From positions 186,001 through 250,000 of the forward strand of contig NZ_AZAC01000002.1 of assembly GCF_000931935.2 (NCBI RefSeq): a stretch of 64,000 nt of DNA. Direction: 5' to 3'. Below are positions 1 to 64,000 of the stretch, piece after piece. Position numbers and translations under genes: made by a program. Under the pieces are notes generated by a model. The model made no database searches. It saw nothing but the letters and a program-made list of their open reading frames with translations, and had not been told where the DNA came from. Position 1 is the stretch's first letter, and every line of letters starts with the position of its first letter. The DNA is from Dethiosulfatarculus sandiegensis. GTDB taxonomy: Bacteria; Desulfobacterota; Desulfarculia; Desulfarculales; Desulfarculaceae.

Positions 1-4
1 CACC

Positions 5-2821
5 GTGGCAACTAATATATATGGCAGCAAAAACATTGGCGCGGGCTCCAGCGGCGGGGATGACAATATAACCAACTCCGGCAGCGTGGGCGGCAGCATT
101 CTGGCCGCGGACGGCAACGACACCGTGACCATGCAGAGCGGCCCTGAAACGGTGGGCGGCAACATAGACGGCGGCAGCGGCAACGACACCATAATCTACT
201 CCGGCGGCGCCTGGATCCGGAACCACCCCAGGGTGATCAACTTTGAGAATGACGCGGTGAACGCCACCCACAACCTCACCTTGAACGGCGACTGGGACCT
301 GGGAGGGGACACCGCCCAGGTCAACGGCGGCACCCTGACCGTGGTTGGCACCCTTAACGCGGGCGCTTTGGCAATCACTTCCGGCACGGTCAACATAAAC
401 GGCACCGCCGAGATAAGCGGCGCGTTGGTAAATCCCGGCGACTTGACCGTTGGACCGGGCGGTTTCTTGAGCGCACCCAGCCTGGATAACCTGGGCACTG
501 CCACCATCAACGGTTCTACCGTTATAGACGGCGCTGTGACCAACCCCGGCGGCTTGACCGTGGGATCAAGTGGTTCCTTGAGCGGGGCCAGCCTGGATAA
601 CTCAGGCACTGCCACTATCAACGGCTCTACCGTTATAGACGGCGCTGTGACCAACCCCGGCGGCCTGACCGTGGGATCAAGTGGTTCCTTGAGCGGGGCC
701 AGCCTGGATAACTCAGGCACTGCCACCATTAACGGCGCGACCGTTATAGACGGCGCTGTGAGCAACCCGGGCGGTCTGACCGTGGGAGCAAGTGGTTCCT
801 TGAGCGGGGCCAGCCTGGATAACTCCGCCACTACCATCATAAACGGCTCTGCCGAGATAAGCGGCGCGGCGAGCAATTCCGGCAGCCTGAATGTGGCCTC
901 GGGCGCTTCTTTGCATGCGGCCAGCCTGGATAACCCAGGCACTGCCACCATCAACGGATCTACCGTTATAAACGGCGCGGTGAGCAACCCGGGCGGTCTG
1001 ACCGTGGGATCAAGTGGTTCCTTGAGCGCGGGCAGCCTGAACAACTCCGGCACTGCCTACCTGAGCGGAAGCGCCGCCATAAGAGGCCCGGTTGTAAATT
1101 CCAATTATTTGAATGTGGGGGGCTCTTTGAGCGCGGGCAGCTTGAACAACTCCGGTGAGGCCGTCATCTCGGGCACGGCCACTGTCCACGGCGGCACGGA
1201 CAACTTCGGCAGAATGGTGGTCAACGGCACGCTTACCACGGCCAGGCTGGACAACTCCGGCTTCCTGGGCGGCTCCGGCACTATTCATGCCGATATACAG
1301 AACACCGGCATACTGAGCCCGGGCAATTCCATCGGCACCTTGAACGTGGCAAGCTCGGTGGTGTTCGAGCCGGGCTCGACCCTGGTGGCGGAACTGGAAA
1401 GCACCGGCCTGTGCGACCTGTTGAACATATCAGGCCGCATCACCATAAACGGCGGCGCCGTCTCCACCGCTATCCCAAGGGCGCTGTACACCGACGGCTT
1501 TTTCTGGAGTATTATCAAGGCCGATGGTGGGGTAAGCGGATTTTTCGACACCATCGACAGCCAGCTAAATTCAGCCGTCCTCAGCCTCGACCAGGCCAAC
1601 ACCGGCGAAGGCCTGAATCTCGTGATCAACCGCAAATCCTATGGGTCTTTTGTCACCGGCGGCGCCATGGACACCGGCCGTGGCCTGGACAAACTGGTTC
1701 CCCTGGCCTCGGGCAACATGGAAAAGCTCCTGCTCTCCATGGACTTCGACCTGACAGCGGACCAGATCGGCCAAATCGTCAACGCGCTGAATCCCGAGAT
1801 GTACACCGCCTTCAGCGCGGCCTCGCTGAACACCGGGGCATTGTTCGATAGGGCCATGACCCGCCGCCTGCGCAAGCTGGGGCGGCGCAAGGCATACTCC
1901 CTGGCCGCGGCCCGGGATTCAGACGGCCTGGTGCAACTGGCCGCGTCCGAGGTCACTCAGCTGGGTGCGACCTCCGGGCAGATGCCCCGGGGCTGGGGCA
2001 TGTGGGGCCGGGCCATGGGCCTGTGGGCCGATCAAACCGAAACCGGCGGCTACCTGGGCCGGGGCCAGACCACCGGCGGCGCGGCCATTGGCGCGGACTA
2101 CATTATAGACAACTGGCTGGTGCTGGGCCTGGCCGCCGGAGCCACGCGCACGGATCTTTCCTGGAGCGGCGGCAGCTATGACGGCGACATGGAGGCCATG
2201 CACACCGGGCTCTACGCCCGCGCCGGGTTCGAAGATTTTTTCGGCATTGTCACGATTTCCTATTCCCGTTTTGCAAACAGCGCCACCAGGCCCATGAACT
2301 TCGGCGGTTTTTCCGCCGATGCCAAGGGAGATTTCGATGCCGATCTCTATGACGCGGGCTTGGCTCTGGGCTATCAGTTGCGGGTGGAAAAATGGCTTCT
2401 GGAGCCGGTGGCCGGTCTGGATTATCAGCATCTGGCGGAAGAAGGCTTCAGCGAAAGCGGCGCGGGCTGGCTGGGATTGGACATCGCCGACCGCGACACG
2501 GACTCAACCATGTTCAGCCTGGGCCTGAGCGCCACCCGGATCATCCAAGCCGGTGATTGGGAACTGCTCCCCAGGCTGGGAATCTCCTGGCAACACCGCC
2601 TAGGCGACGACCGCCCCTCTTTGGATGCGTCATTCATGGGCTGCGGCTCGGCGCCTTTCAATGTATCCGGCGCGGAGTTTTTATCCGACCTTGCGCTTAT
2701 AGAGGCAGGCGTTTCACTCGCCATGCGCCCCGGTTTGGATCTCTTTGCCGACTACAGCTTAACCTATGCCGACGACTATAACGCCCAGACGCTTAGCGCC
2801 GGCCTGAAGATCAGTTGGTGA
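5..2821 (+). CDS. Autotransporter protein, C-terminal part (5' end outside window)
   Basis: This is a type V secretion autotransporter: a repetitive beta-helical passenger followed by an outer-membrane beta-barrel. The frame is open to the window edge. The GTG at 5 has no ribosome binding site and no signal peptide follows it, so the true start probably lies upstream. The passenger (about residues 1-560) is rich in G, N, S and T and includes the motif LSPGNSIGTLNV typical of passenger stems. Residues about 160-380 are 37-residue tandem repeats. The barrel covers roughly residues 660-938 (WGMWGRAMG onward) and ends in the aromatic C-terminal signature KISW, expected for BAM-inserted proteins. 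A surface adhesin-like role is inferred from family knowledge; the ligand is unknown. No operon partner is visible downstream. Confidence 0.85.
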   Translation: MATNIYGSKNIGAGSSGGDDNITNSGSVGGSILAADGNDTVTMQSGPETVGGNIDGGSGNDTIIYSGGAWIRNHPRVINFENDAVNATHNLTLNGDWDLGGDTAQVNGGTLTVVGTLNAGALAITSGTVNINGTAEISGALVNPGDLTVGPGGFLSAPSLDNLGTATINGSTVIDGAVTNPGGLTVGSSGSLSGASLDNSGTATINGSTVIDGAVTNPGGLTVGSSGSLSGASLDNSGTATINGATVIDGAVSNPGGLTVGASGSLSGASLDNSATTIINGSAEISGAASNSGSLNVASGASLHAASLDNPGTATINGSTVINGAVSNPGGLTVGSSGSLSAGSLNNSGTAYLSGSAAIRGPVVNSNYLNVGGSLSAGSLNNSGEAVISGTATVHGGTDNFGRMVVNGTLTTARLDNSGFLGGSGTIHADIQNTGILSPGNSIGTLNVASSVVFEPGSTLVAELESTGLCDLLNISGRITINGGAVSTAIPRALYTDGFFWSIIKADGGVSGFFDTIDSQLNSAVLSLDQANTGEGLNLVINRKSYGSFVTGGAMDTGRGLDKLVPLASGNMEKLLLSMDFDLTADQIGQIVNALNPEMYTAFSAASLNTGALFDRAMTRRLRKLGRRKAYSLAAARDSDGLVQLAASEVTQLGATSGQMPRGWGMWGRAMGLWADQTETGGYLGRGQTTGGAAIGADYIIDNWLVLGLAAGATRTDLSWSGGSYDGDMEAMHTGLYARAGFEDFFGIVTISYSRFANSATRPMNFGGFSADAKGDFDADLYDAGLALGYQLRVEKWLLEPVAGLDYQHLAEEGFSESGAGWLGLDIADRDTDSTMFSLGLSATRIIQAGDWELLPRLGISWQHRLGDDRPSLDASFMGCGSAPFNVSGAEFLSDLALIEAGVSLAMRPGLDLFADYSLTYADDYNAQTLSAGLKISW
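479..1144 (+). repeat. 111-bp tandem repeats inside the autotransporter passenger
   Basis: The 12-mer agcctggataac or a close variant recurs at 479, 590, 701, 812, 923 and 1034. The spacing is exactly 111 bp (37 codons), and a further variant lies 105 bp on, at 1139. The units around 590-810 are almost identical. They encode the beta-helical repeat with core SGTATINGSTVIDGAV. Such arrays can change copy number by recombination or slippage, which would change passenger length. Confidence 0.9.
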
Positions 2822-3514
2822 CGGCGGGTTTTAGCTTCGTATGTGGCTTATCAGCATCATGTGTGAGGTTTGCCATTGCATGCCTTGGTAATAATTATAA
2901 TATTCTATGGTTTTTCTGACAATACGGATGGCAGCCGCTGAGAACGGATGCCTCTCACCTGGTCACCATTCATGGCTGGACAATTAAACCTGTCTGCCAA
3001 ATTTAGAGAGTGTTCAGAACAGGGACGCCAGGTCAATTCACAAAGCGCAAATCTCTTGCGGGATTTGCGCTTTGTTCGTTTTGCCCGCCAGGGGTCTTTT
3101 AGATAAAGGGCGAAAACTTTATCAAGCACCAAGGACGTCAACCGGGCTTCCATGGAGTTGCCTGTTTTCCGGACTGTTGATGGCCTGAGGGGAAAGGAGA
3201 AAAAGCTTTCGACCAAATTGATAAGTATGTCTATGGAGCACACCGCAGGATTCCTCTATTTCAGTTTCAGTCAATCGTTCCAGCCATTGGCAGATTCCCT
3301 TTGCGGCCAGAGAAATGCGCCCGGAAAGCCCATGACGGCTTCATGCTTTACCTTGTTCCCTTGGCCGCACCCGTCCGGTTTTTTCACGAAATGTAAATGA
3401 ATTTTCATGGGATAAAAGCACTGCGCCAGGGAAGTTTTAAAATGGGTTGTTAATTGATCGGGCCATTTGAAACCACTGTAATAACAGGTCCCTGAACAGC
3501 AAAAGGAAAGAATC
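2822..3514. other. Intergenic region with a dispersed palindrome
   Basis: There is no convincing gene in these 693 bases. The only clear structure is the palindrome at 3040-3075, annotated separately. Short open frames here (for example 2905-3243 minus and 3152-3400 plus) have no ribosome binding site, no recognisable motif and unusual composition. AAGGAAAG at about 3504 is the ribosome binding site of the next gene. Confidence 0.6.
3040..3075. repeat. Dispersed palindrome, copy 1
   Basis: The arm at 3040-3055 (core caaagcgcaaat) pairs with 3060-3075 around a TTGC tetraloop, with one G-T wobble. A second copy at 24201-24242 has the same core and loop, and there the wobble is replaced by a perfect T-A pair. 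Two intergenic copies with a paired-base difference suggest a REP-like element under structural constraint. It could also act as a transcription terminator, although no T-run follows. Confidence 0.75.
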
Positions 3515-4171
3515 ATGGATATTCCTGCGCAAAATCCCTTTTTCGCCATGTTTGAAATGTATCACTCGCAAGTGCAGTTTTTTCCTTACCTGGGCTTTGG
3601 GCTCGGGTTTGCGGTGATAGCCTTGTTTTTTGGCAGCTATCATCAAAGATCCAGGATTTCGCTTTTGATCCTTGCCTTTCTCTGGGCCTGGAATGGGCTC
3701 GTATTGTTTACCTATGAGGCGGCTGGGCTGTCGCCAGTGCTTTATTCGCTACAAGGCCTTTTGTTTCCGATTCAGGCATTGCTGCTTATCCATGCCGCCT
3801 GCGCCAAAAAGCCGCCGGATTTTGGCATTGGCTATGGCCTTTCCGGAAAGGCCGGTCTGGCGTTGATGTTCACGGCTATTTTTATTTATCCCATTGTGGG
3901 CAATATTACCGGGCATACTTTTCCCGCGGCCCCGGTCTTTCCGGAGCCATGCCCCTTAACCATATTTACATTCGGGTATTTACTGTCGACCCGGACCTTG
4001 ATCCGGCCCGTTCTGATTTTTATTCCCTTTCTCTGGTCCCTTACCGGGATGATTGCGGTCCTTAAGCTTGGAGTGATGGCAGATTCGATTGAACTGATCA
4101 CAGGCATAAGCTGCACTGTCGCGATTTTGCTAAAAAACAGGAAGATCGCCAACACCGCAAGACCGGCCTGA
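3515..4171 (+). CDS. DUF6064-type integral membrane protein
   Basis: A 218-residue polytopic inner-membrane protein with about six hydrophobic segments, roughly residues 24-40, 50-68, 76-92, 112-130, 170-188 and 192-208. The sequence and length resemble the uncharacterised DUF6064 family, whose members are small multi-TM proteins of unknown function. The family name is from memory. The start is supported by AAGGAAAG eight bases upstream. It is convergent with the AraC regulator that follows, with a gap of about 60 bp. No catalytic motif is visible, so no function is proposed. Confidence 0.7.
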   Translation: MDIPAQNPFFAMFEMYHSQVQFFPYLGFGLGFAVIALFFGSYHQRSRISLLILAFLWAWNGLVLFTYEAAGLSPVLYSLQGLLFPIQALLLIHAACAKKPPDFGIGYGLSGKAGLALMFTAIFIYPIVGNITGHTFPAAPVFPEPCPLTIFTFGYLLSTRTLIRPVLIFIPFLWSLTGMIAVLKLGVMADSIELITGISCTVAILLKNRKIANTARPA

Positions 4172-4230
4172 TTCGGGAGCCTGTATTCCGGCCCGAGCCG
4201 GATGGCATCCCTTGGATTAAGAATTGCGGG

Positions 4231-5271
4231 TCAGGCGGCGGACTCGGGGCTTGGGAGTGAATAGAAAGGATTCCCGGCTGTTTCCTTTCTGTAGCGGCTG
4301 GGCTGAATTCCATAATAGTCCAGAAAAGCCTTTGAAAAATGACTTGAATTGGCATATCCGGCTGCATAGGCGATCTCAGTCAGGCTCAAATCATCTGCCG
4401 CCACCAGTTCCAGGCTCCATTCCAGCCGTTTTTGGCGCAGCAGTTCAAAGGGAGAGCAGCCGAAAACAATTTTGAAATACTTGATCAGCCTGGGGTGCGA
4501 CATGCCTGCGGCCCGGGCCAGATCATGGATGGAAGGAGGGTTCCGCGGGTCTTTGAGCAATAGATCCCTGCAAGCCAGGATGTTTTGCATTAGCTGGCCG
4601 CTCACGCCCTCCACCTGCCCGGGCGCTTCAGTCAGCATGTTCAATTTCAGGGCAAACAGTTCAAGGGCCTTGGCTTCCAGGAAAAGCCGCCTTGCCTGCC
4701 CCTGATAACGGCATTGCAGGATTTGGGTTAAAGCATAATCCATGGCCGGGGAATTGATGTTTTTTACAAAGCAGAAGGCATCTTGGCGTTCCCGAGGTTT
4801 TTTCAGTGTTTCCCAGAGGCTATGGGTGGTGGGTTCGATCAGGCCCGAGCATGCGAGCCTGTCCAGGGGAATGGTGAGGGCAACGGCTTCGAGGCACTCC
4901 CCTTTGGGGGCCTGGCGCACTGTTTCCGGGTCCGGAAACCAGCAGAGGCAGTTGAATCCGGCTTCCATTTCAACGCCCTGCTTAAAATAAGAATTAATAT
5001 TCAGGGATCGGCCCCTGAGGGTGAATACCAGGGCCAGGTCGTCTGTGTCGTCCATAAGCCGGGCATATAGTCCGTTATTCAGTCTGCACCGGCTGATGGT
5101 CATTGTCAGCCCATAGGGCAGGCATTCGGTTTTGAAATGCCCGCTTCCCAGCTCCGGGGGTAGACGCCAGGTTATGCTGTTGCCGGACCGTTCTGCCGGG
5201 TGAATAGAAGTCAGCGCTCCCCCGGGTCCGGAGGGGGCCATGAGAACACCATAAGCTGAAGAAGACGCCAT
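4231..5271 (-). CDS. AraC-family transcriptional regulator
   Basis: 346 residues. The C-terminal about 100 residues form the double helix-turn-helix of the AraC/XylS family. This includes LARAAGMSHPRLIKYF (first HTH), then IAYAAGYANSSHFSKAF and the closing GIQPSRYRKE signature. The N-terminal about 220 residues are a ligand or regulatory domain that I do not recognise. The start at 5271 is supported by AGGTGG seven bases upstream. It diverges from the ZinT-like gene across a 320-bp intergenic region, so that gene and itself are plausible targets; this is inference. Confidence 0.88.
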   Translation of the reverse strand: MASSSAYGVLMAPSGPGGALTSIHPAERSGNSITWRLPPELGSGHFKTECLPYGLTMTISRCRLNNGLYARLMDDTDDLALVFTLRGRSLNINSYFKQGVEMEAGFNCLCWFPDPETVRQAPKGECLEAVALTIPLDRLACSGLIEPTTHSLWETLKKPRERQDAFCFVKNINSPAMDYALTQILQCRYQGQARRLFLEAKALELFALKLNMLTEAPGQVEGVSGQLMQNILACRDLLLKDPRNPPSIHDLARAAGMSHPRLIKYFKIVFGCSPFELLRQKRLEWSLELVAADDLSLTEIAYAAGYANSSHFSKAFLDYYGIQPSRYRKETAGNPFYSLPSPESAA

Positions 5272-5607
5272 GCTGATTCCACCTGTTTTGGGCCTCGCCA
5301 GGGCGGGCGCGGCCGGAAACTGTTTGAATCGTAATTATATTATTGTTTTTGTAAAAACAAAAAGATCGACGGTTGTTTTTTCAGCAGATGCAAAAGAATT
5401 TTCACGGATTGGTATGATCTGTCTTTTTTTCGCCCAGAATCAGCAATTGAAAAGAAAAACCGGTTTGAGAACAGCCAGGGTTGGTTGTAATGAGCCTTAG
5501 ATCCAAACAGGCCTCTTCGGGCAAGGCCGCCGCTTGAAATCGGCCTTATCCCGAACTCTCGGTTCCCGCTTTTCCGAGAGGCCCGGCCTGACTAAATGGA
5601 GGAAAAC
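5272..5607. promoter_or_regulatory. Divergent intergenic region between AraC regulator and ZinT-like gene
   Basis: These 336 bases separate two divergent genes and must hold both promoters. A palindrome with 8-bp arms and a 2-bp spacer (TTGTTTTT/AAAAACAA) lies at 5343-5360, in an AT-rich stretch close to the araC-type gene. It is a candidate operator. The ribosome binding site GGAGG at 5598-5602 decides the start of the downstream gene. Confidence 0.4.
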
Positions 5608-6216
5608 ATGAAACGCGTTATTCTTTTACTTTTGAGCTTACTTTTGATATCCGCCACCGCTGTTGCCGCTACTTTGGTGACAGATCTCTCCCCCTGGCAG
5701 GGGGAATACATCTCGCGGATCACCTTGATCCGGCATCCGGATATGCAGCCCCTTTACCGGGACACGGCAAAAGCAGCCGCCGTAAAAGGTAAATCCTATA
5801 CTTCAGAGCAAGTCAAAGCCCACCTTGCCCGCACTTTCCGCACGGACTTTGGCAAAATTAAGATCAAGGGCAATTCCATCACCTTTTATCCTTTGGATAA
5901 AGCATCCTCACCCCTTACCAGAGCCTACACATATGCCGGTGAAAAATCCGACTCCTACGGCAAGATGAAATTTTCCTGGCATGGATTCACGGCCGACACC
6001 AAGGATGCCCCTTATAAATTCCTTTTGATGATGAAACCCCACCAACATAACAAAGGGGTCCCTCATTTCCACTTCAGGTATTCCAATAAATCTTTCAAGG
6101 CGATTATCGGCCCTGAAATCGAGTATTGGTGGCCCACTTTTTTGCCACTTAATGTTGATGTCAAGGAGTTTAGAAAGGGAACGGATCCTAAACTCTTGGC
6201 GCGCCTTCTGCCGTGA
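5608..6216 (+). CDS. ZinT/YodA-like periplasmic metal-binding protein
   Basis: 202 residues from the ATG at 5608, chosen over 5596 because GGAGG sits five bases upstream of it. A Sec signal peptide (MKRVILLLLSLLLI..., cleavage near AVAA) directs export. The mature part starts with LSPWQGEY and contains WHGFTAD and a His cluster HQHNKGVPHFHFRY. This matches the ZinT/YodA lipocalin-like family, which binds Zn(II) or Cd(II) in the periplasm and supports metal scavenging. Gene order gives no ZnuABC partner. Zn specificity is family knowledge; which histidines bind here is inferred. Confidence 0.8.
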   Translation: MKRVILLLLSLLLISATAVAATLVTDLSPWQGEYISRITLIRHPDMQPLYRDTAKAAAVKGKSYTSEQVKAHLARTFRTDFGKIKIKGNSITFYPLDKASSPLTRAYTYAGEKSDSYGKMKFSWHGFTADTKDAPYKFLLMMKPHQHNKGVPHFHFRYSNKSFKAIIGPEIEYWWPTFLPLNVDVKEFRKGTDPKLLARLLP

Positions 6217-6370
6217 CCCGATGAACCAAAACCACACGCAAGCAAGTCCCGCCCGGTCCGGAACTCATGGGTCTGTGAGCGGACCAGGTGAGGTTGGGAT
6301 CTTATAAAACAATTTGCATTCAGGGCGGAAAATTTGAGCCTGCGGCAAGCGCATGCCCGGTGGTTGTGGC

Positions 6371-6697
6371 AGCCGGGAAAGGGTGATCCTTCCCCGGCTG
6401 CCCAGATCCCATTTTAATATGCAAACCCTTCGGGTTCCTTCTGCGGCAGTTTGCCCGGGTTGAGCAAGACCCATTCTGGCCTGCATTTTGTCCAAACTTA
6501 TTCCGTCTTTGCCGGGAACACTTTTAACAACCGTTTGTTTTCATGCCCCGGCATGACCCTGGGGTTGGGCAAAAAGCTCCTTTAAGGTGCGGGCCACGAG
6601 CCGGTAAAATTCGCTATCGGCATGTTCTGCTAGCTTTTCTCCCACTGCGCGGGAAAAGGGGCCCAGGTGACTCTCCAGAACAATCCGCTGAAGGTTG
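6371..6697 (-). pseudogene. Duplicated 3' fragment of the TorD-type chaperone gene plus its downstream region
   Basis: Bases about 6460-6697 are nearly identical to 17455-17697, with only about seven substitutions by eye. Weaker similarity runs back to about 6371. The copied part includes the last about 50 codons of the TorD-type gene, with its stop at 6541-6543 on the minus strand, plus the sequence downstream of it. The 5' three quarters of the gene are absent, so this is a non-functional remnant. No transposase or target-site duplication is evident at its edges. A stem-loop at 6370-6400 corresponds to the one following the intact gene. Confidence 0.85.
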
Positions 6698-6786
6698 TTG
6701 CCGTCCTGTGCGTCCGCCCCTGTATTGTAAGAACCTTAGATAGTGTCCACCCTGCTTAAGTGTTTTCCGCTGCCGTTTGTCTGGTT

Positions 6787-6963
6787 TTAGCTGCCGACGA
6801 CGCAGGAGCCCACCGTGTCGCCCACCTTGATGGTAATGTTGTTTCCGCCGCCTTGGGCACCCTCGCCCAGAAAGTCGGCGGCTTGGCTCAACGAGGGATT
6901 GATTGGGCAATTGGCCATGAATGTAATCAGCAGTATCAGAAACAGACCCAGTCGGTTGAACAT
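6787..6963 (-). CDS. Possible small exported protein
   Basis: 58 residues from the ATG at 6963. A hydrophobic stretch (FNRLGLFLILLITFMAN) is followed by a signal-peptidase-like site (SLSQA). A short Gly-rich tail ends NNITIKVGDTVGSCVVGS. The upstream ribosome binding site is weak (TAAGG about 11 bases away). There are no recognisable homologues or partners, and it sits in an otherwise gene-poor stretch. It could be a chance frame, but the signal-peptide pattern is better than random. Confidence 0.35.
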   Translation of the reverse strand: MFNRLGLFLILLITFMANCPINPSLSQAADFLGEGAQGGGNNITIKVGDTVGSCVVGS

Positions 6964-7896
6964 GTGTATTTCAGCCTTAACTTGATTATCAGAATGAAAC
7001 TTCGGGCAAACCATTTTTCAGGTAAGGCAATACAAGTGTTTGCAAATCGAAGCGATTCGCCACAGCTAGCTTTAGCACAAAAGGCGTTTGCTTATCTTGA
7101 TAATTTTCGATCATCGGTTCTTTTGGGTGGGAACTGAGCTGTGAGTCATTGGGGATAATATGGTTGAATAGCCTTTCCTTCTTCCATATACATTGTGACA
7201 AAAAACGCATAAAGACAGGGGCGCAGAGCGGGATATAAACTTACAAAAAGCAGGATATGCTGGCAAGTGATCCTGCCTACCGGCTTCGGGCCACCCGCCA
7301 GGGAGAAAGGCGGAATCCAGCTGTTTTCATGTATAGGTTGGCGGCATTGATTTTCTGGTATGGCCAGTTAATTTCAGTCTTGCTTTTGTTGGCATCTTCA
7401 TTTGTGGCATATGGCGTGGAGTCAGGGATTCAGTTTTCAGGCCCTAATGTTGTATCCCGCGATTGAAGAAAATTGAAAATGACCTGATCAATCGTCTTAA
7501 ATTAATTAATGATGTACCGATAATAGATCAAATAATCATGCCCCAGAACAGGCAATTTCCGGGCAATCCAGAAGAAAGTATCAACTATTTTATTAAATAT
7601 CCAGTCATCAATTGGTATTCCGATTTTTCAAGGCGATTGGAATGATTCCAATCCCCCAAAAATAGAAATGCCGGTGCTCATGGGGCGTTCCAAGACGATA
7701 TAGTTTTTTAATAAAAAAGTGGTCGCAACTTACTTATTTTGAAAGCCAAAATCTGACTCCAGAGATTGCGGCCAGATCTTTGATTTTGCCTAAGCCGGTT
7801 TGCCATATTTCGAGTGACCCTCACCCATCAAAGCGTATACGCTCAGTTTGTTCAATGAATTTGTTAAGGTTAATAAGCCTATTTTTCACAGTGTCA
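6964..7896. other. Gene-poor region
   Basis: About 930 bases with no gene I can support. Short open frames at 6989-7210 (minus), 7257-7466 (plus) and 7463-7645 (plus) lack good ribosome binding sites and recognisable motifs. The base composition shifts to AT-rich after 7450. It may hold remnants of decayed genes. Confidence 0.5.
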
Positions 7897-9327
7897 TTAT
7901 CTATTCCCGGCCTGGCCGAGCTTTTTCAATCTTTTGCTGAGGGCCGGCTGGGAAATACCAATCAGACGGCAGGCAATCGACTGGTTTCCTTTCGCACGAT
8001 GCATGGCTTCAAGTACAAGCATGTCTGTAACTTTGCGAATATTGGGAAGCGGCTCAGATTGGCTGAACACACACTTGCGGTCTTCCTTTTCGTCGATTGG
8101 TAGATTAACGGGATAAGTCATTTTCCCCATCTTTTTTTTAAAAGAATCCAGTGAGAGCACCCCGCCTTTGTGGGTGCTTACGGCATCAAAAACCATGGAT
8201 TGAAGCTGTCTGATATTCCCCGGGAAGTTGTAGTTTGATAAAAGGGTCGGCAACTCTTTTGGATAAGTGGGAATTTTTTTATTAATGGCCTTGCTGGCCT
8301 GCTCCATGAAATGATTTAGGAGGACTTGGATGTCACCTTTTCTATTACGCAGGGGAGGAATGTCTACATGATGGGTATACAGCCTGTAATAAAAATCTTT
8401 TCGAAACTCTCCGACAGCCTCTTTCTTTTCTAAATCCTGATGAGTGGCTACAATGATTCTTGATTTAAGCCTTTTGGGTTTATCGCTGCCCAGTGGGTAA
8501 TATTCTCCATTTTGTAGAAGGCGCAGGAGTTTAATCTGAGAAGGAATGCTTAAGTCTCCGATTTCATCAAGGAACAAGGTTCCTCCCGCCGCCTTTTCGA
8601 TCATACCCACCCGATGGTGGTTAGCGCTGGTATAGGCTCCGGGCACATGGCCGAAAAGAGTGTCTGAAAAAATTGTGTCGTCCAGGCCTGCCACATTCAC
8701 GCACACAAGGGGGCCGTCATCGCCGCTCAGTTCGTGGCAGGCTTTTGCGATCAGTTCCTTGCCTACCCCGCTTTCTCCTGTAATGAGAATCGGTTGGGAA
8801 CTAGGGGCTACGGATTCAATGTATTGAAAAATGGATTTCATGGCTTTGTCATTTGTCACGATTCGCCTGAAAACTTCCGGGTGGTCCAGGGATTTTCCCA
8901 AAAGGCGTTTGCGGATTTCCTGGTGGGCTTGCTGCATTTCAATGAATTGAATGGCCCTTGATATCCCCCTGACCAGACGGTCTTCCTCCGTGGTCTTTAC
9001 ATAGTAATTAATCGCCCCCAGCTTCACGCATTCCACAGCATTTTCGATCAGGTTGATGCCGCTGATGATGATGACCCCGATCTCGGGGTAGTCACGGCTG
9101 ATGATTTCAAGTATGTCCCTGCCGGAAAGGCCGGGCATATTCAGATCCAGGATAATAAGCCCAATTCCACCTTGATCTATAATTTCAGGAACTTTCCGGC
9201 TGTCTTGACATAACGCAACATTATTGATTCCACCGAGCCTTTCCAGTGTGAGACTCAGGCTCCTGAGGAAGGGCGGTTCGTCATCCACAAGCAGGATTTT
9301 AAATGCAGGATATAACTTTTTTTTCAC
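7897..9327 (-). CDS. Sigma-54-dependent response regulator (REC-AAA+-Fis, NtrC type)
   Basis: 476 residues. The N-terminal receiver domain has acidic pocket VDDEP and phospho-acceptor Asp61 in LIILDLNMP. The AAA+ domain has Walker A GESGVGKE (184-191) and Walker B GGTLFLDEIGD (248-258). A C-terminal Fis-type HTH (NQSIACRLIGISQPALSKRL) binds DNA. The sigma-54 contact loop, normally GAFTGA, reads GAYTSA (230-235); Tyr for Phe is often tolerated, Ser for the second Gly is unusual. The start is GTG at 9327 with GGAG upstream, overlapping the sensor kinase gene by 29 bp, so the two form a two-component pair. The likely target is the -24/-12 promoter at 14833-14848. Confidence 0.92.
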   Translation of the reverse strand: MKKKLYPAFKILLVDDEPPFLRSLSLTLERLGGINNVALCQDSRKVPEIIDQGGIGLIILDLNMPGLSGRDILEIISRDYPEIGVIIISGINLIENAVECVKLGAINYYVKTTEEDRLVRGISRAIQFIEMQQAHQEIRKRLLGKSLDHPEVFRRIVTNDKAMKSIFQYIESVAPSSQPILITGESGVGKELIAKACHELSGDDGPLVCVNVAGLDDTIFSDTLFGHVPGAYTSANHHRVGMIEKAAGGTLFLDEIGDLSIPSQIKLLRLLQNGEYYPLGSDKPKRLKSRIIVATHQDLEKKEAVGEFRKDFYYRLYTHHVDIPPLRNRKGDIQVLLNHFMEQASKAINKKIPTYPKELPTLLSNYNFPGNIRQLQSMVFDAVSTHKGGVLSLDSFKKKMGKMTYPVNLPIDEKEDRKCVFSQSEPLPNIRKVTDMLVLEAMHRAKGNQSIACRLIGISQPALSKRLKKLGQAGNR

Positions 9328-11017
9328 TGACAGGATACTCCTTCACAGGTATGGAAAGGCGCACATTGGAGCCCCTTCCCGCATTGGATTCAAAAGTTAA
9401 AGTGCCTGAGTGCTCCTTGACGATATTGGCAGATACAGAAAGTCCCAAACCTGTTCCGCCGGAGTTTCGTTTTGTAGTAAAAAAAGGGTCGGTCAGATGC
9501 CCGATATGTTCCGGCGCAATGCCCGCTCCCTGATCTTGGATTTGGACTATAACACTGGCGCCATCCCTGGAATTATAAGAACTGATAATAACGGACTGCT
9601 GCCTTGAAGTAAGCGCCTGACAGGCATTCATGAGAAGGTTGACGATAACCTGTTCAATCCTCTGTATGTTGCACATTACAGGTTTCAACTCTTTTCCACG
9701 GATGAATTTAAAATTATCGGTTGCCTTTTTAAGATGGCTTTCCACTAAACGGATACTGGTGTCGATGATATTGTTTATGTCTATGGGGGCCATGTCTTTG
9801 GTGTCTTCAATCCTGCTGTAATCTTTCAAGTCTTCGACAATCCCTTTGATTCTCTTGGCCCCTGCCAGCATCTCGGAAATTATTTCGGGCAATTCATCCC
9901 TGAGCCGGTCGTAATCCAAACCGGCCAGAGTAAATTCGGGATGGTACCGGTAATACTCATCCATGACAGGAAGCATATCCTCAAAGGCATCCTTAATGAT
10001 AGGGGTGTTGAGCAGCACAAGGCTGTTGGGATTGTTGATTTCGTGGGCCACCCCCGAGGCCATGATCCCCAAGGTCGACATCTTGTCTGCCTGGATAAGC
10101 TGTTGCTGCTGCTGGTATATTTCATTGGTTCGAATGGCCACTTCCCTTTTCAATGTACGGTTCCAGTACATCACTCCAGCTAGAATCAAAACCAGCGGTA
10201 TGATGACCACAAGGCTGGTTTTGATTATCAACGTCCAGGCAATGGTTTTGGGTTCGTATACTCCGAACCATTTTTCATAAATTTTTTGATGCCTACCTGT
10301 ATTCTTCAGGATAGATAGTCCCTCATTTAAAAGGGCTAAAAGTTCAACATTTCCTTTTTTTACGGCATAACAGTATCGGAAGCTTTTAATGGGAGTTCCG
10401 GACATGACCAGGTTGGAAAGTTGCAGCTTTTTCCCTAAATACTGACCAGGAAGGTTGGCTACCACCGCATAGTCATGTTTACCGGATGCCAGCAACCTTA
10501 ACGCCGAAGCATGGGTGTCAGTAGGGATGAGGGTGACATTCATTCCGCTGTTTAAAAATGTATCGTGAATTGACCCCTTATTCTGGATGATAACTTCCTT
10601 TCCACTCAGAGATTGCATATCCGGGGCAGGGGCGTCCCCTTTTCTGTGGAAAATGGATTGATGAATGATGGCGTGGGGGGGCGTGAAATCGTAGTTTTTT
10701 TGCCTTTCGTCGGTGTAGACCATGCCCTGAAGTGCGTCGACCTTGCCTTCCTCAAGCTCCTTTCGCATTTTACCCCAGGGCCCCAAGCGAATTTTAACTT
10801 TTATTCCCATTACTTCAGCAATGGCTTTGGTAAGTTCCACAGCATATCCGGTGGGGCGCCCATCATCATCTAAAAATTCATAGGGAGGGTAATAGAAATC
10901 ACCCCCAACGGTGATGGTTCTGATATGCGATGTTTTTATTTCAGCAAAAGCAGGACAAGAAAAAAGAAATAAAACGGATAGGATTACCCCAAAACTTAGT
11001 CGTTTGATCTTGGCCAT
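9299..11017 (-). CDS. Sensor histidine kinase with periplasmic amino-acid-binding domain
   Basis: 572 residues. A signal peptide (1-25) is followed by a periplasmic SBP_bac_3 domain (about 33-262, starting ITVGGDFYYPPYEF). One TM helix follows (about 268-288, LVVIIPLVLILAGVMYW), then a dimerisation helix with the H-box GVAHEINNP (His325). An HATPase_c domain with DQGAGI and GGTGLGLS completes it. SBP3 domains bind polar amino acids and related solutes, so the kinase probably senses an external amino acid. It lies directly after the racemase and PLP-lyase genes and before its response regulator, on the same strand. The start has AAAGG three to four bases upstream. The exact ligand is unknown. 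Confidence 0.93.
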   Translation of the reverse strand: MAKIKRLSFGVILSVLFLFSCPAFAEIKTSHIRTITVGGDFYYPPYEFLDDDGRPTGYAVELTKAIAEVMGIKVKIRLGPWGKMRKELEEGKVDALQGMVYTDERQKNYDFTPPHAIIHQSIFHRKGDAPAPDMQSLSGKEVIIQNKGSIHDTFLNSGMNVTLIPTDTHASALRLLASGKHDYAVVANLPGQYLGKKLQLSNLVMSGTPIKSFRYCYAVKKGNVELLALLNEGLSILKNTGRHQKIYEKWFGVYEPKTIAWTLIIKTSLVVIIPLVLILAGVMYWNRTLKREVAIRTNEIYQQQQQLIQADKMSTLGIMASGVAHEINNPNSLVLLNTPIIKDAFEDMLPVMDEYYRYHPEFTLAGLDYDRLRDELPEIISEMLAGAKRIKGIVEDLKDYSRIEDTKDMAPIDINNIIDTSIRLVESHLKKATDNFKFIRGKELKPVMCNIQRIEQVIVNLLMNACQALTSRQQSVIISSYNSRDGASVIVQIQDQGAGIAPEHIGHLTDPFFTTKRNSGGTGLGLSVSANIVKEHSGTLTFESNAGRGSNVRLSIPVKEYPVSEKKVISCI

Positions 11018-11137
11018 TTTACCTTTTACTTTTTTTGCAAGTCACTATCCCCGGTTCTGATCACTATGCAAGATTCAGTGCTGGCAGCCAACCTTTTGCC
11101 CTTTGTGTATAAAGGATAACTAAAATTTCAATCAACC

Positions 11138-11836
11138 CTACCCCTCTTTACTTTTTTTAACAATGTGGGCTGCCAGAACTTCGGCTGCATCCACAACCTC
11201 GCATCCCATGTTTCCGGCGGAAATAACGCTTAACTCAGTGCAGGCAATTATCAATACATCAACTTCCCGAGACCGAATTCCCTGGCAAATGGCTTTGAAT
11301 TTTTCGGCAACATTAGATGAAGGATCTCCCGCCTTCACCGCCTTAATTACATTTAGCAGTGCCTTTTGTTCATCGGCTTCCGGGTAGACAACATCTATCC
11401 CCTCTTTCTTGAATCTTTTTTCATACAGCCCGGTCATTAATACGGCCGTAGAGGCAAGCACCCCTACTTTTTTACATGGACGCCGCTTTTCTTTTACTGC
11501 GCAAACCACCAGATCAATAAGGTTGATGACAGGAATATCCACGGCAGCCTGAACGGTATCCCAGTAAAAATGGGCCGTATTACAAGGAATGGCCAGAAAA
11601 TCTGCTCCCCATATTGCAAGACGTCTGGCCATATCCGCCATCTCAGGAGCAGGGCTTTCACCGCAGCCTTCAACAATGGCTTTGATTCGTGAAGGTACTT
11701 TGGGATTGTTGTCCACGATACACCTGACATGGTCGATATCATCATCAGCCGGAGTCAGCCGGATAATCCGCTGCATGAGATCAACCGTTGCTTCAGGTCC
11801 CATGCCCCCGATAATACCTGCGATTTTTTCTTCCAT
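11138..11836 (-). CDS. Aspartate/glutamate racemase family protein
   Basis: 232 residues from the ATG at 11836, chosen because AGGAG lies nine bases upstream; two earlier in-frame starts at 11863 and 11845 are less well placed. The N-terminus IAGIIGGMGPEAT and the two catalytic Cys motifs PCNTAHFY and ACTELSV are the hallmark of cofactor-independent Asp/Glu racemases, which use a two-cysteine mechanism. It would interconvert L and D forms of an acidic amino acid in the cytoplasm. It is the third intact gene of the symporter/PLP-lyase operon, which suggests the operon handles D-amino acids or racemic mixtures. Substrate is inferred. Confidence 0.88.
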   Translation of the reverse strand: MEEKIAGIIGGMGPEATVDLMQRIIRLTPADDDIDHVRCIVDNNPKVPSRIKAIVEGCGESPAPEMADMARRLAIWGADFLAIPCNTAHFYWDTVQAAVDIPVINLIDLVVCAVKEKRRPCKKVGVLASTAVLMTGLYEKRFKKEGIDVVYPEADEQKALLNVIKAVKAGDPSSNVAEKFKAICQGIRSREVDVLIIACTELSVISAGNMGCEVVDAAEVLAAHIVKKSKEG

Positions 11837-11961
11837 TTTTTCCATTCTCCTGTCTGGGAGCAATTCATCCTGATACCCGGACGGATGTTAACTGGAATTG
11901 TCAGATGACGGGTCCATCCGGGTATCAGGCGTATTTGCATGGATCTTAGATTTATCGACCT

Positions 11962-12963
11962 TTATTTCCTAAAGGTGTCCAGATAAGCGTAAAGGGCGGG
12001 AGAACCTCCGGTGTGCAGGAACAACACGTTGCTGTCCTTGGGAAATACCCCTTTGCGCACCAGATCAATGAGCCCGGCAGCAGCTTTACCAGAGTAAACC
12101 GGGTCCAGGAGAATGGCCTCGTGATTTGCAAACAGTTTGACCGCTTCCACCATGGCGTCGGTGGGAAGAGAATAGCCGGGGCCGACATAATCCCCATAGC
12201 AGACTATGTCTTGCCTTTCCACACCGCCTTTGACATGCAGCCGCTCTGCTGTTTTCACGGCCAGCTTGTGAACGATTTCTTCCTGGACATCCTTTGGCCG
12301 GGAAACGTTCATGCCGCTGATGGGGATATTGCCGTTAACACCAGTCATACCGACCACCATACCGGCATGGGTGCCTGCGGACCCTGAAGGGACAACAATA
12401 TGGTCAATGCTCAAACGCATATCGTTTAACTGATTCACCGTTTCTTCGGCACATACGGCATAACCTGTGGCGCCAATGGCATTGGATGCGCCGCCGGGAA
12501 TGATATAAGGGCTTCTACCAGCCGCTTTGAGTTCTTGGGCCTTTTTCTCCATTTCCGCCATCATGTCAGAACCGCCTGGGACAACTTCAATGGTTTTGAC
12601 GCCCAGTAGTTCAAACAGAAAATTATTGCCTGACGCCTCTTTTTTATAAGACCCTTTAACGCGTTCTTCTAAAACCAGATGACAATCCAAACCTTCTTTT
12701 GCAGACCATGATGCGGTCAGGCGGCAATGGTTGGATTGGACGGCCCCACACGTGATGATGGTGTCCGCCCCTTTCTCCATGGCGTCGGCAATGCAGAATT
12801 CAAGTTTACGTGTTTTGTTGCCCCCTGCGGAGCCGGGCAGCAGATCGTCTCTTTTTATGTAGAGATTGACTTCGCCGCCCAGAACCCGGCTTAAAGCGGG
12901 CATTTCTTCTATCGGGGTTGGGCCTTGAAGGTAATTGCGTCTGGGAAATTGTGTGTAATTCAT
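11962..12963 (-). CDS. D-cysteine desulfhydrase / L-cysteate sulfo-lyase family PLP enzyme
   Basis: 333 residues, full length for the D-cysteine desulfhydrase/ACC-deaminase family (fold type II PLP). The PLP-binding lysine lies in GGNKTRKLEF, preceded by YIKRDDLLPG. Also visible are QSNHCRLTA, SGSAGTHAG (phosphate loop), and near the C-terminus LDPVYSGKAAAGLIDL and LHTGGSPALYAY. The family includes DcyD (D-cysteine to pyruvate, H2S and NH3), CuyA (L-cysteate to pyruvate, sulfite and NH3) and ACC deaminase. Sequence alone, read by eye, does not separate these. In an anaerobe that can respire sulfite, cysteate lyase would make sense; this is inference. AAGGA upstream supports the start. An enamine product fits the ridA remnant next door. 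Confidence 0.88.
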   Translation of the reverse strand: MNYTQFPRRNYLQGPTPIEEMPALSRVLGGEVNLYIKRDDLLPGSAGGNKTRKLEFCIADAMEKGADTIITCGAVQSNHCRLTASWSAKEGLDCHLVLEERVKGSYKKEASGNNFLFELLGVKTIEVVPGGSDMMAEMEKKAQELKAAGRSPYIIPGGASNAIGATGYAVCAEETVNQLNDMRLSIDHIVVPSGSAGTHAGMVVGMTGVNGNIPISGMNVSRPKDVQEEIVHKLAVKTAERLHVKGGVERQDIVCYGDYVGPGYSLPTDAMVEAVKLFANHEAILLDPVYSGKAAAGLIDLVRKGVFPKDSNVLFLHTGGSPALYAYLDTFRK

Positions 12964-13019
12964 TTTTTAATTCCTTAAATGTTATGTTGTAGGTTAAACG
13001 TTCTAAAACGTCTTCGGTT

Positions 13020-13325
13020 TCAATGTCCGCACCGTAAATGGTCCTTTAAGGCATTAGCTATAAACGGAGTTGACCGTTTGGAAATTTGAAATATCAGTTA
13101 TAAAAAACCGTCGTCTTTACAGCTTTCCACAGGCTGGTGTTTGCTGTTTTGGCAATTGCGGCCAAATTTTTCAAAACAATGTGAGCCCGCTTTTCAATGT
13201 CGTTTTCCGGTATTTTTCCCATCAAAGGGGCAATGGGTAAAACAAACCCCCGATTCACAATTGCCTGGGAATAAGGTTCCATGGCGGCTTGGGCTCTCTC
13301 GGTAGAAATGGTCTGCCTGGGTCAT
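13020..13325 (-). pseudogene. ridA: ridA-like enamine/imine deaminase, frameshifted remnant
   Basis: In one frame the minus strand reads ISTERAQAAMEPYSQA then NLAAIAKTANTSLWKAVKTTVF, a clear RidA (YjgF/YER057c) N-terminal two thirds. The natural start ATG (13325, MTQ) is out of frame with this by one shift. After KTTVF a further shift at a six-T run restores ITDISNFQTVNSVYS, again RidA-like. It is followed by a stop and a degraded tail. At least two frameshifts plus a stop make this a pseudogene. RidA clears reactive enamines made by PLP dehydratases and lyases, so it fits between the symporter and the PLP enzyme. Confidence 0.8.
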
Positions 13326-13358
13326 GTTTTTATCCTGTGGTTATGGATAATGAGTTTG

Positions 13359-14702
13359 CTACTCTACCGTATCTGTTGAAAAAGATGCGGTTTTCAGTTC
13401 ATCACCGTTGACCCATGCTTGTTCATTCAATTCGCCTTCCGTCTTGGCAACAACGCAGGTGACAGTAAGGTCGCCGGTGACATTGAGAGCGGTCCTTCCC
13501 ATGTCGAGAAGTGCATCGACACCCAGAATCATTGCATAGGCTGCTGCAACTGCAGAACCTGCCTCGATTTTCAACCCCACAGACTCAAGAACCATCAGAA
13601 GCATGATTGCCCCGGCGCCGGGAACACCTGCAGAGCCGATGGAAGCCAATACTGCGGTTACGATAACTGTCATCTGCTGGCTGAAGGTGAGGGGGAGGCC
13701 AATGGCAAGGCCGACAAAAATAGCGCAAACACCTTGATAAATTGCGGCTCCATCCATGTTGAGCGTGGCACCTAACGGCAGAGAAAAGGAATATACACTT
13801 TTGGATACGCCGAGCTTTTCTTCAGCTACTTCCATGGACACCGGCAGGGTCCCTCCGGAAGAGCGGGTCACGAAAGCTGTAACAATGGCGGCCCTGGCAT
13901 TAAGAAGAAATTTGAAAAAATTAATGCGATAGAAAGCGAGCATGCCTCCGTATACCAAGAAGGCATGAAAAATAAATGCACAATAAACCGTTATGGTGAC
14001 AATGGCCAATGGTCCGAATGCCTGTGCTCCCTGTTTTCCGAACACAACGGCAATCAATGCAAAAACCCCTACCGGTGCATACTCCAGAACCCAGCCCACG
14101 ACCTTGTACATGACTTCAGCACCGCCTTCAAAAAGGGAGAATACGGTGTTGGCTGCCTTTTTAATCCGCTCATCTTTACTTTCGCGCAAATGGGAGACGC
14201 CCATCCCGAATATTATTGCAACCAGAATAGTTGGCAAAATTTTACCTGAGGAGATCGCGTTAAACGGGTTGGTGGGGATGATATTTAAAAATGTATCGAT
14301 AAGTGAGGGGGCATTTAATGCTTTTCCCGTCATATCGGCAGAGGAGGCCAACTGAAGACCCTGTCCGGGAGAAAAGAGGTTGGCAAACAAAACCCCGATA
14401 CCTACTGCAAGCGCAGATGTAAAGACATAGAGCAGCAAAGATTTCAATCCGATTCGGCCTAATCGGGAAGGATGAATGCTGGCCGATCCGACTACCAGTG
14501 TAAACAAAACCACCGGCATTACAATCATCTTCAGCAGTCTTACAAAAATATCTCCTAAAGGTTTAACCCACTGGATCTCCGGACCAATAACTATACCGGC
14601 GACAGCACCAAGAATGAGAGCGGTAAAAATTCTAAGTAGTAAGCTGGTATGGAAATACCAACCCATGAGGCCTGATTTTTCTTTTGGTTTTTGTTTTGCC
14701 AT
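13359..14702 (-). CDS. Dicarboxylate/amino acid:cation symporter (DAACS, GltP/DctA type)
   Basis: 447 residues, normal length for the family. Features include LLKMIVMPVVLFTLVVG near TM2-3, the HP1 serine-rich loop RSSGGTLPVSM, TM7 GATLNMDGAAIYQG (the family's NMDGT variant with Ala), and the HP2 region GSAGVPGAGAIML. It is an inner-membrane Na+- or H+-coupled importer of acidic amino acids or C4-dicarboxylates. It is the first gene after the sigma-54 promoter at 14833-14848, with AGAGGAAG upstream of the ATG. Context suggests it imports the substrate of the downstream racemase and PLP lyase. Confidence 0.92.
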   Translation of the reverse strand: MAKQKPKEKSGLMGWYFHTSLLLRIFTALILGAVAGIVIGPEIQWVKPLGDIFVRLLKMIVMPVVLFTLVVGSASIHPSRLGRIGLKSLLLYVFTSALAVGIGVLFANLFSPGQGLQLASSADMTGKALNAPSLIDTFLNIIPTNPFNAISSGKILPTILVAIIFGMGVSHLRESKDERIKKAANTVFSLFEGGAEVMYKVVGWVLEYAPVGVFALIAVVFGKQGAQAFGPLAIVTITVYCAFIFHAFLVYGGMLAFYRINFFKFLLNARAAIVTAFVTRSSGGTLPVSMEVAEEKLGVSKSVYSFSLPLGATLNMDGAAIYQGVCAIFVGLAIGLPLTFSQQMTVIVTAVLASIGSAGVPGAGAIMLLMVLESVGLKIEAGSAVAAAYAMILGVDALLDMGRTALNVTGDLTVTCVVAKTEGELNEQAWVNGDELKTASFSTDTVE

Positions 14703-14832
14703 TTTTCTTCCTCTTTTTAATTTTAAAAATCACATGTAGCTGGTGTAGGATTTTTTCTTGTTATCCCAAACTGTTAACCATCACTACTGAAGCGGAAAAA
14801 GCAAACACCACAAAAAAACTATGAGCTAGAAC

Positions 14833-14848
14833 AGCAAACTTAGTGCCA
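14833..14848 (-). promoter_or_regulatory. Sigma-54 (-24/-12) promoter of the symporter operon
   Basis: Read on the minus strand the site is TGGCAC-N5-TTGCT, a full match to the consensus TGGCACNNNNNTTGCW. It lies 130 bp upstream of the symporter start, with transcription predicted to begin near 14821. The same-strand operon ends with a sigma-54 response regulator, so autoregulated control is likely. Confidence 0.85.
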
Positions 14849-15209
14849 AAATTAACTTGCTCAAAAAAATATAATAAAATTAATAATTTATAGCGAATAG
14901 AGGGGGCGAAAAGTAAAAAAAGGGGTATAACTTTTAGGCGGTTTCTAAACAGTAGATGTCAACAAACTCATTGACAATAAAGGCTTTTTGTTAAATTTAT
15001 TCCAGGTTATAACCTTCTGTTGGTTATAGGGGGGAGCTGATGTAATGAAAATTCCTTCGAGATTTTAAATAATACATTAAATTTTATCAATTTTTATAAT
15101 TTACATCACATGAAAAAATAGTACCAAAGTCTGTAACAATAGTGTGATTTAAGGGAGCAGAGATTAATGGGAAAAGCCATGGTTTGTTTTTTAGTAACCA
15201 CTTTTTTAC
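14849..15209. promoter_or_regulatory. Upstream region of the sigma-54 operon with candidate activator site
   Basis: There is no gene here. A perfect 12-bp palindrome, aggttataacct, lies at 15004-15015, followed ten bases on by the half-like ggttatagg. It sits about 160-170 bp upstream of the -24 element, a usual distance for enhancer sites of NtrC-type activators. Its assignment to the response regulator at 7897-9327 is inference. Confidence 0.4.
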
Positions 15210-15439
15210 TTAGCGTTTACGATTTTTAAACTTCTTTTCCTGTTTATCCCTGAAAGAGGCTCGCAAAATCCCGGCAAAGCGCCATGCTGTCACATTAAAA
15301 ATTTGACTGAGCTCATCATAATTGACGGAGGTTTTTGCTTGTTGACTGTGGGCGCCTTGAGCCGGATAATAAATTTCGAAAATCTTCTAAAAACATCAAA
15401 ATGTTTTATCCGACCTCCTTCTTGAAAATATAAAACCAA

Positions 15440-15720
15440 CTAAAGATTTTTACCGATCAAGGCCGCCACGAAAAAATCCGTTTCCAGTGTGTTGGAAACA
15501 CGCCGGGAAGGCACCCGACGCGAGCACCGGTCCATTACCGCAACCAGATAAATGAAGCCCCGGCGCATGGGAATGTAAGCGATATCGGCGCGCTTCACAT
15601 GCCTGGGCCGATCAATGACCATATCCCCTAACAAAAAAGGGTAGACCTTGTTTTCAAGGCGAGGCTTTCTGGCCCTGGGCTTGGGGTATATAGCCGTAAC
15701 TACGACCTTGCGCATCAAAC
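15440..15720 (-). pseudogene. IS3-family transposase orfB fragment
   Basis: The translation contains AIYPKPRARKP, then VYPFLLGDMVIDRP and DIAYIPMRRGFIYLVAVMD. This is the start of the DDE integrase core of IS3-family OrfB (the first catalytic Asp lies in this segment). It ends soon after SNTLETDF. Both the N-terminal HTH_21 part and the rest of the catalytic core are missing. It is a dead fragment within a patch of transposon debris. Confidence 0.75.
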
Positions 15721-15722
15721 GG

Positions 15723-15818
15723 CTTAAAAAGCTTGCGGAGGAAAATCGAAAGCTCAAGCAAATGTATGCCGATTTTACCCTTGAAAACCGTATTTTTAAG
15801 CCAACCAAGCCCGGCTAA
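15723..15818 (+). pseudogene. IS3-family orfA C-terminal fragment
   Basis: The plus strand reads LKKLAEENRKLKQMYADFTLENRIFK and then a stop. This is the leucine-zipper tail of IS3-family OrfA (typically EENARLKKMYADLALEN). It points opposite to the orfB fragment beside it, so the two cannot be one intact element. The junction at about 15721 marks an inversion or two independent insertions. Confidence 0.65.
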
Positions 15819-15820
15819 AA

Positions 15821-16027
15821 ATGGGGGTCTTGGCCTACAACCTGCTGCATATTATCAGGGAGTTTCATTTGAAGGGCGAGGAGGTCAAACGTTCCATGGA
15901 ATGGTTGATCCGCAGAATCGTCAAAGCCGCATTGCGCATTTCTTACCATGGCCGCCGCTGGTGGGTCCACGTGGCCTCGTCGTTTCCATTGGCCTATCAA
16001 TTCAGGGCGGCTCTTGGAACTGGCTGA
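15821..16027 (+). pseudogene. C-terminal fragment of an IS1380-like DDE transposase
   Basis: 68 codons reading MGVLAYNLLHIIREFHLKG, then LIRRIVKAALRISYHGRRWWVHVAS. This resembles the conserved C-terminal part of IS1380/IS4-type transposases (LAYNL...R..L...A.....R...L..A). No catalytic portion is present upstream. It is another remnant in the transposon graveyard at 15.4-16.1 kb. Assignment to IS1380 rather than another DDE_Tnp_1 family is tentative. Confidence 0.55.
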
Positions 16028-16274
16028 AACGTAACCCCTAAGGATTGACAGGGGGATTGAGAGTGGAATACTATGCGCAAAAAATGGTGGGATAGACATC
16101 ACTTCCCGGTTTTCAACACAATTATCGGCAAGTAAAGCAAAGAGGTGGTTTCAGGGCCTTATCGGCATACACGTCCGTGGCTACCAAAGCTACAAGGGGC
16201 CTCATGGAATAGGTAGAGCTGCGACTGCCGCATAATTTCGGAGTAACGCCCTATTATAATACAAGGAAACAACT

Positions 16275-16907
16275 ATGGATTTTACTGCTGCGGCTTCTAC
16301 GCACACCAAATTCAACTGGAGAGTCCGTTCTTTGGCTTCCGATTTTTTACTTGAGGATACCTGGGAGTTCCCTTACGAATTCGGTGTAAACGACGGGGTC
16401 GATTTGCATTTGTTTCAAAAATCCGCCATTGAGCCTATGATGAAGGGTATTTTTGATAACTCCTTGACTGGAATGCTATTCAAGGTGCGAAAGTTTTTCG
16501 GGACTTTATTCGGCATTGATAATAATTTGCATAATTATCCTATCCCTGGCTGCCGGGAAAAGAGCCTTCGGGATCGTTTGCAGGAAAGCGATCTTGAGAA
16601 GGACACGCCGGAACGGGCGATGGACATTTCAACGCAAGACTTTATGGACTTCAGACCGGTGTATACCTTTGCTGACGAAACGCTCCACGAACTCTCCAAT
16701 TCCACCGAGCATACATTAATGCATTATGCTTGGTCTCCCTCTGGGGAAGGGAAGTGGAAGATCCGCCTCGCGGTCTACATTAAGCATCGGACCATTCTAA
16801 GTGCGTTTTACATGCGCTGCATCCGACCATTCCGTCATTTCATAGTCTATCCCTATATTTTTAGAAAGTGCATGGAACATTGGGAAGCACGAAATGTGAC
16901 CGAATAG
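16275..16907 (+). CDS. DUF2867 family protein
   Basis: 210 residues. The phrase IPGCREKSLRDRL near residue 94 and the C-terminal SPSGEGKWKIRLAVYIKHRT...FYMRCIRPFRHFIVYP fit DUF2867. These are proteins with a predicted SRPBCC/START-like ligand-binding fold and no established function; some occur fused to NAD-binding domains. It starts at the ATG with AAGGAAAC upstream. It is a lone gene between transposon debris and the molybdoenzyme operon, which is on the opposite strand. No signal peptide was seen, so it is probably cytoplasmic. Confidence 0.7.
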   Translation: MDFTAAASTHTKFNWRVRSLASDFLLEDTWEFPYEFGVNDGVDLHLFQKSAIEPMMKGIFDNSLTGMLFKVRKFFGTLFGIDNNLHNYPIPGCREKSLRDRLQESDLEKDTPERAMDISTQDFMDFRPVYTFADETLHELSNSTEHTLMHYAWSPSGEGKWKIRLAVYIKHRTILSAFYMRCIRPFRHFIVYPYIFRKCMEHWEARNVTE

Positions 16908-17536
16908 TTTTTCGGTTTTAAGTGGGGCGGTTCCTTTGTTTCAGAGAAAGTCAGTAAGGCTTAAGATAATATGGCATCGGATAAAACCCTATAAAGTCTT
17001 TCGCCCAACTAATTAATTACACCCAAGATTGAGGATAATTCCAAAGTTATTTATCAAAGCGATGGCACTTCCTGGAGGTGCTGAATCATGACTAGTAAAG
17101 TAGCTAGGCATATGACAGCCCCCAAGGGATATACATTGCTTCGCCCCACGCAAAACACCAGGAGAAGCGGTGTCCACCCCCACCACCGCTCCAACCACCA
17201 TCAACAGCTTCACATATCCCAACCCAATGGTGGGTTTCTTCCGGCTCTTCCCCACAAGCCATAGCAGCCCCAAACTCCCAGACCAAGCCCGAGCACGATT
17301 AAGCCTGATACGGCATTAAGTGAAGCGTGGGGGAGGCGCCGTGACCCGGAAAGGGTGACCCTCCCCCGGCTGTCCGATGATCGCGCGAACTTTTTTTGTC
17401 CGATCCATTCCAATAAGCAAGCCTTTAGGCCTTCCCCCACGGAAGTTTGTCCGGGTTGAATAAGACCCATTCAGGCCTGCATTTTGTCCAAACTTATTCC
17501 GCCTTTGCCGGGAACACTTTTAACAGCCGTTTGTTT
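16908..17536. other. Non-coding region downstream of the molybdoenzyme operon, includes repeat copy
   Basis: Bases 17345-17536 are the downstream part of the duplicated segment also found at 6371-6540. They include a stem-loop near 17344-17372 (CCGGAAAGGG / CCTCCCCCGG) that could end the operon. The minus-strand frames at 17013-17286 encode hydrophobic stretches but are broken and unrecognisable. They could be remains of a membrane subunit, but I cannot support that. Confidence 0.5.
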
Positions 17537-18208
17537 TCATGCCCCGGCATAACCCTGGGGTTGGGCAAAAAGCTCCTTTAAGGTGCGGGCCACGAGCCGG
17601 TAAAATTCACTATCGGCATGTTCTGCTAGCTTTTCTCCCACTGCGCGGGAAAAGGGGCCCAGGTGACTCTCCAGAACGATCCGCTGAAGGCTGTTGGCAT
17701 ACTGTTTCCGTTCCTTGTCATTATTTCCGTTGCTTTTGGCTTCATGAAAGCAGAGATATGCCATGAATTCCAGCTCCACGGCGATGTGATCCGGGGGCAG
17801 CTGGAAATGCTCCTCGACCTTCAAACCGGCATCGTAATAAAGGCGTGCGATCTGAAAGGTTGACTCTTGGAGCAGCTTGCCTTCCTTATAGACCGACTCA
17901 AAAAGATATACCTGGCGCGGTTTGGACGAAAAGCACATCCGTGTGTACTCCCGCTCAAGCCGCAGCAACTGCTCGGCGGCCGAAAGATCCGATTCGGAAT
18001 AGCACTTGCCAAGGGCCATAGTCCGGGCGGCCAGGGCGTCCATTCCAAGCTCCTTTATAGCTTCGGCCATGAAGGAGCAATAGCTGCCGGAGCACAGATC
18101 AGCCACCAGGTCCGCATCCGGATAATTGAGCGCGCGGGATAATCCGTTGTATAGATTGCCTCTGATACCGGCATCCACCATTTCTATCCGCTCACAAACG
18201 GCATCCAT
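17537..18208 (-). CDS. TorD/DmsD-type molybdoenzyme chaperone
   Basis: 223 residues from the ATG at 18208; AAAGG lies eight bases upstream, and the TTG at 18214 is less likely. The helical TorD family is recognised by LPPDHIAVELEFMAYLCFHEA and the N-terminal NLYNGLSRALNYPDADL. These cytoplasmic proteins bind the Tat signal peptide and the apo-form of a DMSO-reductase-family enzyme, helping cofactor insertion before export. It is the last gene of the operon after the catalytic and FeS subunits. Its final 50 codons and downstream sequence are duplicated at 6371-6697. Confidence 0.88.
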   Translation of the reverse strand: MDAVCERIEMVDAGIRGNLYNGLSRALNYPDADLVADLCSGSYCSFMAEAIKELGMDALAARTMALGKCYSESDLSAAEQLLRLEREYTRMCFSSKPRQVYLFESVYKEGKLLQESTFQIARLYYDAGLKVEEHFQLPPDHIAVELEFMAYLCFHEAKSNGNNDKERKQYANSLQRIVLESHLGPFSRAVGEKLAEHADSEFYRLVARTLKELFAQPQGYAGA

Positions 18209-18279
18209 TCCCAAAACCTTTCACTTGCCGCCCTCGGGGTTCAGCTCCTTGCCGGAGACTGAATCGCCGGGGGTGTTAT

Positions 18280-18981
18280 TTATTCCTCAGTTTCGATCCG
18301 GTTCCGCCTGTCGCTGAATTTTTTCAATCCTCCTATGCCCAGGGCGAGCAGGGCAGGCGTCTTGACCTCAAGGCCTGCAACCTGCTTGCCCTTCACCGGG
18401 CTAAGGGCCACCTTGGGGTATCCGGCCTGGATCGGCTCGGGAGCCAGCACCAGGAAGTGTCCCCCGCCGTTTTCCTTGAGGCCGTATATTTTGAGCTTCT
18501 GGGCCTTGGCCCGTTCGGTCGCCTTGGCTAAAATGTCCCTGTATTCGCCGAAGACCATGGCGTTGGTGGGACAGGCTTCCACGCAGGCGGGCACACGCCC
18601 CTCTTGAATCCGGTGGGCGCACATGCTGCACTTGACCATCTTGTTGGTCGCATCGTCTAGATGCGGAACTTCAAACGGACAGGAATCCTCACATCCACCG
18701 CAGCCTATGCACAACTTGGCATCGTAAAGAACCGGTCCGTAGGCCGACTTGGTGAGGGCCGGCTTGTCACCACAGGCTTCCTTGCAGGCCGCCACACAGG
18801 CCGGGTCCGAGCAATGCATGCACCGGTGATGGTAGAGGCCGTGATCATTGATTTGCACCCAGGTGCGAAAAAGCCCGCGGGAAGCCGGGTCCTCGAGCCG
18901 GTTTTCCTGGATGCACTTGTACATGCATGTATTGCAACCCGTGCAGTAAGTGCTGTCGAGTAATATGGCGTATTCTTTCAT
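18280..18981 (-). CDS. 4Fe-4S electron-transfer subunit of a molybdoenzyme (DmsB/PsrB type)
   Basis: 233 residues with sixteen cysteines in four ferredoxin motifs: CTGCNTCMYKC (13-23), CMHCSDPACVAAC, CIGCGGCEDSC and CSMCAHRIQEGRVPACVEAC. This is the usual layout of the four-cluster electron-transfer subunit of DMSO-reductase-family enzymes. It has no Tat signal, so it should ride with the catalytic subunit if exported. AGGAGG upstream supports the start, and the gap to the catalytic gene is 14 bp. No NrfD/DmsC-type membrane anchor follows, so the quinone or cytochrome partner must be encoded elsewhere. Confidence 0.92.
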   Translation of the reverse strand: MKEYAILLDSTYCTGCNTCMYKCIQENRLEDPASRGLFRTWVQINDHGLYHHRCMHCSDPACVAACKEACGDKPALTKSAYGPVLYDAKLCIGCGGCEDSCPFEVPHLDDATNKMVKCSMCAHRIQEGRVPACVEACPTNAMVFGEYRDILAKATERAKAQKLKIYGLKENGGGHFLVLAPEPIQAGYPKVALSPVKGKQVAGLEVKTPALLALGIGGLKKFSDRRNRIETEE

Positions 18982-18995
18982 CAGTAGCCTCCTGC

Positions 18996-21560
18996 CTATG
19001 CTTTACTGATTTTCACGTGGACGTCTTCGACCCAGCCCATACCGGTGGCGTCGTATTTCTTGACAAGCTTGGGGTTTTTCTGAGGCACCAGATCCCCGTC
19101 CCGATACCCCCAGCCCTTGCCGCCATATCTCAGGTTTTTGGCCCGGTGCCCGATGCCGTGGAAGGTCAGCACGCAGTTTCGGCTCACCCTTTCGGTGAGA
19201 TGGGCCTTGGCTAAAACCGGTCTTGGCAGCTGGGTCATAAACTTGGGATTGTTCTCCAGGAGGACCTTGTCTCCTTCCGCTATACCGGCTTTTTTTGCAC
19301 TTTCCGGATGGATCCAGACGCAGTCCATGAAGTTGCGCTCGGTCAGAATTTTCAGGATCGGGTTGTTTATGAAATTGGGATCGGCATGCATTATCCAGGG
19401 AGCGCGGGTTACGAGCAGGGAGAACTTGTATTCTCCCTCGGGCTGGTGCCAGCGTTCGGTCCAACGCGGGGTGGGGTCGTATCCGGCCTTTACGAATTCA
19501 TCCACATAGATCCGGACCCGGCCATGGGGCGCTCCAAAGCTGAGCTTAGTGATGTTGCCGTAGTTTTCATAGGGCTTGGACTTGTCGATCCAGAACCCGC
19601 CCTTTTCCATGAATTCCTTGTAACTGGAGGCCGCGCCAACCGCCTTGACCGCCTCATCGGAGCGGGTGTCCTTGATCAGTTTGGCCGGATCGCGGCTGCC
19701 GTCGGTGGTCCAATAGTCAGGGGCCAGCTCCAGGCCGATTTTCTTGGCAAGGGTCCCCCATCCGATCTGGTCGCCGGGCGATTTCTGAACTGCGGAACCG
19801 CCGACCAGGCAGGGATATTTGGGGTAGTAGAGGCGAAGATCGAGCTTGCCCCCCTCGTACTGGTGACCCGCCGCAAAGACATAGTCGCACCAGTAGCCCA
19901 GATCATCCAAATAAAGGTTCCAGTCCGCCACCAGCTCCATTTTTTCCAAAGCTGCTTCCAGCATCTGGGGCTGGATCATGGCGAAGAGCCCCCGGTGGGG
20001 ATTTCGGAAAAAAACCACCTTGGTCTGGACGCCGTTGTACAGTTGGTAGCCCAAGGTTCCGTAATGGCCCGGGGCGGAAAAGTCCTTGTTTTTGTAAATG
20101 TCCCAGGTTACCGGGAAGTTGTTTCGTCCGTCGGCCGGGTTCTTCGGCTGGGGCGGATAGGGCTTGCGCAAGGGGGCGACATCATCCAGCCAGGGAATCT
20201 TGACATCGTGCAGAAGCAGCACTCCGCCTTCATGGTCCATGGCCCCGGTCAGGAAATTCATGATGTTGATGCAGTGACGCAATTTCCATGAGTTGGCGTA
20301 ATTGGGCCCGGCCGCATCGCGTTTGAGCGCCGGGACAAACGCCCGGGGGGCCGCCGCTGCAAATTCCCTGGCGATACGGGCTGTGTCGGCCGCCGGAACC
20401 CCGCTGATGCCTTCCGCCCATTCGGGAGTGCAGCCTTCAGCACCCTTCAGCAGATGCGCGAGCACCGGCCGGGCTGTGACCCTTTTACCCTTAAGGGTGA
20501 AGGTGTAGGGCCCGCCCTCCAAAGCCGGGTCTTTGCATTCGTCTATGTTCATGGCCTTTTTGCCTGATATTGACCAGGCCAGCCAGCGTCCGTCGTCCGA
20601 TTCCAGATGAAGACCGGTTTTCTCATCTATCAGGGCGGGTGCGTCGGAAGATTTTGTCATGAATTGACGGTTATAGAGCTTTTCCCCCACGATGATCCGG
20701 ATCATGGCCAAGGCCACGGACAGATCGGTCCCCGGGCGGATATCATACTGTTCACTTGCAAAGGAATCGGCAAGGGTTGTTCTGAGGGGGTTGAACATGA
20801 CCCGCTTGCACTTCTTGGCCTTGCTTTCCGCCAAGTGGTTCAGCACCCCGGCCTTGCCCACCTTGGAAAAGGAATCAAACCCGAACCAGATTTCGTATTT
20901 TGAATCAATGAAATCATAGCCCGCGATATGGTGGCTCGGTGTATAGGTGCTGGAATACACGGCATTAGGCGGGTTGGTCACGGTCAGGCAGTTGATGTAG
21001 TAGTGGGTTCCAAAGCATTCGGTGCGCTGGTCGGCCCGGGTCACTCCCATTGACTGGGCCAGCCGGTTTGTATAAGGGTCGCCGGGTGAGCACATGACCA
21101 TTTCTTCGGGTTTATATTTTTTCAGCCGGTCGATGAATTCGTTCACCGCGGTCTCGGTCTTCATGACCACCCAGCCGGGATCTTCATTGATGCCCCGTTT
21201 GGGATTGGTGCGCTTGAGGGTGACCATGAGCCGGTCGGGGTTGTAGATGGAATCAACGAACCCCAGCCCCTTGATACAGTATTTCCCCCGGGAGACCGGG
21301 TCTTCCGGACGTCCCTCCAGGGTGATCGCCCGCTCCAGGCCTGTGGCCGGATCCACCGCCATCACCACGTTGTAGGCGCAATCAGCCTCACATGCCCTGG
21401 CGCAGACCTGAGGTATTTTTTTGGTGATCCGATACGGAAGCTTTTCTTGGGGATGTTCGCCAAACGCCCACGCGGCCCTCAGGTTCCGAAAGGGAAATCC
21501 CGAAGACAGCACCAGGCCGGCAGCTCCCGCCGTGATGAATCTACGCCTTGAAATATCCAT
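18996..21560 (-). CDS. Tat-exported molybdopterin oxidoreductase, catalytic subunit
   Basis: 854 residues from the ATG at 21560 (AGGAG upstream). The longer frame up to 21680 adds an unlikely leader before the Tat signal. The Tat motif SRRRFIT (4-10) is followed by a hydrophobic stretch. A [4Fe-4S] site follows with Cys53, Cys57, Cys61 and Cys95 (CARACEADC...KYC). The bis-MGD domains of the DMSO reductase family follow, including GISGVPAADTARIAREFA and a C-terminal molydopterin-dinucleotide domain (WIHPESAKKAGIAEGDKV). Physiological substrate is unclear; polysulfide, thiosulfate, tetrathionate and arsenic oxyanions are all handled by related FeS-containing enzymes. It heads the operon behind the -24/-12-like promoter at 21708. 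Confidence 0.9.
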   Translation of the reverse strand: MDISRRRFITAGAAGLVLSSGFPFRNLRAAWAFGEHPQEKLPYRITKKIPQVCARACEADCAYNVVMAVDPATGLERAITLEGRPEDPVSRGKYCIKGLGFVDSIYNPDRLMVTLKRTNPKRGINEDPGWVVMKTETAVNEFIDRLKKYKPEEMVMCSPGDPYTNRLAQSMGVTRADQRTECFGTHYYINCLTVTNPPNAVYSSTYTPSHHIAGYDFIDSKYEIWFGFDSFSKVGKAGVLNHLAESKAKKCKRVMFNPLRTTLADSFASEQYDIRPGTDLSVALAMIRIIVGEKLYNRQFMTKSSDAPALIDEKTGLHLESDDGRWLAWSISGKKAMNIDECKDPALEGGPYTFTLKGKRVTARPVLAHLLKGAEGCTPEWAEGISGVPAADTARIAREFAAAAPRAFVPALKRDAAGPNYANSWKLRHCINIMNFLTGAMDHEGGVLLLHDVKIPWLDDVAPLRKPYPPQPKNPADGRNNFPVTWDIYKNKDFSAPGHYGTLGYQLYNGVQTKVVFFRNPHRGLFAMIQPQMLEAALEKMELVADWNLYLDDLGYWCDYVFAAGHQYEGGKLDLRLYYPKYPCLVGGSAVQKSPGDQIGWGTLAKKIGLELAPDYWTTDGSRDPAKLIKDTRSDEAVKAVGAASSYKEFMEKGGFWIDKSKPYENYGNITKLSFGAPHGRVRIYVDEFVKAGYDPTPRWTERWHQPEGEYKFSLLVTRAPWIMHADPNFINNPILKILTERNFMDCVWIHPESAKKAGIAEGDKVLLENNPKFMTQLPRPVLAKAHLTERVSRNCVLTFHGIGHRAKNLRYGGKGWGYRDGDLVPQKNPKLVKKYDATGMGWVEDVHVKISKA

Positions 21561-21707
21561 TGCGTCACTCCTGTTTAAATTGGGTCTATTCCGTTGCCGT
21601 TTCTTGGTGCGGGGTCCTGTTGGCGGATTTTGAATCCGACCTACCGCCGATCTCCTTTGCATCCGGAGCCCGCTATCCATTTTGCGAACCGGTCATACAA
21701 ATGTAAT

Positions 21708-21723
21708 AGCAAGGCATATGCCA
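21708..21723 (-). promoter_or_regulatory. Sigma-54-like (-24/-12) promoter of the molybdoenzyme operon
   Basis: On the minus strand the site reads TGGCAT-N5-TTGCT, one base from the TGGCAC-N5-TTGCW consensus. It lies about 150 bp upstream of the catalytic-subunit ATG at 21560, and a sigma-54 activator gene lies immediately upstream. Predicted transcription start is near 21696. Confidence 0.7.
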
Positions 21724-21988
21724 TTATTTTAACTATTTGATTTTATTAAATGTTCTCTATCTTGGGATTTTGTCCAGAAAGCTGGAGCAGGGAGGACGGG
21801 ACAAAAAAGTCCCGTCAGGGAGAGGTGTGCATCATAACCATGGGATTTTAATTGAATATAGAGAAACAGGACAAAAAAGTCCCCAATAGACGCATCCTTG
21901 GCGGGCAGGTGTTACAGGCACCCTCGAGGCTGGTGCGATGGGACAAGGGGCTTTAAGGCGGGCCTCTGAGAGGCTCGCCGTGGCCAGG

Positions 21989-22876
21989 TCAGTCTATGCC
22001 AAGGGTTCGGATTTTGCGCAACAGGGTCCGGCGGTCCACACCCAGTATCTTGGCCACCTTTGCACGATGCCAGTGGTGCCGGTCAAGGATCCTGCGGATG
22101 TAGCGGCGTTCAAACTCGTGCACCGCCGCACGCAGTGTCTGGGCCTCTTGACCGGGGGTGGGCGGATCCTCGGCCGGCGCAGGCGCCGGCCTATCATTGG
22201 TACTTAAAAAATCGAGGTTCCGGGTGCTCATGTAGCGGTGGATGATGTTTTGCAGCTCCCTGACATTGCCCGGCCAGTCATAAGCCAACAGACGGCGCAG
22301 GGCGTCTCCGCCGGGGGGAGGTGCGGCGGGAAAACCGCTGGAACGGATAAGCCAGTCGATCAAAATGGGTATGTCTTCCTTCCTATCCCTCAAAGGCGGC
22401 ATGGTGATGGGAAAAACATGAATCCGGAAAAAGAAATCCTCTCGCATATCACCGTTTTCAACCAACTTTTTTAAATCTTTGTTAGTGGCGGCAATGATGC
22501 GCAGGTTCGGGTGCTTCTCCCGGCGTCCGCCCACCGGGGTATAGCCTCTGCCATCGATTACCCGAAGCAGCTTTACCTGCCCGCTGAGGCTGATTTCCCC
22601 CACTTCGTCCAAAAACAGGGTTCCGCCGTCAGCCACATCCAGATAACCTTCGGTGTTTTTTTCCGCTCCGCTGAAGGCTCCCTTTTTATAGCCGAAAAAT
22701 TCGCTCTCAAAGATGGCCTCGGGAACCGCCCCGCAGTTTACAGGCACAAACCGTCCCCCTGAGCGAGGGCTCAAACGGTGAATATGGCGGGCGGCCAATT
22801 CCTTTCCGGTGCCTGATTCGCCGTAGATAACCACGGCTGCATCCATGTCGGCCGACTGCTGGATGAGGCGGTAAAC
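21989..22876 (-). pseudogene. Sigma-54 activator, C-terminal part (AAA+ and Fis HTH) after an in-frame amber codon
   Basis: This part continues in frame, with no gap, from the PAS-containing part at 22877-23836; only a TAG at 22877-22879 separates them. It encodes an AAA+ domain with Walker A GESGTGKE, sigma-54 loop GAFSGA, Walker B GGTLFLDEVGE and the arginine-rich PPLRDRKEDIP. A Fis-type HTH (HRAKVAKILGVDRRTLLRKI) ends it. An internal ATG at 22846 could start a shorter product, but it would lack the beginning of the AAA+ fold. A functional activator therefore needs read-through, suppression, or correction of the TAG. By position it should control the molybdoenzyme operon. Confidence 0.85.
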
Positions 22877-23836
22877 CTAGCGCATCGGCTCACTTTTTCC
22901 GACCAGATCACCAAAGGTTAAAACTCCGGCCTCCGGAGAGCGCAACAGTTCGTTTTCACTCCTTAACTGAGCTTCCCGCCTGCGCAGTTCCTGCTCCATT
23001 TCCTTGTGCTGGGTGAAATCGGTCACGAAACCTTCCACGGCCACAAGATCACCTTGCTTGGAATAGGCGCCACCCCCCTTTTCCCAAACCCATTTTTCAT
23101 CACCCCCGGCGGTCCGGATGCGGTAGGTCACCTGAAACGATTTTTCCACCCGCAACGCGCTTTCCACTGTGGCGAGAACCGTGTTGCGTTCATCGGAATG
23201 AATCAGGTCCGCATAGCTGGGGCCTTTTCCTCCGGTCAATTGTTCCTGCCGGTAGCCGGTCAGCCGGAAACAACCCCTGCTGGCAAACTCAAGAGCATAC
23301 TGCCCGTCGACCACGTATCGGTAGGCCATGCCCGGCAGGTTGTCCATCAGGGCGGTCAGCCTCTGCTCGCTGCGCTCCAAGGCCTGCTTGGAGCAGACCA
23401 GATCCGTAATGTCCATGAAAGACACAACGCTCCGGCTGGTGCCGGAAATCAGTTGGGCCCGCACGGCCATGTGGCGCAGCCCATACTCAGGGCTGGTTAT
23501 GCGGCATTGATAATCAATGGGAACCTGTCGGCTCAGGCGGCGTCCCAGGTGGTATTGCCTCAGCCGCTCCCTGTCGTCCGGATGGACGAAATCGAAAAGT
23601 TTCATCCGGTCTTCGACCATGCTGCGGGGCAAGCCGGTGATGGCTTCAAAGCCGCCGTTGGCCAAGGAGATGGTCATGTCATCTTCGATGAGGATCGTTC
23701 CGGTTCCGGTGTTTTCGAAGACACTTCGAAAAGTCCGGTTCTTCAGTTTGCAACCGGTCGCCTTGTCAGCCACCGGAGATGCCTTCATATCAGGACCATT
23801 TGCCGAATCCGCAGCATCACCACCATTAGTATACAT
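22877..23836 (-). pseudogene. Sigma-54 activator, N-terminal PAS-PAS part, ends at in-frame amber codon
   Basis: 319 residues with two PAS domains: about 37-160 (ENTGTGTILIEDDMTISLANGGFEAITG) and about 165-285 (ALMDNLPGMAYRYVVDGQYALEFASRG with a PAC-like tail). A coiled coil (MEQELRRREAQLRSENELLRS) then leads into FGDLVGKSEPMR just before the TAG. In intact family members this linker runs straight on into the AAA+ domain, so the stop is internal to one 615-codon gene. PAS domains suggest cytoplasmic redox, ligand or energy sensing. The start is ATG at 23836 with a weak GGTGA. Confidence 0.85.
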
Positions 23837-24304
23837 GCATCACCGCCGTCATAATCCGGGACATGTTGCACAAAAAAGTTGTCCCTTTTCATGTGTGCGC
23901 TATTTTTCACAATATTATTTTCAACAACTAAACATCTCCTGTCAACCGGTCTTTGGCTTGTGCTGCTCAAGAGCGGTTCATCATAAGCATTATTCACGGA
24001 AGCCAAGTAAATACCTCTCAGTCTGTTGACAAGCAGCCTGAGGGCGGGGCAGGAAAATATCCTCCGAATTCGAGATTTTCAGGCACCCAGAATTATCGTC
24101 CGCCGAACAGATATCCTTTTAAAGCACGTAATTCTAACCAGTTGACAAAAATAAGTTTTTGCCAACTGACATCTGGCCAAGTGCGGAAGGACTTTATGAA
24201 CGATCAAAGCGCAAATCTCTTGCGAGATTTGCGCTTTGATCGCTTTCAGTCAGGCAGGGTGAAGCCCATATTCTTTTCGCCAGGTGGGGAGCCCTGCTTT
24301 TTTA
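23837..24304. other. Intergenic region with two inverted repeats
   Basis: There is no gene in these 468 bases. An imperfect inverted repeat lies at 24139-24168 (12 of 13 bases pair, four-base loop), followed by the long palindrome at 24201-24242. Near 24254-24302 a GCAGGG/CCCTGC pair followed by six T may act as a plus-strand terminator, although no plus-strand gene leads into it. Confidence 0.5.
24201..24242. repeat. Dispersed palindrome, copy 2
   Basis: A perfect inverted repeat with 19-bp arms (24201-24219 and 24224-24242) around a TTGC loop. The 33-base core matches copy 1 at 3040-3075 with one change that turns a wobble into a Watson-Crick pair. It is intergenic like copy 1. Confidence 0.85.
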
Positions 24305-25450
24305 TCAAAAAACAGCTTTGAGGGTCTCAAACAATCGATCAAGATCGTTTTCATTTATATACAGATGCGGCGCAAAGCGAAGACTGCTGCCGCGGCGGCT
24401 TATGAAGATGTTTTTTGATGCCAGCTGGGGGATGAGTTCATCCGGCAGGCCTTGGTCCGAAGAGACTCCCAGAATGTGGGGGCTGCGATGCTTTTTGGGG
24501 ATCGGTGTCAACCCTATTTCCTGGAGAGCTAAAGCGATTCTGTCGTTGATCTCTTCCAGGGAAGCGGCGATATTGGCAACGCCCCAACCGCCCAGCTGCT
24601 CAAGCGCAACCAGCCCGCCGGGAAGCAGGGACGGAATGCATTTCTGCCCCATTTCAAAGCGTCGTGCTCCGGGTTTGTAAACGTCCGAGTAGTTGGTAAG
24701 TTTTTCAAAGATTTCCGCTCCATCACGGTTGATCCAGGTTTCCTCAAGAGGCCTGGCATGGTGCCACTTCGGGTCCGCATAAAACAGACTCAGTCCATAG
24801 GGGAAAAGCAGCCATTTATAACCTGAGGCTACGGCAAAGTCAGGCCGCACAGCTTCAAAATCCAAAGGCATTGCGCCAAGGGATTGGGTGACATCCAAGG
24901 TCAGATAGGCATCCATCACTTGCGCGGCTTTTTTGATCTCCACCAGATCCAACAAAGCCCCGTTGGTCCAATGGCAGTTGCAGACCGCAATGAGCTTGGT
25001 TTGGGGAGTTATCCGGTCAAGCACAGCCTGGGTCCAGTTCAGATCGGTTGGCGTTTTGGCCACGACCATGCGCGCGCCAGTTACCTGGCTTAGCCTCAGC
25101 CAGGGCAGGTAATTGGATGAAAAAGCCTCCTCCAGCACAATAATCTCATCGCCCTTGCCCATGTGGTCCTCAAGAATGCGGGCTGCCGCAGTCAAGCCAT
25201 AGCTGGCCGAAGGCACCACTGCAAAGCACTCCGGATTTCCCCCCAAGGCCTTGGCGGTGAGCTTGCGGAATTTCTCCGCATCATCGAAAAAATCATTGGG
25301 CTTGCGATCCCATGGGTGGCGTTTGGACAATGCGCCCTTGACCAAAGCATCACCGGCCTTAACCAGCAGGGGCGAATTGTAAGCGCAGTTGAAGTAGGAA
25401 ATATCCGGCGGGATATCGAATAGATTTCTTTGTGATTCAATGTTGGCCAA
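24305..25450 (-). CDS. Class-V aminotransferase family PLP enzyme
   Basis: 381 residues if it starts at the TTG at 25450, which has a strong GGAGGG about six bases upstream. The frame is open to 25543, but that stretch is rich in Cys and aromatic residues and lacks a ribosome binding site. Fold-type-I motifs include YFNCAYNSPL, SASYGLTAAARIL, LDVTQSLGAMPLD (PLP Asp) and the Schiff-base lysine in SGYKWLLFPYG. The family covers cysteine desulfurase-like lyases, serine-pyruvate aminotransferases and kynureninase-like enzymes; no substrate is clear. It diverges from the MocR regulator at 25672, a common arrangement in which the regulator controls the neighbouring enzyme. Confidence 0.85.
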   Translation of the reverse strand: MANIESQRNLFDIPPDISYFNCAYNSPLLVKAGDALVKGALSKRHPWDRKPNDFFDDAEKFRKLTAKALGGNPECFAVVPSASYGLTAAARILEDHMGKGDEIIVLEEAFSSNYLPWLRLSQVTGARMVVAKTPTDLNWTQAVLDRITPQTKLIAVCNCHWTNGALLDLVEIKKAAQVMDAYLTLDVTQSLGAMPLDFEAVRPDFAVASGYKWLLFPYGLSLFYADPKWHHARPLEETWINRDGAEIFEKLTNYSDVYKPGARRFEMGQKCIPSLLPGGLVALEQLGGWGVANIAASLEEINDRIALALQEIGLTPIPKKHRSPHILGVSSDQGLPDELIPQLASKNIFISRRGSSLRFAPHLYINENDLDRLFETLKAVF

Positions 25451-25671
25451 AATACCCTCCAAGCAAAAGGAAAGATAAGCTCCTTGGGCTTTTTTTGATA
25501 CAAAACAGTAATTGCACTGAATAGGATAAGTCAATAAAAACATTGTATATATGACAATTTTATTTCTTAAATACTCTAAATTACTATTTCAAAATCAAGA
25601 AAATCAGATCCCATAATTGATGCAAAGTGTTGTATGTATCAAACTGGAGGCAAAAGAAACCATCGAAAGGA

Positions 25672-27039
25672 ATGACCTTGCGCAGCAAGTTTCGCCAAAT
25701 CGTAGCCAAATTGGCCGAGGATATCCGCACCGGAAGGCTGAAACCCGGAGACCGTCTGCCGACGCACAGGCAATTGGCCTCTGAACACGGATTGTCATTG
25801 GGGACCGCCACCAGGGTTTTTGCCGAACTGGATGCCATGGGGCTGACCGTGGGAGAAGTCGGGCGCGGCACTTTTGTTCGGATGAATGCAGACGCCCGGG
25901 CGGTTGAGTTCGCTTTGTCCAGTCCGTCGCAGGGTCTGGTTGATTTCAGCCGAAACCATCTTGTTTTACCGGAGCAGGAGGCAATCTTTGCCAGGGCGGT
26001 GCAAGAAACCATAAGTGACGGGGACTGCGATGTTCTCGAATACAGGAAAAACGCAGGCGCGGAATATGATCGGCGAGCCGTATGGAAATGGCTGAATGCC
26101 GAGCGTGATGCCAAATTGCCCGGCCACGAAGGGCTGACGATTTGTTGTGGGGGGCAGCATGCATTGATGTTGGCCTTGTTGGCCTGCTGTCATCCCGGGC
26201 AGATCGTTGCCGTGGAGCCTTACACCTATCCGCTTGTACGCCTGGTATGCGAATTATTGCGGCTGGAGGTTGTGGAAGTGGAAGGCGATGCCCAGGGCAT
26301 CTGTCCCGAGTCTCTTGATCGGCTTTTTCAAAAGACCCCGATTCGCGCCCTTTTCTGCATGCCCAATATCCAGAACCCGACCTCGATCACCATGCCGCTT
26401 GAGCGCAGAAAGGAAATCGCCGCTGTTTTAAGGAAGCGGAAGGTCTTTGCCGTTGAGGACGACGCATACGGCTTTCTGCTGGAAAATCCACCCACTTCGC
26501 TTTCGGAATTGGCTCCTGAACAGGTTTTTTATACTCGTACATTATCCAAAAGTTGGGCGCCCGGCCTGAGAGTCTGTTATCTCCTCGCCCCAACCAAGAT
26601 GGCAAGTCATGTAGATAAGGCCCAACGTGCTTCGGTCTGGATGTCCACCCCTTTGATGGGGTCTGTGGCGACCAGGCTGATTGAAAACGGGCAATATGAA
26701 ACTGTTGTCGAAGCCAAGCGCCGGGAGGTCTTCAAGCGCCAAGCCATTGTGCGCCGGGTTTTTGATGGAATGAAGGTGATAACCGATCCGCGCAGCATGC
26801 ACGTTGTATTGCCGCTTTTGCCGACGGTTCGCACCGCCTGGGTGATTGAGGCCCTGGCCGAAGCTCAGGTTCTGGCCTCGCCGATCGGCCAGTTTGCGGC
26901 CGACCAAAACTCAGGCAAAACACCTGCGGGAATAAGGCTCTGTATTGGTGCGCCTCGCAATCGCCGGACCATGGAAGCGGCCCTGCAAAGGATACGGCTA
27001 ATTATAAAGGAGCTGCAACCTAAGTCGGACAGGCTGTGA
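25672..27039 (+). CDS. MocR-type transcriptional regulator (GntR HTH fused to class-I aminotransferase)
   Basis: 455 residues from ATG 25672; the frame opens at GTG 25627, and GGAGG lies at 25646. The N-terminal GntR winged helix (about 5-70) includes RLPTHRQLASEHGLSLGTATRVFAEL. The rest is a fold-type-I aminotransferase domain with NPTS, VEDDAYGF and the PLP lysine in TRTLSKSWAPGLR. MocR proteins such as GabR, PdxR and EnuR bind PLP or PLP adducts as effectors, usually without catalysis. It is divergent from the class-V aminotransferase gene, its likely target. No sign of a link to the ectoine cluster 20 kb away beyond the EnuR analogy. Confidence 0.9.
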   Translation: MTLRSKFRQIVAKLAEDIRTGRLKPGDRLPTHRQLASEHGLSLGTATRVFAELDAMGLTVGEVGRGTFVRMNADARAVEFALSSPSQGLVDFSRNHLVLPEQEAIFARAVQETISDGDCDVLEYRKNAGAEYDRRAVWKWLNAERDAKLPGHEGLTICCGGQHALMLALLACCHPGQIVAVEPYTYPLVRLVCELLRLEVVEVEGDAQGICPESLDRLFQKTPIRALFCMPNIQNPTSITMPLERRKEIAAVLRKRKVFAVEDDAYGFLLENPPTSLSELAPEQVFYTRTLSKSWAPGLRVCYLLAPTKMASHVDKAQRASVWMSTPLMGSVATRLIENGQYETVVEAKRREVFKRQAIVRRVFDGMKVITDPRSMHVVLPLLPTVRTAWVIEALAEAQVLASPIGQFAADQNSGKTPAGIRLCIGAPRNRRTMEAALQRIRLIIKELQPKSDRL

Positions 27040-27436
27040 AGCCGTGAGGCGATGATAGGCCATCACTTTATATTTTTTGGGCCAAACACAGGTAACACCA
27101 CCTATTAAACACAGTCTAAAAACATTGAATAAAGTTCAAATAGTGTATTCCGGGCAGAGCAAGGACTACAATATCCAAAGGTCAGATCAATAAAAGAGAT
27201 GCCCGGGCTTATTTTTTCTGTAAAATTTTTTTGAACAGTTTGTCTTTAGTAAAAGATGCTTGTTTGGGTTTCCGCGCTTATTCGGTCTGACAACCTGGAT
27301 TTGAAGTGACTGTAGACTTCAAATCCAGGCTGTCACCTCTATTGGTGCTTAATGAGAATTCACCGCAAAAGCGCCCGTAATATGGGTGTTGCCGGTGCAA
27401 TTCAGGTTCAAGCCCTAAAAATCAGAAAGCGAAAAA
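27040..27436. other. Intergenic region with a stem-loop upstream of the VWA gene
   Basis: There are no genes in these 397 bases. A perfect 14-bp inverted repeat (27294-27307 and 27316-27329, loop of eight) lies about 110 bp before the VWA gene. No T-run follows, so it is more likely an operator or leader structure than a terminator. Confidence 0.6.
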
Positions 27437-30400
27437 ATGAAGACCCACCTCTGTGTGTTTAGGATTGCGCTTAAGATCACCCTGCTTGCCATGTTGCTGT
27501 TTGCACCGGAAACCAGCCTTGCCAAGACTGGGGCCATACCACCCTATGGTGCTTTGGGGCTTGGCGGCTATAGGGTTGCCTCTCATTTGGAGAACAGCAA
27601 AGGAACCCTGAACTATAAAGATGTTTCCGGCCGGGAACAGTCCATAAAGTGGTATGGCGTAAGGTGGGACCTGCGCACCAAATATGCAGATAACAAGGCC
27701 AGGGACGCGGCCATAGCCAAGGTTCTGCAAGAGACGGACAAGCTGGGCGGTGAGGTTCTTTTTGCCGATAAGCAGTTGGTTTTGGCCAGGATAATAGATC
27801 AGGCCCATCCCAACCGCACCGCCTGGCTGGAGCTGGTGAAAAACCGCAACAAGGAGATTCGCCTCTTTCTATATGTAGAAACCAGGCTGGCTCCCGGTTT
27901 AAGCGCGGAGGTGGGGTTTGATCCCGCCAGGCCTGATATGCCAAAAGAACTGGTTTTCAGGGCTGATTTTGACGGCAGGCATTACTACACCCTGGATATT
28001 GAAATCCTGGAAGGCCGGGGCGTGAAGGTCAGCGCTCAAAACGATCTGGAAGACGCCTCGCCCCGGATACGCTATAAAACCGCGCTGGATGTTGATGCCG
28101 GGTTTTATAAAAAATACGGCATCTACGACCTGGACCCCTACCGCGCACCGCATATCTTTACGGTTAAACCCATAAAAGCCAAGAAAAAAACCAAGGTCAG
28201 GATAACCCTGCGCAAAAGTGACTATACGATTCCTCAGTTGGGGGAGCTGTCGCCCAAACCGGGGGTGTTCAAGCTCAAAAACGCCCTCGCCGATCTGCCG
28301 GACCTGGAATCCAAGGGATATATCGGCGGAAGCTACCAGCCCACCGGAGATCTCCTGCCCGACGGCGATGCGATTTACTGGTTGAACAACGGATATTACT
28401 CCTTTGCCATAAACAACCTGCGCACCAATTTGGTTCCGGTTTTGGCCAACCATATGACGACCGTGAACTGGCCCCTGGCCTTGAGCGAGATGAAACCGCA
28501 AAAGAACGGCCAAAGAGGCGCGGCAAGCCGCATGGCCGTGTATGAAGTTAACCCCCTGGGCAAGGATAAGGCCGGGGTGGATATCTCCCTTTCCAATCTG
28601 GTCAAGGGCCTTGAGCCGGTAAAGGAGGATTTTTCGGTTTTTGAGGCGGGCGGCATCGCAGGCCAGGTGGAGTCGGTCGAGCGTTTGTCCGAACCAATCA
28701 ACCTGGTGATCCTCTTGGATTCCTCAGGCTCCATGAAAAGAACCATGAAGCAGGCTCTGGAAAGCGTGGAGGCCTTTATCAAGCTTCTGCCCCCTGATGC
28801 AAATATCACATTGGTGGATTTCGACACCAAGGTGAAGCCTGTAAAGGCAAAGGACCGGGATCAGTTAATCAAGAAATTGCGCCGAATCAAGGCAAACGGA
28901 GCCACGGCCCTTTATGACTCGGTAATTGAGGCCCAAAAACTGTTAAAGGGAAAGTCCCGGGCCAGTGTGGTGCTGTTCACCGACGGCAAGGACGCCAACT
29001 ACAATGACACGGCCCGTGGATCCAAGGCCGATTTCAACCAGATGATGAAAAGCGTGCAGGGAACCAACCTGCCGATATACCCCATTGCCTTTGGCAAAAA
29101 GGCCGACACCGCAACCTTGCAGGCCATGGCCCGGCTCACCAAAACCACCTATTACCAGGGTGAGAGCAAGGAAAAATTGGCCGCCATATTCGCCGATATT
29201 GCCAGCAACCTGTCTTCCGCCTTTCGCATTACCTTTAAGCGCGGTGAAAGGACCACGCAAGGCTCCCAACCGGTGGTTAATTTCATGGTTGACGTAAGCG
29301 GGTCCATGGATCTGCGCCGCACCATGAAAAAGGATTGTGAGGGTTGCGGCTATCGTTTTGAGCAGCTTAAGGAAATGCTGGCCAAGAGTGTTCAGGGCCT
29401 GGGTGACAACACCTTCATGCAGCTCAGCACCTTTTCCCATGAGTTGAAGACCCCGCAGGTGATCACCAGGGACAAGTCCAGGATGCTGGCCGGAATCGGC
29501 AAGATAAAGATAGGCGGCGGCACGGATATCTTGGGCGCGGTGAAACGCTCCCTGGCCCTGAGCCTGGTGCTTCCCTCTTCCCGGCGCTATCTGGTCTTTG
29601 TGACAGATGCCGCAGGCGATGCCTTTAATTTTACGGAGGACCAGAAAAAAGAGCTTAACGCCAACCTCATGGCCCTTAAAGAGGCCGGGGTGCAATGCTT
29701 CTGGCTCGGCATGTGGGAAAGCCCCAAGGTGGTGAAGGCGCTTGGCGGCCTGGCCAAATTGAGCGGCGGGGAGGCCTTTGTCAGCTCGGACGCGAATAAG
29801 ATCCGGGACAGGGTGCTCGCCCTTACCGAGCAAATAAAAAAGGACAAAGACGGGAAAAAAGCCGTTTCCAACACAGTTGAGGTGCGTTTCAACCGTCGCG
29901 ACGCCAAAACCGGACGCCTTTTTGCGGCAGTGGGCCATAAAAAGGTGGATATGCCGGTTTTGGTCTCCGCGGAAAAAAACAAAATCAAGGATATCAGTTA
30001 CACCATCCAGCCCCTGGATGTGGATCGCAAGAGCTACAACCAAACCGCCGCGGCAAGCATATACGGCGATGACCTCCCCCTGAAGGAGGTTCGGGTCAAG
30101 AAAATTATTTCCCTTGTCAACCGGGATGAAAAGCCGGTTTTCGCAGCCAACCGGGCCATGCGCATGGAGCTTTCCCGAGCCGTGCTTTTTGACCGGCTTA
30201 AGGGCATGGGCACTGCCCGAGACAGGCAGTTTCTGGTGCTGGATCTGGACTTGGCCAATATCCTGCCCAGTCAGAAGGTTGTTGTGCTGGATGACGGCTC
30301 CAATCACCCCAGCGGCTGGCTTGAAACCAATAACGACCGGCTTAAGACCAAAAAGGCCATACCCACTTATCGTATTCCCGGCCTTAAGAACCACCTGTTC

Positions 30401-33400
30401 ATCAGGGTTAACAACACCCATGAAATTCCCTTTCACCCCATTACCTGGGCTTTGGAAGAGCCTTTGACCGAGATCGACTCCCAAACCCTGGATATCCCCG
30501 GCGGCGGCCATAAGAAAGGTGTTTTGGCCTTTGACATTCCCAACGAAAACATAAAGGCCCTTTCCCTGCATTTTTATGACAAGGATTACGGGCATATTGA
30601 CCTCCCCCTCATAGGGGTGATGGAGCACGGCCAAAAAGATCTGGCAGCCTTGCCTGCCAAGGCCCCGGCCAAATTGTCCCAAGCCTTCAGCCTCAAGGTG
30701 ACAGCCAGGGAGGCTCGCCCGGAATTAATGGGAGTTAAAGCCCCTCCAGACAGTGTGTTTGAAGTGCTGGGCCTGGAACTGGTGAGCCGTGTCAACGCCC
30801 TGTTAAAGCTCGATCCGGGCAAGCGTTTTTCCCTGCATATCAAAACCCAAAAGGGCGACTGGGTCATCGCTCCCCATGAGCTGAGCGCCCAAGCGCCCCT
30901 GGGCATCTATGACAGCATTTCCTTGGCTCCGGGCTCTAAAAACAGTTTCCGTCTGGTTTTCCAGGTGCCCGAGGCCCTGAAAAACGCACCTATGGAACTG
31001 GTGGTGGAGCTAAAGGGAAAGGATAAGCGCATTGCCCTGGGCAAAGAGGCTGAAAAGGGCCCGGTAAAGGCGGATACCGTCTTGGCCACTGGCAAGGCTA
31101 AGGGCATTACCCTCACCATAAACAAGGTGATCACAACCAAGCGCCTTGACGGCCGCAACCGGAAAAGACTTTTGGTGGACCTGACCTTGAAGGATAAGGA
31201 AGACGGCAGCGCCACCCGTATGAGGAATTTCCTGGCCCTGTCCAATGCGCCGACCCAAAATTTTCGGGGCAGAAGCACCAAGGTCATGGGCAATGCGGCC
31301 CAAAAAAAGGGTTTGGGCGGCTTTGCGGGCTCCAAGGCGGCAACAGACAATTCAAGGAAGTTTTCTTTTGCCGGTTCCGAATCCGCCAACCGCCTGCTTG
31401 GCTGCGACGGATTGGTGAAAGACGGTGATAAAAGGCGCTGCCTGCTTTTGTTTGATCCGGCAAAGGTCGACACCAAAGGTGATGTCTATCTTATCTCGCC
31501 TATATTCAATGACCTTAAATGTAAGGTGAATCCTGCCAAGGCGCCCGGGCTGAAAAAACCAGATTCATACTTGATGGCAAAGAGGCTTGAGGTCAAGGGC
31601 CAGGCAGTGGATCAAAAGCTTAAAAACCTTTTGGCCAAGGTGCGGCAGGAGAAATTAAACCAGGCCAAGCTGAACCGGTCTGTTGCCAAGAAGATTTATT
31701 CCCTTGAGCAGGAGCAGGAGCCGGCCCGGGATGTGCCGCCCTTGCCTGTGAGCCTAAGCGGCGGCCGGGTTATCGGTGAAATCAAGGATTTTGACGCGGC
31801 GGTCAAGGCCCTGGCCGGTGTGGACTGGGTGCCTGCTTATCACGAACGCATGATTTATTCGGCTGAAGCAGTCTTTACCCAGGGCTGGGGCAGCGAGTAC
31901 GACTGGCTCGCCTTTTTGACTCCCTATATCAGGCGCAAGAATGTTGAGGTGGAGGCCGGTTATTATCCCCTGACCAGCGCCGGTAAAAAAGAACTTGTCC
32001 AAAGGGCCAAGGGTGTGCCCCTGCGTCATAAAAAGGCCCTTTACCTGAAATGGCGGGAAAAGGGTGAGGACAGGGATATTGTGCTTCCTTTTCTTAAGCC
32101 TTCCGACGAGTTGGCCGGGCTGCTTAAAACCGATAAGCCAAAGAAGATATCCCTTCCGGGCAGCTTTAACAGCGATGTGACGCTTACCCTTTATTATGAA
32201 GACGCACCTGCGGGCAAAGTAACCCAGATGGGCTCCATGGGCTCCGCCTTGAGCGGTTCATCCGGGAAAAAGGGGAAAAAGCTTAAACTGCTTTCAAAAT
32301 CCTACTCCAGTCGGCATGCCGCCAACATGCCCTTGGATTTCTGGTTCGCCCTGGCCAGGGACCAAAGGGGCAACAAGGTGGTACGGGCTTATTCTTCCAC
32401 CCCCCAAGGTGTGAAAACGACTGACAGTAAAATTAAAAACAAGATCATTCCCAAAAAATTGGTTGTTAAATTAAGCGACTTAAAGGGCAGCCCGGACCCC
32501 CTGACTTTCAAGTTCAAGACCGGCCAAAAGGTGGAAGACGTTTTTCTGACTGTGAGCTTTGCCGCCCCGGACCTGCCGGAAAAGGCCCTGGCTGTATTAC
32601 AAGCCGAGCAAAAACGACGCCTGGCCAACATAGATAAGATCTCCGGCTTTTCCCGTTTGCAATGGGCCAACCGGGCCAAGATCTATTCTTTCCTGGGCAT
32701 GCAGAGCAGGGCCGAGGCTGGACTCAAGGCGGGTTTAAAGGTCTCGGCTGCCCGCAACAAGTCCCCCAGGATCATCCTGGCCATGATGGAAAAGACCCCG
32801 GAAGGCAAACTGATCAGCTCTTTGGATCTTTGTCGCGCGGCTGCTGATGTTTATGGCAATAAAAACCAGGTTCGGGCCTTTAAGGCGGGCAGCGGCTTTG
32901 TCAATGCTCAGGCCGAGGCGGCTGTAACCCCCGGCGCGCAAAGCCTGATGGATCAGTGGTTCAGAGTTGAGGGGCAAAAGATCGCCATCATCATGCCCGG
33001 GAAAAACAAGCATATGATAAAGCTCTTAAAAGAGCGGGGTACGGATTCCGCCATTATCGCCCGTTTGAAAAAGAGCAAAAATGTCTGGCTTTATCCCCTT
33101 AAAAATGACGGCAGGCCCATTTGGCTGGAGGTGGACCCCAAGACCTATGAAACGGTTTCAATGCTGCCCAACGGCATGCATGGGGCCATGACCGAGAACA
33201 AAATAATCGACACCCTGATCAGAGAAGGCGCTCAATATGCAGTGGGCTTTTTCTCGGGCATGGGGCTCAGTGAGCTTACCGTAGCGGCTGTGAGCCTGAA
33301 TGTGGAAGACTATGACAAGGTCCTGGAAAGGGCGGAGCAGATCGCGGGCCTTATTGCCTGCGGGGTCAGCACGGTCAGCGCCATGAAGGGGCTTAAGGAC

Positions 33401-33637
33401 GGTATGAGCGATGCCGAGATGGTCTCGGGCACTATCGATATAGGCCTGGGCATGAGCGGCTGCATAAACGGTGATTTTGCCAGGGGCGCGGGCCTGGCCA
33501 AGGGAATGAGTTATTCCCTGGCTGGAGGTGATTTTAAAGGTGACGGCGTAAAAAGCGTGCTGGGATTTGCCAACGGCTTTGGTGACGCAGTGACCCTTTA
33601 TTTCAAGGCTGCCAAGGAAACCGCCCATATGCGTTAA
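27437..33637 (+). CDS. Giant exported protein with two von Willebrand factor A domains
   Basis: 2066 residues. A Sec signal peptide (about 1-29, KITLLAMLLFAPETSLA) is followed by about 390 residues of unknown fold. VWA domain 1 (about 420-600) has MIDAS motif DSSGS at 428, and VWA domain 2 (about 612-805) has DVSGS at 619. Both keep a downstream acidic metal-site residue (FTDGKD; FVTDAAGD). The remaining about 1250 residues have no family I recognise. A segment near 1445-1560 (FTQGWGSEYDWLAFLTPYI) faintly resembles a transglutaminase-like core without its cysteine. A Gly-rich hydrophobic C-terminus lies at about 1955-2066. VWA domains bind proteins through a divalent metal. No sorting or anchor signal was recognised. 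It is a single-gene unit followed by a terminator. Confidence 0.9.
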   Translation: MKTHLCVFRIALKITLLAMLLFAPETSLAKTGAIPPYGALGLGGYRVASHLENSKGTLNYKDVSGREQSIKWYGVRWDLRTKYADNKARDAAIAKVLQETDKLGGEVLFADKQLVLARIIDQAHPNRTAWLELVKNRNKEIRLFLYVETRLAPGLSAEVGFDPARPDMPKELVFRADFDGRHYYTLDIEILEGRGVKVSAQNDLEDASPRIRYKTALDVDAGFYKKYGIYDLDPYRAPHIFTVKPIKAKKKTKVRITLRKSDYTIPQLGELSPKPGVFKLKNALADLPDLESKGYIGGSYQPTGDLLPDGDAIYWLNNGYYSFAINNLRTNLVPVLANHMTTVNWPLALSEMKPQKNGQRGAASRMAVYEVNPLGKDKAGVDISLSNLVKGLEPVKEDFSVFEAGGIAGQVESVERLSEPINLVILLDSSGSMKRTMKQALESVEAFIKLLPPDANITLVDFDTKVKPVKAKDRDQLIKKLRRIKANGATALYDSVIEAQKLLKGKSRASVVLFTDGKDANYNDTARGSKADFNQMMKSVQGTNLPIYPIAFGKKADTATLQAMARLTKTTYYQGESKEKLAAIFADIASNLSSAFRITFKRGERTTQGSQPVVNFMVDVSGSMDLRRTMKKDCEGCGYRFEQLKEMLAKSVQGLGDNTFMQLSTFSHELKTPQVITRDKSRMLAGIGKIKIGGGTDILGAVKRSLALSLVLPSSRRYLVFVTDAAGDAFNFTEDQKKELNANLMALKEAGVQCFWLGMWESPKVVKALGGLAKLSGGEAFVSSDANKIRDRVLALTEQIKKDKDGKKAVSNTVEVRFNRRDAKTGRLFAAVGHKKVDMPVLVSAEKNKIKDISYTIQPLDVDRKSYNQTAAASIYGDDLPLKEVRVKKIISLVNRDEKPVFAANRAMRMELSRAVLFDRLKGMGTARDRQFLVLDLDLANILPSQKVVVLDDGSNHPSGWLETNNDRLKTKKAIPTYRIPGLKNHLFIRVNNTHEIPFHPITWALEEPLTEIDSQTLDIPGGGHKKGVLAFDIPNENIKALSLHFYDKDYGHIDLPLIGVMEHGQKDLAALPAKAPAKLSQAFSLKVTAREARPELMGVKAPPDSVFEVLGLELVSRVNALLKLDPGKRFSLHIKTQKGDWVIAPHELSAQAPLGIYDSISLAPGSKNSFRLVFQVPEALKNAPMELVVELKGKDKRIALGKEAEKGPVKADTVLATGKAKGITLTINKVITTKRLDGRNRKRLLVDLTLKDKEDGSATRMRNFLALSNAPTQNFRGRSTKVMGNAAQKKGLGGFAGSKAATDNSRKFSFAGSESANRLLGCDGLVKDGDKRRCLLLFDPAKVDTKGDVYLISPIFNDLKCKVNPAKAPGLKKPDSYLMAKRLEVKGQAVDQKLKNLLAKVRQEKLNQAKLNRSVAKKIYSLEQEQEPARDVPPLPVSLSGGRVIGEIKDFDAAVKALAGVDWVPAYHERMIYSAEAVFTQGWGSEYDWLAFLTPYIRRKNVEVEAGYYPLTSAGKKELVQRAKGVPLRHKKALYLKWREKGEDRDIVLPFLKPSDELAGLLKTDKPKKISLPGSFNSDVTLTLYYEDAPAGKVTQMGSMGSALSGSSGKKGKKLKLLSKSYSSRHAANMPLDFWFALARDQRGNKVVRAYSSTPQGVKTTDSKIKNKIIPKKLVVKLSDLKGSPDPLTFKFKTGQKVEDVFLTVSFAAPDLPEKALAVLQAEQKRRLANIDKISGFSRLQWANRAKIYSFLGMQSRAEAGLKAGLKVSAARNKSPRIILAMMEKTPEGKLISSLDLCRAAADVYGNKNQVRAFKAGSGFVNAQAEAAVTPGAQSLMDQWFRVEGQKIAIIMPGKNKHMIKLLKERGTDSAIIARLKKSKNVWLYPLKNDGRPIWLEVDPKTYETVSMLPNGMHGAMTENKIIDTLIREGAQYAVGFFSGMGLSELTVAAVSLNVEDYDKVLERAEQIAGLIACGVSTVSAMKGLKDGMSDAEMVSGTIDIGLGMSGCINGDFARGAGLAKGMSYSLAGGDFKGDGVKSVLGFANGFGDAVTLYFKAAKETAHMR

Positions 33638-33679
33638 GTAAAAGAGGGCGCAAAGACAGCCTTTTGGTTAGACCGCTAG

Positions 33680-33717
33680 AGCAGGGGAATCGGAGCGTCC
33701 CGATTCCCCTGCTTTTT
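33680..33717 (+). terminator. Intrinsic terminator of the VWA gene
   Basis: A perfect 14-bp stem (33680-33693 with 33700-33713), six-base loop, followed by five T at 33713-33717. It lies 43 bases after the VWA stop. The convergent Cys-rich gene ends inside the T-tract. Confidence 0.9.
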
Positions 33718-34269
33718 ATCTTCTTTTTCCCGGATTGGTGGGAACCTTTTTACACAGGTCTTCAGCTATTTTTTTACAATCTTCCCATCTCTGCCTGCAA
33801 TTGATCCTGGGTTGATTGACCGGTTTGAGCCCCACGGCCGCCAGGGTGCAGTCGTTTCCTTCTTTTTCACATTTTTGGTCACAGGCTCTTCTTGTTTTTC
33901 TGCAAGCTTTTGAACAACCGGGTGTGTAGTTTTGAGTGCAATCACTTTTGCAGGCCTTGTAATCCGATTTGCATGTATTCAGGCAGCTTAGTTTTTGTTG
34001 CAGGCAATAGCTGAAACCGGGATGAGGGCTCGCTGACTGCTGCTCTTTTTGACATTGCGCGTAGTCCTTGTCGCATATCGCCCTGTTTGCTTTCAGGCAT
34101 TTTTCGTATTTTCAAATTCTTCCGGTGGAACCAAGGGCACTGTACCGATGTCTTCTCCTGATTCTTCCTGGCCGGAGGGTGGGGTGGGATCTGCCGATAA
34201 GGCACAGGGTGGCTGGAAAATAAGGCAAAAGGAAAGGAAGCACACTAAAAAACAAAACCTGGCGAGCAT
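33716..34269 (-). pseudogene. Exported cysteine-rich protein with a one-base frameshift
   Basis: The ATG at 34269 has GAGGAG eight bases upstream and opens a signal peptide (MLARFCFLVCFLSFCLIF..., cleavage near ALSA) and a Pro/Glu-rich linker. The frame stops at codon 59. Adding one A to a five-A run (plus-strand T-run 34100-34104) continues into about 125 residues with 16 cysteines and a stop at 33716. The repeated spacing includes C-x2-C, C-x3-C and C-x6-C. The gene length is exactly one base short of a multiple of three. I do not know the family. It could be a disulfide-rich periplasmic or surface protein, or a metal-binding one. Slippage, decay or sequencing error could explain the shift. 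Confidence 0.75.
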
Positions 34270-34582
34270 ATCGTAATCTCCTCTTTATTGCCCGTAAGCG
34301 GGCTCTGCGGTCTGAGGCCCAAAGACTATCGAGACTCTTTGCAAGGCCCCTGAAGGGTGATTACCAAAATCAGCTCTAAGTGATTTTTACTGTACGCTTA
34401 ATTTGTCTCGCTGAAAATAGCTGAATGACATTAACTTTGAACCTTAGATACGCAAGGCTTTTTTCTTAATGACAGGACATGGGGGGGCGTGTCCGATGCG
34501 GTGCAACCCGCCTGTAAAGATTTCAGACCGGGGCCCCAAACAGTACTTGACATAATCGAATGATCGTTTTATTTTTAGGGGC
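34270..34582. promoter_or_regulatory. Divergent region between Cys-rich gene and TetR gene
   Basis: A small GCCCG/CGGGC stem-loop lies near 34290-34303. On the plus strand TTGACA (34547-34552) and TATTTT (34570-34575) with a 17-bp spacer form a sigma-70-like promoter. The interval includes TCG-AATGA-TCG, similar to the palindrome at 35195-35204, which suggests TetR autoregulation. This promoter would leave almost no 5' leader on the tetR-type transcript. Confidence 0.4.
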
Positions 34583-35161
34583 ATGAGAACCAAGGACGAA
34601 CAAAAAAGACAGGCCCTTTTCAAGGCAACCGTGAAACTTGTCAATGAGATAGGGTTTGCCGCCAGCTCTGTATCCAAAATCGCCAGAGAGGCCGGGGTCT
34701 CCCCTTCCACCTTGTATGTGTTTTTTGAGAACAAGGAAGATCTTCTGGTTTCAACCTATGTGGAGCTTAAGCTGGGGCTGGCCGGAGCCCTTCTTGAGGG
34801 TTTTGACCGGAGCCTTCCCATAAGGGACATCATAAAAAACGTCTGGTACTGTGTATTTGAATATATTTCAAACAATCGGGAAGCTTATGACTATATGGAG
34901 CAGTTTTCCAATTCTCCTTACAGCTCCCTTGTAGATAAGAATCTCATAGAAAAAGAGTACACCCCCTTTATAAATGTGATCAATGCGGGCATTCGGCAGA
35001 AAATCATCAAGGATGTGGATATATTCATCATTGCGGCCTTTATTTTCAAGCCTCTTTCCCAGTTGGCCAATCCCCGTTTTTGTCTGGATATGGATATGGA
35101 GATGGATGAACAAAAGCTTGAATTGGCCTTTGACATGGCCTGGGATGCCATAAAGCTTTAG
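34583..35161 (+). CDS. TetR/AcrR-family transcriptional regulator
   Basis: 192 residues. The N-terminal TetR HTH covers about 8-55: ALFKATVKLVNEIGFAASSVSKIAREAGVSPSTLYVFFENKEDLL, in which the recognition helix VSPSTLYVFF is typical. The C-terminal helical part is the variable ligand domain. An AGGGG sits just before the ATG. The gene lies 153 bp upstream of the aldo/keto reductase on the same strand. A TetR-type palindrome sits in between, so the reductase is the likely target. Ligand unknown. Confidence 0.9.
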   Translation: MRTKDEQKRQALFKATVKLVNEIGFAASSVSKIAREAGVSPSTLYVFFENKEDLLVSTYVELKLGLAGALLEGFDRSLPIRDIIKNVWYCVFEYISNNREAYDYMEQFSNSPYSSLVDKNLIEKEYTPFINVINAGIRQKIIKDVDIFIIAAFIFKPLSQLANPRFCLDMDMEMDEQKLELAFDMAWDAIKL

Positions 35162-35190
35162 GCAAGAGCAAAATTTTTTTGTTACTTTTA

Positions 35191-35209
35191 ATAACGAACG
35201 TTCGATTAT
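35191..35209 (+). promoter_or_regulatory. Candidate TetR operator
   Basis: The perfect palindrome CGAACGTTCG (35195-35204) flanked by A/T-rich ATAA and ATTATA is a common TetR-family operator layout. It lies 106 bp upstream of the aldo/keto reductase start. A related, less perfect site overlaps the putative tetR promoter near 34554-34570. Confidence 0.6.
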
Positions 35210-35314
35210 AAGTATAGACCAAGCGCCGGATCCAGGCTCATGGGTCTTTTTTAGAGGCTGTAACGGACAAGTGACCCGTTTTACAAGCCATGACCTTGTC
35301 AGGGAGTTTTTAAG

Positions 35315-36523
35315 ATGCAATACCGTGAGGTGCCTAAAAACGGAGATAAGCTTTCCATCCTGGGTTACGGGTGCATGAGGCTTCCCAGCAAGATGGGAGG
35401 CATTGATCAAAAACCGGCGGAAAGGCAGATGCTTTACGCCCTTGAACAGGGGGTGAACTATTTTGACACCGCCTACCCCTATCACAACAACAGAGGGGAA
35501 TCCTTTGTGGGTAAGGTTTTTTCCCAAAATAACTGCCGTGACCAGGTCAAGCTGGCCACCAAATTGCCCCACTGGATGACTCATTCCAAAGAAGGCATGC
35601 ACAAAATCCTGGATGAACAGTTAGGCAAATTAAAGACCGATCGAATTGATTATTATCTGGTTCACGCCTTAAACGGAGGATTGTGGGAGAGCTCCAAAGA
35701 ACACGGGGTTATGGAATTTTTAGAGGAAGCCTTAAGCCAGGGCAAAATTCTAAACGCCGGGTTCTCTTTTCACGGGCTCTCCGGGGATTTCAACCAAATT
35801 GTCGATGACTATGACTGGACCTTTTGCCAGATTCAGTACAACTTCATGGACACCCAAAACCAGGCAGGCACTGCGGGGCTTCACTACGCGGCTTCCAAGG
35901 ATATGGCCGTGATGATCATGGAGCCTTTGCGCGGGGGGAACCTGGCCAAAACCCCGCCTCCTTTGGTGCAGAAAATCTGGAACAGGGCAAAACGCAAGCA
36001 ATCGCCAGCCGAATGGTCTCTATCCTGGGTCTGGAATCAGCCTGAGGCTACGGTGGTCCTTTCGGGAATGAATGATGATCAGCATATCCAAAGGAATATC
36101 CGGCTGGCTGATGAGATGCGCCCGGATTTTTTATCGGAACAGGAGTTGGACCTGGTTCGGGAAGTTGCCGATGAATACAGGCGGGTCATGAAGGTCGGCT
36201 GCACTGGATGCCAGTATTGCATGCCTTGCCCGGCAGGGGTCAATATCCCGAGCTGCTTTGATTTTTACAATTCAAAGCATGCCTTTAAGGATAAATCGGC
36301 CAGGATGATGTATCTGTTCCAGAATGGCGGGATGGTGACGGAAAAAACCTCCCTGGCCTCTCAATGCGTCCAGTGCGGCAAATGCCTGGAAAAATGCCCC
36401 CAAAACCTGCCAATTCCGGAGTTGCTTAAGGAAGTTAGCGGAGATATGGAGGGGGCCTTGGCAAAACCCATGATCTGGCTCGGCAGACGGATGATGAAGA
36501 CCAGGAAAAAACAAAGCCGCTGA
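35315..36523 (+). CDS. Aldo/keto reductase with C-terminal ferredoxin domain
   Basis: 402 residues. The AKR barrel (about 1-290) has GYGCMRLP, the catalytic tetrad region VNYFDTAYPYHNNRGE (Asp51, Tyr56), Lys in ATKLPHW and His in YYLVHALNG. A ferredoxin-like tail holds CTGCQYCMPC (with PAGVNIP) and CVQCGKCLEKCPQNLPIP, giving one or two [4Fe-4S] clusters. This fused family is common in anaerobes and is annotated as oxidoreductase of the aldo/keto reductase family. Electron flow between ferredoxin and a carbonyl substrate is inferred. GGGAG upstream supports the start. Probably controlled by the adjacent TetR protein. Confidence 0.92.
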   Translation: MQYREVPKNGDKLSILGYGCMRLPSKMGGIDQKPAERQMLYALEQGVNYFDTAYPYHNNRGESFVGKVFSQNNCRDQVKLATKLPHWMTHSKEGMHKILDEQLGKLKTDRIDYYLVHALNGGLWESSKEHGVMEFLEEALSQGKILNAGFSFHGLSGDFNQIVDDYDWTFCQIQYNFMDTQNQAGTAGLHYAASKDMAVMIMEPLRGGNLAKTPPPLVQKIWNRAKRKQSPAEWSLSWVWNQPEATVVLSGMNDDQHIQRNIRLADEMRPDFLSEQELDLVREVADEYRRVMKVGCTGCQYCMPCPAGVNIPSCFDFYNSKHAFKDKSARMMYLFQNGGMVTEKTSLASQCVQCGKCLEKCPQNLPIPELLKEVSGDMEGALAKPMIWLGRRMMKTRKKQSR

Positions 36524-36571
36524 ACCGATCGGCTGGAGCTGTTTTGTTGTTGTTTTTTAACCACTATATGA

Positions 36572-36619
36572 ATAAGCCGTGCCGGAAAAATCAAAAAAAT
36601 TGGTTCCGGTACGGCTTAT
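36572..36619 (+). terminator. Stem-loop after the aldo/keto reductase
   Basis: 16-bp arms (36572-36587 and 36604-36619) with a single G-U wobble and a 16-base loop, 49 bases after the stop codon. No T-run follows, so termination is plausible but not certain. Confidence 0.6.
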
Positions 36620-36635
36620 GGCCATGCGTATTTAA

Positions 36636-36750
36636 CACCCCTAAAATCGGAGATTTTGGGGACCCCGAGTACACTCCTAAAATCGGAGATTTTTGGGATC
36701 CCGGGTGACGACCCACGAAATCGTGTGCTGATTAGGTCTGCGTCTCTTTC
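36636..36750. repeat. Composite hairpin repeat element, copy 1 (two units plus tail)
   Basis: Two units with 36-bp period. Each has the form CCCCTAAAATC-GGA-GATTTTGGGG or a close variant, followed by GA(C/T)CCCG-type spacer. After them comes a tail, GACGACCCACGAAATCGTG...GCTGATTAGG, ending near GTCTCT. The same unit-plus-tail architecture, with three units and changed loop bases, recurs at 41920-42071. That makes this a dispersed element rather than a chance repeat. Confidence 0.8.
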
Positions 36751-37490
36751 GGGCTAGTTGCTTTTTGATGATAAAACTGAGCTCAGTATTTATTTTGTTG
36801 TTTTATTACTGGATTTCTCCTGGGAAAAATATCTGCCAGCCCTGTTAACCCCATTAAGATTAGGCAAAATAGATTTGTTTGTTTTGGGTGCGTAGTTGAT
36901 GGTTGAATTTCAAAACCGTATTAAAGATAGTAATATACTACTATGCACTACATATTTTATCTAAAAAGTAAACTATGACTTCCTGTCTTGACCGGCTTCC
37001 TTGAAAAACCAAACTCAATATAGCTTTTTGATTTTAAAAATGAGTAAGATTGTCGGAAAATAAGGCGGATATGGTATAGATATTTTGAAAAGGGATTATT
37101 TTTATATTAATATTTATAATAAGTTGTATATACATAGCTTAATCCTTTGATATCTATTCAATAAAACGATCCCACCATTCAAATTATTCATCTTCTCCGT
37201 TTTAAAAATAGGGCAGTTTTAGGCTGTTCAGTTTTGAATTAGCCGGTAATATTACGGGTCTTAAGCGGATTGGGAGGTCCGCCGTCAGACCCAGTTTGGT
37301 CACCAATAATCAAATTTTACAACTTTTATAATTTGGTTGGTAGGGTTTTGGTTTTATTGACAGTTAAGAAATCGTCGATTTAAAGTACTATAATAAATAA
37401 AAATATTGAAGAGTTTAACGATAAGATTATTCCTATATTATGTCTGGAATTATCTTGGTATATTAACCCAATATTATAAGGATCATATAA
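36751..37490. other. AT-rich intergenic region upstream of the NSS transporter
   Basis: There is no gene in about 740 bases. A two-part stem-loop lies at 37256-37292 (GGGTCT/AGACCC outer, GCGGA/TCCGC inner). AAGGATC at about 37478 serves as the transporter's ribosome binding site. The region is strongly AT-rich compared with its neighbours and may hold long regulatory DNA or decayed sequence. Confidence 0.5.
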
Positions 37491-38978
37491 ATGGAGAAAC
37501 GAGAGCAATGGGGAACCCGTACGGGTTTTGTGCTTGCAGCCATTGGATCAGCTATCGGGTTAGGCAATATCTGGCGCTTTCCCTATGTGGCTTACGATAA
37601 CGGCGGAGGGGCCTTTTTTGTTCCATATCTCTTTGCCATGCTTACAGCCGGAATCCCTTTTCTGATTTTGGAATTCGGCATGGGCCACAAGATAAGAGGC
37701 TCTGCTTATCAGATTTTTTCCCGCCTTTCCAAGCGTTGGGAGTGGCTGGGCTGGTGGCAGATTCTGGTCTCCTTTACCATTTGCATTTACTATGTGGCGG
37801 TAGTCGGCTGGTCCATTTCTTATTTTCTCCTTGCCTTTAATCAGGGGTGGGGTGCGGACACCGGCGCCTATTTCTTTAAGACTTATCTTGAGCTCTCGGA
37901 TTCTCCTTTGAATCCCGCCGGTATTCGCTGGCCGGTTTTTGCCTCTGTGTTGGCCGCCTGGGCCATATGCTGGGTTGTTTTGTTCAAGGGCGTCAAAAGG
38001 GGAATTGAGATCGCCTCCAAGATCCTTATGCCTCTTTTGTTTGTCATGGTGATCATCATCACCGTGAGGGCCGTCACCCTGCCCGGATCCCTTGAGGGGG
38101 TGAACTGGATGTTCAAGCCGGACTTTTCCAAGCTGACAGACATCAATGTATGGATTGCCGCCTATGGTCAGATCTTTTTTTCCCTGAGCATCGGCTTTGC
38201 CATTATGATCACCTATTCCAGCTACCTGCCCAAGAAATCGGATATCACAAACAACGCCTTTATCACCGGTTTCGCCAACTGTGGTTTCAGCATCCTCTGC
38301 GGTATCTTAGTCTTCTCGGTTTTGGGGCACATGGCCCAGCATCAGGGTGTGGGCATTGACAAGGTGGTGAGCTCCGGTGTGGGGCTGGCCTTTATCACCA
38401 TTCCCAAGGCAGTCAACAGCCTTCCCTGGCCGGTGTTCTTTGGAACTTTGTTCTTCCTGGCCCTGGTTTTCGCTGGTATGAGCTCCTTGATCTCCATCTG
38501 TGAGGTCTCTGTTGCCGCTCTTACCGACCGCTTCAACTTTGACCGCAAAAAAGCGGTGAGTGTCTTTTGCTTAATCGGTTTTCTTTTCAGCATCATATTC
38601 ACCACCCGGGCCGGTCTTCTGGTTCTCGATATTGTGGACCACTTTATCAACAACTTTGGCGTTCTGGCCGGTGGCTTGGTGGAGATCATTTTCATCGCCT
38701 GGTTCTGCCGCCTGGTTGACTTCCAGGAACACATTAACAAAATCAGCGACTTTACGGTGGGCTCCTGGTGGATTTATTGCCTTAAGATCCTTACTCCCTT
38801 GGCGCTTGGCATAATCAGCATCATGAACCTGGTTGAAGACATAACCGTCCCCTACGGCAAGTATCCTCAGGAAGCTTTGGCCTCCCTGGGGTGGGCGCCG
38901 GTTATAGGCATCCTGGTGATTGGTGTGGTTATTCAGAAATTTGGCCTGGGTAAGGGCAAATCAGCCCAAGGTATGTAA
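37491..38978 (+). CDS. Sodium-dependent NSS/SNF-family amino acid transporter
   Basis: 495 residues with about 11-12 TM helices. TM1 carries the family signature GSAIGLGNIWRFPY (Na+ and substrate site, unwound helix), followed by GGGAFFVPYL. TM6 has AYGQIFFSLSIGFAIMITYSSYL. TM8 contributes FFLALVFAGMSSLIS. This is the LeuT-type neurotransmitter:sodium symporter family, which in bacteria imports amino acids such as alanine, methionine, tyrosine or tryptophan. It starts with AAGGATC eight bases upstream. The 34-residue small subunit gene begins 11 bp after its stop, which points to the MetP/MetS-like two-component type. Confidence 0.93.
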   Translation: MEKREQWGTRTGFVLAAIGSAIGLGNIWRFPYVAYDNGGGAFFVPYLFAMLTAGIPFLILEFGMGHKIRGSAYQIFSRLSKRWEWLGWWQILVSFTICIYYVAVVGWSISYFLLAFNQGWGADTGAYFFKTYLELSDSPLNPAGIRWPVFASVLAAWAICWVVLFKGVKRGIEIASKILMPLLFVMVIIITVRAVTLPGSLEGVNWMFKPDFSKLTDINVWIAAYGQIFFSLSIGFAIMITYSSYLPKKSDITNNAFITGFANCGFSILCGILVFSVLGHMAQHQGVGIDKVVSSGVGLAFITIPKAVNSLPWPVFFGTLFFLALVFAGMSSLISICEVSVAALTDRFNFDRKKAVSVFCLIGFLFSIIFTTRAGLLVLDIVDHFINNFGVLAGGLVEIIFIAWFCRLVDFQEHINKISDFTVGSWWIYCLKILTPLALGIISIMNLVEDITVPYGKYPQEALASLGWAPVIGILVIGVVIQKFGLGKGKSAQGM

Positions 38979-38989
38979 AGGAGGGTTCC

Positions 38990-39094
38990 ATGTCATTTTC
39001 CGCTATTTTCATGATGCTTGTTGGCCTTGGAATCACCTGGGGCGGGGCTGCGGTATGCATCGCAATCGCCATCAAGAAAAAAGAGGCCCAATAA
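38990..39094 (+). CDS. MetS-like small subunit of the NSS transporter
   Basis: A 34-residue protein, MSFSAIFMMLVGLGITWGG then AAVCIAIAIKKKEAQ. It is one TM helix with a positively charged cytoplasmic tail and the conserved WGG turn seen in methionine/alanine NSS small subunits. It has a very strong AGGAGGG ribosome binding site and starts 11 bp after the transporter stop. In the described MetPS system the small subunit is needed for transport. It is too short for most gene callers. Assignment rests on motif memory and context. Confidence 0.8.
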   Translation: MSFSAIFMMLVGLGITWGGAAVCIAIAIKKKEAQ

Positions 39095-39173
39095 AGCCTT
39101 TCTCATCTTCTCGGGCAGGGATCTTATGCCCGAGCTTTTGCCGGATGCACAAATAACAGGGCAATTGAAAAAA

Positions 39174-39240
39174 CTCCCCCTTGACCGGGGGAGTGAAGCA
39201 AAAAAACGCGCTTCCCGGAAAAAGGGGGGCGCGCTTTTTT
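39174..39240 (+). terminator. Double stem-loop terminator after the NSS transporter genes
   Basis: The first hairpin, CTCCCCC/GGGGGAG (39174-39193), is followed by a second GC-rich stem (CGCGC...GCGCG, 39207-39234) ending in six T (39235-39240). The second is a canonical intrinsic terminator. Confidence 0.85.
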
Positions 39241-39797
39241 ATACTGTGCAGTTAAACAGTTACTGGGATATGTTTCACGGCATGTACGATTTGTGAAAAA
39301 CATTTTCTAAGCTAAATCTATTAATTCCCCTTTTTCTTAGCAAAGATTCTGGTATTATCCCTGGCTAAACCATTTCAAAGGAGATTTTGATGTTCTGCAT
39401 TTCAATAGAGCTTGCCGCCAAGATCGCTGCCAAGGGGTAGACCGGCCGGTGGATTATTGATTTTGCCTTGCCCTGCAAGGTGTGAGATCCATTTATTAAT
39501 CTTTCCAGCCTGTTAAAACCCATAGCCAAGCTGTATCCGCAGTCTGGGTAAAGGGAATCTATTCCTTTTCAGCGACTCTTTCGCTTTCGCTCTAAAATTT
39601 TCAAATTAATTTAAGTTCATAACCGGTTTGGTTTATCCGGGGCAGGTTCACCTGCGGGCTCTATTTTGATTAAGGCGCCAGTGGTGAATTACCGCCTGCG
39701 GTTAGGCGCTCCTTGATCGGTTTGGGGTTTTAATTTCGGGCCAAGCCCCGAGGCCTCGGCCATTGCTAAAGCCGGTTAATAATCAAGGGTGCGAACA
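39241..39797. other. Intergenic region before rsgA, includes a tiny open frame
   Basis: There is no confident gene. A 16-codon frame at 39390-39440 (MFCISIELAAKIAAKG) has a good AAGGAG seven bases upstream and could be a leader peptide or chance. A structured stretch near 39675-39713 pairs GCGCC with GGCGC around an inner GGT/ACC. I see no match to a known riboswitch. Confidence 0.4.
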
Positions 39798-40898
39798 ATG
39801 AATTCAGAGTTCAATTCTTGGAATGATGATTCTCTGGTCAGCCTGGGCTGGAACCAGGATTTTCAAAACTATTTTGAATTACAGGAAGATAACTCCCTGA
39901 CTCCCGCCAGGGTGATTGGAATCAACAAAAACCTGTTCCAGATAAGGGGGCCTGTGCAAAAGTGCCTGGCCACTCTGGCTGGCAGAATGGCCCATCAGGG
40001 AAACGGCGTAAGGCCGGTGACGGGTGATTGGGTTCTGGTGAGGGATAAGGTTATCCACCATGTCCTGCCCCGCAGAAACGCCCTGACCCGTGGAGCGGCC
40101 GGCAGCCGGGGTAAAAACACCGAAGCGGCCCAAACCGGCCAGGTTATTGCCGCCAATCTGGATACGGTATTTATAGTCTGCGGATTGGACCGGGATTTCA
40201 ATTTGCGTCGCATGGAGCGTTATCTCAGCTTGATCTATAACTGCGGGATTAATCCGGCGATTGTTCTGACCAAGGCCGATATTCAACAAGACCCTGAACC
40301 ATTCAAGGAAGAGGTGGAAGGCATTGCCTTTGGCGTGCCGGTTTTCCTGGTCTCCCTTTACGACCGGGCCTGCCTGGATCTTGTGGCTGACTATTTAAAA
40401 CCAGGCAAAACCATTGCCCTTTTGGGCTCATCCGGAGCGGGGAAATCCACCCTGGTAAACCGGCTCAGCGGCAGGGAGATTCAGGCTACCAGCCAGGTGA
40501 GCCAAAGCCTGGGCAAGGGCAGGCACACCACCACCAGCCGGGACATGGTTTTCATGCCCCAAGGCGGCATGGTGATCGATAATCCGGGTATCAGGGAAAT
40601 AGCCTTTTGGGACACTCAAAACGGAGTCAGAAGCGCCTTTCCGGAGATTGAAGCCCTGGCCGGAGGATGCCGCTTTACAGACTGCACCCACACCCATGAA
40701 CCCGGCTGCCGGGTGCTTGAGGCGGTGGCTGATCAAAAGCTGGGGCAAGACCGCCTGGATGCGTATCACAAGATGAAGCGGGAAATGGATTTTCTGGGGC
40801 AAAGACAGGAAAAAAGCGCTGACCGCCTGGAAAAGGAGCGCTGGAAAGAGGTGAGCCTGAAAGTCAGGGGCATCAAGAAAGGCAGGAAATACCGATGA
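39798..40898 (+). CDS. rsgA: Ribosome small-subunit-dependent GTPase A
   Basis: 366 residues from ATG 39798, with AAGGG nine bases upstream; GTG 39789 overlaps that site. It is a circularly permuted GTPase: an N-terminal OB fold (VTGDWVLVRD), the G4 motif TKAD before the G1 P-loop GSSGAGKSTLVN, then G3 DNPG. A C-terminal zinc site (CRFTDCTHTHEPGC) follows. RsgA (YjeQ) helps late 30S maturation by binding near the decoding centre. It overlaps the next gene by 4 bp, indicating a short operon with the GNAT protein. Confidence 0.93.
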   Translation: MNSEFNSWNDDSLVSLGWNQDFQNYFELQEDNSLTPARVIGINKNLFQIRGPVQKCLATLAGRMAHQGNGVRPVTGDWVLVRDKVIHHVLPRRNALTRGAAGSRGKNTEAAQTGQVIAANLDTVFIVCGLDRDFNLRRMERYLSLIYNCGINPAIVLTKADIQQDPEPFKEEVEGIAFGVPVFLVSLYDRACLDLVADYLKPGKTIALLGSSGAGKSTLVNRLSGREIQATSQVSQSLGKGRHTTTSRDMVFMPQGGMVIDNPGIREIAFWDTQNGVRSAFPEIEALAGGCRFTDCTHTHEPGCRVLEAVADQKLGQDRLDAYHKMKREMDFLGQRQEKSADRLEKERWKEVSLKVRGIKKGRKYR

Positions 40899-41452
40899 TG
40901 CTTATTGCAATGGTTTTAGCGCAAGGCAAATTGGATGACATGGAATGCAAAGTGAAGATAAGGCCGGAAAGCCAAGAAGATTATCAGGCAATAGAGGAGA
41001 TAACCAGGGCCGCTTTTAAGGATCATCCCTACAGCAGGCAGACGGAGCACCTTATAATCAGGAGCCTGCGTGAACAGGGTGACCTGGCCATATCCCTGGT
41101 GGCGGAAGAAAAAGGCAAAGTAGCCGGGCACATTGCCTTTTCCAAGGTGATTATCGGGGAAAGGGACCAGTCCTGGTACGGCATGGGGCCCGTTTCGGTT
41201 GCTCCTCTATATCAAAGGCAGGGGATCGGAAGCAAACTCGTTCGGGCAGGCCTGCAAGCCCTCCGGCAAATAAAGGGTAAGGGCTGCGTACTGGTTGGCG
41301 ATCCCCTGTTTTACGACAGGTTCGGTTTCAAGGCGGAATCGTGCTTAACTTTTGAACATGCTCCCAAAGAGAATTTTATGGCCCTTTGCCTGCAGGGTGA
41401 ACTGCCCCGAGGTGAGGTTTTGTTTCACCAGGCCTTTGCCGTGAGTTCTTGA
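40895..41452 (+). CDS. GNAT-family N-acetyltransferase (YhbS type)
   Basis: 185 residues. The acetyl-CoA-binding core is visible: VAGHIAFSKVII (beta 2-4), GPVSVAPLYQRQGIGSKLVRAGL (motif A, Q/RxxGxG/A), then VLVGDPLFYDRFGFKAE, the signature of YhbS-like GNATs. Its start overlaps the rsgA stop by 4 bp with AGGA seven bases upstream, so translation is probably coupled. Substrate unknown; cytoplasmic. Another in-frame ATG at 40940 would remove 15 residues before the domain. Confidence 0.9.
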   Translation: MMLIAMVLAQGKLDDMECKVKIRPESQEDYQAIEEITRAAFKDHPYSRQTEHLIIRSLREQGDLAISLVAEEKGKVAGHIAFSKVIIGERDQSWYGMGPVSVAPLYQRQGIGSKLVRAGLQALRQIKGKGCVLVGDPLFYDRFGFKAESCLTFEHAPKENFMALCLQGELPRGEVLFHQAFAVSS

Positions 41453-41457
41453 TAAAA

Positions 41458-41490
41458 AAACTGCCGGGCCTTGAACAGGCCCGGCAGTTT
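41458..41490 (+). terminator. Stem-loop terminator after the GNAT gene
   Basis: A perfect 13-bp stem, AAACTGCCGGGCC/GGCCCGGCAGTTT (41458-41470 with 41478-41490), loop of seven, beginning six bases after the stop codon. The short T-tail on plus and the A-run upstream make it suitable in both directions. Confidence 0.75.
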
Positions 41491-41919
41491 CAACTTGCCT
41501 CTAAAGGCCTTCCGGGCTTTGTGGATGCCATTGCTTGAAATTACAAGCCTTGGCAAGGGGCCATTCTTGCCTCACCTGTTTCGCTAAAAAAAAGGACGCT
41601 TGTGCGTCTTGTAAATTAGGCTTTCAGAAGACCTGTAAGAGGTTGCCTGTATTGCTTCGGCAGCCGATTAAGTAGCCTTGCATGAGTTTTTGCAAAGCTT
41701 GCAAGGCGTCTGGTTGATATTTGGTTGTTCCTTGCTCCGTGATTAATCAATCTTATTGGCTGATCATACTTTTTTCTTATTTCCCGTAAGTAGAATAACT
41801 TATTTAAGATAAGGTTTATAAAAACAAGAGTAATTTGGCCTTGAAATCTTATTTTTTTCTTAATTGGAATGGTATTAAGTAATAATGCTCTTAAATACTC
41901 AATACAGGGTTTTCAGGTG
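41491..41919. other. Intergenic region, nothing recognised
   Basis: About 430 bases with no open frame, tRNA or clear regulatory motif that I can support. Composition becomes AT-rich from about 41740. Confidence 0.5.
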
Positions 41920-42071
41920 CCCAAAATCTGCGATTTTTGGGGACCCCGGGCGCCACCCCTAAAAATCTGCGATTTTTGGGGACCCCGGGTGCCACCCCTA
42001 AAAATCTGCGATTTTTGGGGACCCCGGGTGAACGACCCCAAATTGTGAGCTGATCAGGCATGTATCTCTCA
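41920..42071. repeat. Composite hairpin repeat element, copy 2 (three units plus tail)
   Basis: Three tandem 39-bp units begin with AAAATCTGCGATTTTTGGGG at 41923, 41962 and 42001. Each can fold as CCCC-T-AAAAATC/GATTTTTGGGG with a TGC loop. Spacers read ACCCCGGG(C/T)G. The tail GAACGACCCCAAATTGTGAGCTGATCAGG, ending near ATCTCT, matches the tail of copy 1 (36707-36750). The element ends about 32 bp before the STAND regulator gene and may lie within its 5' leader. Confidence 0.85.
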
Positions 42072-42103
42072 AAGGCCGGCGGATCGGATAAAGTGGAGCT
42101 GAT

Positions 42104-45100
42104 ATGCGGCAAGTGAAGCGGGAAAGGGTTTTAAATCTCTGTGAGCCTTTCATTGACGGCAGACGCAGGCTGTTGCTCATCGAGGCTCAGGCCGGTCAGG
42201 GCAAATCCACCCTGGCCAGGCAGGTGACCGATCAATTGGATAAGACCGTCTGCCTGGTTGAGTGTGACAAAAACGATGCCGCCCTGGTCAACCTCATGGA
42301 AAAGTTTTTTTCCAATCTTGCCTTGCACACCCCCGGCCTGAACGGTACCGAGATAATCCAGGCTGTATGCTCCTGCCCATCCCAGGATGAATTATTGCTT
42401 CTTTTGCCTGAGATGCTCAAGAGTATTTCCTCTGAGAAGACTCTGCAAAAAACCGTATTGCTCCTTGAGGATGCTCATCTCCTTTTAAAAGCGCCTCATT
42501 CACTCAAAGGGCTCAGGCTCCTGTTTGATCATCTTGGTCACTGCCTTTCCATGATAATAACCAGCCGCTCCCAATTGCCCGGCGAGCAGGGCCTGCTTTT
42601 CAGGCGTAACGAATCTGTTTTGATCTCGAACCAGACTCTGGCCTTTGACAAGTCCGAGGTCCTTTTGTTGTATCGCCAAGCCTATGGTCTGGATCTTGAC
42701 AATAAAAAAGCTGGGAAACTACTTGCCATTACAGAAGGCTGGCCGTTCGGGCTCTCTCTTTTACGCACCGAGCTAAACGAGCTGGACAGGCGGCAAGGCT
42801 TGGCTCCCGGCTCCGAGCTGGATAATTATTTCAACTCCCAATGCCTCGGTATTTTAAGTCCGGAAGAGGCCGATGCCCTGGTGGACGTTTCCCTTTTGGA
42901 AAATATTCCCCTGGCCCTTTTGGGAGAGCTTGAATTGCACACGGCAAGCCGGGCCTTGAAGACTCTTTATGATAAGGGATGTTTTATAACTAACCACAGG
43001 CAGGACGGTTCAGATTTTCTCCGCATGCATCATCTCTTACAGGCCTGCCTGCGTAATATTGTGGAAAATAGGAGCCGTCTGTTTTGTGTAAGGGCCGCTG
43101 GATGGTTTTTGAGAAACGGACAGCTTGGACAGGCCCTGGACTTGCTGGCCCGCTCGGGCGACGTTGCCGAATTGAAAAAGGCTCTTTATATCCATGGTTC
43201 CAACTTAATGTTGATGAACCGGCTTTCCCTGGTGGTTCAGGCCCTTAAGCATCTCCCGGAGAATATCGTAAATGAGGAGCCTTTGCTTTTGGCCCTATGG
43301 GGAAACGAAAAATTGCATCAAAACCCCGGACAGGCCTTAAGATTGTTGGAAGCCGCCTGGAAAATGGCCGGGGATAAAAAAGAAAACCTTGCCGAGCTGT
43401 TGGCCGGTCTGGGGCTGATTAATTATCAGCTTTTGTTTCACGGCAACCTCTGGAAGCTGCGCAGGGTGACCAAACGTGTGATGGAGCTGTTTGCCCTTTT
43501 AGAAGAGCAAAAGGAAATCACGGCCATGTTGGCCGGAGCCTGCTCTTATCTGATCTGCTTCAGTGTCACTTACACCATGGCTGATTATGGTCTGGCCGAT
43601 AAATTTGCCGAAAAGGCAGAGGAAATTTTCAGGTCGCATTCGGAAGGCAGCGTGCCCCTTGGTATTACCGTAGCCAGGATCTATACCAAAAGTGCCAGGG
43701 GGTATCTTAAAGAGTCCCTTTTGCGCCAGCAGAAAAATTATCTTTACCTTAATTCTCCCACTGTAAATCCCAGCACCAAGTTTATCTGCTATTTGAGCTA
43801 CACCAATTTTTCCATGATGAAGGGCTATTTTTTAGACTATTGGTCCCTTAGAGATGAGCTTTTTAAAAAGCAGGCTATCATGGTGAAAAATTCGGCCATG
43901 GGAGCTTTCTATTATATCTGGGACATGGATATGCTCATGGCCAAGGGCGATTTCAGCGGGGTTCTGGAGTTGGCCAATAAGGCGTTGGCTTCAGACCTGG
44001 TCAAGAAAACCAACCATATAGCCAGTCAGTGTCATCAATACATAGCCCTGGCATATGCCTTTTTGGGTAAAAAAGAGGCCGCCTTGGCGGCTGTTTCCAG
44101 ATCCATGCATCTGCGCGCCAGGGTTGGGGGGGTGTTGTTTATTCTGCTCAATCATCTGGTGGCCGGTAGTGTGTGGGGGATTTCAGGAGAATTCAAAAAG
44201 GCTGAACGGGTTTTTAAAATTGTACTTAAGAGGCTGGCGGCTGCTGAAGACAGGTACTTCATGCCCCAGGCCCATGCCTATCGAGCCCATGCCCGTCTGC
44301 TTGAGGGAAAAGAAAAAGAGGCCCTTGATGATGTTAAAAGCATGCTTGAGATAATGGGTTCTGTGGAAAATTACCATTTTTTCTACTGGGAAGGCTTCAT
44401 GGTGAGAAGGCTTTTGGAGCTCTATTTCAAGAACATAAAGAAGCCCTCTGAATTTGCCCTGAAGCTTTACAGGAAACGTTTTGGCATGGATTATATTTCC
44501 GGCGGAGAAACCATTCCCAGGCTTCGCCTCAGCCTGGCCGAAGGCAGGCTTTATTGCCTTGACGCGCCGGATGTCTTTATCGATCTGGCCGATGTTCCGG
44601 GCAAGGAAAGCATGCTGCTGGATTGCCTTTTGCGCACGCCGGACCGTTCGGTAAGCCAGGAAAAAATAATAGACCGCATCTGGCCCGAAGGGGCCAAGGC
44701 CACCAAACCCAGGGATAACCTTTATCAGACCGTGCATAAGTTACGGGCCAGGTTTGCCGCCATTACCAACAAAAAGCTGGCCAAGAAGTATTTGCGGACC
44801 AGCTCGGAAGGACATGCCCTTTGCCATGTGGATGTTGATCTGAACCACCTTTTGGATCAGGCGAAAAAGGGATTGGCGGATTTGTCGCAGAACCGTTTCT
44901 GGATGGCGGAGATGCATTTCCGGGAAATGAAACGGCTTTTGGATCCTTTCCCGGTGGACTATAAGTGGCTCGTTGATGAATCACGTCTCCTGGCAAAGGC
45001 CGTTGTGGCCTGGGTTGATCTTTTGTTCAGGGTGGGTGAGACCGAAAGGGCCTTGGAAGCCGCTGAAATGGGCCTCAAGGTCGATCCGGCCAACGATGGG

Positions 45101-45202
45101 CTGCACAACAGGCGTTATCGGCTCTATATGGAGTTGGCCATGCCTGCCAAGGCCGCCCAGGCCAAGAGCGATTATGAGCGTCTTTTTAAAGAAGCAGGCT
45201 AA
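42104..45202 (+). CDS. MalT-like STAND ATPase transcriptional regulator with SARP-type C-terminus
   Basis: 1032 residues. An N-terminal NTPase has Walker A EAQAGQGKST (28-36) and Walker B TVLLLEDAHLL (about 116-126), followed by ITSRSQLP and the ITEGWPFGLSLL motif typical of MalT/LuxR-type STAND proteins. A long helical TPR-like region covers about 330-790. The C-terminus carries an OmpR/SARP-type winged helix (about 830-900: LLRTPDRSVSQEKIIDRIWPE) and a bacterial transcriptional activator (BTAD-like) TPR domain to the end. Such proteins switch on when ligand drives ATP-dependent oligomerisation. GGAG six bases upstream. It precedes the IclR gene and catabolic cluster, its plausible target. 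Confidence 0.88.
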   Translation: MRQVKRERVLNLCEPFIDGRRRLLLIEAQAGQGKSTLARQVTDQLDKTVCLVECDKNDAALVNLMEKFFSNLALHTPGLNGTEIIQAVCSCPSQDELLLLLPEMLKSISSEKTLQKTVLLLEDAHLLLKAPHSLKGLRLLFDHLGHCLSMIITSRSQLPGEQGLLFRRNESVLISNQTLAFDKSEVLLLYRQAYGLDLDNKKAGKLLAITEGWPFGLSLLRTELNELDRRQGLAPGSELDNYFNSQCLGILSPEEADALVDVSLLENIPLALLGELELHTASRALKTLYDKGCFITNHRQDGSDFLRMHHLLQACLRNIVENRSRLFCVRAAGWFLRNGQLGQALDLLARSGDVAELKKALYIHGSNLMLMNRLSLVVQALKHLPENIVNEEPLLLALWGNEKLHQNPGQALRLLEAAWKMAGDKKENLAELLAGLGLINYQLLFHGNLWKLRRVTKRVMELFALLEEQKEITAMLAGACSYLICFSVTYTMADYGLADKFAEKAEEIFRSHSEGSVPLGITVARIYTKSARGYLKESLLRQQKNYLYLNSPTVNPSTKFICYLSYTNFSMMKGYFLDYWSLRDELFKKQAIMVKNSAMGAFYYIWDMDMLMAKGDFSGVLELANKALASDLVKKTNHIASQCHQYIALAYAFLGKKEAALAAVSRSMHLRARVGGVLFILLNHLVAGSVWGISGEFKKAERVFKIVLKRLAAAEDRYFMPQAHAYRAHARLLEGKEKEALDDVKSMLEIMGSVENYHFFYWEGFMVRRLLELYFKNIKKPSEFALKLYRKRFGMDYISGGETIPRLRLSLAEGRLYCLDAPDVFIDLADVPGKESMLLDCLLRTPDRSVSQEKIIDRIWPEGAKATKPRDNLYQTVHKLRARFAAITNKKLAKKYLRTSSEGHALCHVDVDLNHLLDQAKKGLADLSQNRFWMAEMHFREMKRLLDPFPVDYKWLVDESRLLAKAVVAWVDLLFRVGETERALEAAEMGLKVDPANDGLHNRRYRLYMELAMPAKAAQAKSDYERLFKEAG

Positions 45203-45218
45203 TGGTTTTCTGAAAAAA

Positions 45219-45249
45219 AGCGACCGGGGTAGATGCCGGGTCGCGTTTT
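45219..45249 (+). terminator. Terminator of the STAND regulator gene
   Basis: The stem GCGACC/GGTCGC (45220-45225 with 45239-45244), extended by GG/CC pairs, is preceded by an A-run and followed by GTTTT. It begins 17 bases after the stop. Confidence 0.75.
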
Positions 45250-45338
45250 ATCTCGGCTTGCCGACAAAGTCCTCCCGGACTTTGTCAGCAGCGAATTGCT
45301 AAACAGCCCGGGCGCGAAAAAGGCCCGCGCCTTATCTT

Positions 45339-46109
45339 TTATTTAGCTCCAAGTTCCCGGGAGAGCTTGCGACAGGTCTCGGTGAGTGAGGTTACCGCCT
45401 TTTCCAAAAGGCTTTCCTCCATGCGGGCCGCCGGGGCGGATATGCTTATGGCGCCGGTTATCTGGCCGGAAAAATCAAATATAGGTGCTGCCACGCATTT
45501 CAAACCCAGGCTCAGTTCCTCTTTATCCAGGGCAAACCCCTGTTCCCTCACTTCTTTCAGCTCTTCCAGAAACTCCATGCGGCTGGTTATGGTGTGCGGA
45601 GTAAGCGCAGTGAAGTGATAGCGGTCCAAAAGAGCCTCCAGCGCCTGTTGGTTCAGAAAAGCCAGACAGACCTTGCCCAGGGCGGTGCAGTGCCCCAGGG
45701 CCTCGCTTCCAATACGGGGGTCGCTGGTCAGGATTTCATTGCTCTCAACCTTGTCCAGATGAATCACCTTGCCCCCATCCCAATATCCCAGGTTTATGGT
45801 CTCCCGGAACTTGGCGGCCAAGGTCTGAAGATAAGGAGCAGCAGCCTTTTTAATAGGTATCTCGCGGCTGATTTTACCGGCCAATTCCAGCACTTTCAGC
45901 CCGACCCGATATCGATGGTTGTCTGTCTTGTAAATATAATCACCGGCTTCCAGGGTGGCTAAAAGACGGTGGCAGGAACTGCGGCTTTGGCCGGTGAGGC
46001 GTGAAACCTCGGTTACGCTCAGTTCCTTGTTGGCTGCCAAAAGCTCAAGCATATTGAGTCCTTTGAGCAGGGTGGAAGCCAACTGACGGTTTTGTTTCTC
46101 CTCTGTCAT
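45339..46109 (-). CDS. IclR-family transcriptional regulator
   Basis: 256 residues from ATG 46109, with GGGGAG eight bases upstream; the frame is open to 46184, but that leader is basic and unlikely. The N-terminal winged HTH (ALLKGLNMLELLAANKELSVTEVSRLTGQSRSSCHRLLATLE) and the C-terminal IclR effector domain (YLQTLAAKFRETINLG...GHCTALGKVCLAFL...FDFSGQITGAISIS) are complete. IclR proteins usually repress or activate an adjacent catabolic operon in response to a small metabolite. It diverges from the gdh-type gene at 46522, so the intergenic region 46110-46521 should carry its operators. Confidence 0.92.
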   Translation of the reverse strand: MTEEKQNRQLASTLLKGLNMLELLAANKELSVTEVSRLTGQSRSSCHRLLATLEAGDYIYKTDNHRYRVGLKVLELAGKISREIPIKKAAAPYLQTLAAKFRETINLGYWDGGKVIHLDKVESNEILTSDPRIGSEALGHCTALGKVCLAFLNQQALEALLDRYHFTALTPHTITSRMEFLEELKEVREQGFALDKEELSLGLKCVAAPIFDFSGQITGAISISAPAARMEESLLEKAVTSLTETCRKLSRELGAK

Positions 46110-46521
46110 CTCCCGATCTCCCCTTTGGCATAGCCTTTTGCTGGATCCGGGCCAGGCAGGCCCCTTGATCCTTTTCTTCCGCACCAGTTGATAATATCAC
46201 CTCTTGAAGTGAAATGTAACCGATATTCGGACACCGTTGCAATTTTTTTGTTATGCCCACTGCTCCAGGGAAAACCATGTTAACCGCGAAATGGGGAGTG
46301 CTCTCTAACCTCAGTTAGGTGTTTTTCTGCGTAATAGTTCTTTCAAACCTAATTATGACCGCAAAAAGCGGAGGGAAAAAACCAACCGTAATGATTGAAA
46401 AAATAAATTTAAATAAGATGATCTGGAATTTAATGTTGACATGGGGCGGGCTATTAACCTAAGGTCTGTTCAAATAAATGGACATTAAAACCGAATATTG
46501 GTCATTAATTGGGAAGTCAAC
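46110..46521. promoter_or_regulatory. Divergent control region between IclR gene and catabolic cluster
   Basis: There is no gene in 412 bases. The short dyad CTAAC-CTCA-GTTAG at about 46306-46319 is a candidate operator. TTGACA at about 46436 has no clearly spaced -10 partner, so no promoter is claimed. The gdh-type ATG at 46522 follows GGGAAG. Confidence 0.35.
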
Positions 46522-47772
46522 ATGGAAAAGAACAAACACGATGTATTCGAGGAAGCGGTAAAGACTTTAAAGAAGGCCGGTGAGATCGGCGGCATAGGCG
46601 AAAACGCCATGGCCTTTTTAGAAGAACCCAAGAGGATTCAGCAATTTCGAATTCCCCTTAAAAAAGATGACGGCTCCTTCCAAGTCTTTGAAGGGTGCAG
46701 GGTTCATTATAACGACGCAATCGGTCCTGTGCGAAACGGCACCCGTATAAGGCCCGAATTTAATGTGGCAGAGGCCAAGGCATTGGGCCTTTTCATGACC
46801 ATCAAACACGCTGTGGCCGATATACCGGCCGGCGGCGCCAAGGGCGGCATCAGGGCGGATGTCGGCAAGCTGACCCAACGCGAGATGGAGACCCTGGTGC
46901 GCTCTTACATCCGGGCCCTGAATCCCAAGGGGCCCTGGTCTGATGTTCCCGGCGCTGACATCGGCACCGGTCAGCAGGCCATGAGCTGGATGCTCGATGA
47001 GTATGAGCAGCTCACCGGTCATCATTGCCCGTCTGCGATTAACGACAAACCCACCAGCCTGGGCGGTTCGTTGGGCGGCGAAGAGGCCACCGGCCGCGGT
47101 GTTTTCCTCACCATGCGGGAGGCCTTGAAAGACATGGGCAAGCCGGTGGAAGGCTGCCGCGCCGTTTTGCAGGGCTTTGGCCAGGTGGGCGTTGCCTTTG
47201 CCGATATGTTGGTTGCCTCGGGCGGTGAATTGGTGGCTGCCTCTGATATCACCGGCGGCGTGACCAATTCCGAAGGGCTTGATCTTGCGGCCCTGAAAGC
47301 CCATGTAGCTGAAACCGGCGGAGTGGCCGGGTTCAGCGGCGGTTCTCCTGTGGGCATTGACGAACTCTTCACCCTGGATTGCGATGTGGTCGCGCCTTGT
47401 GCGGTGCACAATGTTATCCACGAGGAGAACGCGCCTTTGATCAAGGCCAAGTTGATTGTGGAAGGGGCCAACGGTCCCGTGACCACAGGCGCCGATGAGA
47501 TCCTCCATAAAATGGGCGTGATGGTGGTTCCGGACGTGGTGGCCAACAGCGGCGGCGTGATTGTCTGCCATTTTGAGCGCACCCAGGGGCTAAGCGATCA
47601 ATATTGGGATCTTGAAACTGTCTATCAAAAACTTGAGATGCGCATTACCAAGGCCTACAGGCAGTCTGCCGAGGCGGCCAAACAGGCGGGCGGTGCTTCC
47701 TTGCGCCATGGAGCCTGGATTTTCGCCCTGAAGAGGGTGGAAGAGGCCATGCAGCTGCGCGGCTGGATCTAA
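46522..47772 (+). CDS. Glu/Leu/Phe/Val dehydrogenase family protein (glutamate dehydrogenase-like)
   Basis: 416 residues from ATG 46522. The catalytic lysine motif PAGGAKGGI, the substrate-domain motif DVPGADIGTG, the domain junction GGEEATGRGV and the Rossmann motif GFGQVG are all present. The enzyme would oxidatively deaminate an amino acid, usually glutamate, to the 2-oxo acid with NAD(P)+. It opens the plus-strand cluster and could recycle amino groups from the downstream steps. A terminator-like stem-loop separates it from the next gene, so its expression may be partly independent. Substrate specificity is not readable by eye. Confidence 0.9.
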   Translation: MEKNKHDVFEEAVKTLKKAGEIGGIGENAMAFLEEPKRIQQFRIPLKKDDGSFQVFEGCRVHYNDAIGPVRNGTRIRPEFNVAEAKALGLFMTIKHAVADIPAGGAKGGIRADVGKLTQREMETLVRSYIRALNPKGPWSDVPGADIGTGQQAMSWMLDEYEQLTGHHCPSAINDKPTSLGGSLGGEEATGRGVFLTMREALKDMGKPVEGCRAVLQGFGQVGVAFADMLVASGGELVAASDITGGVTNSEGLDLAALKAHVAETGGVAGFSGGSPVGIDELFTLDCDVVAPCAVHNVIHEENAPLIKAKLIVEGANGPVTTGADEILHKMGVMVVPDVVANSGGVIVCHFERTQGLSDQYWDLETVYQKLEMRITKAYRQSAEAAKQAGGASLRHGAWIFALKRVEEAMQLRGWI

Positions 47773-47804
47773 AACAACCTTTCGTCGATGTTTCGATCTC
47801 TAAA

Positions 47805-47835
47805 GGGGCCGGTCGCTTTGGTCCGGCCCCGTTTT
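47805..47835 (+). terminator. Stem-loop between gdh-type gene and ectoine hydrolase gene
   Basis: A perfect stem GGGGCCGG/CCGGCCCC (47805-47812 with 47823-47830), loop of ten, followed by GTTTT. Its position inside the cluster suggests partial termination or a separate promoter for the following genes. Confidence 0.75.
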
Positions 47836-47872
47836 CAAAGAATCAAAAAGGAAACACTAAAGAGAGTTGGCA

Positions 47873-49045
47873 ATGCCTGTTTTTAAGAAGGAAGACTACC
47901 AGGTCAGGGTGGAGAAGGTTAAACAGCGCATGGCGGCCAGGGGATTGGATCTCCTGGTGGTGTCGGATCCGGCGAACATGAATTATCTCACCGGATATGA
48001 CGGCTGGTCCTTTTATGTTCCCCAGGTGGTCATAGTATCCCTTGAAGAGGATGTTCCCTCCTGGATCGGTCGGGGCATGGATACTGCCGGCGCTAAATAC
48101 ACAACCTATCTCCCGTCTCAGAACATCAAAGGATATCCGGATAATTATATACAGACCACTGAACGCCATCCTATTGATTTTGTGTGTGATTTTATAAAAG
48201 AAAAGGGTTGGGAAAAATCCAGGGTCGGTGTGGAGACAGATGCCTATTACTGGACAGCCAGGAGCCAGCAAAGCCTGGAAAAGGGCTTGCCGGAAGCAAA
48301 GGTGGAAGACGCCAATCTCCTGGTTAACTGGGTGAGGCTGATAAAGTCCGACGCCGAGATCGCCCTGATGCGCCAGGCAGGCAAGATAACCGAAAAGGTT
48401 TTGGCAACCGCCATGGAGGTGGTGGCCCCGGGGGTCAGGGAATGTGATGCCGTGGCCGCTATTTACCAGGCCCAGATAAGCGGCACCAACGAGTATGGCG
48501 GTGATTACACTTCCATAGTGCCGATGATGCCCACCGGTGAAAAGACCTCCACTCCCCATCTCACCTGGACCGATGAACCTTATGAAAATGAAGTGGCGGT
48601 GAACCTGGAGCTGGCTGCCTGCCGTCACCGTTATCACAGCCCCATGGCCCGAACCCTGTATCTCGGTAAAAACCCGCCCGCCAAGCTGGTCTCCACCGCC
48701 GAGGTGGTGGTGGAAGGACTGCACGCGGCATTGGATTCGGCCAGGGCAGGGGTGGAGGCCTGGGAAGTGGAGCTGGCCTGGCGCAAGGTTATCGCCAAAC
48801 AGGGCCTGGAAAAGGAATCCCGCATCGGTTATTCCGTGGGCCTGAACTATCCTCCGGATTGGGGCGAGCATACGGCTTCCCTACGCCCCAAAGACACCAC
48901 TGTGCTCAAACCCAATATGACTTTTCATATGATCCTGGGAATGTGGATGGACGGGTGGGGGTTTGAATGCTCCGAAGCCTTCAGGGTCACCGAAGGCGAG
49001 GCAGAGACCTTTGCCGATTTTCCCCGCAAACTTTTCATTAAATAA
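47873..49045 (+). CDS. doeA: Ectoine hydrolase-like M24-family enzyme (DoeA/EutD type)
   Basis: 390 residues from ATG 47873 (TTG 47867 is also possible). It has the creatinase/M24 pita-bread fold. As I recall DoeA, whole blocks agree: MNYLTGYDGWSFYVPQ near the N-terminus, TTERHPIDFV, LVNWVRLIKS, GGDYTSIVPMMPTG, PHLTWTDEP, and YSVGLNYPPDWGE with SLRP. DoeA opens the ectoine ring to N-acetyl-diaminobutyrate. Like creatinase-type members it lacks the full dimetal ligand set of true aminopeptidases. It sits with a TRAP transporter, a deacylase and an EutB-like dehydratase, which supports an ectoine-type pathway. Assignment is from motif memory. Confidence 0.78.
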   Translation: MPVFKKEDYQVRVEKVKQRMAARGLDLLVVSDPANMNYLTGYDGWSFYVPQVVIVSLEEDVPSWIGRGMDTAGAKYTTYLPSQNIKGYPDNYIQTTERHPIDFVCDFIKEKGWEKSRVGVETDAYYWTARSQQSLEKGLPEAKVEDANLLVNWVRLIKSDAEIALMRQAGKITEKVLATAMEVVAPGVRECDAVAAIYQAQISGTNEYGGDYTSIVPMMPTGEKTSTPHLTWTDEPYENEVAVNLELAACRHRYHSPMARTLYLGKNPPAKLVSTAEVVVEGLHAALDSARAGVEAWEVELAWRKVIAKQGLEKESRIGYSVGLNYPPDWGEHTASLRPKDTTVLKPNMTFHMILGMWMDGWGFECSEAFRVTEGEAETFADFPRKLFIK

Positions 49046-49077
49046 ACCGCTGCCAAATATCTGTGGGAAGGGTTCTT

Positions 49078-49707
49078 ATGCAGGAGCAAGCAGACCCGGC
49101 TAATAGTGGAATCAACGGACCATTCGGTAAGTTGGACCGGTTTTTGCTGAAACTGGAAGAGTTTATTCTGGCCTATGGCATCATCGGCCTGGCGTTGCTT
49201 TTAATGGGCAATGTGTTTTCAAGGGTGGTGACCGGCCATTCCATTATGTTCGTTCAGGAAACAGCCCAGGCCATGGTGGTTCTGGTCACCTTTTTGGGGC
49301 TTGGCTATTGCGCCCGCAAGGCCAGGCATATCCGCATGTCGGCCCTTTACGACATCATGCCCGCCAAGGTGCGCAAAGTAATGATAATTCTCATGGCAAC
49401 CGTGACCTGTGCGGTGATGTTTGCCATGGCCTACTGGTCCTTTGAATATGTGCTCAAGGTAAAGGCCTCCGACGCGGTAACCCCCATATTGCGGTTTCCG
49501 GTCTGGCAGATAAACGTCTGGGTCCCCTTGGGCTTTTTCATGGCCGCCTTGGAATACCTTCTGACCATTTTTAAGAATCTGGGCGCCAAAGAGGTCTTTC
49601 TCTCAATAGAGGTTCCGGACGGGTACGAAGAAGAGGCCGTAGGTGCGGATGCGTCTTGCGCAACCGAGTGCGCCAAAGAGGCGGAAGCGGCTGGCGGACA
49701 GGTTTAG
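49078..49707 (+). CDS. dctQ: TRAP transporter small membrane subunit (DctQ/UehB-like)
   Basis: 209 residues from ATG 49078, with GGAAGGG upstream; GTG 49063 would overlap that site. Four TM helices are visible. The family segment FVQETAQAMVVLVTFLGLGYCARKARHIRMSALYD, with its conserved basic motif after TM2, identifies the 4-TM Q subunit. The tail is acidic and Cys/Ala-rich. It pairs with the M subunit at 49797 and the periplasmic binding protein at 52420 to import an organic solute using a Na+ gradient. Position right after the ectoine-hydrolase-like gene suggests the solute is ectoine or a relative. Confidence 0.9.
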   Translation: MQEQADPANSGINGPFGKLDRFLLKLEEFILAYGIIGLALLLMGNVFSRVVTGHSIMFVQETAQAMVVLVTFLGLGYCARKARHIRMSALYDIMPAKVRKVMIILMATVTCAVMFAMAYWSFEYVLKVKASDAVTPILRFPVWQINVWVPLGFFMAALEYLLTIFKNLGAKEVFLSIEVPDGYEEEAVGADASCATECAKEAEAAGGQV

Positions 49708-49796
49708 CTGATTGATTTTAATGAATTTTCGCGTTGCATAATCATGGGCGGGCGCGCGCGGATATATGGTTTTTATCTGCCCGTCTTTAGTGAAAG

Positions 49797-51092
49797 GTGT
49801 TGGGACAAGCCATGCTCACCTGGATGATGATAATCATGCTCGGGTGCCTGATACTGGCGTTTCCTTTCATGGTGGCGTTGATAGCAGCTCCCATATTCGT
49901 GATGGAAAGCAGCTTTCCATTTCTCAATAAGACAATTTTGGCCCAACAGACCATCGGCGGGGTTCAACCCCTGGCCTTGATAGCGGTCCCCATGTTCATC
50001 TTTGCCGCAGATATCATGACCGCCGGTCGTTCGGCTGATTCCCTTTTAAACCTGGTGCGCACCTTTGTGCAGCATATCAGGGGCGGCATGTCCATTGTTA
50101 CGGCAGCGGGATGCACCCTGTTCGGTGCTGTGAGCGGGTCCACCCAGGCCACGGTCTGCGCCATAGGCGGCCCCTTGAGGCCCAAACTGCTGGAGGCCGG
50201 GTATTCCTCCAGCTTTGCCACGGCTCTTATCATCAATGCAAGCGACATAGCCATGCTGATTCCTCCCAGCATAGGCATGATCGTCTACGGTGTGGTCACC
50301 GGCACTTCGGTGGGGGAGATGTTCATAGCGGCTGTGGCGCCGGGTCTGTTTATCCTGCTTCTTTTTTCGGTCTATTGCTATATCTATGCCCTGTTCAAGG
50401 GAATGCCTATTCTGCCCAGGGCTTCATGGGCGGAAAGGTTTGCCGCCTTGAAAGACGCTGCTTTGCCTTTGGGCTTTCCGGTGATAATCGTGGGCGGCAT
50501 CTACGCGGGCATCTTCAGCCCCACTGAAGCGGCGGTGGTGAGTGTCTTTTATGCCTTTTTCCTGGAGGTGGTGGTTTATCGCCACGTAAAGATCAATGAA
50601 ATACCGAAAATAGCCTTGTCCACCGGAGTCGTCACCTCCGTGGTTTTCGTGCTGGTCGGGGTGGGAACCGCCTTTTCCTGGGTGATCAGCTTTGCCAAAA
50701 TCCCCCAGGCCCTGTTGCCGGCGATTCTGGGGCCTGATCCCACGGTTCTGTGGCTGCTTTTGGTGATCAGCTTTTCCTTTTTCATGGGCTGTATGTTTGT
50801 AGACCCCATTGTGGTGATAATTATCCTGGGTCCCATTTTCCATCCTGTGGCGGTCAAGCTCGGTATTGATCCGGTCCTGGTGGGGGTGATCGTCACCCTG
50901 CAGGTGGCCATAGGTTCGGCCACGCCGCCTTTTGGCTGCGACATATTTACAGCCATAGCCATTTTCCGAAGACCCTACTGGGAAGTGGTAAAGGGTTCGC
51001 CTCCTTTTCTGCTCATACTTCTGATCGTCAACTTCACCTTGATATTTTTCCCGTCCCTGGCTCTGTTCCTGCGGGATATGGCCTTTCATTGA
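49797..51092 (+). CDS. dctM: TRAP transporter large membrane subunit (DctM/UehC-like)
   Basis: 431 residues with about 12 hydrophobic segments. DctM signatures are visible: PLALIAVPMFIFAADIM, SGSTQATVCAIGGPL, IPPSIGMIVYGVVTGTSVGEMFIAAVAPG, FSPTEAAVVSVFYAF and ATPPFGCDIFTAIAIF. It is the transport channel of the TRAP system in the inner membrane. The frame opens at GTG 49797, directly after AAAGG; an ATG at 49812 is the alternative. A stem-loop in the 90-bp gap after dctQ may tune expression. The binding-protein gene is displaced by the inserted M20 gene. Confidence 0.92.
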   Translation: MLGQAMLTWMMIIMLGCLILAFPFMVALIAAPIFVMESSFPFLNKTILAQQTIGGVQPLALIAVPMFIFAADIMTAGRSADSLLNLVRTFVQHIRGGMSIVTAAGCTLFGAVSGSTQATVCAIGGPLRPKLLEAGYSSSFATALIINASDIAMLIPPSIGMIVYGVVTGTSVGEMFIAAVAPGLFILLLFSVYCYIYALFKGMPILPRASWAERFAALKDAALPLGFPVIIVGGIYAGIFSPTEAAVVSVFYAFFLEVVVYRHVKINEIPKIALSTGVVTSVVFVLVGVGTAFSWVISFAKIPQALLPAILGPDPTVLWLLLVISFSFFMGCMFVDPIVVIIILGPIFHPVAVKLGIDPVLVGVIVTLQVAIGSATPPFGCDIFTAIAIFRRPYWEVVKGSPPFLLILLIVNFTLIFFPSLALFLRDMAFH

Positions 51093-51122
51093 GCAACCAT
51101 CCGCCTGTGAGGTGTTTTTAAA

Positions 51123-52307
51123 ATGCGGCTTTCCGAGTCTGTAAAAAAACTTACCCCGGAGCTTATTGAACTGCGCCGGGACCTGCATATGCATCCGGAA
51201 TTGGGTTTTTGCGAACACCGAACCGCCCGCCTGGTGGAGAGCTACCTCAAGGATATCGGGGTGGAAGAGATAAAAAGGGTGGCAAAAACCGGTGTGCTCG
51301 GGCTCATCAAGGGTGACGGCAAAGGCCCCACCCTGATACTCAGGGCGGATATGGACGCTCTTCCGGTAGAGGAAGAGAACACCTGCTCCTATCGTTCCAA
51401 GGTTAAAGGCTGCATGCACGCCTGTGGTCATGACGGCCACACAGCGGTGCTTTTGGTTGTGGCCAAGCTGCTTTGCGCCAACCGCCATTGGATCAAGGGC
51501 AATGTGAAGCTCTGCTTCCAGCCCAATGAGGAGGGGGCCGGGGCCCTGCCCATGATTAATGAAGGTGCGCTCGATTCTCCCAAGGTGGACGCCTGCCTGG
51601 GGCTGCATCTTTGGTGTCCCCTTGAGATCGGAGCCATGGCCGTGGATCCGGGGCCGGTAATGGCCGGGATGCATCATTTTCATGTAACCATAAAAGGCAG
51701 GGGCGGTCACACAGCCATGCCTCAGCAGGCGAGAGACCCCCTTCTGGCGGCGGTAGACTTTGTGCAGAAGGTCCAGTCCATCCAGGCCCGGGAGATAGAT
51801 CCCCTCTCTCCCACGATCATTGTTTTCGGCAGTATAAACGGCGGCACCGGTTCCAACATAATACCCGGCCAAGTTGAGCTTGAGGGCACGGTCCGCTATT
51901 TGTACGACCTTTCAAAAGGCGATGAAAGGCCGCTTGAGCGGCTGGAGCGCATCTTAAACGGAGTCTGTGAAACCTGCCGGGTGCAAGGTGAGATATCCTA
52001 CGGAGATTCCCACCCCGCCCTGATCAACGATCACTTCATGGCAAGTCTGGTTCGCCAGGCGGCTGACCAGGTGTTTCCGGGAAAAGAAAAGATAAAAAGT
52101 TTGGTCTCCATGGCGGGCGAGGACTTCAGCGAGTTCGCCAGCCGGGTGCCTTCGGCCTTTTATTTTGTGGGGGCGGGCAACCGGGAAAAGGGGATAGTCC
52201 ATCCCCACCATCATCCCAAATTCGACCTTGACGAAGACAGCCTGGCCCTGGCGGTTTTGATGCAGCTTAAGTGCGTAAAGGGTTATTTCAGCCAAGTAAA
52301 GGCTTGA
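51123..52307 (+). CDS. M20-family amidohydrolase, candidate N-acetyl-diaminobutyrate deacetylase
   Basis: 394 residues of the M20 (hippurate/IAA-amino acid hydrolase) family. Metal-site motifs are CMHACGHDGHTA (Cys and two His), PNEEGAGALPMI (Glu-Glu) and the C-terminal HHHPKFDLDEDSL; RGGHTAMPQQARDP marks the dimerisation domain. M20 enzymes hydrolyse N-acyl amino acids. In classical ectoine pathways the deacetylase (DoeB/EutE) belongs to the AstE/AspA family. None is seen here, so this protein is the natural candidate for that step, as in the alternative DoeB2 type. Start supported by GAGGTG eight bases upstream. Substrate is inference. Confidence 0.85.
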   Translation: MRLSESVKKLTPELIELRRDLHMHPELGFCEHRTARLVESYLKDIGVEEIKRVAKTGVLGLIKGDGKGPTLILRADMDALPVEEENTCSYRSKVKGCMHACGHDGHTAVLLVVAKLLCANRHWIKGNVKLCFQPNEEGAGALPMINEGALDSPKVDACLGLHLWCPLEIGAMAVDPGPVMAGMHHFHVTIKGRGGHTAMPQQARDPLLAAVDFVQKVQSIQAREIDPLSPTIIVFGSINGGTGSNIIPGQVELEGTVRYLYDLSKGDERPLERLERILNGVCETCRVQGEISYGDSHPALINDHFMASLVRQAADQVFPGKEKIKSLVSMAGEDFSEFASRVPSAFYFVGAGNREKGIVHPHHHPKFDLDEDSLALAVLMQLKCVKGYFSQVKA

Positions 52308-52419
52308 TTAAGTCAGGAAGCCATTTTGCATCGCGCGGGCAGAAAGGCTTTCCATATAAAGAGGATTCCGGTCTCCGGACCGGTTGACAGGGGAAAAAAC
52401 GAGCCAAAGGGAGAAGATA

Positions 52420-53445
52420 ATGCGTAAGTTACTAGCGATTGCCGCTGCTGTCGCCATTTCCATCACCATGTTGGCAAGCCTTGCCCTGGCGGCTGATTAT
52501 GAGTGGCGTTTTGCCCTGGAAGAGATCGAAGGCAGCATTCAGCATGAATACGCCAAAAAGTTCAAGGAAGTCATAGAAAAAAAATCAGGCGGAAAGGTAA
52601 AGCTGGATTTCTATTTCTATGGCCAGATCGGCAATAACAACCAAGTTAGTGAGCTTCTACAGGACGGCGCCCTGACCATGGCTTTTCAAAGCCCCGGTCA
52701 CCTGGGCTCCTATATCCCGGAAGTGAACATCTTCAACCTGCACTACCTTTTGCCCGACAACAGGGAAGTCAACAAGGCCATCTTAATGGGCGGGGAAAAC
52801 ACCTACGCCGCCCTGGCTCCCTATTATGCCAAAAAGAACCTCATGCTTTTATCGATAATCCCCGAAGGGTGGCAGGTGTGGAGCCTTAAAAAAGAGGTGC
52901 GCAAGCCTGAGGATTTCAATGGCATGAAGTTCAGGGTCATGACCAGCCCCATGCTGGTCGAGGCTTACAAGGCCTATGGCGCCAATCCCACTCCCATGCC
53001 CTATTCTGAGATCTACAGCGCCTTGCAGCTCAAGATGATCGAAGGTCAGGTGCAGCCCTATTTTGCTCATCAGGAGATGAAGTTTTACGAGGTGACTGAC
53101 TACTTTGTGAACGCCAAGCAGCTGATGTATGTCACCACCCTTTGCTTTAACAAGGATAAGTTCGATTCCCTAAGCCCCGAGATGCAAAAGATGGTGCGGG
53201 AATCCGTGGATGAGGCCACTGCCTGGCTTTTTAAATTTGAAGAGGAATTCAATGCCAAGCGTCTGGCCATGATCAAAAAAGCCAAGCCCGAGATGAAGGT
53301 CGTCAACCTGACTCCCGATGAGATCGCCGCTTTCCGGGCCAAAGCCAAGGACGTGGAAAAGGTCTATCTGGAGATCGGCGGAGACGGTGCGCCCGAGGTT
53401 TTAAAGGCCGTGAGAAAGGACATAAAAGAAAATACCGGTAAGTAG
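52420..53445 (+). CDS. dctP: TRAP transporter periplasmic solute-binding protein (DctP/UehA-like)
   Basis: 341 residues from ATG 52420, with AAGGGAG upstream. A Sec signal peptide (MRKLLAIAAAVAISITMLASLALA) is followed by a mature DctP domain with QHEYAKKFKEVIEKKSGGKVKLDFYFYGQIG. It has LKKEVRKPEDFNGMKFRVMTSPM, which holds the arginine that usually contacts a carboxylate, and NPTPMPYSEIYSALQ. It captures the solute for the Q and M subunits. A stem-loop follows the gene at 53465-53494, often seen after binding-protein genes that need higher expression. Ligand not readable from sequence. Confidence 0.92.
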   Translation: MRKLLAIAAAVAISITMLASLALAADYEWRFALEEIEGSIQHEYAKKFKEVIEKKSGGKVKLDFYFYGQIGNNNQVSELLQDGALTMAFQSPGHLGSYIPEVNIFNLHYLLPDNREVNKAILMGGENTYAALAPYYAKKNLMLLSIIPEGWQVWSLKKEVRKPEDFNGMKFRVMTSPMLVEAYKAYGANPTPMPYSEIYSALQLKMIEGQVQPYFAHQEMKFYEVTDYFVNAKQLMYVTTLCFNKDKFDSLSPEMQKMVRESVDEATAWLFKFEEEFNAKRLAMIKKAKPEMKVVNLTPDEIAAFRAKAKDVEKVYLEIGGDGAPEVLKAVRKDIKENTGK

Positions 53446-53464
53446 AGGCCTTTATAGTATTTTT

Positions 53465-53494
53465 TGCCGCGGCCCCTTTTGGGGGGCTGCGGCA
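53465..53494 (+). terminator. Stem-loop after the binding-protein gene
   Basis: TGCCGC-GGCCCC (53465-53476) pairs with GGGGGGC-TGCGGCA (53481-53494) around TTTT, with a mismatch and a bulge. There is no T-run, so partial termination or 3'-end protection of the dctP message is more likely than a full stop. Confidence 0.6.
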
Positions 53495-53503
53495 GACTAA
53501 AAA

Positions 53504-54262
53504 ATGCTTTCACTGAGAGATGATTCTTTGATCTACCGCATTGAAAAGGGACAGGTGAGCATGGGGGAGCCGGTGGGCATATTGCTTTTGGATACCAGTG
53601 TGCCTTTTGTCCCCGGGGATGTGGCCAATGCCACTACCTGGAACTTTCCGGTTCGCTTTAAGAAGTTGCGCGGCTTTTCCGTGGAAAGGGCCCTTAAAAG
53701 GGATCCGTCCAACTATGAACAGGTTCTGAAGGCGGCCAGGGAGTTGAAAGAAGAGGCGGGGGTGAGGGGGATCACCAGTGATTGCGGCTTTTTGGGCCTG
53801 TTCCAAAAGCCCTTGGCTCAAGATCTTGAGATGCCGGTTTTTCTTTCCAGCCTGATGCAGGCCGACCTTTTGCTGAACATGTTGGGGGAGGATCAAAAAA
53901 TCGGTGTCATAACCGTGGATTCAAGCAGCCTGGATGATGGACTCTTAAAAGCGGTGGGAGTGAGGCAAATAGACCGGCTCTTTATAGCCGGGTTGCAGCA
54001 AAAGAAAAATTTCCATGCCTTTGCCTTGGCTGAGATCGGGGAGCTTGATTTTAAGGCTGTGAGCCAAGAGGTGGTGGAAGTTGCCTTGGAGATGCTCCGG
54101 CAAGACCGCTCGATCGGGGCTTTTCTCCTGGAATGCTCACTTTTGCCGCCCTATGCAGCCAGTGTGCAACAGGCTGTGGGCAAGCCGGTTTTTGACTTCA
54201 CCACCTTGGTCAACTTTGCCTTTTCCGGAATTCAGCGAAGGGAATTCACAGGGTTTGTCTGA
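53504..54262 (+). CDS. Aspartate/glutamate/hydantoin racemase superfamily protein
   Basis: 252 residues. GEPVGILLLDTSVPFVPGDVANATTWNFPVRF opens the fold, GITSDCGFLGLFQ holds the first catalytic-type cysteine and LLECSLLPPYAASV the second. Both cysteines of the two-base mechanism are thus present. Related proteins (including EutA-like members in ectoine clusters, from memory) occur in catabolic operons with no proven reaction. In this cluster it lies between the TRAP binding protein and the EutB-like dehydratase. The start has no clear ribosome binding site because a stem-loop precedes it; an alternative ATG with AGGTGA is at 53561. Confidence 0.78.
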   Translation: MLSLRDDSLIYRIEKGQVSMGEPVGILLLDTSVPFVPGDVANATTWNFPVRFKKLRGFSVERALKRDPSNYEQVLKAARELKEEAGVRGITSDCGFLGLFQKPLAQDLEMPVFLSSLMQADLLLNMLGEDQKIGVITVDSSSLDDGLLKAVGVRQIDRLFIAGLQQKKNFHAFALAEIGELDFKAVSQEVVEVALEMLRQDRSIGAFLLECSLLPPYAASVQQAVGKPVFDFTTLVNFAFSGIQRREFTGFV

Positions 54263-54336
54263 CATGCAAGGCGAAAAAATGAGTGACCAGACTGATAGCC
54301 TGTTGAAACCGTAACTATTTCGTTTGGATAGCCATA

Positions 54337-55329
54337 GTGAGCAGAGAAAAGATGAACCGCCTGACTTTAAGGGACATTTATAAGGCGGCCGGGCGGTTGC
54401 GGAAAAGGGTGTTCAGAACACCGCTTCTGCAGTTTGAGGCCTTAAGCGGGCGCACTGGCAGAGAAATTTATATTAAGCCGGAATTTTTACAAAAAACCGG
54501 TTCGTTTAAGGTGCGTGGCGCATTTAACAGTTTGGGTTCTCTGAGCCCCAAACAGAAGGCGCAAGGGGTGATTGCCTTTTCCACGGGCAACCACGGTCGG
54601 GCAGTGGCCCTGGTTGCAAGGGAAATGGGGATCAAGGCCCTTGTCTGCTGCTCAAAAAGGGTGCCTGACTTCAGGGTGCGGGCCATACGGGACTTAGGCG
54701 CGGAAGTTCGGCAAGTGGGTCAAAGCCAGGACCAGGCTTATGAACATGCTCTGAAGATTCAAAAGGAACAGGGGCTGACTATGATAGCGCCTTTTGATGA
54801 TCCCCTGGTGATTGCCGGTCAAGGGACCATCGGCCTTGAGATTTTGGAAGACCTGCCCGGGCTGGATACGGTTTTGGTCCCTCTTTCAGGCGGAGGCCTG
54901 ATCTCGGGCATTGCTTTGGCCCTTAAAAGCGCTGATCCGAAGATAAAGGTGATCGGGGTCTCCATGGAGTCTGCTCCGGCCATGCAGAAAAGCCTTGAAG
55001 CAGGCAAGCCGGTTGCTATTCCGGAGAAAGACAGCCTGGCCGATGCCCTTTTGGGCGGGATCGGCCTGGATAATCAATACACCTTTGACCTGTGCCGTCG
55101 GTTTGTGGATCAAACCCTGCTGGTGAATGAAGAGCAAATAGCAAAAGGAATCTATTACACACTCACCAGACAAAACCTGGTGCTGGAGGGCAGCGGAGCT
55201 GTGGGGATCAGTGTGCTTTTAGATCGTTTGCCGCCTGATCTTGGGAAAAAGGTGGTTGTGGTGGCCAGTGGAGGAAATCTGGAGAGCGGAATCTTGAGGA
55301 GGCTTTTGGCTGGTGCGCCTTTGATTTGA
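54337..55329 (+). CDS. eutB: EutB-like PLP-dependent dehydratase (threonine dehydratase family)
   Basis: 330 residues (325 from ATG 54352). Fold-type-II PLP enzyme with the Schiff-base lysine in KTGSFKVRGA, substrate loop STGNHGRA, glycine phosphate loop SGGGLISG and C-terminal VASGGN. Compared with ordinary threonine dehydratases it carries VGQSQDQA, APFDDPLVIAGQGTIGLE and ADALLGGIGLDN. I associate these with the hydroxyectoine-utilisation dehydratase EutB. EutB is thought to remove water from a hydroxylated ectoine intermediate. Its presence beside the DoeA-like enzyme argues that hydroxyectoine is handled too. A generic Thr/Ser dehydratase remains possible. Confidence 0.75.
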   Translation: MSREKMNRLTLRDIYKAAGRLRKRVFRTPLLQFEALSGRTGREIYIKPEFLQKTGSFKVRGAFNSLGSLSPKQKAQGVIAFSTGNHGRAVALVAREMGIKALVCCSKRVPDFRVRAIRDLGAEVRQVGQSQDQAYEHALKIQKEQGLTMIAPFDDPLVIAGQGTIGLEILEDLPGLDTVLVPLSGGGLISGIALALKSADPKIKVIGVSMESAPAMQKSLEAGKPVAIPEKDSLADALLGGIGLDNQYTFDLCRRFVDQTLLVNEEQIAKGIYYTLTRQNLVLEGSGAVGISVLLDRLPPDLGKKVVVVASGGNLESGILRRLLAGAPLI

Positions 55330-55395
55330 GAGAACGGACGATGAAAGGGAAAAACGTTCAATTATTAAATTTACAATCTATATATTGGATAGATA

Positions 55396-55773
55396 ATGAA
55401 AAAGGAAATTATCTATACCGAAAAGGCGCCCGAGCCGGGTCACTATTCCCAGGCCATACGCGCGGCAGGTCTTTTATTTGTTTCCGGCCAGACGGCCGAA
55501 GATCCTGAAACCAATAGACCCGTGCATGGCTCCGCTAAGGAGCAGATTCGGATAATTATGAATAATATCAAGTCAATACTTGAAGAAGCCGGTAGCGGTC
55601 TCTCCAAGGTGGTTCGGGCGGATATTTATTTGTCATCTATGGATATAAAAGATGAATTTTCAGCCGCTTATATTGAATATTTCCCCTCGGGCCCGCCTGC
55701 GCGCAATGCCGTGTGCGCAGGCGGTATAGATGATGGCCTGGATGTGGAAATTGAGGTTATAGCGCTTGCCTGA
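55396..55773 (+). CDS. ridA: RidA-family reactive intermediate deaminase
   Basis: 125 residues, full length for the family. Typical segments are PEPGHYSQAIRAAGLLFVSGQTAEDPET, IRIIMNNIKSILEEAGSGLSKVVRADIYLSSM and the closing PPARNAVCAGGIDDGLDVEIEVIAL, where the catalytic Arg of RidA is retained (ARNAV). It hydrolyses the 2-aminoacrylate-type enamines and imines released by PLP dehydratases, which fits its place just after the EutB-like gene (gap 66 bp). It forms trimers in the cytoplasm in known cases. Confidence 0.9.
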   Translation: MKKEIIYTEKAPEPGHYSQAIRAAGLLFVSGQTAEDPETNRPVHGSAKEQIRIIMNNIKSILEEAGSGLSKVVRADIYLSSMDIKDEFSAAYIEYFPSGPPARNAVCAGGIDDGLDVEIEVIALA

Positions 55774-55978
55774 ACCAGTCTGATTCGAGAAGCCAGTAAA
55801 CGCTGAAAACGGTTTCCTGAAAAAAATTAACAGGAGCCTAGGAGAAGTGTTGACAAAATAGCGGATTATTGTTTTAAATATAGAACAACAATTCAACATA
55901 ATGGACATATGCTCTCCCGGGGGGCAAAGTAACTCCGGCAGGGCCAAACAAGCAAAATTGCTCCACAGTGAGGGAAAA

Positions 55979-56929
55979 ATGGCTAGCGAAGTAATGGATA
56001 AAATTCGAGAGTACATGAAATCCGAAGGCATCCCCATCCAAGACGGTCCTCCCCTGCCTTCTTCCGAGAAATCCTTCCCCGACGGCGCTCACTGGCGTAT
56101 TGAGATCGCAGGCGTGGAAAGGGCCAGCACCATGGAGGCCATGATCAAAGAGGCCGACAGGCGGGGTGTGGTGGTGCATCGTGCCATTGCCACTGTGGGC
56201 GGCAGCACTTACTGCGATTTTCAGGAGCTTAAGGATATGGCCACCATGGCCAATGAGGCCAAGATAGAGTTGGTCACTGTGGTGGGGCATCGCAAGGCCT
56301 GGGATGTGGGGGCAAGAGAGATCAGCAACCCCGAAGGGGCTATGCAGGGATTCCGCCTGCGGGGTCAGAACAATATTGTTTATCACCTGGCCGATATGAT
56401 GCGGAATATCGAGGCCGGTCACCGTGGTTTTCTGGTCTTTGACGAAGGCGTGCTTAAGATAGCCTGCGGAATGAGGGCCAAGGGGATCATTCCCACCGAG
56501 ACCATTTTTAAATTTTCCGTGTTCGGCGGTTACTGCTCTGCGGCCGGTGGGCAGATCATTGAACAGATAGGGGTGGACTCGATCAACCCCTTGAGTGATG
56601 TGAGCCTGGGCATTCTCTCCAGCATGCGTGAAGGGCTTAATGTGCCCCTGGACGTCTACACCATTATTGTGGACGCCTTTGGCGGCATGTATCGGGTTTA
56701 TGAGGCGCCTGAAATGGCCAGAGTGGCTGCGCCGATCTATTTCAAGATCGAGCCGGGCACCTCCGAAGGCGATATCTACAAGCCCTGGGCCTTTGAATCA
56801 TTCCATCAGGAACTTGTGCGCGAAAAGGTCAAAATGGCAGAGGTTATCTGCGAAACAATGGATAAACACGCGCCCGAGCTGAAGACCTCACCTGCCGGAC
56901 CGGCGGATCTGAGCCTGCCTGTGGTTTGA
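55979..56929 (+). CDS. TIM-barrel-like protein of unknown function (U32-peptidase-like)
   Basis: 316 residues from ATG 55979 (GAGGG five bases upstream); the frame is open to 55901. Patterns such as VVVHRAIATVGGS, IEAGHRGFLVFDEGVLKIA, KFSVFGGYCSAAGGQIIEQIGVDSINPLSD and VPLDVYTIIVDAFGGMYRVYE suggest a beta/alpha barrel. I loosely recall them from proteins annotated as U32-family peptidases in catabolic clusters, but no activity is established. It lacks a signal peptide. It sits between RidA and PanB on the same strand and may act on a late intermediate. Function unknown. Confidence 0.7.
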   Translation: MASEVMDKIREYMKSEGIPIQDGPPLPSSEKSFPDGAHWRIEIAGVERASTMEAMIKEADRRGVVVHRAIATVGGSTYCDFQELKDMATMANEAKIELVTVVGHRKAWDVGAREISNPEGAMQGFRLRGQNNIVYHLADMMRNIEAGHRGFLVFDEGVLKIACGMRAKGIIPTETIFKFSVFGGYCSAAGGQIIEQIGVDSINPLSDVSLGILSSMREGLNVPLDVYTIIVDAFGGMYRVYEAPEMARVAAPIYFKIEPGTSEGDIYKPWAFESFHQELVREKVKMAEVICETMDKHAPELKTSPAGPADLSLPVV

Positions 56930-57078
56930 TTTTCAGTTAACCCCGGATCCTTCAAACCAGCCGCTTGCATCGATCCGGGGGTGAGCTGGTTTGATACTTC
57001 CGGGGTATGCCCGCTAGTTTAGATAGGCCTTTTCAGTGGGCAGATAACAAAATCCATATAAATAACCAAGGAGCCGAC

Positions 57079-57930
57079 ATGGCTAAAAAAATAAGTATCT
57101 TTGATCTGGTGCAGATGAAGGCAAAGGGCGAAAAGATAGCCTGGCTTACCAGTTATGATTATCCCACCGCCCAGTTCGCCCAAAAGGCGGGCATGGAAAT
57201 GCTTTTGGTGGGTGACTCTTTGGGCATGTGCGTCTATGGATATAACGGCACGGTTCCCGTAACCATGGATCAGTGCATTTGCCATTCCGAGGCAGTGCGC
57301 AGGGGCGCTCCCAATTGCTTTGTGGTGGGGGATATGCCTTTTGCCTCTTATCAGATATCTGATGAGGATGCGGTGATGAACGCGGCCCGCTTTTTAAAGG
57401 AAGCGGATGTGGATGCCATCAAGCTGGAGGGTGGAGTGCGCATCACCTCCCGCATAAAGGCCATTACAGAGGCGGGAATCAACGTTATCGGGCATATCGG
57501 CCTCACTCCCCAAAGCTCGGGTCAATTGGGGGGGCACAAGGCCCAGGGCCGTACGGCCGAGACTGCCAAGTTGGTGGTGGAAGACGCCTTGGCGGTAGAG
57601 GAGGCCGGAGCCCAGATGCTTTTGGTGGAGGCTGTGCCGCCGGAGGTGACCGAATACATCTGGAAGACCCTGGATATCCCGGTTTTGAGTATCGGGGCAG
57701 GGCCTCATTGTGATGGGCAGCTTTTGATAGTAAGCGACCTTATCGGCCAATTCCAGGCGTTCACCCCCAAATTTGTAAAGAAATACTGCAACGTGGCTGA
57801 AGTCATCACAAACGCCATGCAGGAATACGTTAAGGATGTCAAGGCGGTTAAGTTTCCAGATCAGGATAAATACTGCTACCACATGGTGGAGGGCGAAGAG
57901 GATAAGTTCAAGGAACTTATGAAAAGGTAG
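57079..57930 (+). CDS. panB: 3-methyl-2-oxobutanoate hydroxymethyltransferase (PanB) or paralogue
   Basis: 283 residues from ATG 57079, with AAGGAG upstream. Signatures: TSYDYPTAQFAQKAGMEMLLVGDSLGM (metal Asp), RRGAPNCFVVGDMPF, AIKLEGG, NVIGHIGLTPQS, catalytic Glu in LLVEAVPPEV, and SIGAGPHCDGQLL. PanB adds a hydroxymethyl group from methylene-THF to 2-oxoisovalerate for pantothenate synthesis. No panC or panD is nearby. It is the last gene of the catabolic cluster and carries an unusual charged C-terminal tail (YHMVEGEEDKFKELMKR). A role in aldol or retro-aldol chemistry on a catabolic intermediate is therefore possible but unproven. Confidence 0.85.
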   Translation: MAKKISIFDLVQMKAKGEKIAWLTSYDYPTAQFAQKAGMEMLLVGDSLGMCVYGYNGTVPVTMDQCICHSEAVRRGAPNCFVVGDMPFASYQISDEDAVMNAARFLKEADVDAIKLEGGVRITSRIKAITEAGINVIGHIGLTPQSSGQLGGHKAQGRTAETAKLVVEDALAVEEAGAQMLLVEAVPPEVTEYIWKTLDIPVLSIGAGPHCDGQLLIVSDLIGQFQAFTPKFVKKYCNVAEVITNAMQEYVKDVKAVKFPDQDKYCYHMVEGEEDKFKELMKR

Positions 57931-57974
57931 ATCTGTCTTTTATTATTCCTTGAAGCTTGACTGATCGTCTTTTT

Positions 57975-58012
57975 GTTATCCAGGGGGCATGGGGCAGGTC
58001 CCCCTGGATAAC
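57975..58012 (+). terminator. Terminator at the end of the catabolic cluster
   Basis: A perfect 13-bp stem, GTTATCCAGGGGG/CCCCCTGGATAAC (57975-57987 with 58000-58012), loop of 12, flanked by T-rich sequence on both sides. It ends the plus-strand cluster 45 bases after panB and could also serve the minus-strand gene that ends at 58106. Confidence 0.8.
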
Positions 58013-58105
58013 ATTTTCCGGGCGGTTTTTGTTTGCCTGGTTTTTAAAACTTCTGACGCCAACTTGGTTTTTAGTTCTGCGGAACCATACGGCTGTTACC
58101 TTCAA

Positions 58106-58330
58106 TTATCCCGGGCTGGAGCTGTCTTCTTCGATTTCCCGCAATAAAAGATCGTAGCTCTCACCGTTAATGTCATAGTCTGCTGCATCGGCCAGGTTTT
58201 TGAATATCAGATAGTTCAGTTTCATATCATTTTGCTGTGCTGTTTCCATCAGCTTCCACCATAGTTTCAGCGGCATGGTGATTTCTACTTTGACGTTTGA
58301 ATCGGGACTGGGCAGTTCTATACTTGTCAT
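58106..58330 (-). CDS. Small ribbon-helix-helix-like protein
   Basis: 74 residues. The pattern VKVEITMPLKLWWKLMETAQQNDMKLNYLIFKNLADA looks like an Arc/MetJ-type ribbon-helix-helix: a short beta strand followed by two helices. An acidic C-terminal tail (LLLREIEEDSSS) follows. GGAG lies ten bases upstream of the ATG. RHH proteins are often antitoxins or small repressors, but no toxin gene is adjacent. Its target is unknown. Confidence 0.6.
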   Translation of the reverse strand: MTSIELPSPDSNVKVEITMPLKLWWKLMETAQQNDMKLNYLIFKNLADAADYDINGESYDLLLREIEEDSSSPG

Positions 58331-58759
58331 TTCAGGACTCCGGTTGTTGATTTACCTGCGTGGAATACGCCTGGAATCAGGTGTTGTTTCTGTTTGTATC
58401 AGTTTATATCTAAACTAAAAATACTAAAAATTTATTTATTTATCGTGAATCGATCAGATTGTGGGGAAGGAGAGAATTTTGACTGAAACATATTGTGATT
58501 TTGGGTTGAATGCTCGCGTTAAGTAAACCGGGAGTATTGGGGAAATTTTGTAAATATTTGTTATTTATTATTATATTAATAGGTTAAATTGCTGTTTACT
58601 CCGCTTTTCATTCTGCTTGCCCTTGATTCGGGTTTCTTGGAGAATTTGTTTTGCATTTGCCATTTTAAAGAAAAGAGCCTTAGCCTGAATAGTAGGGGAG
58701 ACTTGATTTTTGATAGGTCATATTCCATTTTGTGCCCATTTTGGAAAAGGGCGGTTCCA
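58331..58759. other. AT-rich intergenic region
   Basis: About 430 bases upstream of the next gene. The frame of that gene is open back to 58589, but the extension lacks a ribosome binding site and reads as low-quality protein. No motif or repeat was recognised. Confidence 0.45.
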
Positions 58760-59308
58760 GTGAGCATTCTTTCTAAAATCGGCTGGGGTTTTTCAATTTT
58801 TCTTGTAGCCGCGGGTGTGGGCCTTTTGTTTTGGCTGGATGTATTCCTGGGGTCTTTTTTTGCGGTTTTTACCGGGGTTGTCTGCTGGTATGTTTTTTGG
58901 GTTATAATGAAAAAAACAAATGTGAAGATTCAGTCCTGTGCTCGCAGGCTGGGGCTGGATTTCACCTCTCATCCTTTTCGTTATGGCTTTATCTCCGGAA
59001 CCTATAAAAAAAGGCCTGTTAAAATAAGCTATGAAAGCTCCCGCGTATTTGGTTCGGGAACCATGGCAGTGTTGGAAGGGGCGCCGCCGGGATTCGCAGC
59101 CTTGGATGTGGAAAATGTCACCCAGATCAAAATGGGGCATAAAGCGGGAAAGGTTCCTGAAAAGTTGCTGGAAACCGGACCACCGCCCGTAATGGTAAAA
59201 GGTTTTGAGCTAAAGATGATTTTAACCGGGGTGTGCACTGATTTTGATTCTCTTAATCTCGCTCTTAAACACCTTTCTGCTCATGCCGTGGATTTAGAAG
59301 CAAAGTAA
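58760..59308 (+). CDS. Hypothetical membrane protein with two TM helices
   Basis: 182 residues from GTG 58760, with AAGGG eight bases upstream. Two adjacent TM helices (about residues 7-27 and 30-50: GWGFSIFLVAAGVGLLFWL and SFFAVFTGVVCWYVFWVIM) are followed by a soluble domain of about 130 residues with no recognised family. The soluble part contains FISGTYKKRPVKISYESSRVFGSGTM and the run PEKLLETGPPPVMVKGFEL. No operon partner. Family unknown to me. Confidence 0.6.
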   Translation: MSILSKIGWGFSIFLVAAGVGLLFWLDVFLGSFFAVFTGVVCWYVFWVIMKKTNVKIQSCARRLGLDFTSHPFRYGFISGTYKKRPVKISYESSRVFGSGTMAVLEGAPPGFAALDVENVTQIKMGHKAGKVPEKLLETGPPPVMVKGFELKMILTGVCTDFDSLNLALKHLSAHAVDLEAK

Positions 59309-59512
59309 TCATATACTATTTCTTTGAAAAATATTCGATTAAGTAGCGCAATGATCGGGTTTTTAACCAAATAAGAACCATGTGGTGTTGGCCCTTAATA
59401 TAACAAAGTAAAATAATTTAATTTATAGAAAAAATAATATTTATTATCGACTTAACCTGTTGGTAGGGTAAATTTCACGCTTTAACTTTTTTCAGCATTT
59501 GGACAGGTAGTC

Positions 59513-60391
59513 ATGGCCAACACCCAAATAAACCCTGACCAAGTACAAGAGTTTGCGGCTTTACAAAAAAAAATAATCAGGCGGCGTTTTCTGGAGAGCG
59601 TTGCCCTAGTTTTGTTAGCCTTGACCATAATTGCCCTGCCTCTCTCTCTTATGCGCATCTTCTCCACTGGCATGCATTTTAACCACATCATTCATTTGAT
59701 TCTTGGTGTAGTAATTTTGAGTGGCTTTTTTTTACGTAAAAAGCTAAGCGATATCTGGTTGATTGTATCGATATTGGGCATTTTTATCGTGTTAAGTATT
59801 TCGTCTTTTTTGCAGTACAGTGTAGTCTCGGCCGGTTTTTATTTTGCCGGAGCGGCTATTTTTGTAGCCGGATTATGTTTGGGCGTCTGGGGCGGAGTTA
59901 TTTGCGCGGTTTTCTTTATGGTCACAACAATAATTATCGCCCATATGTGGGTGGCCGGATATCTGGTTTTTCCGGTTGATGTAAGGCAATATATTCTGCT
60001 GCCTTCGGTTTGGGGCACTCTCGCCATATCTTTTATAATTACAACCGCTGTGTTTTTTGTATCGGCTACCGGCCTTTTATCAGATTTCAATAAGTTGGTG
60101 GATACCATAGAAAAGCAGAAACAAAAAATAGAAGAAAAAACAAAAGATTTGAGTATGGCTAACAAAGATCTCAAAGAGGCCATGACGCAAGTAAAAACCT
60201 TGCACGGTCTGCTTCCCATTTGCGCCAGATGCAAAAAAATACGTAATGACAAAGGCTATTGGCAGCAGGTCGAGGATTATGTTGCTCGTCGCACTCATGC
60301 CGAGTTTACCCACAGCCTGTGTCCGGAATGCGTGCGAGAGCTTTATCCTGACCTCGCCGATAGGGTGCTTAAGCCGGAAAATGAAGGTTGA
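59513..60391 (+). CDS. Membrane sensor-like protein with C-terminal four-cysteine module
   Basis: 292 residues. About six TM helices (residues about 28-48, 58-74, 80-98, 105-122, 124-146 and 160-188) form the N-terminal half. A coiled coil (NKLVDTIEKQKQKIEEKTKDLSMANKDLKEAM, about 196-227) leads to a short module, LLPICARCKKIRNDKGYWQQVEDYV...FTHSLCPECVREL. This C-x2-C ... C-x2-C module is often the last element of PAS or response-regulator proteins in deltaproteobacteria and probably binds a metal. Here it lacks any kinase or cyclase domain. Signal and output are unknown. It is a single gene with a terminator. Confidence 0.75.
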   Translation: MANTQINPDQVQEFAALQKKIIRRRFLESVALVLLALTIIALPLSLMRIFSTGMHFNHIIHLILGVVILSGFFLRKKLSDIWLIVSILGIFIVLSISSFLQYSVVSAGFYFAGAAIFVAGLCLGVWGGVICAVFFMVTTIIIAHMWVAGYLVFPVDVRQYILLPSVWGTLAISFIITTAVFFVSATGLLSDFNKLVDTIEKQKQKIEEKTKDLSMANKDLKEAMTQVKTLHGLLPICARCKKIRNDKGYWQQVEDYVARRTHAEFTHSLCPECVRELYPDLADRVLKPENEG

Positions 60392-60490
60392 CCGGTTATT
60401 TTCTGTTTACAATCCGGATGCCAAAGCCGTCTAAAATTGGAACCTGTCGCTGAAAGCTACCCTGCATAGTAAATATGGGATTAATGTGAA

Positions 60491-60526
60491 AAAATAACCC
60501 TGAATCCGCAATTGGCGGGTTATTTT
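60491..60526 (+). terminator. Terminator after the four-cysteine membrane protein
   Basis: AAAATAACCC/GGGTTATTTT (60491-60500 with 60517-60526), 16-base loop, ending in a T-run. It lies 100 bp after the stop and 107 bp before the first multicopper oxidase. Confidence 0.8.
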
Positions 60527-60591
60527 TATGCAGTTCTGATTTGCTCTTCTTTTAAAAAAAACAAGCATTACCTATAGATGTGTTTAGGCAT

Positions 60592-60606
60592 ATTATTTGC
60601 TAGTAT
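60592..60606 (+). promoter_or_regulatory. Shared promoter-like motif upstream of the first multicopper oxidase
   Basis: ATTATTTGCTAGTAT, 27 bp before the ATG at 60633, closely matches ATTATTTTGCTAGTAT at 62473-62488 before the second oxidase gene. TAGTAT with the TGC preceding it could be an extended -10 element. Common control of both genes is inferred. Confidence 0.5.
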
Positions 60607-60632
60607 TTTAATATGAAATATTGGAGGTAATT

Positions 60633-62060
60633 ATGCCCATGGATCGAAGAAGGTTTTTACTAAGTTCCGGAACCCTGGCCCTGGCCTGCCTGCTGCCTGT
60701 ACCTTCACTGGCCAAAAGTCCCGTTCCCAATAACCTTAGATCGTTTGATCTCACCGCCGGACTTGCCAGTACAAATCTAGGAACAGACAGGACGTTCAGG
60801 GTTTGGAGTTATAATCAGGGCATCCCCGGTCCGGTGATTCGGGTTCGGACAGATGATGTACTCAAGGTAAATTTTCGTAATAAGTTGCCACATCCCAGCA
60901 CGGTTCACTGGCATGGCCTGCCGGTTCCCAACTCCATGGATGGAGTGCCCGGAGTGACCCAACAGGCAGTGTTGCCAGGGGATAGTTTTACTTATGAGTT
61001 CCCCTGTAAGCCGTCCGGCACCTATATTTATCATTCCCATCAGGGGCTTCAACTTGATCGGGGCCTTTATGGGGCTTTGATAGTGGATGATCCCAACGAT
61101 TCCCTGACCCACGACCAGGATTTTGTATTGGTTTTGGAAGATTGGGCTATGGTCGACGGAGGCGGGCCCGAGGCCGGTAAACGCAAACCGGCAGGCCGCA
61201 TGATGCATGGCGGCCGGGGTATGATGAGGGGCCCAGGCGGCTGGTCTGGAAGCGGACCCTTATCTGAACCGGTTTATAACGCCTATGCAGTAAACGGCAG
61301 GATTTATCCTCACACCAAGCCGGTTAAGTTGAAAAAAGGAGAAAAGGTAAGGCTCCGGGTCTGCAATGCTTCTTCAAGCACCATATATGATCTGCGCTTG
61401 GCCGGTCATTCCTTTACCATAGTCCGCACCGATGGCCGCCCCATTAAGCCCGTTAAGGCAGAGGTGCTTCGTATTGGCATGGGTGAACGCTATGACCTTG
61501 AGCTTGTGGCCGATAATCCGGGAAACTGGCTTTTGGGAGCCTACGAGTCCGGCTGGGGAGAGAGCGGGCTGAAATTACCTTTTGTGTATGAAGGTAAAGA
61601 GGATATTAAACCCGTTGCTCCTTCTTTCAGACGTGGGTTGGCTTATCCGGGGTATTTTGATTTTCAGGCTGCTGCGCCTTCGACTGAAGCTTATCAGGAG
61701 CCGGCTCGTTGGTACAGGCAGGTGCTATCCGGTGGAATGCATTCTCCTTATTGGACAATAAATGGGCGCGGATACCCGGATTCCGAGGTCCTAAGGGCAG
61801 ACCTGGGTCAGGTGGTGCGCCTGGCCTACATAAACCACAGTCATATGCCCCATCCCATGCATCTACACGGACATTTTTTTAAGCTGGTAAACCCTTCTTT
61901 GCCTCCTGAAAAATGGATATCAAAAGACACTCTGATAGTTGACCCCATGCAAAGGCTGGAGGTGCAGTTTTTGGCGGATAATCCGGGAGACTGGTTCCAT
62001 CATTGCCACCACCTCTATCACATGGAAGCAGGCATGGCCAATATCGTAAGGGTTGCTTGA
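60633..62060 (+). CDS. Multicopper oxidase, Tat-exported
   Basis: 475 residues from ATG 60633 (GGAGG five bases upstream). The twin-arginine signal MDRRRFLLSSGTLALACLLP directs folded export. All four copper-ligand motifs of a three-domain laccase-like oxidase are visible: HWHGLPVP, YHSHQG, HPMHLHGHFF and HCHHLYHMEAGM (type 1 Cys with axial Met). Such periplasmic enzymes oxidise Cu(I) or other metals and phenols with O2, as in CueO/CopA-type copper tolerance. A Met-rich stretch (MMHGGRGMMRG, about 190-201) may bind copper. It leads a copper-related group with the SHOCT protein and the second oxidase. Confidence 0.92.
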   Translation: MPMDRRRFLLSSGTLALACLLPVPSLAKSPVPNNLRSFDLTAGLASTNLGTDRTFRVWSYNQGIPGPVIRVRTDDVLKVNFRNKLPHPSTVHWHGLPVPNSMDGVPGVTQQAVLPGDSFTYEFPCKPSGTYIYHSHQGLQLDRGLYGALIVDDPNDSLTHDQDFVLVLEDWAMVDGGGPEAGKRKPAGRMMHGGRGMMRGPGGWSGSGPLSEPVYNAYAVNGRIYPHTKPVKLKKGEKVRLRVCNASSSTIYDLRLAGHSFTIVRTDGRPIKPVKAEVLRIGMGERYDLELVADNPGNWLLGAYESGWGESGLKLPFVYEGKEDIKPVAPSFRRGLAYPGYFDFQAAAPSTEAYQEPARWYRQVLSGGMHSPYWTINGRGYPDSEVLRADLGQVVRLAYINHSHMPHPMHLHGHFFKLVNPSLPPEKWISKDTLIVDPMQRLEVQFLADNPGDWFHHCHHLYHMEAGMANIVRVA

Positions 62061-62086
62061 AAACCACTAATGAAAGGAAATCCCTA

Positions 62087-62434
62087 ATGAAAAGAAACAT
62101 GTCGGCTTCTTTGCTGGGATTGGTCTTGACCTTTTTACCGACGTTTGCCGGGGCTCAGTCCTGGGGTTACGGCAGCGGTTGGAATCATCCCATGATGTGG
62201 GGCGGAGGATGGTTGGGAGGACCCCTCATGATCTTGATCTGGTTGATTGTTATTGTGGCCGTCATCGCGGGTATACGCTGGGCCTTTAGAGGTGGGCAGG
62301 GGGTGAATCCACAGGGAGGTGCTGGAGCGAAAACAGGTGCGGAATCAAGCCTGGATATATTGAAACGGCGCTATGCCGCAGGTGAGATTGACAGAAAGCA
62401 ATACATTGAAATGAAAAACGACATTGAGTCCTGA
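62087..62434 (+). CDS. Small membrane protein with SHOCT domain
   Basis: 115 residues from ATG 62087, with AAGGAAA about nine bases upstream. A signal peptide or first TM (ASLLGLVLTFLPTFAGA) is followed by a Trp/Gly/Met-rich loop (WGYGSGWNHPMMWGGGW) and a TM helix (LMILIWLIVIVAVIAGI). A C-terminal SHOCT motif (SSLDILKRRYAAGEIDRKQYIEMKNDI) ends it. SHOCT modules are oligomerisation helices in short membrane proteins. These proteins often sit beside multicopper oxidases and copper exporters; the His/Met-rich loop could bind copper. It starts 26 bp after the oxidase gene, so it is probably co-transcribed. Confidence 0.85.
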   Translation: MKRNMSASLLGLVLTFLPTFAGAQSWGYGSGWNHPMMWGGGWLGGPLMILIWLIVIVAVIAGIRWAFRGGQGVNPQGGAGAKTGAESSLDILKRRYAAGEIDRKQYIEMKNDIES

Positions 62435-62472
62435 GCGGATTATAGATTCTTACTGAGATTGTTGTATCCCCT

Positions 62473-62488
62473 ATTATTTTGCTAGTAT
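62473..62488 (+). promoter_or_regulatory. Shared promoter-like motif upstream of the second multicopper oxidase
   Basis: ATTATTTTGCTAGTAT repeats the motif at 60592-60606. TTGTTG at about 62459 lies 18 bp before TAGTAT, giving a sigma-70-like spacing. It suggests the second oxidase has its own, similarly controlled promoter. Confidence 0.5.
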
Positions 62489-62530
62489 AGTGGGTGAATT
62501 TTGTTGAAACAGCATGGCGCTGGAGGGGGT

Positions 62531-64000
62531 ATGACAATCAATATGAAACGGGTTTTCTGTTTTTTCCTAACCACTTTAATAATATTCAATGCCGTTCAGG
62601 CACTCGCCAAGATCAAGGAATACCACCTCACTATAACCAAGGAATCGGTTAATTTCACGGGCCGTCCGGCTGTGGCCATGACTATAAATCACCAGATACC
62701 CGGCCCTGTTTTACGTTTCACCGAAGGGGATCTGGCTCGGATTCATGTTCTAAATAAAACCAATACATCCACTTCCATTCACTGGCACGGTTTGCTGGTT
62801 CCGCCGGGCATGGATGGTGTGCCTTATATCAGTTTCCCCCCCATAATGCCGGGCCGGAGCTTTACCTATGAATTCCCCATCAGGCAAAGCGGCACCTATT
62901 GGTATCACTCGCACAGCGGGTTGCAGGAACAAATGGGGGTGTACGGGGCCATAGCTATTGATCCCGTCCATCCCGACCCCAAGTCTCCCTCCGAGCGGGT
63001 GATTTTACTCTCTGACTGGACGGATGAGCCGCCGGAAACGGTTATGCATAATTTAAGGCGAGGTTCGGAATGGCATCCCCTGCAAAAAGGCGCGGGACAA
63101 AGCATATTCGGCGCGTTGAAGGCGGGCAAGTTGGGGGATTATTTTGCCAGGGAGCTTGGCCGCATGCCCGCCATGGATATCTCGGATGTGGCCTATGACC
63201 GTTTTCTGGCCAATGGCAAGCCTGTTCTTAATCTGGAGGCAAAACCGGGTCAGACCTTGCGTTTACGGGTTGTAAACGGGTCGGCCACCACTTTTTTATG
63301 CTTGATTTTGCCACAGGACCCATGACTATTATGGCGGCTGATGGCTTGGCGGTTGAACCGTTAGAGGTAAAGCGTCTTTTGATCGGCGTGGCCGAGACCT
63401 ATGACCTGTTGGTGACCATGCCGTCCAAGGGCAGTTGTGAGCTAAGGGCAACGGCCCATGATTCCTCTTCTTATGCCTCCATTTGGCTGGGGCGGGGAAA
63501 ACCCGAGCCGGCAAGGCGAATACCTGCGCCTGATCTTTACCACAATATGGGGGAGCTAAGCCTTGAAAGGGTTTTTGCCCTTACTCCTGCCGGGACCATG
63601 GGCATGGAAGACGCCCTGGTGGAAGCCGGCGTTTTTGACCTGCCGGGTATGGTTGGAATGAAAGATATGAAAGGCATGAAAGGAATGGAGATGAATCATT
63701 CCGCAAAGAAAATGCCTCCCTCCCACAGCCGGTCAATGAAAATGGCGAACACCTCAAAGAAAACCGTTAAAGCCAAACACCACAAACAGATGACAATGGA
63801 GCCCGGACAGTCAGTAATAAAGGAGGCAGGCTCCGGTCGATCATTACCGCCTTGGGGAAAACGTTTTTCATATGATTTCAGCTTATTATCCACGGATGTT
63901 TCTTCGAACCCCAGACGAGCGATGGATGGCGGCCCTTCTCGCCCTTGGCCGCCATACACCAGGTTAAGGTCTGTCGGCAAAACCTCTTTTGATCACAAGA
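62531..64000 (+). pseudogene. Second multicopper oxidase (CopA-like), frameshifted, 3' end outside window
   Basis: The ATG at 62531 has GGAGG four bases upstream. A Sec-type signal (MKRVFCFFLTTLIIFNAVQALA) precedes cupredoxin domains with HWHGLLVPPGMDGVP and YWYHSHSGLQEQMG, then RVVNGSATTF. The frame stops at 63325. Adding one T at a six-T run (63292-63297) continues in frame with FMLDFATGPMTIMAADG, VEVKRLLIGVAETYDLLVT and a Met-rich segment (GMVGMKDMKGMKGMEM), with no stop to the window edge. This is the PcoA/CopA-type copper oxidase layout. The frameshift is real decay, slippage or sequencing error. Confidence 0.85.

Follow-up and report, generated by a model that had tools for sequence, protein, structure and literature searches.

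Can a gene cluster of Dethiosulfatarculus sandiegensis that resembles known ectoine catabolism clusters only in part serve the degradation of ectoine or hydroxyectoine, and with which products would such a route end? Ectoine is a widespread osmolyte of saline habitats, and its catabolism has been proved by experiment in a few Proteobacteria only (Boas Lichty et al. 2026, PMC13188858). From our analysis of a 64,000-nucleotide stretch of the genome (the window), we conclude that the cluster is an operon that probably takes up and degrades ectoine-like salt-protective compounds, and we infer a route whose end products would be pyruvate and a one-carbon unit, not aspartate.

Eleven intact genes lie on the plus strand between positions 46522 and 57930, with intergenic gaps of 17–205 bp. 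The cluster had been delineated in a first-pass annotation, and every gene named there was recovered in its place as an intact open frame. The features are as follows.

45339..46184, minus strand: IclR-family regulator, divergent from the operon (Pfam IclR_C, 155 bits)
46522..47772, plus strand: GDH-like amino-acid dehydrogenase of the ELFV type, substrate pocket altered (Pfam ELFV)
47873..49045, plus strand: EutD/DoeA-family M24 hydrolase (6twk, E 3e-116; TIGR02993, 486 bits; tree)
49063..49707, plus strand: TRAP small permease DctQ (Pfam DctQ)
49797..51092, plus strand: TRAP large permease DctM (TIGR00786, above cut-off)
51123..52307, plus strand: M20 amidohydrolase (TIGR01891, above cut-off)
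52420..53445, plus strand: TRAP solute-binding protein DctP (solved relatives 4pfi, UehA 3fxb and TeaA 3gyy/2vpn)
53504..54262, plus strand: two-cysteine protein of the Asp/Glu-racemase superfamily, PRK07475 (NF005679, 268 bits against a cut-off of 231)
54337..55329, plus strand: EutB-type PLP dehydratase (NF005680, 417.8 bits against a cut-off of 413)
55396..55773, plus strand: RidA-type enamine/imine deaminase (TIGR00004, 97 bits; Pfam Ribonuc_L-PSP)
55979..56929, plus strand: orphan TIM-barrel enzyme, distantly U32-like (adjoins EutD in 6/6 related loci)
57079..57930, plus strand: PanB-type protein of the ketopantoate hydroxymethyltransferase family (Pfam Pantoate_transf, 350 bits)
58018..58040, plus strand: terminator-like hairpin 3' of PanB (consensus scan)

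The operon probably ends at the hairpin that follows PanB, and its regulator is most likely the product of the divergent IclR gene. Each of the six related EutD loci has an IclR gene, with 41–43% identity at L026, L027, L032, L033 and L034. An operator scan of the 337-bp divergent region gave two weak inverted repeats only, and promoter-like matches in the region scanned did not exceed chance level. The organism had been guessed to be an anaerobe, which is supported by the acetyl-CoA synthase family protein and formyl-THF synthetase encoded in its genome.

The operon occurs in a few scattered relatives. A core is common to six Desulfobacterota-type loci (that of the window and five others), so the gene set recurs within this group, where the first-pass annotation had suggested looking for it. 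The TIM-barrel gene is found at 6/6 loci and PanB at 5/6, the exception being L026, where PanB is not beside the cluster. The GDH-like, TIM-barrel and PanB genes, all previously regarded as extra, belong to the conserved core. Some sister clusters include an EutC homologue and a Usp gene, and the racemase gene is present at L027 and L032, two loci at which EutB was not found. Of 395 genomes sampled across the phylum, three carried this EutD type, all of them among the six with the TIM-barrel gene (1.3e-4 for the co-occurrence, excluding the genome of the window and ignoring kinship). This co-occurrence, together with the same core at five other loci, answers the question of chance grouping.

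We propose that the TRAP transporter would import ectoine and hydroxyectoine, that the EutD-like M24 enzyme would open the ring, and that the M20 enzyme would take off acetate to give 2,4-diaminobutyrate (DABA) or its 3-hydroxy form. Two branches would then meet at 4-amino-2-oxobutanoate: the GDH-like enzyme would deaminate DABA, while EutB would dehydrate hydroxy-DABA and RidA would hydrolyse the resulting imine. The PanB-type enzyme would cleave 4-amino-2-oxobutanoate into pyruvate and methylene-THF with release of ammonia; the TIM-barrel protein would perhaps help or precede this cleavage, and the two-cysteine racemase would presumably set the stereochemistry. Both pyruvate and methylene-THF could be used by an anaerobe with the acetyl-CoA pathway. 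We advance this route as a whole tentatively, with slightly less than even confidence. Weighing against it are the divergent features of the EutD-like and binding proteins described below, the L026 cluster without an adjoining PanB, and the presence of the TIM barrel at loci with no nearby EutD and of the racemase at loci where EutB was not found.

For the M24 protein, the closest solved relative is R. pomeroyi EutD (6twk), whereas the best prolidase and creatinase matches had E values of only 3e-16 and 4e-7, and the tree placed it inside the EutD family. The DoeA-like identity that had been suggested for it thus holds against the alternatives of a prolidase or a creatinase, and judging from its sequence we assign it to the EutD/DoeA ectoine hydrolase family, with ectoine hydrolysis as the predicted reaction. 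Its score remained under the curated DoeA cut-off (TIGR02993, 486 versus 613 bits), as did those of its relatives at L026 and L027, and a position that is His in all other aligned EutD proteins is Pro in its group. Some other members of the EutD family adjoin DUF2817 genes, not ectoine genes. The EutB-like protein exceeded the cut-off of NF005680 and fell short of that of TIGR02991 (373 versus 413 bits); in the tree it grouped with EutB (support 89/89 for this fork), away from TdcB and IlvA, in agreement with its earlier designation as EutB-like and not as a threonine dehydratase.

The M20 enzyme did not match the curated DoeB model and scored below the cut-offs for DoeB2 (NF038260, 287 versus 550 bits) and CpsA (370 versus 500 bits). 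By these comparisons it is not DoeB, and is proposed as an N-acetyl-diaminobutyrate deacetylase replacing DoeB. Both cysteine motifs of the racemase-like protein are retained in five copies. EutA was ruled out for this protein, which belongs to a different family: it matched only PRK07475 and not TIGR02990, and had no BLAST similarity to Leisingera EutA.

As to uptake, the closest solved relative of DctP is 4pfi, UehA and TeaA also being among the best, and DctP falls with these three in an open group (89/89) that excludes three further binding proteins encoded in the genome. Membership of this wider TeaA/UehA group would suit the ectoine uptake inferred at first pass, but two key aromatic residues of the TeaA ligand cage are changed, F66 being replaced by H and W167 by Y. 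The binding proteins of related loci are only 31–38% identical to that of the window.

Degradation of ectoine or hydroxyectoine, as claimed at first pass, thus agrees with the placement of EutD and EutB, and we hold it at likely because of the EutD score under the cut-off, the His to Pro change and the altered binding site. These same features, as well as the divergence of the binding proteins among loci and the DUF2817 neighbours of other EutD-family members, would fit an operon for another substrate, namely a different cyclic amidine, an N-acylated diamino acid or a pantothenate-related compound, on which the EutD-like enzyme would act as a divergent member of its family. We regard this as unlikely, though deserving of real weight: EutB lies over a curated cut-off and is placed with EutB, sister clusters carry the EutC homologue and Usp gene, and the cluster contains no pantoate dehydrogenase or pantothenate hydrolase.

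Annotation of the locus bears out that the cluster lacks EutC, EnuR, DoeC and DoeD; genome-wide, the best matches were a class III aminotransferase for DoeD (37%) and an aldehyde dehydrogenase for DoeC (35%). No EctC for ectoine biosynthesis was found in the same genome in a search run without positive control. With the proteobacterial eutABCDE/doeABCD cluster and its ehuABCD or uehABC genes (S. meliloti, R. pomeroyi), the window locus shares the EutD-family hydrolase, the EutB-family dehydratase and UehA/TeaA-group uptake, whereas EutC and Usp genes are shared by some sister loci only. It lacks EutE/DoeB, EutA and AsnC in addition to the four genes above, and instead has the M20, GDH-like, two-cysteine racemase, RidA, TIM-barrel, PanB and IclR genes. 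Since putative EutD clusters were reported in the same phylum, Thermodesulfobacteriota, in 2026 (PMC13188858), the window operon is a variant of a known cluster type. As described in that paper, those clusters likewise have EutD and EutB homologues and a TRAP transporter, no eutE, no ssd and no synteny with proteobacterial clusters, but usually two eutD genes, where the window locus has one; PanB, GDH, RidA and IclR go unmentioned in its main text. The putative Bacillus/Priestia cluster (pucR-eutBCD-M20-homoserine dehydrogenase-aldehyde dehydrogenase) is similar in EutD (56% identity), EutB (47%) and M20 (36%), and differs in its PucR, cyclodeaminase, PdxS-like protein and homoserine and aldehyde dehydrogenases, and in that GDH, PanB and the orphan TIM barrel are missing from it.

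The GDH-like protein scored below all curated GDH cut-offs, and the GDH motif VSYFEWVQN reads VCHFERTQG in the window copy. The Ser of VSYFEW is replaced by Cys in 4/4 cluster copies, and in the window copy a Lys is replaced by Arg, at positions that we take to be conserved residues of the glutamate side-chain pocket. All four copies have lost conserved residues of this pocket, and we propose that the enzyme deaminates DABA. At L033 and L034 a class I/II aminotransferase occupies the GDH slot, as expected if the step removes an amino group. That replacement would also suit a conventional ending, in which an unlinked aminotransferase and aldehyde dehydrogenase, such as the class III aminotransferases and aldehyde dehydrogenases elsewhere in the genome, would convert DABA via aspartate semialdehyde to aspartate, with glutamate recycled by the GDH-like enzyme and an accessory role for PanB and the TIM barrel. 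Such an ending is rather improbable in view of the pocket altered in every copy, the place of PanB and the TIM barrel in the conserved core, and the low similarity of the best DoeC and DoeD candidates, among which no dedicated enzyme was found.

The proposed ending in pyruvate and methylene-THF depends on the PanB-type protein. In the alignment it keeps all of the E. coli PanB residues that we take to be the metal ligands and the catalytic Glu. It therefore resembles ketopantoate hydroxymethyltransferase in family and catalytic residues, and differs in that PanB proteins of the window type lie in IclR-linked catabolic operons, in several copies per genome and away from panC, and in the proposed direction of cleavage. 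That it merely makes ketopantoate for pantothenate supply, as its intact catalytic residues would permit, and sits in the operon by accident is highly improbable: the genome has six PanB genes and one panC on a separate contig, PanB is kept beside the TIM barrel and EutD at five loci, and 0/20 related PanB loci adjoin panC, many having catabolic neighbours. The window PanB belongs to a clade that lies in catabolic operons, both here and in relatives. Its paralogues have IlvD-type dehydratases and LarA-type racemases as neighbours, with a tetronate-kinase-like gene close by; in such surroundings a 4-hydroxy-2-oxo C4 acid would be available to them. Ketopantoate hydroxymethyltransferase is able to join many 2-oxo acids with formaldehyde (PMC7611260); our literature search found no documentation of PanB action on a 4-amino acid.

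Its putative partner, the TIM-barrel protein, matched no NCBIfam model, no solved structure and no family above cut-off. The window protein did not match Pfam peptidase U32, which 6/13 members of its family match weakly (best E 1e-5), and when solved structures were searched by profile, a single marginal match came up. The conserved polar residues of the protein include K178 and K256. Its AlphaFold model (pTM 0.84) is a generic barrel, and its function is not readable from the fold because a fold search retrieved generic barrels only (query TM-score at most 0.48). A pyridoxal decarboxylase match (E 3e-4, below cut-off, 52 residues) was dismissed as chance. The protein is also not a counterpart of the Priestia PdxS, which belongs to SOR/SNZ. 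The gene occurs without a nearby EutD at L024, L025 and L028, and the TIM barrel is therefore not specific to ectoine.

More broadly, it is possible, and we suggest it with some reserve, that the catabolic PanB branch and its TIM-barrel partner run ketopantoate hydroxymethyltransferase chemistry backwards in anaerobes, converting 4-amino or 4-hydroxy C4 2-oxo acids from ectoines, tetronates and homoserine-type compounds to pyruvate and methylene-THF. Under the proposed route EutB, whose role is unsettled, can be tested as a dehydratase of hydroxy-DABA that is paired with RidA and not with EutC. An ending in pyruvate and methylene-THF would suit anaerobes with the acetyl-CoA pathway, would assign a function to many so far unexplained paralogues of PanB and would point to a reaction to look for in the orphan TIM-barrel family. 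If true, reversed PanB chemistry would be an unrecognised link from the breakdown of osmolytes and sugar acids to one-carbon metabolism.

The eleven named genes of the cluster all have complete reading frames in one direction, separated by gaps of 17 to 205 bp, matching the single plus-strand cluster described in the first-pass annotation. The draft genome comprises 5.93 Mb, with the window on contig 2. It encodes formyl-THF synthetase and an acetyl-CoA synthase family protein, which fits the earlier supposition that the host is an anaerobe.

42104-45202, large STAND-type regulator (AAA and Trans_reg_C domains), just upstream of the IclR gene; no indication of membership in the ectoine-type cluster
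45339-46184, minus strand, IclR-family gene, divergent from the operon
46522-57930, plus strand, eleven-gene cluster
55979-56929, plus strand, orphan TIM-barrel protein within the cluster
58018, terminator-like hairpin closing the cluster
60621-62060, open frame downstream of the operon, multicopper-oxidase-like by eye, with an export-type start

Judged by sequence, the M24 protein is a member of the EutD family and not a prolidase, as initially proposed: its closest solved relative is R. pomeroyi EutD (E 3e-116, versus 3e-16 for the best prolidase). It scored 486 bits against a curated DoeA cut-off of 613. In the tree, it is nearest to proteins of homologous loci L027, L032, L033 (copy a) and L034 (copy a), a group (EutD1) defined by nearness and not by a starred branch. 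EutD2 (L026a, L026b, L033b and L034b) lies apart from EutD1, canonical proteobacterial EutDs form a separate starred clade, and the host's own M24 peptidases have very long branches. EutD1 proteins carry FYVPQ, versus FYVHQ in every other aligned EutD. The largest doubt about the cluster model concerns its substrate, since EutD-family proteins in proteobacterial MAGs (L036 and L038) adjoin DUF2817 genes and not ectoine genes, which suggests another use of the family.

A gene-order search in Desulfobacterota-type genomes recovered the core at five further loci:

L027: IclR, PanB, TIM barrel, GDH, EutD1, racemase, M20, TRAP
L032: gene set of L027, TRAP partly present
L033: set of L027, except that a class I/II aminotransferase replaces GDH; EutB, EutD2 and a Usp gene in addition
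L034: set of L027, except that a class I/II aminotransferase replaces GDH; EutB, EutD2 and an EutC-type gene in addition (above the curated cyclodeaminase score, below the TIGR EutC score)
L026: TIM barrel, TRAP, GDH, two EutDs, M20, EutB, RidA; PanB not adjacent

The GDH, TIM-barrel and PanB genes, previously regarded as extra, thus belong to a conserved set, with the TIM barrel at all six EutD loci (window included) and PanB at five. EutD of the cluster type occurred in 3 of 395 genomes of the phylum sample and in only 1 of 20 of the host's own family; this rarity points to either horizontal transfer or recurrent losses.

The PLP enzyme groups with EutB and not with TdcB or IlvA, and passed one of two curated EutB models, which upholds its earlier naming as an EutB-like dehydratase. 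The TRAP binding protein falls with TeaA, UehA and 4pfi; at E9, F66 and W167, which we take to be functional positions in TeaA, it retains E9 but has His for F66 and Tyr for W167. M20 takes the place of EutE. The racemase-like protein retains both Cys motifs and is also encoded at loci in which no EutB was identified; it belongs to PRK07475, and its identification as EutA was rejected. In all four GDH-like copies of the clusters, the conserved VSYFEW motif of GDH is changed to VC.FER, making glutamate an unlikely substrate judging from these residues.

The TIM-barrel protein matched no NCBIfam model, no solved structure and, above cut-off, no Pfam family. Its confidently predicted barrel (pTM 0.84) and conserved polar residues at most strand ends make an enzymatic function very probable. 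Where EutD is not nearby, the TIM-barrel gene adjoins an amidohydrolase gene at L024 and, at L025, genes for amidohydrolase, IlvD-type dehydratase and SDR enzymes; in Thermomicrobium, it lies near a mandelate-racemase-type enzyme. A distant relative occurs on an Enterobacter chuandaensis plasmid (L042, 7980-8918), in a biosynthetic-looking cluster that also encodes an aminotransferase, an oxidoreductase and a nucleotidyltransferase.

The host has six PanB-type genes (paralogues L045-L049 at C2:152982, C77:108156, C2:283142, C11:154394 and C14:435679) and a single panC on another contig. The cluster PanB has intact catalytic residues, and the cluster PanBs and one host paralogue together make up a supported clade; this paralogue adjoins genes for a LarAH10-type racemase and for an IlvD-type dehydratase, with a tetronate-kinase-like gene near. 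None of 20 related PanB loci (L102-L121) has panC beside PanB; neighbours include LarA, tetronate-kinase-like, IlvD, homoserine-dehydrogenase-like, TRAP, IclR and GntR genes. Many Desulfobacterota carry PanB paralogues, frequently within catabolic operons linked to IclR or GntR genes that also include TRAP transporters, LarA-type racemases, IlvD-type dehydratases or homoserine-dehydrogenase-like genes. A homoserine-dehydrogenase-family gene precedes PanB at L107, L108, L109, L111 and L112, and at L109 (4462-10537) URO-D-like and B12-binding corrinoid-protein genes follow it, hinting at methyl or one-carbon transfer.

Dehydration of C4 sugar acids yields 4-hydroxy-2-oxobutanoate, which PanB, acting in reverse, would cleave to pyruvate and methylene-THF; such a feed would explain the PanB neighbours. 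This reaction type is within reach, as ketopantoate hydroxymethyltransferase (PanB) couples a range of 2-oxo acids with formaldehyde in vitro (PMC7611260). The first half of the ectoine pathway is established, with EutD forming N-acetyl-DABA, from which a deacetylase releases 2,4-diaminobutyrate (DABA), and EutD action on hydroxyectoine, giving hydroxy-acetyl-DABA, is documented (PMC8739950, PMC13188858). For the second half in this cluster, we infer that the GDH-like enzyme would remove an amino group from DABA to give 4-amino-2-oxobutanoate, a role that fits the aminotransferase in its slot in two relatives. EutB and RidA would form the same product from hydroxy-DABA, whereas the EutB and EutC pair of L034 would, if it works like BhcB and BhcD, lead back to DABA. 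PanB, together with or after the TIM barrel, would then cleave the C4 acid.

Putative EutD clusters lacking eutE and ssd were published for Thermodesulfobacteriota in April 2026 as tentative, and the main text of that paper makes no mention of PanB, GDH, RidA or IclR (PMC13188858). To these already known clusters, the present one adds the conserved PanB/TIM-barrel/GDH set, together with a catabolic PanB clade, an altered GDH pocket and the route we infer as a result.
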